Assembly: GCA_000961585.1 (NCBI GenBank)
Contig: LADN01000061.1
Location: 1 to 38,902, forward strand
Source: Peptococcaceae bacterium BRH_c4a
GTDB lineage: Bacteria > Bacillota > Desulfotomaculia > Desulfotomaculales > Desulfocucumaceae
Direction: 5' to 3'
DNA: 38,902 bases
The stretch's first letter is position 1. Each line of letters opens with the position of its first letter. Below the pieces are notes generated by a model that worked only from the letters and a program-made list of their open reading frames with translations, had not been told where the DNA came from and ran no database searches. The position numbers and the translations under genes were made by a program. Shown piece after piece: positions 1 through 38,902 of this stretch.

Positions 1-102
1 AGAACCTGTTCAATGATTAACATCATTCGGGGTGGGGAGGGTGTTTATTATTTACAGTTAACATAATATACATTATCGGAACACATATGAGTAATAAAAA
101 AA

Positions 103-396
103 CTACTCCCCTCCGCTATCATCACTGGTAACTATTTGTACCTTATCGGATTTGGTAGTTTTCTTTTTTTTGCCGTTTTTAGCATATTTAAATATTTTTT
201 CGTTATAAAGTAAAATGTCACTTATCTCAATGGCGTTAAAATCAGCCAACTCCAGACACTTAGCGCAGTTATCACAGGATTTGGCGGGATCAAGATCACA
301 AACAAAACAATCGCAACAGTTGTCACATGTTTTCTCTTCTTCGAGAATACACTTCTTTGAAATTTTTTTTAATTTAGCCGGATCGTATTTTACCAT
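103..396 (-). CDS. Small cysteine-rich protein of unknown function
   Basis: I do not recognise this 97-residue protein with certainty. Nine cysteines lie between residues 16 and 47 (16, 24, 27, 28, 30, 33, 41, 44, 47), mostly as CxxC/CxxCC pairs, which suggests metal or iron-sulfur binding or redox activity (inference). The rest is a Lys-rich N-terminus, an acidic middle and a basic then acidic, probably disordered tail. No signal peptide or membrane segment is visible. The reading frame is open 16 codons further upstream, but the ATG chosen here has an AGGATG ribosome-binding site 8 nt ahead, while the longer start has none. It lies alone in AT-rich DNA beside a phospholipase-like gene on the same strand, 230 bp away, so it is probably transcribed separately. 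Confidence 0.6.
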   Translation of the reverse strand: MVKYDPAKLKKISKKCILEEEKTCDNCCDCFVCDLDPAKSCDNCAKCLELADFNAIEISDILLYNEKIFKYAKNGKKKKTTKSDKVQIVTSDDSGGE

Positions 397-628
397 TAGT
401 ATCATCCTATTTAAAACAAAATGATGTGTAATGTATACAATCATTCTATTTTATAATTTGAAAAAAATCATCATATTATCCTTAAATGGACGGAACAAAC
501 TGCTGAAAGGACGTTTTAAATGCTTTAATGTGCAATCATGATAACTATTGCAATTATGCAAAAATTCTAAAATTTAAAAATATAAGCTTTAGTCAGCAAT
601 TATATCTAAAAAGATATTGAGTTAAATG

Positions 629-1309
629 CTAACATGACAATCCGAAGAAATGGTCAAATAAATAAGCTGTTGTTCTTTGGGCTAAAGATAAAAGTTCTTT
701 GGCTGCTCGATTATATCCCTGAATATTAAAATATGATACATCATTATAGTATTTTTGTGATGTATAGGAATTAAAATCGATTACATCAGCAATATCATTA
801 AATGTATAAAGACCACCATCTTTTATTGAAAATAAATTCCTATTAATCAAGGCCCAACTTTCAAATTTCCTGTGTCCATTAAAGGCAATACCCATGGCAT
901 GATGAGGAACACACATGTCTTGTAGAATATGTGCGGCTGCACCAAGGTAAAACATTGATTTTTGTTGTTTTTCCAGTTTCCAGTTATGTAGGGCTAATTG
1001 AAAGTAATTGCGGCATTCTGTAGTGGCAGACACCCAGGGTATGATTCCTTTGCCGCTATAGGGATCGTAATAGTGGGCAAAGCATTTCCATCCCTTGTCT
1101 GCCCAAAGGTTGCCAATGTCTATAAAATGTTTGTATTTTTCGAGAACTTTTACAATATGGATCTTATTATCATTTCTCAAAATATGAAGGGATTGATTAT
1201 TGAGAAAGAGGTGCGTTTCACCACCATTGTCTATCAGTTTTTGAATAGGTGCGCCAGCAAGAAGTACATACTTAAATGCCGGCCACAGATGTTTTTCGCA
1301 GATGCTCAA
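629..1309 (-). CDS. Zinc-dependent phospholipase C-like protein
   Basis: A 226-residue protein of the zinc-dependent phospholipase C / S1-P1 nuclease fold. The ligand pattern of the Bacillus cereus enzyme can be followed: His33 in THLF, Asp71, His79 in the AHYYDP segment, His127-x3-Asp131, His136 or His137, and His146-x3-Glu150 in GHRKFE. The Trp that is residue 1 of mature B. cereus enzyme is not obvious. No convincing secretion signal is seen; the N-terminus has a short hydrophobic stretch (residues 11-20) but no lipobox or clear cleavage site, so its location is uncertain. The start is TTG with a GGGGG stretch 7-12 nt upstream. Related proteins in clostridia cleave phospholipids, but substrate and role here are inference. 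It sits downstream of the mmc operon terminator in AT-rich DNA and is probably transcribed on its own. Confidence 0.75.
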   Translation of the reverse strand: MSICEKHLWPAFKYVLLAGAPIQKLIDNGGETHLFLNNQSLHILRNDNKIHIVKVLEKYKHFIDIGNLWADKGWKCFAHYYDPYSGKGIIPWVSATTECRNYFQLALHNWKLEKQQKSMFYLGAAAHILQDMCVPHHAMGIAFNGHRKFESWALINRNLFSIKDGGLYTFNDIADVIDFNSYTSQKYYNDVSYFNIQGYNRAAKELLSLAQRTTAYLFDHFFGLSC

Positions 1310-1374
1310 CGCCCGGAACCCCCATAATATTTGAACATACCATATTTTGTGTTAAAAAAGATTTTGTATGTATA

Positions 1375-1399
1375 TAAAAAAGCGCCCTGACGGGCGCTT
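1375..1399 (-). terminator. Rho-independent terminator of the mmc operon
   Basis: A perfect 8-bp stem (AAGCGCCC/GGGCGCTT) with a 4-nt loop is followed, on the minus strand, by a T-rich run (TTTTTTATATA). It lies about 32 nt past the stop codon of the transcarboxylase 5S-type gene and marks the end of the mmc transcript. Confidence 0.85.
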
Positions 1400-1430
1400 G
1401 AGAAGCAAGGAGCGAAATGGTGACAGCCGA

Positions 1431-2780
1431 CTAAGATTTGCTTGCTGCCAGTTTTTGCTTGAGGAATTCAGGCGCCACCTGTGGGAATAATGCTGCCGAG
1501 ACTACATCTTCAGGCTTCTGAATATAGTCTGCAACCAGTTCCCTGGCTTTGGACATTTCGGGCTCGATGAGGTCTGCCGGACGGACTGTGATGGGCGTTT
1601 CGTCGCCTATTATTTTTTTGCGCACCTCTTCGTTAACCGGGGCCGGGGGTCTTCCATAGTAACCGCGCATGTAATTTTTTACCTCGTCGGTGGCGAACAT
1701 ATAGCGTTGTCCTACAATAATATTTATGGCTGCCTGGGTTCCCACAATTTGGCTGGAAGGAGTTACCAGGGGCGGGAAGCCAAAATCTTCCCGGACTCTG
1801 GGCACTTCCGCCAGCACCTGGGGAAGTTTATCCAGGGCATTTTGCTCCTTCAACTGGTTTACAAAGTTTGAGATCATTCCGCCGGGGACCTGATAAAGCA
1901 GGACATTGGTGTCAACGCTGCTGGAGGAACTGTCAAACTGTGTGTAATTCTTTCTGACTTCCTTAATATATTCGGCAATCCTGGACAGTTTTGTGAGGTC
2001 CAGTCCTGTTTCGAAGGGACCCTGCTCCAGGGATGCCACCATGGTTTCAATGGCGGGCTGGGAGGTTTGCAGGGCAAAGGTGGAGATGGCGCAGTCCACA
2101 GCGTCCACACCTGCCTCTATGGCCTTTAAGTACGACATGGAGGCCATGCCGCTGGTATAGTGGGCGTGAAGCTGCACGGGAATATCCAGTCTTTCCTTCC
2201 ATCCTTTTATAATTTCATACGAAATATACGGTGAGAGAATCCCGGCCATATCTTTCAGGCAGATGGAATCGGCGCCGATCTCCTGAAGTTCTCTGGCCAT
2301 CTTCATATAAAAATCAAAATCATGAACAGGGCTTATGGTGTAGACCACGGTGGCCTGAACATGTCCGCCCTCTTTTTTGGCTACCCTCATGGCCTTTTCC
2401 ATGTTACGGACATCGTTTAATGCGTCAAAGATCCGGAAAATATCCATTCCGTTGGCAACGCTGTATTTTATAAACTCTTCCAGCACATCGTCGGCGTAGT
2501 GCTTGTAACCCACAACATTCTGGCTTCTGAGCAGCATCTGGGTCTTTGTCTTTTTAAAGCCCTTTTTAAGTGTTTTCAGGCGCTCCCACGGGTCTTCGTT
2601 AAGAAAACGCATGCAAGAGTCAAATGTTGCCCCTCCCCATACTTCCACCGAATGAAACCCCATGTTATCGATTTCTTCAACTATGGGGAGCATATCAGCA
2701 ATCTTCATTCTTGTGGCCAGCAGAGACTGGTGTCCGTCTCGCAAAGTTGTATCGGTAATGCCTACATGCCTTTTTGTCAT
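1431..2780 (-). CDS. Transcarboxylase 5S-type subunit (pyruvate/oxaloacetate carboxyltransferase)
   Basis: A 449-residue protein of the HMGL-like TIM-barrel family that includes transcarboxylase 5S, oxaloacetate decarboxylase alpha and pyruvate carboxylase subunit B. The N-terminal motif DTTLRDGHQSLLATR (residues 10-24) carries metal and substrate ligands. LKDMAG holds the lysine that is carbamylated in the family (Lys176), and HAH (205-207) gives two metal-ligand histidines. The protein ends after the conserved PYC-OADA region with no MKM biotin-attachment motif, so it needs a separate biotin carrier. In the pathway it moves a carboxyl group between oxaloacetate/pyruvate and carrier-bound biotin, working with the carboxyltransferase encoded at 4166-5698. 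It corresponds to mmcL of Pelotomaculum thermopropionicum by position. A GAAAGGATG ribosome-binding site precedes the ATG. It is the last gene before the operon terminator but is separated from mdh by about 420 bp of repeat DNA. Confidence 0.9.
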   Translation of the reverse strand: MTKRHVGITDTTLRDGHQSLLATRMKIADMLPIVEEIDNMGFHSVEVWGGATFDSCMRFLNEDPWERLKTLKKGFKKTKTQMLLRSQNVVGYKHYADDVLEEFIKYSVANGMDIFRIFDALNDVRNMEKAMRVAKKEGGHVQATVVYTISPVHDFDFYMKMARELQEIGADSICLKDMAGILSPYISYEIIKGWKERLDIPVQLHAHYTSGMASMSYLKAIEAGVDAVDCAISTFALQTSQPAIETMVASLEQGPFETGLDLTKLSRIAEYIKEVRKNYTQFDSSSSSVDTNVLLYQVPGGMISNFVNQLKEQNALDKLPQVLAEVPRVREDFGFPPLVTPSSQIVGTQAAINIIVGQRYMFATDEVKNYMRGYYGRPPAPVNEEVRKKIIGDETPITVRPADLIEPEMSKARELVADYIQKPEDVVSAALFPQVAPEFLKQKLAASKS

Positions 2781-2861
2781 TGGTTAACATCCTTTCGATT
2801 CTTTTAGGCTGATTTTTTATCGTTATTGTTGTGCCCTGGCTCCTCCGGGGTCACTCTGTGG

Positions 2862-3083
2862 CCGGTGGAGGGGTTTGAGTCCGATCTACTTATCCTCCGG
2901 CTGAACTGGCTCTAAGCTCGTCGCCTAACGGACTGCCGACCGCCTCCAACGCCGCATCCATGCGTCGATTCCGGCTACCGGCTGCGTCCTGCAGCCGGTT
3001 CGGCAGTCCGTACGGCTCTGTCGCCAAAAGCCAGATAACAGCCTCCGGAACATCCGCCTGGACTAAAACCCCTCCCCCTCACT
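2862..3083. repeat. Long imperfect palindrome, copy A
   Basis: Left and right arms of roughly 70-80 nt are complementary across a 60-nt apex (2940-2999). Best-paired blocks are 2929-2939 with 3000-3010 (CGGACTGCCGA/TCGGCAGTCCG), a CTGGCT/AGCCAG block, and the outer GGAGGGGTTTGAGTCC with GGACTAAAACCCCTCC. The apex holds the palindrome CGCATCCATGCG (2953-2964) and a 9-bp stem ACCGGCTGC/GCAGCCGGT with loop GTCCT. The apex matches copy B at 58 of 60 positions by eye, in the same orientation. If transcribed within the mmc mRNA it would form a very large intercistronic hairpin. Whether it acts as RNA, as a cruciform or as a mobile-element relic is unknown. Confidence 0.85.
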
Positions 3084-3114
3084 GCATGTCGCTTGAGGGT
3101 CATGCTTGCTTTTT

Positions 3115-3178
3115 CTGGATTCTGGCTTCTGGCTCCTGGATTCCGCCGTCTGCAAGACGGCACCGCCCACAAGGCGGT
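3115..3178. repeat. 7-bp tandem repeat plus double hairpin, copy A
   Basis: Four tandem heptads (CTGGATT, CTGGCTT, CTGGCTC, CTGGATT) run directly into two adjacent hairpins, GCCGTC-TGCAA-GACGGC and ACCGCC-CACAA-GGCGGT. On the plus strand the second hairpin is followed by TATTTTATT, so weak terminator activity in that direction is possible. The same block recurs at 38446-38509 with the heptads in a different order. Confidence 0.8.
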
Positions 3179-3201
3179 TATTTTATTATGTCAGGGTTTC
3201 T

Positions 3202-5698
<2,497 letters not shown>

Positions 5699-5712
5699 CT
5701 GGTACCTCCCTG

Positions 5713-6114
5713 CTATTCTCTTTCACAGAGTTCTATCAAAGTTCCGAAAGTTGATTTCGGATGTAGGAATGCAATCATGGCGCCCCCGGCTCCACGGCGA
5801 GGTTTATCGTCTATAAGCCGGACACCTTTCTCTTTTAACTCCTCAAGCTTTTCCTCAAGGTTATCTACCCTGAAGGCTATATGCTGTATTCCCTCTCCAT
5901 TTTTTTCAATATATCTGGCAATTGGCCCGTCCGGTGTAGTGGACTGCAGCAGTTCAACCTCGCTGTCCCCTGAGGGTAAAAAGGCAACCTTTACCTTCTG
6001 ATCCTCCACCACCTCGGTGTCGGTCACTTTCAGACCCAGTAAATCTTCATATAGCTTGATGGCTTCGGTAATATCCTTTACCGCTATACCTATATGGTCT
6101 ATTTTCTTTATCAC
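5713..6114 (-). CDS. mce: Methylmalonyl-CoA epimerase
   Basis: A 133-residue vicinal-oxygen-chelate protein that interconverts (2S)- and (2R)-methylmalonyl-CoA, linking the carboxyltransferase to the mutase. Two beta-alpha-beta-beta-beta modules are visible. Metal ligands expected for the family are His7 (DHIGIAV), His78 (QHIAF) and Glu128 (LIELCE), with a catalytic glutamate probably in SEVELLQ (residues 51-57). The start is GTG with a GGGGGAGGTG ribosome-binding site 10 nt upstream. It is tightly spaced between the mutase small subunit and the carboxyltransferase and corresponds to mmcH of Pelotomaculum. Confidence 0.94.
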
Positions 6115-6143
6115 TTGTTAACCGCACCTCCCCCTTTTTGTTT

Positions 6144-6542
6144 TCAGCCGTTCAATTTGCCCTTGATATAATCCACAACTGATTTGGTATTGGTTCCGGG
6201 TCCGAATACTTCAACAATGCCTGCCTTTTTCAGCAGAGGAATATCCTCGTCGGGAATTACTCCTCCCCCCAGTACCCAAATATCCCCGGCATTGTTGTTT
6301 TTTAAACCTTTTACCACAGGCGGGAAAAGGTGCAGGTGGGCGCCTGAAAGGCTGCTGAGGGCAACCACATTGACATCCTCTTGAAGGGCGGCTTGAACTA
6401 TCTGTTCGGGAGTTTGCCTCAGGCCGGTATAAATAACCTCCATGCCGGCATCTCTTAATGCCTGGGCAATAACTTTGGCTCCTCTGTCATGTCCGTCCAG
6501 GCCGGGCTTTGCTACCAGCACCCGGATTGGTTTATTGTTCAT
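6144..6542 (-). CDS. Methylmalonyl-CoA mutase, cobalamin-binding subunit
   Basis: A 132-residue stand-alone B12-binding domain. It holds adenosylcobalamin for the mutase through DxHxxG (D16GHDRG21, with His18 as the lower axial cobalt ligand), SLSGAH and a GGG motif around the nucleotide tail. It pairs with the catalytic subunit at 6560-8224; in many bacteria the two are a single chain, and the split form is usual in this clostridial lineage and in archaea. Two in-frame ATG codons lie 6 nt apart. The second is chosen because AGGAGGG then sits 8 nt upstream rather than 2 nt. It corresponds to mmcG by position. Confidence 0.94.
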
Positions 6543-6559
6543 ATTCATAACCCTCCTCT

Positions 6560-8224
6560 CTAAAAAACTATTTGCTGCTTGTATTCACCATAGACCTCAC
6601 GGAGCACGCCGCATATCTCTCCCAGGGTGGCGTAGTTTTTAACGGCCTCTATAAAATACGGCATCAGGTTGTCATTGCCCAGAGCCACCCTGCCCAGCTG
6701 GTTTAGCAATTGTCCGACCTTGTCGTTATCGCGCTGGGATTTGAGTTTGGCCAATTTTTCCACCTGGCGCTCTCCCACGGCAGGATCGACTTTAAGCAGT
6801 CCCTTTGGCCTTTCCGATTCCATAATAAATTTATTAAGGCCTATAACAACTTTTTTATGTTTCTCAATGTCGGTCTGGTAACGATAGGCGCTTTGCTGTA
6901 TTTCTTTTTGCATATACTCTATGGCCTCAGGGGCCCCGCCCATGGAATCAATCTTTTCAATGTACTCCATCGCCTTTTTCTCAATTTCATCGGTCAGGTT
7001 TTCAATCATATATGATCCGCCCAGCGGGTCAACAGTATCGGCTACCCCTATCTCATACCCTATTACCTGTTGTGTGCGCAGGGCGATAAGCACTGAGTCC
7101 TCATTGGGAAGGGCAAGGGCCTCATCCCTGGAATTTGTGTGCAGTGACTGAGTTCCCCCAAGGACGGCGCTGAGGGCCTGGAAGGCAACCCTTATTATAT
7201 TAACGTCAGGCTGCTGGGCGGTAAGTGTGCAGCCCGCCGTCTGGGTATGGAAACGAAGCATCATTGACTTGGGGCTTTTGGCTCCAAATCTTTCTTTCAT
7301 GATTTTAGCCCAGAGCCTGCGGGCGGCCCTAAACTTGGCAATCTCCTCAAGAAAATTAAGGTGGGCATTAAAGAAAAAAGATAGTCTGGGGGCGAAGTCA
7401 TCGACGTTTAACCCGGAGTCCAGGGCGGCCTGGACATAAGCGATACCGTCCGCCAGAGTGAAGGCAATCTCCTGAACCGCTGTGGACCCTGCTTCCCTTA
7501 TGTGATATCCGCTGATGCTGATGGTGTTCCAGTTGGCAATATTCTTTGCACAGTAATCGAAAATATCAGTGATTAGTCTCATGGACTGTGTAGGGGGGAA
7601 AATATAGGTACCCCGGGCTATATATTCTTTGAGAATATCATTCTGAATGGTTCCGTTAAGTTTATCCGGAGTCACTCCCTGTTTTTCAGCCACCGCAATG
7701 TACATTGCCAGAAGTATAGCGGCAGGAGAGTTTATGGTCATGGAAGTGCTGACCTTGTCCAGGGGGATCCCGTTAAAAAGTGTTTCCATGTCAATAATCG
7801 AGTCAATGGCCACTCCTACTTTGCCAACTTCACCCATGGCCAGAGGATGGTCGGAATCAAAACCTATTTGGGTGGGAAGGTCAAAGGCAACAGATAGGCC
7901 GGTTTGTCCCTGATCCAGAAGGTATCTGAAGCGTTTATTGGTTTCCTCGGCGGTGCCGAAACCGGCATACTGCCTCATGGTCCAATGACGGCCCCGATAC
8001 AGGTTGGGCTGAACCCCCCTGGTGTAGGGATATTCGCCGGGAAGGCTAAGATCTATGCCTTCGGTATTTAGATTTGACGGTGTATAAGCTGTTTCAATAT
8101 TTATTCCCGAGTCGGTAATGAATTCTTGCTGCCGTTCGGGGCGTTTTTTAATTTGCTCGTCAAGTTTCTTCTGCCAGACTGATTTTTTTTGTTTTAGAAG
8201 ATTGATTTCATTTTTATCAAACAA
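6560..8224 (-). CDS. Methylmalonyl-CoA mutase, catalytic (large) subunit
   Basis: A 554-residue TIM-barrel subunit that rearranges (R)-methylmalonyl-CoA to succinyl-CoA, using the cobalamin subunit encoded next to it. Family signatures include [22 protein letters not shown], where the substrate-contacting Tyr and Arg lie, and [11 protein letters not shown] with the catalytic His. The C-terminal [16 protein letters not shown] and [10 protein letters not shown] motifs are also present. It ends just where B12-domain fusions would continue, so it is a true split form, not a truncation. The frame is open to an ATG overlapping the end of sucD, but GGGAGGAGG lies 7 nt before a TTG nine codons in, giving the expected N-terminus MFDKNE; the TTG is chosen. 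It corresponds to mmcF. Confidence 0.95.
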
Positions 8225-8252
8225 GAAATTTCCTCCTCCCGTTTCCATGTTT

Positions 8253-9125
8253 TTAAGCTAAATCTATTCTTTCTCTTATAAGGGACGGGACTTCAAATGG
8301 CAGCGCGGCAATAGAAGCTCCTGCCTCCTTCAGCGCCTTTACCTTTCCTTCAAAGGTGCCTTTTCCCCTCTCAATAATTGCTCCGGCGTGTCCCATTCTT
8401 TTTCCGGGAGGGGCGCTCTTCCCCGCTATGTAAGCAACTACCGGCTTGGCCATCTTCTTAATGAATTCTGATGCCTCTTCCTCCTGGTTCCCGCCTATCT
8501 CACCCACCAGAACCACTGCTTTGGTGTAAGGATCTTTATCAAATTTTTCTAATGCGTCCACGAAGGACATTCCCACCACCCGGTCTCCGCCAAGCCCGAG
8601 CACTGTTGACTGGCCAATTCCGCTGGCGGTGAGATTACCCACTATTTCATAGGTGAGGGTTCCGCTTCGGGCCACAATCCCAACCGGCCCGGGAATGAAG
8701 AACTGGTTTGGAGGAATACCCACCTTGCACTTCCCAGATGATACAATTCCGAAGGTATTTGGCCCGATTACCGTTGTTCCTTTTTGCCGGGCGAAATTAA
8801 CTATTTCCATCTCGTCGTGAAGAGGTATGTGTTCTGTGATCACCACCACCACCTTTACACCGGCTTCAATGGCTTCAAATGCCGCGTCCCTGGCAAAGGG
8901 GGCAGGTATAAAAAGGCATGAGGCGTCAACTCTCTGGTCCTCCACGGCTGCAGAGACGGTGTCATAGATCTTTAATCCGTCAAGTTCCTGTCCTCCCTTG
9001 CCGGGGGATATTCCTCCCACCACTTTGGTGCCGTAGGCCAGCATTTGCCTGGTATGGAATTTGCCCTGATTTCCAGTGGCCCCCTGAACTATAACATTGG
9101 TGTTTTCATCAATTATTATCGCCAT
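8253..9125 (-). CDS. sucD: Succinyl-CoA synthetase alpha subunit
   Basis: A 290-residue ADP/GDP-forming succinyl-CoA synthetase alpha subunit, converting succinyl-CoA to succinate with substrate-level phosphorylation, the only such step within this pathway. CoA-binding motif [12 protein letters not shown] (10-21), GPNTFGI (121-127) and the phosphohistidine His246 in KRMGHAGAI are intact, and length is normal. It follows sucC by 25 nt and its stop is 4 nt before an upstream ATG of the mutase frame, so translation is probably coupled. It corresponds to mmcE by position. Confidence 0.95.
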
Positions 9126-9150
9126 ACAACCTACATCCTTTCCTTGGTTC

Positions 9151-10263
9151 TTAACGGGCCAGCTCCACAGCCTTGGCCGCAGCTTCGTGCATCATTTTGT
9201 AAGCCTCGAAACCATTTTCTTGCAGTATTTTCACGCCCAGCTCTTCGTTCGTTCCCACAAGGCGAATTATAACGGGAACTGGTATATCCCTTTCATTTTT
9301 CACCTGAACCAGGGCATTGGCCACATCGTCACAGCGGGTTATTCCGCCGAAAATATTAATAAGTATTACCCTGGGTTTCCTTGATAAAAGAATTTCCAGC
9401 GCCATGGCGGTTCCTTCTTTTCCGGTTCCGCCCCCGGCATCCAGGAAATTGGCCGCCTTCCCTCCGTAATGCTGGATAATATCCAGGGTTCCCATAGTGA
9501 TGCCGGCCCCATTGGCCATAACAGCTATATTCCCGTCCAGTTGCACGTATGAAAGGCCAATGGCATGGGCTTTTTGCTCTGCCTCGGTTCTTTCCTCCAC
9601 ATGGGGCACGTCCTTTTGACGGAACAAGGCCTCGTCATCGATGGTTACCTTGGCGTCGGCTGCAATTAACCTGTCGCCACTTATAACCAGCGGGTTTATC
9701 TCAACCAGTTCAGCTTCCTTTTCCTTAAAAACTTTATAAAGAAGGAGCAAAAGCCGGTTAAATTCCTTGCCAATACCTCCCGCAAGGCCCATGCGCCGGG
9801 ATATTTCCCTGGCTGCATAGGCCTGGAGGCCATGAAAAACATCTATATGGTACTTTACTATGTTTTCTTCGGGCACTTCCTCAATGTCCATTCCTCCGCT
9901 GGCCGAAGCAATTAACACAGGCTTTTTGGCGGATCCGTCGATGGTTATGGCAAGGTAAAGCTCTTTATCTATTTTTATTTTTTCTTCAACCAGCACCGAT
10001 TCCACCACCAGTCCCTGAACAGTGCCGCCAAGAATTTTTGAGGCGGCTTCTCCTGCCTGTTTCGGGGTTGAGGCAAACAGGATACCGCCACCTTTGCCCC
10101 TCTTGCCGGATAGGATTTGAGATTTGACCACCACTTCTCCGCCTATTTCCTTAGCTGCCGATACGGCTTCTTCGGGTGTGGATACCATCCTTCCCCGGGG
10201 CACATCAACCCCATAACGGGAGAAAAGATCCTTCCCCATGTACTCAAACAGCTTCAAATCCAT
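9151..10263 (-). CDS. sucC: Succinyl-CoA synthetase beta subunit
   Basis: A 370-residue ATP-grasp and ligase-CoA protein, partner of SucD. It starts with the typical KLFEYMGKDLFSRYGVDVPRG. Residues VVVKSQILSGKRGKGGGI are the nucleotide-binding lysine region. ELVEINPLVI carries the magnesium ligands. GNIAVMANGAGITMGTLDII and FLDAGGGTGKEG are C-terminal CoA-ligase motifs. AAGGAG lies 3-8 nt ahead of the ATG. The gene sits between fumarase beta and sucD with short gaps and corresponds to mmcD. Nucleotide specificity (ATP or GTP) cannot be read with confidence. Confidence 0.94.
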   Translation of the reverse strand: MDLKLFEYMGKDLFSRYGVDVPRGRMVSTPEEAVSAAKEIGGEVVVKSQILSGKRGKGGGILFASTPKQAGEAASKILGGTVQGLVVESVLVEEKIKIDKELYLAITIDGSAKKPVLIASASGGMDIEEVPEENIVKYHIDVFHGLQAYAAREISRRMGLAGGIGKEFNRLLLLLYKVFKEKEAELVEINPLVISGDRLIAADAKVTIDDEALFRQKDVPHVEERTEAEQKAHAIGLSYVQLDGNIAVMANGAGITMGTLDIIQHYGGKAANFLDAGGGTGKEGTAMALEILLSRKPRVILINIFGGITRCDDVANALVQVKNERDIPVPVIIRLVGTNEELGVKILQENGFEAYKMMHEAAAKAVELAR

Positions 10264-10285
10264 CTCTCCTTTTTATAAAACCTTT

Positions 10286-10840
10286 TTATTTTATGGCATA
10301 TATTTTAAGCCCTTCTTCGTAAAGGTCTCCTCCCAGTGAGTCATTAATCACTATGACCGGAAAATCCTCCACATAAAGTTTGCGTATGGCCTCGGGGCCC
10401 AGTTCTGGATAGGCGATTACGTCGCAACTTTTGATGCACCTGGAAATCAGTGCCGCAGCACCGCCCACGGCTGCAAAATAAACCGCTTTGTATTGTTTGA
10501 TGGCTTTTATAACCTCTGGTGTTCTCTTCCCTTTTCCGATCATGCCCTTTAATCCCAGCGCCAGCAGCCTGGGGGTATAGACATCCATCCTGCTGGCTGT
10601 TGTGGGTCCGGCTGAACCTATGATTTGTCCGGGTTTTGCCGGGGAAGGACCCACATAATAAATAATCTGGCCCTTAAGATCAATGGGAAGAGGCTTGCCC
10701 TGATCCAGCAGTTCCACCATTTTTTTGTGGGCAGTGTCTCTGCCGGTGTAGATGGCGCCGTTTAAAAGCACTTTCTGACCTATTCTCAAGTTCTCAATAA
10801 TTTCATCATTTAAGGGGGTTGTTAACTTAATTGGTGGCAA
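10286..10840 (-). CDS. Fumarate hydratase class I, beta (C-terminal) subunit
   Basis: A 184-residue C-terminal domain of the iron-sulfur class I fumarases, which hydrates fumarate to malate together with the alpha subunit upstream. Characteristic motifs are LLNGAIYTGRDTAHKK near residues 25-41, YYVGPSPAKPGQIIGSAGPTTASRMD in the middle and the lysine-rich GKGKRTPEV. Length is normal for split two-subunit fumarases. The start is TTG, preceded by GGGAGGTGA at a 7-nt distance, 20 nt after the alpha stop codon. It corresponds to mmcC. Confidence 0.93.
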   Translation of the reverse strand: MPPIKLTTPLNDEIIENLRIGQKVLLNGAIYTGRDTAHKKMVELLDQGKPLPIDLKGQIIYYVGPSPAKPGQIIGSAGPTTASRMDVYTPRLLALGLKGMIGKGKRTPEVIKAIKQYKAVYFAAVGGAAALISRCIKSCDVIAYPELGPEAIRKLYVEDFPVIVINDSLGGDLYEEGLKIYAIK

Positions 10841-10860
10841 GAAGCAGTCACCTCCCGATT

Positions 10861-11712
10861 TTAAAGAATGGCCTCTTTGTGGCGCGCCGCATGACAGTTG
10901 ATATTCACTGCCACTGGCAGGGTGGCTATGTGGCAGGGGTAAATTTCCACATGAACGGCCAAGGCTGTTGTTCTTCCGCCAAGGCCCTGCGGGCCGATAC
11001 CCAGGCTGTTTATCTCATCCAGCAGTTCTATTTCCAGGGATGCTATGTCAGGAATATCACTGGGTTTGCCCAATTCCCGGAGGAGGGCTTCCTTGGCCAG
11101 GGCGGCGCACTTCTCAAAGGTCCCGCCTATCCCCACACCAACAATTAGGGGAGGGCAGGGGTTAGGTCCGGCAAGCTTTATGGTTTCAATAATAAATTTT
11201 TTTACGCCCTCAACACCTTCAGAAGGCTTTAACATCCTGAGGGCGCTCATGTTTTCGCTTCCCCCGCCCTTTGGAGCCACCGTAATTTTAATGTTTTCGC
11301 CATCAACAATCTTGGCGTGAATAACAGCCGGTGTATTGTCTCTGGTATTTTTCCTTCTGAGGGGATGCTCCACAATTGATTTGCGTAGATATCCCTCAAT
11401 ATAACCTTTTCTTACACCCTCGTTGACGGCATCATATAGGTTGCCTCCGGTAATTCTGACATCCTGACCGATTTCCAGAAATATAACCGCAAATCCTGTA
11501 TCCTGGCATATTGGAATCCGATCTTCAGCAGCTATTTTGGCATTTAAAATCAGTTGCTTTAAGGCATCTTTGCCTGCTTGAGAGATCTCCATTTCCTGCT
11601 TTTCATGAAAGGATTTCAGAACGTCGGACCTGAGGTAATAGTTTGCCTCCATACATAAACGGGACACGGTTTCGACTATTTCTAAGACAGTTACTGTTTT
11701 TATACTTTGCAC
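10861..11712 (-). CDS. Fumarate hydratase class I, alpha (N-terminal) subunit
   Basis: A 283-residue alpha subunit of a two-subunit, oxygen-sensitive [4Fe-4S] fumarase. Cluster cysteines are visible in PICQDTG, NPCPP and FEKCAAL. RKNTRDNTPAVIH and KGGGSENMS are the substrate-side motifs. The frame stays open to 11829, but that extension lies upstream of the sigma-54 promoter and is not protein-like. Two starts are possible. GTG at 11712 has AGAGG 9 nt upstream. An ATA at 11703-11701 aligns with the normal Met of the family (reading MKTVTVLEIV) and has a textbook GGGAGGTG 6 nt upstream. The GTG is used here as the conventional choice. It is the first gene of the mmc operon (mmcB). Confidence 0.9.
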   Translation of the reverse strand: MQSIKTVTVLEIVETVSRLCMEANYYLRSDVLKSFHEKQEMEISQAGKDALKQLILNAKIAAEDRIPICQDTGFAVIFLEIGQDVRITGGNLYDAVNEGVRKGYIEGYLRKSIVEHPLRRKNTRDNTPAVIHAKIVDGENIKITVAPKGGGSENMSALRMLKPSEGVEGVKKFIIETIKLAGPNPCPPLIVGVGIGGTFEKCAALAKEALLRELGKPSDIPDIASLEIELLDEINSLGIGPQGLGGRTTALAVHVEIYPCHIATLPVAVNINCHAARHKEAIL

Positions 11713-11741
11713 CTCCCGCAACCTCTGTTGTCCAAAAAATA

Positions 11742-11757
11742 AGCAAATTTTGTGCCA
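11742..11757 (-). promoter_or_regulatory. Sigma-54 (-24/-12) promoter of the mmc operon
   Basis: On the minus strand the sequence reads TGGCAC-AAAAT-TTGCT, an exact match to the sigma-54 consensus TGGCAC-N5-TTGCW with correct GG-GC spacing. The predicted start site is near 11731, about 20-30 nt ahead of the fumarase alpha start. The neighbouring regulator is a sigma-54 activator with an intact GAFTGA loop. Confidence 0.85.
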
Positions 11758-11810
11758 GGAGAAATGTGCCGTTATTTCCCTCCAGGGGAATCTGAAAACT
11801 GGGTGAACAT

Positions 11811-11828
11811 TGAAGTAATAATATTTCA
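11811..11828 (-). promoter_or_regulatory. Candidate activator-binding palindrome
   Basis: An imperfect 18-bp palindrome (TGAAGTAATAATATTTCA) centred about 89 bp upstream of the predicted sigma-54 start site, a usual distance for an enhancer bound by an NtrC-type activator. AT-rich palindromes arise by chance, so this is tentative. Confidence 0.3.
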
Positions 11829-11880
11829 AAATTTTATAAAAGGCAAGACCAGGCGCCTATTTTCCACGTTTTCGAAATAA

Positions 11881-11909
11881 AAAAAGAAAAACCCCTTGAA
11901 ATAAAGGGG
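11881..11909 (-). terminator. Terminator of the sigma-54 activator gene
   Basis: On the minus strand CCCCTT-TATTTC-AAGGGG is followed by TTTTTCTTTTT. It lies between the activator gene and the mmc promoter, so the regulator is not co-transcribed with the operon it probably controls. Confidence 0.8.
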
Positions 11910-11970
11910 ATCCTGCTTGGCTTAAAAAGATGTTCTAAATAGTAGAAGCAATCTAAAATTTATAATTATC

Positions 11971-13674
11971 CTAATCCATTTGATTTTCCGGTCGATTCTT
12001 TTTCAGTTTGTTGTAGAGGGTGGCCAGTGAAATATTAAGCGCCTGGGCTGCCCGTCTTTTGCCTTCAACGGTGTTCCCGAACTTTATGATGGCTTTTTTT
12101 ATCAGAATCTGTTCCATGTGGTCAATGGGCATTATATCCATATCCTTGTCCGGGGTATTTTTAAGCTGGCTTATATGCTGCATGAGGTTCTTTTTGGTGA
12201 TTATCTCTTCATCTGCAGTAACCATAACCCTTTCGATTACGTTCTCCAGTTCCCGTACATTTCCCGGCCAGTCATAGTTGCATAAGGCCTCTTCAGCGTC
12301 TTTAAGCAGGCCCTTAACTTTTTTCCCCAGTTTCCTGTTAAGTTTTATAATCAGATTGTTGCTTAACATAGACAGGTCTTCCTTGTGATACCGCAGGGAC
12401 GGTATGGTGATCTCAACCACGTTTAGTCTGTAATAAAGGTCTTCTCTGAAGCTGCCCTGCCGTATAAGCTCCCTCAGGTTTCTGTTGGTGGCCGCTATGA
12501 CCCTGACATCAACCTTTATAGTCTGGTTACCGCCCACCCTTTCGAATTCCATCTCCTGCAGAACTCTTAAAAATTTTCCTTGAAGGTTCAAGCTCATATC
12601 GCCAATTTCGTCAAGGAAAATAGTGCCTCCGTGAGCCAGTTCGAATTTTCCTATTCTCGACTTGACGGCTCCTGTAAAAGCCCCCTTGACATAGCCGAAA
12701 AATTCACTTTCCAAAAGATTTTCGGGAATGGCGGCACAGTTTACCTTTATAAAAGGTTTTTCCCTCCTTGGGCTGGCATGGTGAATGGCGTGAGCAAACA
12801 GCTCTTTGCCGGTGCCGCTTTCACCCAGCAGGAGGACGGTGGAGTTGGATCTGGCCGACCTTTCAGCCAACTGGATACACTTTCTGAGATCATGGCTGGT
12901 TCCTAAAATATCACTAAAGGTATATTTGCTGGTGGTCACCTGACCCAATTTTTCGGAAAGATTTTCTATCATGGATGTTCTTTGCTGAAGCTCATCCATT
13001 AGCTTCAGTATATCTGTCAGGTGCTGAAAAACCACAACCCCCCCGGCTATAGCGCCATCCACATAGATGGGAGCCGCATTGGAGACTACCTCTGAATTGC
13101 TTCCGCCCACCTTTGTTTTGTGGCCAAATATATTTTTGCCGGTTTTGAGAACTATGGCCAGGGCGCCGTCGGGTGAAGCCTCAAATATGTTCTTGCCTAT
13201 TCTTTCGTGTTCGGGAATTCCGGTTACTCTGGTAAAAGACGGGTTTACATATTTGATGGTACCTTCTTTGTCAGCCACCTCAATTGCTTCATGGACTGAG
13301 TTGAGTATAATGGTAAGCTTGCTTTGAATTCTTTTAAATTCCTGCAGTTTTTTATTTTCTTTCAGCAAAGAGGTGATCAGGTCTACCATCCTGAAATCAA
13401 TCAGTGAGGTTCCCGGTCTTATAAACCGGCATACTTTTTCTTTTAGGAATGAGGCCTCCTGCGACAGTATAACTATATCGATATTGTCGTATCCATCATT
13501 ATTTTCCGGCAAGCCTGTAACGGGAATATGAGTTTTAAGGTTGCCAGCCGGAGCCCATTCTTTATCGCTTGCGTATACAGCGACAATTTCAATTTGCGGA
13601 ACTGATCGGATCATCCTGTAGACTGTCTGGACATCTTCACCGATTCCCACTATGGCAACCTTTAATCTCTGCAT
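11971..13674 (-). CDS. Sigma-54-dependent transcriptional activator of the mmc operon
   Basis: A 567-residue bacterial enhancer-binding protein. Residues 1-105 form an alpha/beta domain that begins like a dinucleotide-binding fold ([12 protein letters not shown], 6-17). A PAS domain spans about 115-220, a short coiled coil about 222-245, and the AAA+ domain about 252-490. The AAA+ part has Walker A GESGTGKE (284-291), the sigma-54-contacting GAFTGA (331-336) and Walker B TIFLDE (351-356). A Fis-type helix-turn-helix ends the protein ([20 protein letters not shown]). There is no receiver domain, so it should sense a ligand directly. It starts with ATG behind AGGTGA. Position, terminator and the sigma-54 promoter immediately downstream make it the likely mmc activator (mmcA in Pelotomaculum). 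The ligand is unknown. Confidence 0.9.
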
Positions 13675-13695
13675 ATTTTATTCACCTGTGCGAGA

Positions 13696-13724
13696 ATTAT
13701 TACATTTGACTTTGAATTCGACAA
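13696..13724 (-). promoter_or_regulatory. Sigma-A-type promoter for the sigma-54 activator
   Basis: TTGTCG, a 17-bp spacer and AATAAT (with an extended TGT before it) precede the activator gene by about 20 bp on the minus strand. Confidence 0.5.
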
Positions 13725-13773
13725 AGGAAACCGTATTCCTTCTAAAAAATATAAGAAAAAGCGCTTCTGAACA

Positions 13774-13785
13774 GAACGGATGTTT
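13774..13785 (+). promoter_or_regulatory. SOS (LexA) operator of lexA
   Basis: GAAC-GGAT-GTTT matches the Gram-positive LexA box GAAC-N4-GTTY except for the last base. It overlaps the expected -35 region of the lexA promoter, which is where autorepression would occur. Confidence 0.7.
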
Positions 13786-13802
13786 TATTTGTTTCCGATA
13801 TG

Positions 13803-13811
13803 TGTTATAAT
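13803..13811 (+). promoter_or_regulatory. Extended -10 promoter of lexA
   Basis: TGT-TATAAT forms an extended -10 element; no good -35 is seen 17 bp upstream, where the SOS box lies. Transcription should start near 13818, after the first in-frame ATG at 13814, which argues for a downstream translation start. Confidence 0.65.
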
Positions 13812-13843
13812 GAATGCAGAAAGTGGAAAGGCTGGTGTTATTC

Positions 13844-14455
13844 TTGAGCAAACAGCTTACATCCAGGGAAGTGGCCATAATTGATTTTATTAAGAATAGT
13901 GTCAGAACAAAAGGATACCCGCCGTCTGTGCGTGAAATCGGCGCTTTTGTAGGTTTGAAATCCAGTTCGACCGTTCACGGCTACCTAAAGAGGCTTGAAG
14001 AAAAGGGATACCTGCGCCGGGATCCCACTAAGCCGAGGGCGCTGGAGTTGATGGGTGATCTGGGCCGGGTTCAGTTAAACGATATCAATTTGGTTCCGGT
14101 TCTGGGCCGGGTTGCGGCAGGTCAGCCCATACTGGCCTCGGAAAACCTGGACTATACCATTCCCCTCCCGGTGTCATATTTCGGCGATGGCCAGTTCTTT
14201 ATGCTGAAGGTACGCGGCGACAGTATGATTGACGCCGGTATTCATGAGGGGGATCTGGTGGTGGTGCGGCAGCAGCCCAACGCCAACAACGGCGATATTG
14301 TGGTGGCTTTGATGGGTGACGAGTCCACGGTAAAAAGGTTTTACCGGGAAGATTCCCATGTCAGGCTGCAGCCGGAAAACCAGGCAATGGAACCCATTAT
14401 TACCAGAGATGTTTCTATACTTGGTAAGGTTGTGGGACTTTTACGGAGGTATTGA
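13844..14455 (+). CDS. lexA: LexA repressor
   Basis: A 203-residue SOS repressor with self-cleaving S24 peptidase domain. The N-terminal winged helix holds [10 protein letters not shown] and [18 protein letters not shown]. The autocleavage site is Ala92-Gly93 (VAAGQP), and the catalytic dyad is Ser127 (RGDSMID) and Lys164 (STVKRF). The 35- and 37-residue intervals equal those in the E. coli protein (84-119-156). The frame is open to an ATG at 13814, but that codon precedes the predicted transcription start. The TTG is chosen because it gives a normal LexA N-terminus; a GTG at 13835 is an alternative. The gene is divergent from the sigma-54 activator and convergent with dctM. Confidence 0.95.
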
Positions 14456-14521
14456 CATCGAAAATACCTCATGATGGGAATAGTATTCTGTCTCCTGAAT
14501 TCTCAAGTGCCCGACAGGGCC

Positions 14522-15805
14522 TTATCTATGCATCAGTTCCCTGGGGATGTAGGTGGATATGCCGGGCCAGAGGACAAACAATATCAGCGCCAATACCAGG
14601 ACCAGGATAAAGGGCAAGACACCTCTCACCACTTCCTCCAGTTTTTCCCTGGCCATCGCGCTTACCACAAAAAGGTTCAGCCCCACCGGAGGAGTAATCA
14701 TGGCCAGTTCCATGTTTACCGTCATTACCACCGCAAACTGGACGATATCAATATCCAGGGCGTATATTATCGGAAGCAGGAGAGGCAGGGTTATCAGGGT
14801 GATGGACACCGCTTCCAGGAATGTTCCCATTACGAAAAACATCAGGTTTGTTAAAGCGAAAAACAGGTATTTATTCAGCGTGTTATCGGCTATCCAGGCA
14901 GCCACCGACTGGGGGACCTGCTTGGCGGTGAGGAAAAGGGAAAATAACATGGCGGCGGATATGATCAGGTAAATCATTGAGGATATGTTGATGGACTCCC
15001 GCAGTATTTGCCGCACGCTGGAAAGTTTCAGCTCTTTGTAAATGAATATGGACACCGCCACTGTATAGAACACTGAAAGAACTGCGGCTTCGGTGGGTGT
15101 TACCACTCCGGCGTAAATACTCCCTAGGATGAAGAAAGGAAGTAAACCGCCCGGTATTGCCTTGACGGTGGTTTTTACCCGCTCATCCCAGGTGGCCTTG
15201 GGCGCCCGTCCATAATTGTTTTTCAGGGCATTAAGCACCGCTATGGCAATGAGGATTAGGGCCAGGAATATTCCGGGCAGTAATCCGCCCATAAAAAGAT
15301 CGCCTATGGAAACCTCTGCTGTTATGCCGAATATTACCATGGTTACGCTGGGAGGTATCAGTATGCCCAGGGTACCAGCTGCTGCTATAAGGCCCATGGC
15401 ATACCTCTTGGGGTATCCGCCCTCGATAAGGGCCGGAAGCATAATGGCTCCTATGGCGGCCGCCGTGGCGGGACTGGAGCCTGATATGGCGGCAAAAATT
15501 GAGCAGGCTGCGATGGTAACCACAGCCAGGCCTCCGGGGAGATGGCCGAACCAGGCCTTGAGGCAGGCTATGAGATATTTGGATATTCCGCCGTAGGACA
15601 TTACCACGCCTGCAAACACAAAGGCAGGGATTGCCAGCAAGGGAGGTGAAAGCAGGGCCGCAAACATGCGCTGGGCCATCATGTACAGGGTAAAGTCTGT
15701 GGTGGCGGCCAAAACCACCAGGGCGGCAATGGCAAGGCTTATGGCAATTGGCACGTTAATCAGGAACAAGCCTACGAATATAAGGAAAAGCACAACCGTT
15801 TCCAT
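14522..15805 (-). CDS. dctM: TRAP transporter large permease (DctM)
   Basis: A 427-residue integral membrane protein with about 12 hydrophobic segments, the ion-translocating large subunit of a tripartite ATP-independent periplasmic transporter. The signature region FAAISGSSPATAAAIGAIMLPAL and the GTLGILIPPSVTMVIFG motif are clear. Its ATG overlaps the dctQ stop by one base (TAATG), implying coupled translation. With DctQ and the solute-binding proteins upstream it probably imports a C4-dicarboxylate or related organic anion, which would suit an organism whose catabolism runs through succinate, fumarate and malate. The substrate is not proven by sequence. Confidence 0.94.
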   Translation of the reverse strand: METVVLFLIFVGLFLINVPIAISLAIAALVVLAATTDFTLYMMAQRMFAALLSPPLLAIPAFVFAGVVMSYGGISKYLIACLKAWFGHLPGGLAVVTIAACSIFAAISGSSPATAAAIGAIMLPALIEGGYPKRYAMGLIAAAGTLGILIPPSVTMVIFGITAEVSIGDLFMGGLLPGIFLALILIAIAVLNALKNNYGRAPKATWDERVKTTVKAIPGGLLPFFILGSIYAGVVTPTEAAVLSVFYTVAVSIFIYKELKLSSVRQILRESINISSMIYLIISAAMLFSLFLTAKQVPQSVAAWIADNTLNKYLFFALTNLMFFVMGTFLEAVSITLITLPLLLPIIYALDIDIVQFAVVMTVNMELAMITPPVGLNLFVVSAMAREKLEEVVRGVLPFILVLVLALILFVLWPGISTYIPRELMHR

Positions 15806-16317
15806 TAATGATGCCCCCCTTCGGCCTCTTCCTCAAGCCAGTCCTGTCCCCCATTTTTGATAAGCAGGTATATCTTTTCAATAAAACGGGCTCCCAGCAG
15901 GAGTCCGCTGAGGGGCATGATAAGGTTTACTATCCAGAGGGGGAACTGGCTGTCGGCGGATCGCTGGCCGGAAATAATATAGTTGTTTACCAGTTGATAA
16001 CCGAAATAGGTGTAAAATACTGTGAAGGCCAGTCCTATTGTGTTGGAAAAGATGCTTACAATTCTCTTGGTCTTAATGCTGAAAGAGTTGTACAGTATAT
16101 CCACCTTGATATGATGGTTGTTTCTCAGAGCCACCGCAGTCCCGGCCAGTATTCCCCATACCACGAAATATACCGAGAATTCATCAAGAATTGATTTGGG
16201 GTTTCCGAAGAAGTATCTCAGTACCACGTTGATAAAAATGAGGGTTAAGCCTATAACAAGCATAAGTCCCGAGAAATAGTCCTCCAGGGCGGAGTATATG
16301 TCTTTAAAATTTTTCAA
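15805..16317 (-). CDS. dctQ: TRAP transporter small permease (DctQ)
   Basis: A 170-residue membrane protein with four predicted transmembrane helices, small subunit of the TRAP transporter. The family motif NVVLRYFFGNP lies after the first helix, and DEFSVYFVVWGILAGTAVALRNNHHIKVDIL covers the second. The frame is open 24 codons upstream, but AAAGGGG lies 8 nt before the TTG chosen here (giving MKNFKDIYSALED). The first ATG in that extension has no ribosome-binding site. It lies between dctP and dctM in the usual P-Q-M order. Confidence 0.9.
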   Translation of the reverse strand: MKNFKDIYSALEDYFSGLMLVIGLTLIFINVVLRYFFGNPKSILDEFSVYFVVWGILAGTAVALRNNHHIKVDILYNSFSIKTKRIVSIFSNTIGLAFTVFYTYFGYQLVNNYIISGQRSADSQFPLWIVNLIMPLSGLLLGARFIEKIYLLIKNGGQDWLEEEAEGGHH

Positions 16318-16394
16318 TGTCCCAGCCCCTTTCTCCATGGCAGTCAAATTTTGATCAGGGGTGGCGGGGGATCTTGGGACCCCCGCCACATAAA

Positions 16395-17417
16395 TTACTT
16401 GCTGTTCCTGGCGGCTTCAATATAGTCTTTTCCGATGACATCGGCATATTTTGCGTAAACCGGTTCCATGGCCTTCTCAAAGGCTGTCCGGTCGGCGTCG
16501 GTGAGGGTGTATATTTCCATTTTGCCGCTGCTCTTAAGTTTTTCAAAGCTCTTATTATTCAGGTCGTCGGCCAGTTTTCTTTCAAACAGGCTGGCTTCAG
16601 TCATAGCTGCGGTGAATATCTTCTGCTGATCGGGAGTGAGGCTTTCCCAGAATTTTGTATTGGTGATGACCACATAGTCCAGCCTGCCGTGACTGGAAAT
16701 AGTCATGTATTTTTGTACTTCACTGTATTTCTGGGTGTCTATGTTGTTGAAGGTGTTCTCCTGACCGTCAACCGCCTTGCTGTTCAGTGCCTGATAGACC
16801 TCTCCGAAGGCCATGGTCTGGGAACCTGCTCCCAGGGCCTTAAACTGTTCGTCCAGGACTCCGCCGCTCTGGGTGCGGAACTTCATCCCTTTAACATCGG
16901 CGGGGGTTTTCAGCGGGCGCTTGGAGTTGGTAAGGTGTTTGGAACCGTTGGGCCACCATCCCAGTCCCAGCATTCCGTGGGACTTCAGGGTATTCATCAG
17001 TTGCTGTCCTTTGGGGCCGTCGTAGAAGTTGTAGGCCGCCTGGTCGCTCTTAAAGAGGAAAGGCATATCCACAAGCTGGAAGGCAGGTACAAATCCCACC
17101 AATTTGGTTACCGACGGGGCGATAAGCTGAACGTTATTTGCCTTCAGGGCTTCCAGTTCTTCCTTGTCTCCGTATAGCTGAGAGGACGGGAAAATCTGCA
17201 CCTCAAACTGTCCTGACTTTTCGAGGATTTCTTTAAATTTTAAGGCTGCCTGTCCCTTGGGAGTGCCTTCGGCCACAACGTGGGAAAATTTTACGCTTAT
17301 TTTTTTGCCGGTATCGGCCTTCTTAGTGTCCGACGCTCCGCCGCAGCCGGCGGCGGTTGCCACCATAATTGCGCCCAACAGGAAAAACAGAGTCCTTTTC
17401 ACAAGACATTTGGTCAT
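16395..17417 (-). CDS. dctP: TRAP transporter solute-binding lipoprotein (DctP), first copy
   Basis: A 340-residue extracytoplasmic substrate-binding protein. The N-terminus is a lipoprotein signal: charged MTKCLVKR, a hydrophobic core and the lipobox TAAGC with Cys25 as the lipid anchor. FSHVVAEGTPKG, the MKFRTQS segment (conserved Arg that salt-bridges a carboxylate) and VDGQENTFNN are TRAP DctP hallmarks. GGGGGG lies 7 nt before the ATG. It directly precedes dctQM and is probably the transport receptor. The Arg supports an organic acid ligand. Confidence 0.94.
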   Translation of the reverse strand: MTKCLVKRTLFFLLGAIMVATAAGCGGASDTKKADTGKKISVKFSHVVAEGTPKGQAALKFKEILEKSGQFEVQIFPSSQLYGDKEELEALKANNVQLIAPSVTKLVGFVPAFQLVDMPFLFKSDQAAYNFYDGPKGQQLMNTLKSHGMLGLGWWPNGSKHLTNSKRPLKTPADVKGMKFRTQSGGVLDEQFKALGAGSQTMAFGEVYQALNSKAVDGQENTFNNIDTQKYSEVQKYMTISSHGRLDYVVITNTKFWESLTPDQQKIFTAAMTEASLFERKLADDLNNKSFEKLKSSGKMEIYTLTDADRTAFEKAMEPVYAKYADVIGKDYIEAARNSK

Positions 17418-17499
17418 TAGTCAGCCCCCCTTTAATTTTTAGCATATTAAGACAATTGGAAAACTTTTTAATCCACACCCCCTATCTTAATTTTTGACA

Positions 17500-18537
17500 T
17501 TACCTGGACCGGTTTTTTATTTCATTAGAAAACTGAGGTCCAACTATATCGTTTAGTTTATTTTCAAGCCCGGATAAAGCTTTTTTCCACTCCGCCTTTT
17601 CTTCAGGGCTCTGGATATGGATGGTCACTTTTCCCGACTCTTTTAGTATTGTCATATCCCTTTCGTTAATGACTCTGGCCTGTTCCCTCTCCCATTCGGT
17701 TACCTCGTTCATGGATTCTTCAATTATCGCCCGTATATCCGGCGGAAGCTGGGTCCAGAATTTATTATCGGTCATCACAACATATCCCAGAAAGCCGTGG
17801 TTGCTCACCGTCAGATATGGCTGTACCTCGTGAAACCTCTGGGTGACTATGTTTGACATGGTATTTTCCTGACCGTCAATTGTTTGTGCAGAAAGGGCGG
17901 AATACACCTCGTTAAATTTAAGCTGAACCGGTTTTGCCCCCAGAAGTCTGAACTGTTCTTCCAGTATGGTGCTGTTTATCATTGTCCTGAACTTAAGCCC
18001 CTTTAGGTCCTCAGGGTATTTCAGGGGTTTTATGCGGTTCGTAATTTGCTTGAAGTCGTTATCCCAAAAAGCCAGGGGATGTATTCCACCCTTTTCGAGG
18101 TCTCCGTAAAGGGTATGGCCAATGCTGCCTCTCATGGCACTGTGAATATCATTGGTATCCTCAAAGAAGTAGGGCATGTCAAATAATTGCCAGCGTGGAA
18201 AAAGATCGCTGAGTTTGGAGGTGGAGGGTGCTATTAAATGTACCGCCCCACTGCGGAGCGCCTGTATTTCCTCACCATCTGCGTAAAGGCTGGAATTGGG
18301 GAATACCTGAATCTCCACCCTGCCTCCGGTTCTTTTTTCCACCAGTGCGGCAAATTTTCTGGCGGCCAGTCCTTTGGGCGTTTCTTCCGCCACCACGTGT
18401 GAAAATTTCAATACAATTTTTTCACCCGGGGTAACCTGTTCGTAGTCCATAATCTTCTTATTGCATCCGGACATCAAGGAAAGAATTACTAAAACACATA
18501 AAAAATGTAGGATTCTCTGCGACAATATCATCTGCAT
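17500..18537 (-). CDS. DctP-family solute-binding lipoprotein, second copy
   Basis: A 345-residue paralogue of the neighbouring DctP, with lipobox LMSGC. It shares FSHVVAEETPKG, LKFRTM with the carboxylate-binding Arg, and IDGQENTMSNI. Clear divergence from the first copy shows it is not a recent duplication. Only one dctQM pair is present, and this copy lies between the transporter and the two-component genes. It may be a second receptor with different specificity or an accessory binding protein that presents ligand to the sensor kinase (inference). The start is ATG with AGGTAGGGA just upstream. Confidence 0.9.
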   Translation of the reverse strand: MQMILSQRILHFLCVLVILSLMSGCNKKIMDYEQVTPGEKIVLKFSHVVAEETPKGLAARKFAALVEKRTGGRVEIQVFPNSSLYADGEEIQALRSGAVHLIAPSTSKLSDLFPRWQLFDMPYFFEDTNDIHSAMRGSIGHTLYGDLEKGGIHPLAFWDNDFKQITNRIKPLKYPEDLKGLKFRTMINSTILEEQFRLLGAKPVQLKFNEVYSALSAQTIDGQENTMSNIVTQRFHEVQPYLTVSNHGFLGYVVMTDNKFWTQLPPDIRAIIEESMNEVTEWEREQARVINERDMTILKESGKVTIHIQSPEEKAEWKKALSGLENKLNDIVGPQFSNEIKNRSR

Positions 18538-18682
18538 TTCCCTACCTGTCCATCATATAGAATTCCTGATTAGGTTGGTACTTTATTGTGTATTCTAATA
18601 TTTCAAAAATTTTTTCTGTATTTAGTATTCTATAGCAACCACCACTGAGAGGCAACATTCAAGGATGTTTTGGTCTTTTTGT

Positions 18683-19372
18683 TCATGAAATTTTATATTT
18701 TTTAATCGGTCTTCCCACCGATCCATACTGTAGGTCTACGCTCACCCTGCCAATGATGTCCAGGTATTCCAGGTATCTTCTGGCGGTTACCCGGGCAAGT
18801 CCCAGCCCTTCGGCCACTTCCTCAGCCGACATGGCATAGGGGGTTTTGAGCATAAACAGAAGCACCTGTTTCATGGTCAGGTCGTTCAGTCCTTTGGGTA
18901 TATCCGCCATTCCTTCTTCTTCGCCCATGGTCAGGCGCCGGCTATTTTTTAAATGATCGATTTCCTGCTGGCTTAACGAGTCCATGCTGTCAAGTTTCAT
19001 GCGCATCATGTTATAAGACTCAAGGGCTATTTTTAGTCTTTGAAATTTGAAGGGCTTCAATATGTAGTCAACGGCCCCGTACCTGAAAGCGCGCTCTATG
19101 GTTTCAGTATCGTGGGCGGCGGTAAGAAGGATGGCATCGGTGGGAATATTAATCCTTCTGAGTTCCTGAAGCAGTGACAGACCGTCCTGATCGGGCAGGT
19201 AAACATCTATCAGGGCTAGATCCGGCATTTGCACAGTGGTTTTGGCAATTCCTTCGGCGGCGGTTCCGGCGGTATCCACTACGGCAAACCCCGGGACTGA
19301 ATTGACAAAGGTTTTGTTTATCCCGGCCACCATTGGGTCATCTTCTATTATTATGACTTTTATTGGTTTCAA
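18683..19372 (-). CDS. CitB/DctR-type response regulator
   Basis: A 229-residue response regulator. The receiver domain has acidic Asp11 and Asp12, phosphoacceptor Asp56 (LIDVYLP), the LLTAAHD threonine and the ILKPFKF lysine. A linker is followed by a C-terminal winged-helix/HTH, MSAEEVAEGLGLARVTARRYLEYL, as in the CitB, DcuR and MalR group. It starts with TTG overlapping the kinase stop codon (TTGA), with GAGGTGAT just upstream, so the pair is translationally coupled. Likely targets are the adjacent dctP genes. Confidence 0.93.
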   Translation of the reverse strand: MKPIKVIIIEDDPMVAGINKTFVNSVPGFAVVDTAGTAAEGIAKTTVQMPDLALIDVYLPDQDGLSLLQELRRINIPTDAILLTAAHDTETIERAFRYGAVDYILKPFKFQRLKIALESYNMMRMKLDSMDSLSQQEIDHLKNSRRLTMGEEEGMADIPKGLNDLTMKQVLLFMLKTPYAMSAEEVAEGLGLARVTARRYLEYLDIIGRVSVDLQYGSVGRPIKKYKIS

Positions 19373-20988
19373 AAGTCATCACCTCTTTGTTCATCCGTCC
19401 GGTTGGGAATAGTTATCGTAAATCTGGTTCCCTGGCCTGAAGAGCTGTCAACACAGATTGAACCTCCGGCCGCCAGCACGTGTTCCTTGACAATGTATAG
19501 TCCCAGTCCATGCCCCTCCTCCTCCTTTGTGCTGAAGCCGTTATCAAATATCCGATCTCGTATCTCTTCAGGGATGCCCGGACCTGAATCCTCCACAGTT
19601 ATCTTCAGCCCCCCTCCCTTGTCGGAAACCGAGAAATATATTTTTTTAGGGAATGAATGGTATTTTTTAAGGGCTTCTATGGCATTTTCCAGGATGTTTC
19701 CGATTATCACCACCAGGGCATTGCTGTCAACCTTGTCCGGAAGCCTGGCAAGGCTGGAGTTGTTGTCAATGATCATATCGGCCCGTATCTCCTTGGCCCT
19801 GCCGTATTTACCCAGGATGAGGCCGGCCAGGCTGTTGTCTTTGATCCTTCTGGTTAAAAAGGATGTGATATTCTTCTGTTCTTCGGTTACATTGAATACG
19901 TAATCCATTGCGTCATGGTACTTTTTAAGCTGTATTAATCCGGCAATGGTGTGAAGCCTGTTCAGGTGTTCGTGGTTTTGCACCCTCAAGGCTTCCACAA
20001 AAGCCTTCACGCCAGTCAGTTCCTCGGCAAGGCGGTGGATCTCGGTCCGGTCTCTGAAGGTGGCCACTGCCCCCACCACCTGTCCCTTTACCCGGACGGG
20101 AATACGGTTACTTATTATTACTGTGTTATTTATTACCTTTTCCTGGTTAAATTCTGGTTCGCCGTTTTCCAGAACCCTGGGAAGATTGCTGTTTTTCAAT
20201 ACATTCCGGATTGATTTTCCAATCAGTTTGTCGGTGGTTCCCAGTATTTTCTTTGCTGCCTCATTGGCAACAGTTATTTTGTATTCACTGTCGATTGCTA
20301 TAATGCCTTCACCCAGGGCCTGAAAAATGGCTGTTCTCTCTTCCAGAAGCCGGGCTATTTCCGCCGGTTCCATCTTGAACAGGGCTTCTTTTATCCTGCC
20401 GGCAAGGAAAATGGATCCAAGGAACCCTAATACGGAGCACAAAAACAATACCGAGTATACCTCAAACCGGATTGATTTATATATGCCGGAAAAGGTGGGG
20501 GTCAGTATGCCTACCACCACAACCCCCACCTGTCTTGTCCCTTCATCAGCCTTTATGGGAACAAAGGCCCTTACCGACGGTCCCAAAACACCTTTTGCCG
20601 ATGAAACGCTTTCCTGGTCAGATAGTGAGGGGAAAATATCTTCCCCGGTAAAACGCTTTCCAATGCGGTCGGCCACAGGGTGTGAATATCTTATGCCATC
20701 CATGTTGACCACCACTATATATTCCGCCCCTGTGGCAACCCGTGTTTTTTCTGCGATGGGCTGTATTTTCAGCCAACCCTGGCTGTTTTGCACATTTTCC
20801 TGTATTAAAGGCGTTTGGGCCATGGTTCTGGCAATGGCCAGCGCCCTTTTTCCCATCTCATCTTCCATGATGGCGGCTATCTTGTTGACCATTACCGACC
20901 CGCCCACCAGTATCACCAGAAGGACAGAGCAAAAAGACAGTATTATTATTTTTGTGCTTAGTTTGTAGTTTCTGCCGGTCTTAATCAT
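19369..20988 (-). CDS. CitA/DcuS-type sensor histidine kinase
   Basis: A 540-residue membrane sensor kinase. The order is: transmembrane segment 12-34, extracellular PDC/PAS-like sensor domain with RYSHPVADRIGKRF, the citrate/C4-dicarboxylate sensor motif, transmembrane segment about 176-196, cytoplasmic PAS domain about 221-313, dimerisation box with phosphoacceptor His339 (NHEHLNRLHTI), and an ATPase domain with NILENAIEAL, DSGPGIP and GHGLGLYIV. This architecture matches kinases that sense citrate, fumarate or malate outside the cell. The frame is open 37 codons further into the upstream gene; the ATG after that gene's stop is chosen, with GGAGG about 12 nt upstream. It probably controls the dct transporter. 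Confidence 0.93.
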   Translation of the reverse strand: MIKTGRNYKLSTKIIILSFCSVLLVILVGGSVMVNKIAAIMEDEMGKRALAIARTMAQTPLIQENVQNSQGWLKIQPIAEKTRVATGAEYIVVVNMDGIRYSHPVADRIGKRFTGEDIFPSLSDQESVSSAKGVLGPSVRAFVPIKADEGTRQVGVVVVGILTPTFSGIYKSIRFEVYSVLFLCSVLGFLGSIFLAGRIKEALFKMEPAEIARLLEERTAIFQALGEGIIAIDSEYKITVANEAAKKILGTTDKLIGKSIRNVLKNSNLPRVLENGEPEFNQEKVINNTVIISNRIPVRVKGQVVGAVATFRDRTEIHRLAEELTGVKAFVEALRVQNHEHLNRLHTIAGLIQLKKYHDAMDYVFNVTEEQKNITSFLTRRIKDNSLAGLILGKYGRAKEIRADMIIDNNSSLARLPDKVDSNALVVIIGNILENAIEALKKYHSFPKKIYFSVSDKGGGLKITVEDSGPGIPEEIRDRIFDNGFSTKEEEGHGLGLYIVKEHVLAAGGSICVDSSSGQGTRFTITIPNRTDEQRGDDF

Positions 20989-20992
20989 TACT

Positions 20993-22243
20993 TCAGATAC
21001 CCTCCAGTTTTTCTGCGGCATTAATGACCGCCAGCCGGGTATAGTATCGTGAAAGGCCTCCCTGCAGATAGACGGCGTACGGGTGGCGAATGGGGGCATC
21101 TGCGCTTAGTTCCAGGGATGCTCCCTGAATGAAGGTGCCGGCCGCCATTATTATTTTATTTTCGTAACCGGGCATATCACCCGGCTCGGGGCTGGCGCCG
21201 GAGTCCACCGGGGATGCGGACTGAATTCCTTTGCAGAACTTAATAATCTTTTCCTCGGTTCCCAGCACCACAGCCTGGATTATATCAGTCCTGGGCTCAC
21301 TGTAGGACGGTATGGCTTGATAACCCAGTCTCTCAAAGAACCGGGCGGTAAATACCGCACCCTGCAGGGCCTCGGCCACACAGCGGGGAGCCATGTAAAG
21401 CCCCTGGCACAGTAATCTGATGAAGTCCAGGGAAGGACCAATTTCGGATCCAACACCCGGAGCGGTCCACCTGTTGGCCGCCATATTGACCAGATCGGTC
21501 TTGCCGGCTAAATATCCGCCAGAAGGGGCCAGACCTCCCCCGGGGTTTTTTATCAGGGAGCCTGCAATCAAATCCGCTCCCGCCTCTATGGGTTCGCTGT
21601 GTTCCACGAACTCACCGTAGCAATTATCCACGAAAATTACCAGATCCCTTTTGCAATCCCTTAGGAACCTGATTAATGAAGTTATTTTATTTATGCTTGT
21701 GGATGGTTCCAGGGAATAACCCCTGGATCTTTGAATGTAGACCATGCGGGTTTTGGGGCGCAGAGCCTTCTTTATGCCTATTAAATCGGGTGCGCCGTCT
21801 TTAAGCAGCTCCGCCTGCCTGTAGGTTACTCCCAATTCCTTCAGGGATCCCGGCTCGTTTCCCCTGATACCGATCATTTTCACCAGAGTGTCATAAGGTG
21901 CGCCTTGAACTGAAAGAAGTTCATCCCCGGGCCGCAGCACTCCGAATAAGCAAAGCGCTATGGCGTGGGTTCCACTGACTATCTGTCCCCTGACCAGGGC
22001 GGACTCCGCCCTGAATACCCCGGAGTATAGTTCTTCCAGCTTATCTCTGGCTGAGTCGTTGTAGCCATATCCGGTGGAGCCTTTCAGGTGGAAGTCACAA
22101 ATCCCGGCTCTGATGAATTGGTCCAAAACTTTCTTGTGATTAATAAAGGCCGACTTTTCTATGTCATGGCAAATATCCCTTATTTCCTCTTCCACCTCTT
22201 CGGCTAGTTTATACAGGTGATTTCTCGTTACAGATCCTCCCAT
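20993..22243 (-). CDS. PLP-dependent methionine gamma-lyase family protein (YnbB-like)
   Basis: A 416-residue fold-type I PLP enzyme of the family often labelled aluminium resistance protein or methionine gamma-lyase-like. The PLP lysine is Lys232 (GSLIKNPGGG), Asp206 (VDNCYGE) contacts the ring nitrogen, and SGTHAIAL near residue 90 binds the phosphate. It is full length. In many Firmicutes this gene is a neighbour of spoVK, hfq and miaA, as here. The substrate is not established, and a cystathionine-type lyase role is a family guess. It overlaps spoVK by 16 nt. GGGAGG lies inside the first codons, so the exact start is uncertain; the ATG is kept because no standard start codon follows at a suitable distance. 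Confidence 0.88.
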   Translation of the reverse strand: MGGSVTRNHLYKLAEEVEEEIRDICHDIEKSAFINHKKVLDQFIRAGICDFHLKGSTGYGYNDSARDKLEELYSGVFRAESALVRGQIVSGTHAIALCLFGVLRPGDELLSVQGAPYDTLVKMIGIRGNEPGSLKELGVTYRQAELLKDGAPDLIGIKKALRPKTRMVYIQRSRGYSLEPSTSINKITSLIRFLRDCKRDLVIFVDNCYGEFVEHSEPIEAGADLIAGSLIKNPGGGLAPSGGYLAGKTDLVNMAANRWTAPGVGSEIGPSLDFIRLLCQGLYMAPRCVAEALQGAVFTARFFERLGYQAIPSYSEPRTDIIQAVVLGTEEKIIKFCKGIQSASPVDSGASPEPGDMPGYENKIIMAAGTFIQGASLELSADAPIRHPYAVYLQGGLSRYYTRLAVINAAEKLEGI

Positions 22244-23178
22244 GCCTTTATCATATCCTCTCTGGTTATGGTCATCAGATCATGACGGGTGATCTCTGTT
22301 TTATCTATCAGTCGTACAGCCTGCCTCCTCATGGAGCGCTCGATGATATTTCTTACCAGACGGGCGTTGCCATTATACTGATGATTCCTGGATTTTTTTT
22401 CTATGATCAGCCTTAATTCTTCCCTGGCGGGAGGAGCTATTACATATTGCCGTTCCTTTAGCATCTTGTCGGCTATATCCAGCAATTGATCGGTTGCGTA
22501 GTCTGGAAAGGACAAATGTATGGGAAATCTTGATCGCAGACCGGGATTGGTTTCCATGAACCAGTTCATTTCCTCTGTGTATCCCGCCAGTATCAGTACC
22601 AGGCTTTCTCTGCCGTCCTCCATTCCCTTGCAGAGGCAGTCAATGGCCTCCTTGCCGAAGTCTTTTTCGCCCCCTCTGGCCAGGGAGTACGCCTCATCAA
22701 CGAATAGCACACCGCCATGGGCCTTTTTCATCTGATCCCTGGTTTTCTGGGCGGTATGGCCTATGTATTCCCCCACTAGGTCAGCCCTTTCAATTTCCAG
22801 CACATGACCTTTTTGCAGTACCCCCATCTCTTTGAAAAGCTTTCCGATAATCCGGGCCACTGTTGTTTTTCCGGTCCCGGGATTTCCCTTGAAGATCATG
22901 TGAAGTACGGTGTTTTCTGAGGCCAGGTCTTCTTTCTGCCGCTTTTTCTGAATTTCAACAAAGGCATATATTTCTCCTATCAGTGACTTTATTTTTTCCA
23001 GTCCGATAAGATCATTAAGCTCCTTGAAAATTTCATCCACACCGTTGTTTTTTTTCCGTTCAGACAATGAGGTGTTTTTGTCACTCCCCCTGGAAAACGG
23101 GAGCGGTCGCCTGGGGTCAGGGGTATTGCCTCTGGCCGGATAAGGCAGGGGAGGCTTTTGCCTCATGTTTACTTTCAA
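22228..23178 (-). CDS. spoVK: Stage V sporulation protein K (AAA+ ATPase)
   Basis: A 316-residue CbbX/SpoVK-type AAA+ ATPase. Walker A GNPGTGKT (98-105), the Walker B region GVLFVDEAYSL (about 150-160), an arginine-rich GLRSRFPIHLSF motif and a C-terminal four-helix lid are visible. SpoVK is needed late in spore maturation in Bacillus, so its presence suggests an endospore former. The first 45 residues are Pro/Arg-rich and probably disordered. The TTG is chosen because GGGAGGTG lies 5 nt upstream; an ATG five codons earlier overlaps that site, and another ATG lies four codons later. It is preceded by the hfq terminator, so it needs its own promoter. Confidence 0.92.
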   Translation of the reverse strand: MKVNMRQKPPLPYPARGNTPDPRRPLPFSRGSDKNTSLSERKKNNGVDEIFKELNDLIGLEKIKSLIGEIYAFVEIQKKRQKEDLASENTVLHMIFKGNPGTGKTTVARIIGKLFKEMGVLQKGHVLEIERADLVGEYIGHTAQKTRDQMKKAHGGVLFVDEAYSLARGGEKDFGKEAIDCLCKGMEDGRESLVLILAGYTEEMNWFMETNPGLRSRFPIHLSFPDYATDQLLDIADKMLKERQYVIAPPAREELRLIIEKKSRNHQYNGNARLVRNIIERSMRRQAVRLIDKTEITRHDLMTITREDMIKAWEDL

Positions 23179-23242
23179 GTCAACACCTCCCATTTATCTA
23201 TAAGTTATTTATACGCTGTCCGGGGGAGGATTTGACTTGTGC

Positions 23243-23277
23243 AAAAAAAAGAAAAGTCTCCCATCAGAGAGACTTTT
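23243..23277 (-). terminator. Terminator after hfq
   Basis: A 9-bp perfect stem AAAAGTCTC/GAGACTTTT with an 8-nt loop is followed on the minus strand by CTTTTTTTT. It ends the miaA-hfq transcript before spoVK. Confidence 0.85.
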
Positions 23278-23296
23278 TCCATCCACAGTTATTATA

Positions 23297-23539
23297 TTAA
23301 ACCGGCTTCACCTCGGAAAAAGACGTGTTTACCGGCCTCAAGGGACTTATTGTAGAGATGGCGTGTTTGTAAACCATCATTTGCTTGCCATCACTTTCAA
23401 GGATAACGGTAAAATTATCGAATCCCTTCACCATACCTTTTAACTGGAAACCATTTACCAGGAAAATGGTGACAGGAATGTTTTCTTTCCTGACTTGATT
23501 TAAAAAAGCGTCCTGTAGATTTATCTGTGTTTTTGTCAT
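23297..23539 (-). CDS. hfq: RNA chaperone Hfq
   Basis: An 80-residue Sm-like protein forming a hexameric ring that binds small RNAs and mRNAs. Sm1 motif [20 protein letters not shown] with Gln9 of the proximal RNA pocket, and the Sm2 motif YKHAIST, are intact. Length is typical of Firmicutes. GGAGGG lies 6 nt before the ATG. It is 26 nt downstream of miaA, the common miaA-hfq arrangement. Confidence 0.96.
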
Positions 23540-23565
23540 GCGGGTCCCTCCGTTGGTATTTTTTT

Positions 23566-24510
23566 CTACTTAAACTCATTCGACACCGGTTTAAATACTC
23601 CTTCCGCCGCCTTTGCAATTTCTTCCGATACTTCTTCCGCCGTTCTCTGTCCTGCATCAATCCATCTGATCCGGTCGTCCCTTCTAAACCAGGTCAGCTG
23701 TCTTTTGGCAAAACGTCGGGTGTTCATTTTAAGGAGATCCGCTGCTTCTCCCAGCTTAAGAGTGCCGTTTAAATAAAGTATTATCTCCTTATATCCCAGG
23801 CCCTGCATCGAGGTCAGGCTGCTGGAGTAACCTTTATCCAGAAGACCCTTTACCTCATCCACCAGGCCCTGGCCCAGCATTTTGTCCACCCGCCGCTCTA
23901 TGCGGGAATAGAGTTCCTTCCTATCCATGGTAAGGCCGTACATCAATATATTATAGGGCGGCTTTTCTAATTTGCCTGCGTCGGAGGAGAGTGTCCTGCC
24001 GCTTAAATAAAATACCTCCAGCGCTCTTATAACCCTTTTTAGATCATTTGTATGCAGACGGGCGGCGGTTTCAGGGTCAACCTTTTTTAATCTGTCGTGC
24101 AGGGCTTCACTGCCCAGATTTTCGCATTCTTTTGTAAGCTTTTCCCTCAGTTCCGGGTCGGTTCCCACCTTGCTGAAATTATAACCATCAATTACCGCTT
24201 TTACATAGAGCCCGGTTCCCCCCACCAGAATAGGCAGTTTTTTTCTTTTGTGTAATAATTCAATAACTTTCACTGCAGAGTGGCTGTACCGGGAGACATT
24301 GTACATCTCGCCAGGGTCGGCCACGTCAATCAGGTGGTGAGGCACTCCTTTTGTCTCTTCCGGAGTGGGCTTGGCGGTACCGATGTTCATATGTCGGTAT
24401 ACCAGCATGGAATCGGCGGAAACTATTTCAGCCTCCAGATTTCGGGCCACCCTGACAGACAGATCGGTTTTACCGGTGGCGGTGGGCCCAACTATGGCAA
24501 GGAGCGGCAT
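23566..24510 (-). CDS. miaA: tRNA dimethylallyltransferase
   Basis: A 314-residue enzyme that transfers a dimethylallyl group to N6 of A37 in tRNAs reading UNN codons; MiaB, encoded at 33404-34762, then methylthiolates that base. P-loop GPTATGKT (8-15), [16 protein letters not shown] and the HHLID segment are family hallmarks. The frame is open to a GTG 11 codons upstream, overlapping the methyltransferase gene, but that codon abuts its AAAAAGGGG. The ATG gives the normal short N-terminus before the P-loop, so it is preferred. Confidence 0.95.
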
Positions 24511-24523
24511 TGGTTTTCCACAT

Positions 24524-25318
24524 TCACTGTAAACATCCGCCACCCCCTTTTTCGATTATTCCATATGAAACGGAGGAATACCTTCCTCCGGATATCTTGT
24601 CTATACCAAGCTTTAAAAATTCTGTACTGTTCCGGGTCTCTTTTACCACTACACGGCGCCTGGCCACCCGTAAGGCTTCCTGTATGGCTTCCCGGGTAAG
24701 TGTCGATCTGTCGGTCAGGGGCCTCATAATCTCCATGGAGGATGAATTTTTAGCCGGAATCCTGAACATGGGATCGAAATATATAATATCCACCGAGTTG
24801 TCGGCCTGTTTTTTCAGGAAGACGTTATAGTCGCAGCAGATCACTTTAATCTTTCTCATTGCCTTTTCAAGCTCCGGATCTCCCGCACAGTAACCGGAGA
24901 GGCCTTCTTTAGCTATAAAGCTTATTATTCTGGAGCGCTCAAGCCCGGTTACCTCTCCCTCGCCGTTCAAATATGCAGCCACAATGGAGTCCCAGCCCAG
25001 GCCCATTGTGCAGTCCAGCACAGAATCACCCGGGTTAAGATCCAGAGCTTTAATCATTTGGTCAGTTTTCCCATTTATTATTTCTTTTATACGCAGTTTA
25101 ACCATTCCGAGATGGAAGAATAAATCTCCCCCCTGGTATTTATATGTAAGTCTGCCACTGCCTGCCACCAGAATTCCCTCCAGTTTATTTTGGCAGAACA
25201 TTTCATTAATGTTTTTATTTTTTCTGGGTATGTACGGGATATTAAGAACCGAGCTTATTTCCATGGCTTTCATATGCTCATTATGATTGTTCCTAAGGGA
25301 TGTGGTTACGGCAAACAT
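24524..25318 (-). CDS. Class I SAM-dependent methyltransferase (RsmJ-like)
   Basis: A 264-residue protein with a class I methyltransferase core at about 90-230. Motif I is SVLDCTMGLGWDSIVAA, and motif IV is IIYFDPMFR, of the DPPY-like type used on exocyclic amines of nucleobases. This resembles the RsmJ family that methylates 16S rRNA, but the target here is not established. The N-terminal 70 residues begin FAVTTSLRNN, typical of clostridial members. The ATG 15 nt after the first possible start is preferred because it has GGGTGAAA upstream. It sits 16 nt after mutL and 13 nt before miaA, in one operon with them. Confidence 0.82.
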   Translation of the reverse strand: MFAVTTSLRNNHNEHMKAMEISSVLNIPYIPRKNKNINEMFCQNKLEGILVAGSGRLTYKYQGGDLFFHLGMVKLRIKEIINGKTDQMIKALDLNPGDSVLDCTMGLGWDSIVAAYLNGEGEVTGLERSRIISFIAKEGLSGYCAGDPELEKAMRKIKVICCDYNVFLKKQADNSVDIIYFDPMFRIPAKNSSSMEIMRPLTDRSTLTREAIQEALRVARRRVVVKETRNSTEFLKLGIDKISGGRYSSVSYGIIEKGGGGCLQ

Positions 25319-25334
25319 TTTTTCACCCGACATA

Positions 25335-27122
25335 TCAGGTTCTTTTAAACCTTGTTTTTAATTCATGATCATTAATGTTAATCATGGTGGGCCGGCCATG
25401 GGGGCATGTATAAGGAACATCGGCGTCAGCCAGTCCTCTGATGATGGACCAGGCCTCTTCCATGGCGGATTTTGTTCCTGATTTGATGGCAGCCCTGCAA
25501 GCGGCCGATGTGGCCATCTTTTTGATCAATTCTTCCCTGTGGACAGGCTGCCCGGATTCATAAAGATACTCCAAAAGGTCTCTTAATACATCTTCCACCG
25601 GAACTGTAGTCATTTCCGCGGGTATTTCCCTTATGACCAGGGAGTTGGAGCCGAAAAACTGTGCCTGTATGCCCAGACTGCATATATAATCCAGGTTTCC
25701 TTCAGCTATCTGGAACTCCCGGGGGCTTAACTGCACCACCGAGGGTACCAGCAGTATCTGTGAGTTTACCTTTTTGTTGTTCAGCATTCCCAGAAATTTT
25801 TCGTACAGTATTCTCTCGTGGGCGGCATGGTGATCGATTATAAAAAGACCGTTGATACTTCCGGCCAGTATGTACGTTGGGGGCAAAAATCCAATGGGAT
25901 AAATGGTTTCCAGCAGTTTTTCCACGGGGACGAACAGTCCCGGCATTGGGGAAAGCGACCGGTGATCCACTGTTTGGCCGACCCGGGGGACTTGGCCGGG
26001 GGATACAAAGACAGACTGTGGCGGTTCCGGTATTGGGTGCGGCGGGACGCTTTTTTCGGAAACTGACAACGAACCGGTATAATCGGATCTTTGTGTGCCA
26101 TAATCCGCCTCCGGACTGAAGCCGGGGATTATTTTCTCTGTTCTTAAGGCCGCCATGACTGTCCTTTTAACCAGGTTAAAAAGCTTTGATTCACCGGATA
26201 TTCTGACAACCATTTTGGAAGGGTGAACATTTACATCCAAAAAGCCGGGGTCCAGTTTAACCGATATCAATCCCAGGGGAAAACGTCCCTGGGTCAGAAG
26301 CGTGCCGTAGCCTTCCAAAACGGCCGTATTGATGAGGGGGTTTCGTACATACCGGCCATTAATAATTACTGTAATATGTTTTTTTGAGCTCCTGCTGACT
26401 AAAGGGGACGCAATAAGCCCCTTTATGCTTACCTGGTCTTCAGCGCCTTCTATGGGAATAAATTCCTTTGCCGTTTCGGCCCCGTAAACTGCGGCCAGCG
26501 CATCTATATAATGGCCTGTTCCGGTTGAGTGAAAGGATGTTCTTCCTTCGTTTTCCAATTTGATGCTGATATCCGGCCTTGCCATAGCCAGCCTTGTTAC
26601 TACATCACTGATCTGACCGGATTCTGCAGACTTTGTTTTCATGTATTTTAATCTGGCGGGGGTGTTGTAAAATAAATCGCTCACAATAATTGAAGTTCCC
26701 GCAGGACAGCCCGCCGGAGACCGGGATAATAAACGTCCGCCCTGAACCGTAAGCCTGGTGCCGCTGTCGGTGTCGGGCGGCCTTGTTATCAGGACCACTT
26801 TGCTTACTGCGGCAATGCTGGGCAGAGCCTCCCCGCGGAATCCAAGGGAACGTATATCGTTGATATCATTAATATTGTTTATTTTACTGGTGGCGTGCCT
26901 CTGAAAGGCGGTTTCCGAGTCTGTTTCATCCATGCCGCAACCGTTGTCGGTGACTTTTATCTCATCCCGGCCGCCGCCCCTTATCTCCACGGAAACCTTG
27001 GATGCGCCGGCGTCAAAGGCATTTTCCAGCAGTTCCTTGACCACTGAGGCCGGCCTTTCCACCACCTCGCCAGCGGCTATCTGGTTTGCGGTAATCTCAT
27101 CCAACACCACTATTCTGGGCAA
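25335..27122 (-). CDS. mutL: DNA mismatch repair protein MutL
   Basis: A 595-residue GHKL ATPase with C-terminal endonuclease domain. N-terminal motifs are ELLENAFDAGA, DNGCGM and the RHATSKI loop with GFRGEALPSIA. The C-terminal metal site appears as DHHAAHERILYEKF (a variant of DQHA-x2-E-x4-E), followed by SAACRAAIKSG and CPHGRPT. It should therefore nick DNA, as in organisms lacking MutH. Start is TTG with GGGGGTG 6 nt upstream, directly after the HDAC-like gene. MutS is encoded 3.1 kb upstream on the same strand. Confidence 0.96.
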   Translation of the reverse strand: MPRIVVLDEITANQIAAGEVVERPASVVKELLENAFDAGASKVSVEIRGGGRDEIKVTDNGCGMDETDSETAFQRHATSKINNINDINDIRSLGFRGEALPSIAAVSKVVLITRPPDTDSGTRLTVQGGRLLSRSPAGCPAGTSIIVSDLFYNTPARLKYMKTKSAESGQISDVVTRLAMARPDISIKLENEGRTSFHSTGTGHYIDALAAVYGAETAKEFIPIEGAEDQVSIKGLIASPLVSRSSKKHITVIINGRYVRNPLINTAVLEGYGTLLTQGRFPLGLISVKLDPGFLDVNVHPSKMVVRISGESKLFNLVKRTVMAALRTEKIIPGFSPEADYGTQRSDYTGSLSVSEKSVPPHPIPEPPQSVFVSPGQVPRVGQTVDHRSLSPMPGLFVPVEKLLETIYPIGFLPPTYILAGSINGLFIIDHHAAHERILYEKFLGMLNNKKVNSQILLVPSVVQLSPREFQIAEGNLDYICSLGIQAQFFGSNSLVIREIPAEMTTVPVEDVLRDLLEYLYESGQPVHREELIKKMATSAACRAAIKSGTKSAMEEAWSIIRGLADADVPYTCPHGRPTMININDHELKTRFKRT

Positions 27123-27125
27123 AGT

Positions 27126-28502
27126 CTACACCCCCGGCCTGGGTCCTTCGGACTTCCATTCCTGTTTTTTATCTCTGTCGTAAGAAAGGCAGGTATCGGT
27201 AGATTTATCCTGAAGTTTAACAAAATGATAGTCCTTTTTATCATTAATACCCTCTTCGTATAGTGTGTAAGCCTCTGTCTGGCAGTTATGGCAGGCATCT
27301 ATGGGTATGGATATGGCCAAAAGTCTGCCGGCTTCTCCAAAACCCCGGTTGGCCTTTGATTCAATTACAATATAGCCTGAGCAGCCACTGCAAAAACGTA
27401 CTTTTTCAATCTGGTCTTCTTCTATATAATCGGTGTCATAGTAAATATTCTTTTTGCGCTGGTAAAACTTACTTGTCCCGAATATCTTTTCAATATCTGT
27501 TTTGTCCCTGCGGTCCCATACCTCGAGCAGGTTTTGCACCATCTTTTGAACCTGGCCAAACCGTTCCGGGTTTTCCTTGAAACTGGCGGATGAGTAATCA
27601 GGTTCCCTCACGTTGGAAAAGTCAATTCCCGCAAGGGCCATTAGAATAGACATATTGACATAGGGCAGCGCAGTTTCAATGGCATAGCCGCCCTCCAGAA
27701 CTGCCAGGTGTGGATTGAGCTTTTTTGTGAACTCGGCGTAACCCTGGGCGGTGAATTTCATACTGCCCAGGGGGTCGGTATAATGGTTGTCCTGACCGGC
27801 TGAGTTTATGATGAATTCCGGCTTGAAATCCCTGATCACGGGCAGGACCAGATTGTCAACAACGTAGTGGAATGTGTTGTCAGTCATACCCGGTGGCAGC
27901 GGAATATTGATGGTTCGGGCATAGGCCCCGGGTCCTCCCAGTTCATGGGTAAAACCTGTGCCGGGGAATATGGTGCGTCCGTCCTGATGAAAAGAAATAA
28001 AAAGCACATTGGGATCGTGGTAAAATATTTCCTGTGTTCCGTCCCCGTGGTGAACGTCGGAATCAACTATGACCACTTTTTTTATTCCGTACTGGCGCCT
28101 CAGATATTCCACAAGAACAGCTTCGTTGTTTATATTACAAAAACCCCTGTTTCCGTGTACCACCCTCATGGCGTGATGTCCGGGGGGCCTCACCAGGGCA
28201 AAGCCGTTTTTGATTTCTCCCCGCATTATGCTGTCCCCCAGAGACATGGCCGCTCCGGCAGCAATCATGTGAGCTTCGGTGACCTGACTCTGGACCCTGG
28301 GCACGCAGAAATGAACCCTGGCAATGTCGTGGATGGTTGCCAGTTTGGGAGGGTATTCCTCAATTTCCGGCAGATCCATAAGTCCTTCTTCAAAGATCTG
28401 ATCCCGGGTGTATAAAAGTCGTTCTTCTCTTTCCGGATGGGTGGGAGAGATGGCCCAGTCAAAGGCCGGGAAAAATACTATACCGGTTTTTTTATTTCTC
28501 AC
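27126..28502 (-). CDS. Histone deacetylase-like protein with C-terminal zinc-ribbon-like tail
   Basis: A 458-residue protein. The first about 310 residues are a class I/II deacetylase-like (AcuC/HDAC) domain with RPPGHHA, the zinc and charge-relay DSDVHHGDGTQ, and SAGQDNHYTDPLG, so the catalytic zinc site looks intact. The last about 110 residues carry CSGC (371-374) and CHNC (404-407), a likely four-cysteine zinc ribbon, and a charged tail. Bacterial members deacetylate acetyl-CoA synthetase, polyamines or other amides; the substrate here is unknown. GTG start, overlapping the end of the upstream hydantoinase-like gene, so the two are probably coupled. Both lie between mutS and mutL. Confidence 0.87.
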   Translation of the reverse strand: MRNKKTGIVFFPAFDWAISPTHPEREERLLYTRDQIFEEGLMDLPEIEEYPPKLATIHDIARVHFCVPRVQSQVTEAHMIAAGAAMSLGDSIMRGEIKNGFALVRPPGHHAMRVVHGNRGFCNINNEAVLVEYLRRQYGIKKVVIVDSDVHHGDGTQEIFYHDPNVLFISFHQDGRTIFPGTGFTHELGGPGAYARTINIPLPPGMTDNTFHYVVDNLVLPVIRDFKPEFIINSAGQDNHYTDPLGSMKFTAQGYAEFTKKLNPHLAVLEGGYAIETALPYVNMSILMALAGIDFSNVREPDYSSASFKENPERFGQVQKMVQNLLEVWDRRDKTDIEKIFGTSKFYQRKKNIYYDTDYIEEDQIEKVRFCSGCSGYIVIESKANRGFGEAGRLLAISIPIDACHNCQTEAYTLYEEGINDKKDYHFVKLQDKSTDTCLSYDRDKKQEWKSEGPRPGV

Positions 28503-30180
28503 CCTGCTCCACCCCCGTTCCTATATAGTGGAGAATTCCGCGTCTGGTTTGTACCGAAACATTAATAAGCTTACCGCACGAAACCCAGTCTCTGACCATG
28601 TTGAATACTTCTTTCCTGGTGATCTCCACTTCGCCCAGCTCTTCTTTTACCCCGTATTTCTCTGCTCTTTTCCACAGCCATTTTTTTGCCAGATCCAATG
28701 CCTGGTCTTCATCGAAGGTAGCGGTTTCAATTGGCCCCTGGAAGCCTTCTTCCAGTATGCTGTATGTTCCCTGCTCAGTATCGGCCCTCAGGCTAATCTG
28801 CAGAGTGGGCCTGGCCACGGCGGCCCCGATGGCGTTGGCTATGCGGGCGTATGGAGGGATCACGGGATAGCAGTCAAGGGCGGCGGCGATCTGGGTAAGG
28901 AATCCGGAGGCCGCGCCTCCCACTCCCACCACTGTATTGGGGCGGACTTTTTTCTTTTGCAAGACCTCCCACACCCTGTAAGACGGTTCCTGTTCCCACT
29001 TCTCAAACATCTTTGTAATCTCAGAGGTAATGGCTTTATTCACCAGCAACATTATTCTGGCAGCCACTTCCCAGGTTTCAATGCCTATGGGGTCCCCCAG
29101 CATTTTCATTGCCTCTTGGGCCCTTTTGGCGTCTCCCAGCTTGGTCAGCCCCAGAACTTTAAGGGCATCGGTGGGGGTGGGCATGGGTCCGCCCATACAG
29201 TAAGGTGGTCCCAACCTTTCTGAAAGTAAAATTATTTCCTTGCCCACACGTTCTATAACACTATCGCCGCCCACGGGAACTGATTTTACCGACAGTGCCC
29301 TTATGTGGGTCATATAACCGTCCAGGGCGGCCCCTTTTGAGGAAAGTAACGGCTGTCCGCTCAAAATAAGCGCCAGGTCAGAAGTGGTGCCCCCTATATC
29401 CACCACAACCGCTGTTTCTCCCGGGGGAATCAGGGCCTGAACTCCCAGTATGCTTGCCGCAGGCCCGCTGAATATGGTCTCCACAGGGGTGGCAAGGGAA
29501 GTCTTTAAGGGCATGGTGCCTCCGTCCGCCTTCAGAATGTAGACAGGGCATTTTATGCCTCTGTTATCAAGGGCGGTAAGCACTGATTGGGCGAAAAAAT
29601 GATATTTATCCCTGGTGGCGCAGGTCAGCAAAGAGGACATGATCCTTCTGGGGTAATTCAGCTGTCCTGCCACCTGGTGTCCCATATCCACTTGCCAGTC
29701 CGGGTTGGCTTTCTGTATTTTGCCGTATATTTCCTTTTCATGTTTGTTGTTGCGCAAACTGAACTTCCCCACCAGGGCCACTTTTTTATACTTCAGTGAC
29801 GACAGGCGAGCCAGGGCGCTATCTATCTCTTGATCCGACAGGGGAACTGTCTCTCTGCCCCGGTAGTCAATCACACCATTTAATATGCAGGTCTCCGTTT
29901 TGTAATTATAGTGGCTGTGCTCCATACCGGGGCCCGGAATTAATATTAGGCCTACCGGATCATATTTTTTTTCAGCGATGAGATTTGTGATCACGGTTGT
30001 ACTGAGGACCACTCTCTCTATTAAATCTGCCGGGACTCCCTTCATAATTTTATCGAAAGCCTCCAGCAGGGATGTCAGCAAGTCCTCCCGGGTGGTAACC
30101 TTTGCCCAGGCGCGCACCTGTCCCTTTTCCAGTAATACGGCGTCGGTGCATGTTCCCCCAACATCCAGGCCTATATACAA
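28492..30180 (-). CDS. Hydantoinase/oxoprolinase (HyuA-like) family ATPase
   Basis: A 562-residue protein with the N-terminal hydantoinase A/oxoprolinase domain and the actin-like ATPase core: GLDVGGTCTDAVL at the start, VVDIGGTTSDLAL in the middle and VVGVGGAASGFLTQIA near the end. It is shorter than full HyuA or 5-oxoprolinase and has no HyuB partner nearby. Related stand-alone proteins occur in methanogens and clostridia without an assigned substrate. The TTG is chosen because GAGGGGGTG lies 9 nt upstream and it gives MYIGLDVGGT; an ATG six codons earlier overlaps that site. The ribosome-binding site is formed by the edge of the degenerate repeat at 30190-30218. Confidence 0.83.
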   Translation of the reverse strand: MYIGLDVGGTCTDAVLLEKGQVRAWAKVTTREDLLTSLLEAFDKIMKGVPADLIERVVLSTTVITNLIAEKKYDPVGLILIPGPGMEHSHYNYKTETCILNGVIDYRGRETVPLSDQEIDSALARLSSLKYKKVALVGKFSLRNNKHEKEIYGKIQKANPDWQVDMGHQVAGQLNYPRRIMSSLLTCATRDKYHFFAQSVLTALDNRGIKCPVYILKADGGTMPLKTSLATPVETIFSGPAASILGVQALIPPGETAVVVDIGGTTSDLALILSGQPLLSSKGAALDGYMTHIRALSVKSVPVGGDSVIERVGKEIILLSERLGPPYCMGGPMPTPTDALKVLGLTKLGDAKRAQEAMKMLGDPIGIETWEVAARIMLLVNKAITSEITKMFEKWEQEPSYRVWEVLQKKKVRPNTVVGVGGAASGFLTQIAAALDCYPVIPPYARIANAIGAAVARPTLQISLRADTEQGTYSILEEGFQGPIETATFDEDQALDLAKKWLWKRAEKYGVKEELGEVEITRKEVFNMVRDWVSCGKLINVSVQTRRGILHYIGTGVEQGEK

Positions 30181-30189
30181 CCCAACACA

Positions 30190-30262
30190 CCCCCTCATGC
30201 ATGTCGCTTTAGGGTCTCACTTGATTATTCTCTCAGGCGGCAACGCCCGATAGGCGTTTTAA
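30190..30262. repeat. Degenerate third copy of the composite repeat
   Basis: CCCCCTCATGCATGTCGCTTTAGGGTCTC resembles the right edge of the long palindrome copies (CCTCACTGCATGTCGCTTGAGGGTC) in pieces. About 20 nt later GGCGGCAACGCC-CGATA-GGCGTTTTAAAA resembles the double hairpin block. The palindrome itself is missing. The AACGCC/GGCGTT hairpin (30242-30258) could weakly stop transcription after mutS, though its T-run is short. Confidence 0.5.
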
Positions 30263-30272
30263 AATTCCCGTA

Positions 30273-32864
30273 CTATTTAGAAACAATTGACTGTAGATTT
30301 GCCAGTATATTCAAGGCTTTTATGGGAGTGGTGTTTGCTATGTCAATCTCCCGAAGCTCTTTTACAGCCAGTTCAGCGCCATTTGTCCGCGCTGATTTTT
30401 CCTCGTATTCTGCGGGGCAACTATTCTCACCGGAGGCTGCAACCTGATCCAGGAATATTGTGGCCGATTCAAGCCCATATAGAATTTCTCTGGCCCTGTC
30501 TATGACAGAGGCTGGAAGTCCGGCCAGGGCGGCAACATGGATGCCGTAACTCCTGTCCGCCTTCCCGGGAAGGACTTTCCTTAAGAAAATAATCCTCTGG
30601 TCCTGTTCTTTTACAATGACGGTGTAGTTCTTTACTCCCTCCAGATCTTCCAGATCGGTCAGCTCATGGTAATGAGTTGAAAAAAGTGTTCTGCAATTAA
30701 TATGGCCGATAATGTATTCAACCAGAGCCCGGGCTATACTAATTCCGTCATAGGTACTGGTGCCCCTGCCCACCTCGTCCATCAGCACCAGGCTTTTTTC
30801 AGTGGCGCCGGCGATAATGTTTTTGCACTCCATCATCTCCACCATGAAGGTGCTTTGACCGCCCGCCAGGTCATCGGCTGCGCCTATGCGTGTAAAAACC
30901 CTGTCCACCACACCAATTTCAGCTTCCTCGGCGGGTATGAAACTTCCCATCTGGGCCATCAAAACCAGTAGAGCAACCTGCCGCATGTATGTGCTTTTGC
31001 CGGCCATATTTGGACCGGTAAGCAGTATAACATTATTTTGGCGGTTTATTGTGGTGTCGTTGGGAACAAAGCCACCGGTCCCCAGTACCTTTTCCACCAC
31101 GGGATGACGGCCATTCTTGATATTTATTTCTCTATTTTTAGAAATTCTAGGCCGATTGTAATTTTCCTCTACGGCTACCTCAGACAATGAAAGAATTACG
31201 TCCACCAGAGCTATAACTCCGGAGGTTCTTTGGATTCTATCAACACCGCCGGAAATATTCTCCCGGATCCGGTTAAAAAGATTGTATTCCAGGTGCGCCA
31301 GCCTGTCCCCCGCCGTTATAATTTGTTCTTCCAGCTCCTTTAATCTTGGCGTGACGTACCTTTCGGCGTTGGACAGAGTTTGCTTTCTTATAAAATATGA
31401 GGGGACAAGGCCGGTATTAGCCCTGGTTACCTCCAGGTAGTATCCGAAAACCTTATTAAAGCCTATTTTCAGGGACTTTATTCCAGTGCTGTCTTTTTCC
31501 TCAGCCTCAAGCCTGGCCAGCCAGTTTTTCCCTTCGGCTTGAATGCTTCTCAGCTTGTCAACCTCTGTACTGTAGCCGTTTTTTATTATGTTTCCGTCCT
31601 TTACCGTCAGTGGCGGGTCTTCGGAAATGGATTCCTGCAAAAGAAGGTAGAAATCAGAAAGGGGGTCGAGGTTGTCCAGGGCCTTTACGAGAAAGGATGA
31701 TTTTACGCACTCCAGTCTTTTGGCCAGCGACGGAAGTATCTTTAATGAATCTCTCAGTGACAGCATATCCCTGGCGTTGGCGGTGCCGTAGACGGCCCTG
31801 GAGGCCAGTCTTTCCAGATCATAGATGCTTTTAAGCATTTTTTTAAGGTCATGACGCAGGATAATATCGTTTTTTAGTTCCTCCACAGCATCCAGCCGGG
31901 AATTGATTTTTTCAGGCTCGGTAAGAGGCTGATCTATCCATCTCCTTATAAGCCTTCCGCCCATAGAGGTTTGTGTCCGGTCAAGAATCCATATTACGGT
32001 GCCCCATTTTCCTCCGTCCCTTAAGGAGGAACACAGCTCCAGATTCCTTCTTGTGGGCCGGTCCATCATCATAAACTGGCCGCTGGAGTACAGGGTAACG
32101 CTTTTTATCTGGGCTGCCTCTCTTTTTTGGGTTTCGTACAGGTACGACAAAAGTGATCCTGATGCCGTAAGGGCCAATGTATATCCCTCCAGAGAGTCCT
32201 GCCAGTGGCTGCCCATGCAGGAGGAAAGTTTATTAACGCATTTATCCCTGGCAAAGTGTTCATCATTGTAATAGGTTATAGTTTTGTTCAGGGAGTTGAT
32301 TTCTTCTGACAGCTGCCGGCCTTTCTGGGAGTGGGGCATGATTATTTCCGCCGGCCCCAGCCGCACCAATTCATCCATAAGCAAGGAAGCGGCTTCGGGC
32401 CCGGTGAATTGGGTGCACTGAAAGAGTCCGGTGGAAATGTCTGAAACAGCCAGTCCCAATCCTTCCGGGCCGGTGGAAACAGATACCAGGTAATTGTGAT
32501 TTTTTTCATCAAGCGATGCGCTGTCAATCACTGTCCCCGGGGTAATTACCCTTACCACTTCTCTCTTAACTATACCCTTAGCTGCCAGGGCATCTTCAGT
32601 CTGCTCACAAATCGCAACCCTGAAGCCCTTCTGGATAAGCCTGGATATGTATAGTTCGGCCGCATGATAAGGAATACCGCACATGGGGACCCTGGCGGGC
32701 TGGCCGGCGTCCCTGCCGGTGAGGGTAATTTCAAGGGCGGAGGAAGCTGTCACCGCATCCTCAAAAAACATCTCGTAAAAATCACCTAAACGAAAAAAAA
32801 GGATGGAATCTTTGTACTCTTTTTTAATATCAAGGTACTGTTGCATCATTGGGGTGTAACTCAC
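30273..32864 (-). CDS. mutS: DNA mismatch repair protein MutS
   Basis: An 863-residue MutS1 protein. The N-terminal mismatch-reading motif is GDFYEMFFEDA with Phe29 and Glu31, and the connector, lever and clamp regions follow. The ATPase has Walker A TGPNMAGKSTYMRQ, the Q-loop, Walker B LVLMDEVGRGTSTYDG and the D-loop with STHYHEL. Full length. GTG start with GGAGGG 6 nt upstream. It partners with MutL encoded further downstream on the same strand and begins its own transcription unit after a strong terminator. Confidence 0.97.
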   Translation of the reverse strand: MSYTPMMQQYLDIKKEYKDSILFFRLGDFYEMFFEDAVTASSALEITLTGRDAGQPARVPMCGIPYHAAELYISRLIQKGFRVAICEQTEDALAAKGIVKREVVRVITPGTVIDSASLDEKNHNYLVSVSTGPEGLGLAVSDISTGLFQCTQFTGPEAASLLMDELVRLGPAEIIMPHSQKGRQLSEEINSLNKTITYYNDEHFARDKCVNKLSSCMGSHWQDSLEGYTLALTASGSLLSYLYETQKREAAQIKSVTLYSSGQFMMMDRPTRRNLELCSSLRDGGKWGTVIWILDRTQTSMGGRLIRRWIDQPLTEPEKINSRLDAVEELKNDIILRHDLKKMLKSIYDLERLASRAVYGTANARDMLSLRDSLKILPSLAKRLECVKSSFLVKALDNLDPLSDFYLLLQESISEDPPLTVKDGNIIKNGYSTEVDKLRSIQAEGKNWLARLEAEEKDSTGIKSLKIGFNKVFGYYLEVTRANTGLVPSYFIRKQTLSNAERYVTPRLKELEEQIITAGDRLAHLEYNLFNRIRENISGGVDRIQRTSGVIALVDVILSLSEVAVEENYNRPRISKNREINIKNGRHPVVEKVLGTGGFVPNDTTINRQNNVILLTGPNMAGKSTYMRQVALLVLMAQMGSFIPAEEAEIGVVDRVFTRIGAADDLAGGQSTFMVEMMECKNIIAGATEKSLVLMDEVGRGTSTYDGISIARALVEYIIGHINCRTLFSTHYHELTDLEDLEGVKNYTVIVKEQDQRIIFLRKVLPGKADRSYGIHVAALAGLPASVIDRAREILYGLESATIFLDQVAASGENSCPAEYEEKSARTNGAELAVKELREIDIANTTPIKALNILANLQSIVSK

Positions 32865-32886
32865 TGTCAGCCCTCCCTGATTAAAT

Positions 32887-32895
32887 ATTATATCA
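32887..32895 (-). promoter_or_regulatory. Extended -10 promoter of mutS
   Basis: On the minus strand TGA-TATAAT lies about 22 bp ahead of the mutS start, giving a transcription start near 32880. No good -35 hexamer is seen; the AAGCTATAAGC-type repeat occupies the region upstream. Confidence 0.5.
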
Positions 32896-32901
32896 TAACG
32901 T

Positions 32902-32928
32902 GAGCTATAAGCGATAAGCTTTAAGCTT
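32902..32928. repeat. AGCTATAAGC-type short repeat ahead of mutS
   Basis: AGCTATAAGC-GATAAGC-TTTAAGC-type units in tandem, related to those at 36128-36161 and 37401-37484. Confidence 0.55.
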
Positions 32929-32930
32929 TG

Positions 32931-32963
32931 AAAAAGGAAAACCCCGGTAGTATCCGGGGTTTT
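32931..32963 (-). terminator. Terminator of the miaB-ricA/ylbF operon
   Basis: A 10-bp perfect stem AAAACCCCGG/CCGGGGTTTT with a 6-nt loop, followed on the minus strand by CCTTTTTC after the stem's own TTTT. It ends the transcript 30 nt past the ricA/ylbF-like gene. Confidence 0.85.
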
Positions 32964-32992
32964 GTTAACCTGGAACTGGCCTGGAATCAGTT

Positions 32993-33367
32993 TTAGCAGC
33001 CGCTGCAGGAGCTGCAGCCCTCATCGGAGCAACCCGAATCCTCACCGGTAATGGCGCTGGTGATAATGGTGTTGATTTTTTCGATGATTTGCTCAAAATT
33101 CTGCTGTTTAGTGAAGAAATCCACCATCAGGCTATTTTCCATCACCCGTCTTTCAAGGTCTTCGGACTCTTTTAACCGTTCCTCCGAAAGGGTGAGCCCC
33201 TGGGACTTCATTTCCATAAATTTTCTTTGCTTGGTGTTGAATTCTTCCACCAGATTTCTTGCCTCATTGTCGGTCATCATGGCCAGCTCGGCTTCCTTCA
33301 TTTGCTCCAGTTCCACCGATGATGCGATCTCCTCGCCCAGTTCTCTGGCTTTTTCCAAAATTGACAT
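32993..33367 (-). CDS. RicA/YlbF-family regulator with C-terminal cysteine cluster
   Basis: A 124-residue helical protein of the YlbF/YmcA family. In Bacillus subtilis, RicA (YmcA) is encoded next to miaB, and the RicA-RicF-RicT complex carries iron-sulfur clusters and directs RNase Y-dependent mRNA maturation, sporulation and competence. Here the same neighbourhood is kept, 36 nt after miaB. The last 12 residues hold four cysteines (113, 118, 121, 124) ending CSSCSGC, a good candidate iron-sulfur or zinc ligand set. GGAGG lies 7 nt before the ATG. Assignment to RicA rather than YlbF rests on position. Confidence 0.82.
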   Translation of the reverse strand: MSILEKARELGEEIASSVELEQMKEAELAMMTDNEARNLVEEFNTKQRKFMEMKSQGLTLSEERLKESEDLERRVMENSLMVDFFTKQQNFEQIIEKINTIITSAITGEDSGCSDEGCSSCSGC

Positions 33368-33403
33368 TTCACAACCTCCATAAATAATTCTTCAGGAAAT
33401 ATA

Positions 33404-34762
33404 CTATTCCGGCAGCGCTTCGCCCTCCAGGTAGGTAAGGGTTCCTTTTTTTATTTTTACTGCGAAGGTTCTGCCTGTGTTTCCTTCTTTGCCGGGAAAC
33501 ATTACAAGCTTATTGGTTCTTGTTCTGCCGCTAACCATCTCCGGGTTGGTTTTGCTCATGCCCTCCGCCAGAACCTGGTGTGCCTTCCCTGTTTCGCCCT
33601 CATTTATTTCGAGGGAAATCTGGTTTTGCCTTTTTATCAGTATTTCTATGCGACGGGTTTTTTCCCGGTCCGGGATCTGATCGGCCATTCTCTCGGCCGG
33701 TGTTCCGCTTCTTTTGTTGTATACGAATGTAAAGGCGGTGTCGTAGCGGACCTTTTCCAGTATATCCATGGTATCAAGGAAATCCCGTTCAGTTTCTCCA
33801 GGGAAGCCCACCATTATATCCGAAGTTATGGCGGCTGCGGGAATGTGTTGCCTGATTTTATTGATCAGTTCCAGATAGTATTCTCTGTCATAGCCCCTGT
33901 TCATTTTTTTCAGAATACTGTTACTGCCTGCCTGAATGGGTATGTGGAAATGTTCGCAAACTTTGTCCGCATTCTTTATGGCCTCTATGAGACCGTCCGT
34001 GAAATCCCTTGGATGGGATGTCATAAACCTTATTCTGAGGAGGCCTTCTATTGGGTTTAGGATGGTTAAAAGGTTGCCAAAGCCATTTTTCATGCCCAGG
34101 TCTTTACCATAGGAATTGACATTTTGCCCCAGCAGTGTTATTTCTTTGAATCCCTTTTCGGCCAAGTCCCGGGTTTCCTTCAGTATGTCCTGTGGCTGGC
34201 GGCTTCTCTCCCTTCCCCGCACATGAGGTACAATGCAGTAGGTGCAAAAATTGTCGCACCCATACATCACTGGAATCCATGCCTTCAGTCCCCCCTGCCT
34301 CCTGGCCGGGATTCCTTCCGGTATACTCTCGGGCCGGCAGATTTCCATCAGTGTTTCTTTACGGACCAAAGCCTTATTAATCATATCCGGTAGCTGGTGC
34401 AGGTTGCCGGTGCCGAATACAATATTGACATAGGGGTATCTTTTTTTAATGTGGCGGGCTGTTTCTTCCACTTGGGTCATGCAGCCGCCCACTCCTATGA
34501 TCAGTTGCGGATTCTTTTCCTTTACCTTCCGCAGCCTGCCCAGGAGTCCATAAACCTTGTTTTCTGCGGTTTCCCTGACGCAGCAGGTGTTGATGATTAG
34601 TACACCGGCCTTTTCCAGGTCATCGGTGCTGTTGTATCCCATTTGTTCCAGTATTCCGCTTATTTTTTCCGAATCGCTGTTGTTCATCTGGCAGCCGAAG
34701 GAGATAACCGAGTAAGAGTTATCCTGGCCTGAAATGGGTGTGAATAATTCTTGTTGGCTCAT
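33404..34762 (-). CDS. miaB: tRNA-2-methylthio-N6-dimethylallyladenosine synthase
   Basis: A 452-residue radical SAM methylthiotransferase. The N-terminal UPF0004 domain has the auxiliary cluster cysteines Cys24 (FGCQMN), Cys60 (NTCCVRE) and Cys94 (GGCMTQ). The radical SAM cluster is C169xxxC173xxC176, and a TRAM domain forms the last about 65 residues. It acts on the i6A37 made by MiaA. The ATG four codons after the first possible one has GGAG 6 nt upstream and is preferred. It starts the miaB-ricA/ylbF operon and is divergent from apgM. Confidence 0.96.
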   Translation of the reverse strand: MSQQELFTPISGQDNSYSVISFGCQMNNSDSEKISGILEQMGYNSTDDLEKAGVLIINTCCVRETAENKVYGLLGRLRKVKEKNPQLIIGVGGCMTQVEETARHIKKRYPYVNIVFGTGNLHQLPDMINKALVRKETLMEICRPESIPEGIPARRQGGLKAWIPVMYGCDNFCTYCIVPHVRGRERSRQPQDILKETRDLAEKGFKEITLLGQNVNSYGKDLGMKNGFGNLLTILNPIEGLLRIRFMTSHPRDFTDGLIEAIKNADKVCEHFHIPIQAGSNSILKKMNRGYDREYYLELINKIRQHIPAAAITSDIMVGFPGETERDFLDTMDILEKVRYDTAFTFVYNKRSGTPAERMADQIPDREKTRRIEILIKRQNQISLEINEGETGKAHQVLAEGMSKTNPEMVSGRTRTNKLVMFPGKEGNTGRTFAVKIKKGTLTYLEGEALPE

Positions 34763-34915
34763 TTTTTTCTCCATTTAATGGGATATCTCAAACATTCTAA
34801 TTCTCCCATATTTTTAGCCTGAAAGCAAATTGTTATTTATGGAGGAATACAACGGAAGACATAGAACTCCTATTCTATCGGAAAATGCAAATCTTTTTTG
34901 GGGGATTGCTGAATT

Positions 34916-36130
34916 ATGAAATATGTTATCATTCTGGGCGATGGAATGGCGGATACAGCATGCGAGGAACTGGGCGGCCTGACCCCCTTGCGCTATGCCA
35001 GAACCCCCAACCTGGACCGGTTGGCCGAGGGAGGCAGGATGGGACTGGCCAGGACTGTTCCCAGGGGACTTCCGCCGGGCAGCGATGTGGCCAATCTTAG
35101 TGTTATGGGCTATGATCCCGCTGTATATTACACCGGCAGGGCACCGCTGGAAGCGGTTAGTATGGGGGTTAATCTGGGCGAAAACGACGTGGCCTTTCGC
35201 TGTAACTTGGTGACACTTTCCCGGGAGGCTGTTTTTGAGAATAAGAAAATGGTGGATTATAGTGCCGGAGAAATTGAAACCCGGGACTCGTCCATTCTCA
35301 TAAAGGAATTGGACAGCTTTCTGGGCAGGAAAAGTATGAGGTTTTACCCCGGTATAAGCTATCGACACCTGATGGTGTGGAACGGTGGACCCGCCGATAC
35401 CTCCCTAACCCCTCCCCACGATATATCCGGAAGAGTTATTTCCGACCACCTTCCCCGGGGTATAGGCGGTGAAGAACTGCTGTCGGTCATGAAGGAAAGC
35501 CATCCTTTTCTCCGAGCTCACGGTGTAAATTCCGCCAGGGTGGGAAGGTCTGCCAATTCGGTTTGGTTTTGGGGACAGGGTAGAACTCCGCACCTTAAAA
35601 GCTTCAGGGAAAAATACAATCTGTCCGGATCAGTCATCTCTGCGGTGGATTTAATCAAAGGCATAGGAATTTGCGCCGGGTTGGAAGTGATAGAGGTTCC
35701 GGGGGCCACCGGGAACATTCATACCAACTTTTCAGGAAAAGCCTCGGCTGTTATTGAGGCTTTTAAAAGGGGATCGGACTATGTGTATGCGCATATAGAG
35801 GCCCCGGATGAGGCCGGACACCAGGGAGACTTAAAAACAAAGGTTAGGGCCATTGAGGAGATTGATGAGAAGGTGCTGGGGCCACTGATGGAACAAATGA
35901 AAGAGTTTGGGGAGTATAAGATAATGGTGCTTCCCGATCACCCCACCCCCCTTTCTATCAGGACGCATACCGCCGAACCGGTTCCCTTCATTATTTACCA
36001 TTCCGGTCAGACCTGCAAAAATAAAGGAGTTACCTACTGCGAGGAGGACGCTGCCAGGGGTGATCTCGTCGAAAAGGGCCACGAGCTTATGGACATGTTT
36101 ATTGGTCGCCCTGCGGGCGACCAGCGGTAA
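34916..36130 (+). CDS. apgM: ApgM-type cofactor-independent phosphoglycerate mutase (or 'proposed homoserine kinase')
   Basis: A 404-residue alkaline-phosphatase-superfamily protein of the archaeal-type 2,3-BPG-independent phosphoglycerate mutase family. Metal and catalytic residues are visible: Asp9 (ILGDGM), nucleophile Ser56 (PGSDVANLS), AHIEAPDEAGHQGD and LPDHPTP. The bacterial branch that lies beside threonine genes has been modelled as a proposed homoserine kinase. Here it is next to lysC and thrB but convergent with them, and a genuine thrB exists, which weakens that role. GGGGG precedes the ATG by 11 nt. The last codons overlap a perfect hairpin, and the stop codon lies in a second inverted repeat. 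Confidence 0.88.
   Translation: MKYVIILGDGMADTACEELGGLTPLRYARTPNLDRLAEGGRMGLARTVPRGLPPGSDVANLSVMGYDPAVYYTGRAPLEAVSMGVNLGENDVAFRCNLVTLSREAVFENKKMVDYSAGEIETRDSSILIKELDSFLGRKSMRFYPGISYRHLMVWNGGPADTSLTPPHDISGRVISDHLPRGIGGEELLSVMKESHPFLRAHGVNSARVGRSANSVWFWGQGRTPHLKSFREKYNLSGSVISAVDLIKGIGICAGLEVIEVPGATGNIHTNFSGKASAVIEAFKRGSDYVYAHIEAPDEAGHQGDLKTKVRAIEEIDEKVLGPLMEQMKEFGEYKIMVLPDHPTPLSIRTHTAEPVPFIIYHSGQTCKNKGVTYCEEDAARGDLVEKGHELMDMFIGRPAGDQR
36104..36122. repeat. Perfect hairpin in the last codons of apgM
   Basis: GGTCGCCC-TGC-GGGCGACC, an 8-bp perfect stem, encodes the final GRPAGD-type residues of ApgM. It could be a terminator stem without a T-run, or a small repeat that extended the C-terminus. 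Confidence 0.6.
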
Positions 36131-36161
36131 GCTGTAAGCTTTTTGGTTACAGCTTACCGCT
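36123..36161. terminator. Inverted repeat between convergent apgM and lysC
   Basis: A perfect 15-bp inverted repeat (AGCGGTAAGCTGTAA/TTACAGCTTACCGCT, 9-nt loop with TTTTT) spans the apgM stop codon and ends 6 nt before the lysC stop. It could act as a bidirectional terminator, though T-runs are poor on both sides. It belongs to the GTAAGCTRTAAGC repeat family. Confidence 0.5.
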
Positions 36162-36166
36162 TACCG

Positions 36167-37378
36167 CTATTTTCCCAGTCCGAATTTCTCGTGCAGGGCG
36201 CTTACCGCCTCCAGTGTCCTGTCGGACTTAATTATGCAGGAAACTCTTATTTCGGAGGTGCTGATCATTTCAAGATTGATGCCCACCCCGGCCAGGGCCT
36301 CGAACATCATGGCCGCTATCCCGGGGTTGCTGGCCATTCCGGCCCCTACCGCAGATACCTTGGAGACGCCATCATCCCAGGTATAACCGGATATTCCCAC
36401 CTCATCCTTGATTCTTTCCACCACCGCAAGGGCTTTCTTGAGGTCGGTGGTGGCAACGGTAAAGGATATGTCGTTTATTTCATCCCTCATGGCGCTCTGT
36501 ACAATCATGTCCACATTAATATGCTCATTGGCCAGCGAGCTAAAAACCTTCCAGGCTATACCAGGCTTGTCCGGGACATCAAACAGACCTATCTTGGCCA
36601 CATTAAGGTCATGGGCGATACCTGTAACCACCAGGGATTTCTCCACGTCATTTACCTCCTTGACAACTGTACCGGAGTTCTGATTAAAACTGCTCCTTAC
36701 ATGAAGCGTTATATTGTGCAATTTGGCGCACTCAACAGACCTGGGGTGAAGTACCTGCGCCCCCAGGTGGGCCAGTTCCAGCATTTCATCGTAGGTTATG
36801 CAATCCAGTTTCCTGGCGTTTTTTACAACCCGGGGGTCGGTGGTGTAAACACCGTCCACATCGGTGTATATCTCGCAAAGATCCGCCTTCAGCGCCGCTG
36901 CCAGAGCCACTGCAGTGGTGTCCGATCCGCCCCTCCCCAGGGTGGTTATGTCACCGGCCCGGTTGATGCCCTGGAACCCGGCCACTATCACCACTTTTCC
37001 AGAGTCAAGCTCCTGTTTTAGCCTCCGGCAGTTTATCTCCTTTATCCTGGCTTTGGTGTGAATTCTGTTGGTGATAATACCGGCCTGGGGTCCGGTCATG
37101 GAAATGGAGTCCAGCCCCAGGCTTTTTACCGCCATTGCCAGCAAGGCTATGGAGACCTGTTCGCCGGTGGACAGGATCATGTCCATCTCCCTGTCCTCAG
37201 GCCGGTCGGAAACTCCTTTGACCAGCTCTATGAGATCATCGGTGGTGTCACCCATGGCTGACACCACCACCACCAGGTTATGTCCTTCTTTTTTCAGGTC
37301 GGCAATCCTCCCGGCCACTCTTTTGATGCGCTCGGCATCCGCCACTGAACTGCCCCCGTACTTTTGAACTATCAGCAT
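36167..37378 (-). CDS. lysC: Aspartate kinase
   Basis: A 403-residue monofunctional aspartokinase, first step of lysine, threonine and methionine synthesis. Catalytic motifs KYGGSSV (6-12), VVVVSAMGDTTDDL, TLGRGGSDTTAVALAAAL and YTDVDGVYTTDPR are complete, followed by two C-terminal ACT domains for feedback by lysine and/or threonine. AAGGAAGG lies about 8 nt before the ATG. It is 105 nt downstream of thrB on the same strand and convergent with apgM. Which amino acid inhibits it cannot be read from the sequence. Confidence 0.96.
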   Translation of the reverse strand: MLIVQKYGGSSVADAERIKRVAGRIADLKKEGHNLVVVVSAMGDTTDDLIELVKGVSDRPEDREMDMILSTGEQVSIALLAMAVKSLGLDSISMTGPQAGIITNRIHTKARIKEINCRRLKQELDSGKVVIVAGFQGINRAGDITTLGRGGSDTTAVALAAALKADLCEIYTDVDGVYTTDPRVVKNARKLDCITYDEMLELAHLGAQVLHPRSVECAKLHNITLHVRSSFNQNSGTVVKEVNDVEKSLVVTGIAHDLNVAKIGLFDVPDKPGIAWKVFSSLANEHINVDMIVQSAMRDEINDISFTVATTDLKKALAVVERIKDEVGISGYTWDDGVSKVSAVGAGMASNPGIAAMMFEALAGVGINLEMISTSEIRVSCIIKSDRTLEAVSALHEKFGLGK

Positions 37379-37400
37379 GACAGTATCCTTCCTTTTTTAG

Positions 37401-37484
37401 CTTTAAGCCGTAAGCCGTAAGCTATAAGCGTTAAGCTGTTAGGTAGTTGGTAATAAGTATAACCAAAAGCTTATAGCTTACCGC
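37401..37484. repeat. AAGCYRTAAGC repeat with long inverted arms
   Basis: Units TTTAAGCCGTAAGCCGTAAG and following run into an arm GCCGTAAGCTATAAGC (37414-37429) that pairs, with one mismatch, with GCTTATAGCTTACCGC (37469-37484) across a 39-nt loop. The right arm reaches the thrB stop codon. It fills the thrB-lysC gap. Confidence 0.65.
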
Positions 37485-38389
37485 TATTTAATTTCCAGTG
37501 CCCTGGCTCCCACGGGGGATATGCCCAAAATCAATGATTTGGCGGATATTCCATTTTGCCTGAAGGTTTCCCGCATTACCCTGGCAATCAGCTCCACATT
37601 ATCATCGGTATATGCAATGATGGCCGGTCCCGCCCCGCTTAGGGCCACTCCTTTGGCGCCGGCCAGTTTAGCTGCGGCAAAAACTTTTTTCATGCCCGGA
37701 ACAAGGGACGTCCTGTATGGCTGGTGCAGCCTGTCCTCCATGGCCGGGCCGAACTGGTTGATGTCACCGGTGAAAAGAGCCGCCACCAGAAGGGCCACCC
37801 TTCCCAGGTTAAAAGCGGCATCACTTAAAGGTATTTGCTGGGGCAAGGCCTCTCTGGCCGTCCTGGTGGAGAGGGTGAAGTCCGGAATTGCCACCACCGT
37901 TCGCAAATTCTTCGGCGGCGGTATTTTTTGAAATCTGATCTCCCCTTCGGTGGACACTGCCACCACAATTCCTCCCAGCACCGCAGCCGCCAGGTTGTCC
38001 GGGTGTCCTTCCATTCCGTGGGCAAGGTTTATTATTTCCTTATGGGTGAGGGTGTTTCCGGACAGTATATTTGCGGCTATCATTCCGCCCGCAATGGCTG
38101 CGGAGCTGCTGCCCAGTCCTCTGGCAATAGGGATGTTGTTGATAAGCTTCAGCCTTAATCCGGCAGGCTTGTTTCCCACCATTTTAAAAACCCTGAGGGC
38201 CGCCTGGTAGACCATGTTGTTTTCGTTCCGGGGTATATCCGGGCTTCCTTCACCCTGAACTTCAATGTAAAGTCCGGAGGAGGAGGTTAATGACATCTCC
38301 ACGGAGTTGTACAGCTGCAGGGCCATACCCAGGCAGTCAAATCCGGGACCCAGGTTTGCTGTTGTCGCAGGCACCTGTACGCGAACCAT
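37484..38389 (-). CDS. thrB: Homoserine kinase (GHMP type)
   Basis: A 301-residue GHMP kinase that phosphorylates L-homoserine for threonine synthesis. It begins MVRVQVPATTANLGPGFDCLG, has the ATP-binding motif IPIARGLGSSSAAIAGG, then GMEGHPDNLAAA and the C-terminal GVALSGAGPAIIAY. Full length. The frame opens five codons earlier at an ATG that overlaps the GAGGAGGGG ribosome-binding site, so the ATG 4 nt after that site is chosen. Homoserine dehydrogenase probably lies upstream, beyond the window (inference). Confidence 0.96.
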   Translation of the reverse strand: MVRVQVPATTANLGPGFDCLGMALQLYNSVEMSLTSSSGLYIEVQGEGSPDIPRNENNMVYQAALRVFKMVGNKPAGLRLKLINNIPIARGLGSSSAAIAGGMIAANILSGNTLTHKEIINLAHGMEGHPDNLAAAVLGGIVVAVSTEGEIRFQKIPPPKNLRTVVAIPDFTLSTRTAREALPQQIPLSDAAFNLGRVALLVAALFTGDINQFGPAMEDRLHQPYRTSLVPGMKKVFAAAKLAGAKGVALSGAGPAIIAYTDDNVELIARVMRETFRQNGISAKSLILGISPVGARALEIK

Positions 38390-38445
38390 TTTTCCCCTCC
38401 TCACTCAAAATATAGCTGTCAGCAATCAGCCAGGCTGTCACTATT

Positions 38446-38509
38446 CTGGATTCTGACTCCTGGCTTCTGGATTCCGCCGTCTGCAAGACGGCACCGCCGG
38501 CAAGGCGGT
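38446..38509. repeat. 7-bp tandem repeat plus double hairpin, copy B
   Basis: Heptads CTGGATT, CTGACTC, CTGGCTT, CTGGATT are followed by hairpins GCCGTC-TGCAA-GACGGC and ACCGCC-GGCAA-GGCGGT and then TATTTTATC. It has the same orientation as copy A, but here the block lies to the left of the long palindrome instead of to its right. Confidence 0.8.
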
Positions 38510-38643
38510 TATTTTATCGTTAAGGAAAGTATATGCCATATTAAAGTATTAAAGCGCTAAATCGCCAAAGCATTTTTATGTAGCCCATAGTTTTTCCGGG
38601 GTCACTCCGGGGTCACTTGAGGGTCGCTGCATTGTCGCTAATG

Positions 38644-38867
38644 GGTAGGCGGAGCGATTTAAGTCCGGCCTGCATAACCTCCTGCTGCAACTGTCTCTAA
38701 ACTCGGTCGCCAACGGAATGCCGACCGCCTCCAACGCCGCATCCATGCGTCGATTCCGGCTTCCGGCTGCGTCCTGCAGCCGGCTCGGCATTCCGTAGGC
38801 TCGGTCGTTAAGAGACAGTAGCAGCCTCCGGTACATTCCGCACGGACTTAAATCACTCCTCCTCACT
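38644..38867. repeat. Long imperfect palindrome, copy B
   Basis: Arms pair as CGGAATGCCGA (38714-38724) with TCGGCATTCCG (38785-38795), CTGTCTCTAA with TTAAGAGACAG, and the outer ATTTAAGTCC with GGACTTAAAT. The 60-nt apex (38725-38784) matches copy A at all but two positions, including CGCATCCATGCG and CCGGCTGC-GTCCT-GCAGCCGG. It is flanked by near-identical 20-bp direct repeats at 38609-38628 and 38880-38899 (one mismatch). Confidence 0.85.
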
Positions 38868-38902
38868 GCATGTCGCTGTGGGGTCGCTTGAGGGTCGCTT
38901 TT

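Follow-up and report, generated by a model that had tools for sequence, protein, structure and literature searches.

Propionate-oxidising syntrophs make their living close to the thermodynamic limit, and to our knowledge the way in which their central pathway is switched on at the level of DNA is largely undescribed. The locus discussed here raises the question of which promoter and which regulator govern the methylmalonyl-CoA pathway operon. It lies in a stretch of 38,902 nucleotides (the window; contig LADN01000061.1) from Peptococcaceae bacterium BRH_c4a. Comparison with orthologous loci makes it highly likely that this operon, in which fumAB comes first, has a sigma-54 promoter worked by the neighbouring activator via an array of TTCTAAA-N-TTTAGAA sites. 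The features of the locus are collected in Table 1.

Table 1. Features of the promoter region, the activator gene and the operon, in positions of the window
Feature	Position	Strand	Basis and remarks
Strong terminator after the 5S-like gene	1380..1399	-	Probable end of the cluster
5S/pyruvate carboxylase B-like (oadA-like) subunit	1431..2780	-	Preceded by a 421-nt gap; co-transcription uncertain
Malate dehydrogenase	3202..4185	-	Pfam
Carboxyl transferase subunit, methylmalonyl-CoA carboxyltransferase type	4166..5698	-	Pfam
Methylmalonyl-CoA epimerase (glyoxalase family)	5713..6114	-	Pfam; name inferred from place and family
Methylmalonyl-CoA mutase, B12-binding subunit	6144..6548	-	Pfam
Methylmalonyl-CoA mutase, large subunit	6560..8248	-	Pfam
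Succinyl-CoA synthetase, alpha subunit	8253..9125	-	Pfam
Succinyl-CoA synthetase, beta subunit	9151..10263	-	Pfam
fumB (mmcC), fumarase beta subunit	10286..10840	-	Pfam PF05683
fumA (mmcB), class I fumarase alpha subunit, first gene	10861..11703	-	Pfam PF05681, NCBIfam NF004885
Probable fumA start codon, AUA	11701..11703	-	Aligned with orthologous starts; AUU/AUA/AUC in 46/55 loci
Shine-Dalgarno sequence of fumA, GGGAGGTG	11710..11717	-	8 nt between GGGAGG and the start codon
Predicted transcription start (+1)	11731..11731	-	Inferred from -12 at 11743; 28-nt leader to the AUA codon
Sigma-54 -24/-12 element, TGGCACAAAATTTGCT	11742..11757	-	Exact sequence; kept in 54/55 orthologous loci
UAS4, TTATAAAATTTTGAA	11825..11839	-	12/14; 37 bp from UAS3, same as in relatives
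UAS3, TTCGAAAACGTGGAA	11862..11876	-	Weak, 10/14; relatives have good copies here
Intrinsic terminator of the activator gene	11892..11909	-	CCCCTT-loop-AAGGGG-TTTTTC; between UAS2 and UAS3
UAS2, TTCTACTATTTAGAA	11933..11947	-	12/14; 18 bp from UAS1, spacing repeated in relatives
UAS1, TTATAAATTTTAGAT	11951..11965	-	12/14; just past the activator stop codon; de novo motif and shuffles; re-found genome-wide
mmcA-type sigma-54 activator (bEBP), 567 aa	11971..13674	-	N-terminal Rossmann, PAS, AAA+ with GAFTGA, Fis-type HTH; Pfam and orthologue alignment
Sigma-70-like promoter of the activator gene	13696..13724	-	9/12, extended -10; consensus match only
UAS-like copy, TTATATTTTTTAGAA	13740..13754	-	11/14; lexA-activator gap, about 80 nt before the activator start; no sigma-54 element

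A preliminary description of this DNA had read TGGCAC-AAAAT-TTGCT as an exact -24/-12 consensus. The reading holds on the minus strand (11757..11742), directly downstream of an intact activator gene, where GG at -25/-24 and GC at -13/-12 are separated by N10, the correct spacing. The genome carries one copy of rpoN (PF04552, E 7.4e-61), in keeping with sigma-54-dependent transcription. The sequence match alone is weak evidence, because a pattern search of the 3.49 Mb genome with TGGCACNNNNNTTGCW returned 4 matches as compared with 2 for the reversed control, counts that would be compatible with chance similarity; sigma-54 activator genes are found near three of the four matches. We also note that many other activator genes of this genome (L004-L026) have TGGCAT/TGGCAC-N5-TTGC elements nearby, a large uncharted sigma-54 network.

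That the element is real therefore follows from its conservation and not from the number of genomic matches. The strict form TGGYAY-N5-TTGC occurs in 22 of the 25 orthologous activator-fumA gaps that formed the first set, against 10 strict matches per 10,000 dinucleotide shuffles of the same gaps (0.001 per shuffled locus). When the comparison is widened to 55 distinct loci from one order, GG-N10-GC of the TGGCAC-N5-TTGC consensus is present at the expected place in 53, with the strict form in 50. It is invariant in all 53 aligned elements, and over these divergent gaps the unchanged positions are G-25, G-24, A-22, T-15, T-14, G-13 and C-12. Locus L090 carries the element 132 nt before the start codon and brings the total to 54/55; L183 has kept TGGCAT and lost the -12 part. 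The loci carrying the element include that of Pelotomaculum sp. UBA3102 (L089), so the test named in the preliminary description, conservation upstream of mmcB homologues in Pelotomaculum and its relatives, came out in favour of the promoter, and the probability of a chance similarity is vanishingly small. Judged by its conservation, 11742-11757 is a genuine sigma-54 promoter with a dedicated activator, ordinary in kind. The +1 of the fumA-first operon is predicted at 11731, in agreement with the preliminary description, and the predicted leaders among the relatives mostly measure 26-58 nt.

Two further loci depart from the common arrangement. In L056 (G024), activator and fumA are 14 nt apart with neither sigma-54 element nor operator between them, and the regulation seems to have been rewired. 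L181 (G007:C30) contains, from position 2386 onward, a second activator copy and a perfect sigma-54 element, followed by a truncated fumA with an ATG start; this second copy is possibly a duplicate in decay, or else the contig is a contaminant.

The activator gene has the makeup of a bacterial enhancer-binding protein (bEBP). Its AAA+ domain is recognised by Pfam PF00158 with an E value of 1.4e-74. Across 16 orthologues no change is seen in Walker A, GAFTGA, Walker B (FLDEIGD) or the recognition helix. The Fis-type HTH scores 21.2 in Pfam, just below the cut-off of 22, yet it is invariant among the orthologues. In nearly all of the loci examined, fumAB comes directly downstream of the activator gene, whose other neighbour is a divergent lexA; this agrees with the earlier proposal of a dedicated activator adjoining the promoter. 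The same proposal had given the activator gene a terminator and a promoter of its own; the terminator is present (11909-11892), while the promoter amounts to a sigma-70-like 9/12 match. Among NCBIfam models PrdR is the nearest, at 455 bits against a cut-off of 795; PrpR scores 298 against 499, and neither equivalog assignment applies.

A further feature of the protein, passed over in the preliminary description, is a Rossmann domain at the N-terminus of a sigma-54 activator (residues 1-122, window 13309-13674). A profile comparison relates residues 2-95 to the NAD-binding domain of acylating acetaldehyde dehydrogenase (1nvm, E 1.3e-5), and the predicted model (pLDDT 80) matches the fold of NAD(P)-dependent dehydrogenases and of the redox sensor Rex. 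Some orthologues retain an intact glycine motif, while in others, among them the protein of the window, it is eroded, and orthologues of family f11 are devoid of the domain. It is possible that the activator senses redox or acyl-CoA state through this domain. A literature search for prior reports of Rossmann-type sigma-54 activators returned nothing pertinent.

The gaps upstream of the element were searched de novo for palindromes by expectation-maximisation. The best palindrome, TTCTAAA-N-TTTAGAA, was far better than any of even width. The 25 loci contain 35 sites that match at 12 or more of the 14 positions, as compared with 0.33 expected; of 139 permuted half-sites tried as controls, the best gave 2 sites. 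In the relatives of the window's organism the array begins just past the stop codon of the activator gene with two sites spaced by 18 bp and continues, about 64-71 bp further on, with two more sites 37-38 bp apart, whereas other families have two sites about 49-55 bp apart. The sites of the window start at -108, -216 and -234, with the weak one at -145, all within the 80-250 bp range of upstream activator sites; at the position of this weak UAS3, loci L032, L037, L038 and L041 have copies of 12-13/14. The TTCTAAANTTTAGAA sites are candidate operators of the neighbouring activator. The operator had previously been sought in a palindrome at 11811-11828 (about -89), which is unconserved and overlaps UAS4 by only 4 nt. 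It was rejected in favour of the conserved motif, which stands elsewhere in 3-4 copies.

The position of UAS4 also bears on the possibility that the operon is driven mainly by a sigma-70/sigma-A promoter at about 11846-11818, the -24/-12 element being a minor or second promoter. A TTGCCT-17-TATTAT sequence is found there, with comparable sites at the same distance in L032 and L033, and the 2006 Pelotomaculum paper is said to mention, in its abstract, multiple promoter sequences and a regulator. Much of the conservation of this site is explained by its overlap with UAS4. The best sigma-70 scores of 53 gaps average 8.39, as compared with 8.22 in shuffles, which amounts to no enrichment. The idea of a general sigma-70 promoter in this gap was dropped for that reason, whereas the sigma-54 core is invariant in the same gaps. 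A leading role for sigma-70 is therefore very unlikely, although the sigma-70-like site common to L031-L033 at -115/-105/-116, overlapping UAS4, could be a second promoter in this species.

It may also be asked whether a real sigma-54 promoter at this place is controlled by another activator while the neighbour regulates something else, given that the genome encodes 27 full-length sigma-54 activator domains. Across the order, in which 55 of 113 genomes have the activator, its gene, the operator array and the promoter stay together; the recognition helix is as invariant as the operator. A UAS-like copy precedes the activator gene itself. Pattern searches of the window's genome and 12 relatives, which weak sites would escape, found the operator at no other sigma-54 promoter. 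Control by a different activator is on these grounds quite improbable, and the neighbouring activator looks like a local, dedicated regulator. In the same 13 genomes the operator counts are close to those of the reversed control. The strongest matches away from the locus, in three genomes, have unrelated genes beside them and no sigma-54 elements nearby. A larger regulon was rejected on account of these counts and the lack of a second sigma-54-linked target.

The gap between lexA and the activator gene contains a copy with at least 11/14 matches in 44 of 51 cases, as compared with 4.0 expected, and a sigma-54 element in none of 55 loci. An operator-like copy in such a setting suggests autoregulation of the activator gene.

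The extent of the operon is narrower than was first described. From fumA to malate dehydrogenase, nine genes follow one another with spacings of at most 29 nt or with overlaps. The earlier count of nine enzyme subunits plus malate dehydrogenase is reached only with the 5S/oadA-like gene, which sits past a 421-nt gap. Likewise, the switch that had been assigned to the whole central catabolic pathway is retained here for the mmc operon. The wider statement, of one all-or-none switch for the entire pathway, goes too far, because the genes of CoA transferase and succinate dehydrogenase are outside the cluster with no visible link to it. The gap between the malate dehydrogenase and 5S-like genes (about 3100-3190) contains a repeat, GAATCCAGGAGCCAGAAGCCAGAATCCAG, with a GC-rich hairpin; the same is seen in L180 and near infC, which identifies it as a dispersed repeat. 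Beside the mmc cluster, at 14522-21099 of the window, lie apparent genes of a TRAP transporter, coding for two binding proteins and for the small and the large membrane subunit, together with a sensor kinase and a response regulator. The TRAP-like genes possibly serve the uptake of C4 acids or propionate.

Alignment of the orthologous starts reveals an unusual beginning of fumA, which probably starts at AUA in the window and at AUU, AUA or AUC in 46 of 55 loci. Over the 55 loci the start codons are AUU in 34, AUA in 10, AUC in 2, UUG in 8, GUG in 1 and AUG in none, and the 8-nt Shine-Dalgarno spacing of the window is the commonest among relatives. On the tree the third base has changed at least nine times within AUU/AUA/AUC and never to AUG inside the 55-locus set, and the class of start codon has changed only twice, to UUG/GUG in family f8 and to AUG in Thermincola. 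Since AUG is one step from AUU, AUA and AUC and yet absent, the pattern points to selection against an AUG start. Among class I fumarases fetched by sequence, a few of which are from the same clade, ATG occupies the start position in 57 of 79 scored loci, and the truncated second copy of fumA in L181 also starts with ATG.

It could be argued that the non-AUG start is an artefact of alignment or annotation and that the true start is a nearby GTG, ATG or TTG; an in-frame GTG is present at 11712-11710 in the window, and a few relatives have an in-frame ATG or GTG within a few codons of the fumA start. The GTG of the window, however, overlaps the Shine-Dalgarno sequence, and in 33 of the 46 AUU/AUA/AUC loci the stretch between codons -8 and +11 is free of in-frame ATG, GTG and TTG. 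In-frame stops occur shortly upstream of the start in many loci. Applied to the same loci, the procedure recovers canonical starts with a Shine-Dalgarno sequence for fumB (52/52) and the activator (44/46); lexA was discarded as a control because its annotated N-terminus is unconserved. An artefact is accordingly unlikely.

With a conserved non-NUG codon behind a strong Shine-Dalgarno sequence, the head of fumA resembles genes under IF3 control, and infC of the same genome starts with ATT. IF3-type translational control of fumA is plausible by this analogy. A structured leader around the start codon received no support (z 0.15 and 0.80), and a literature search for an AUU start in fumarase returned nothing pertinent.

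The proposed circuit would operate as follows. Sigma-54 RNA polymerase would wait at 11742-11757 as a closed complex, while the mmcA-type bEBP would bind upstream, at a distance of about 95 to 235 bp, to the 3-4 copies of TTCTAAA-N-TTTAGAA. A metabolic signal, putatively perceived through the PAS and/or the Rossmann domain, would lead the activator to open the closed complex with ATP, and the activator may control its own gene as well. From the resulting transcript fumA would be translated from AUA (mostly AUU in relatives) behind the strong Shine-Dalgarno sequence, where IF3 may add a translational brake. The element and its conservation, the operator array, the intact activator, rpoN, the operon layout and the start-codon pattern are seen in the sequences themselves, whereas operator binding, activation, the signal, the start of the transcript and IF3 control are predictions. 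A bolder version, in which the operon head is gated twice, by a sigma-54 activator reading redox or acyl-CoA state via its Rossmann domain and by an IF3-dependent AUU/AUA/AUC start of fumarase, is offered tentatively, as less likely than not.

The gene order is similar, with the regulator first, in the mmc cluster of Pelotomaculum thermopropionicum (PTH_1356-1369) and in Desulfotomaculum gibsoniae/kuznetsovii, and the Pelotomaculum loci (L089, and L048 as a probable further one) share with the window the -24/-12 element and the non-AUG fumA start. The published mmc descriptions compared here, apart from the primary 2006 and 2008 Pelotomaculum papers, cover the cluster and its expression and mention no sigma-54 promoter, operator or start codon. 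Clostridial sigma-54 regulons such as PrdR-prd likewise place a dedicated bEBP beside a catabolic operon, with upstream operators and a -24/-12 promoter (Nie et al. 2019, PMC6615313); the regulon table of that study has 39 bEBP groups, and neither fumarase nor the methylmalonyl-CoA pathway is a target of any of them. In enterobacteria, PrpR is also a sigma-54 activator of a propionate operon, there for catabolism by way of 2-methylcitrate. It differs in the pathway and in having a PrpR_N domain, in contrast to the Rossmann plus PAS arrangement of the window's activator. As regards translation, infC with its AUU autoregulation and Streptomyces sigR, which has a GTC start and is repressed by IF3 (PMC5472188), resemble fumA in their conserved non-NUG start and the strong Shine-Dalgarno sequence that precedes it; unlike these, fumA encodes a metabolic enzyme and heads an operon, and repression by IF3 is putative here.

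To what had been described for this DNA, the present analysis adds an operator motif, a narrower extent of the switch and a fumA start at a conserved codon other than AUG. A specific circuit of activator, operator sequence and promoter is thereby proposed that would be valid for much of a bacterial order, and its probable limits can be named, there being no sign of CoA transferase or succinate dehydrogenase in the regulon. Gene callers restricted to ATG, GTG and TTG probably misplace the start of fumA. If the AUU-type start is confirmed, fumarase would be a rare metabolic enzyme under translational control of the infC/sigR type, and if the double gating is true, fumarase, and hence the flux through the pathway, would be tied to the state of the translation machinery.
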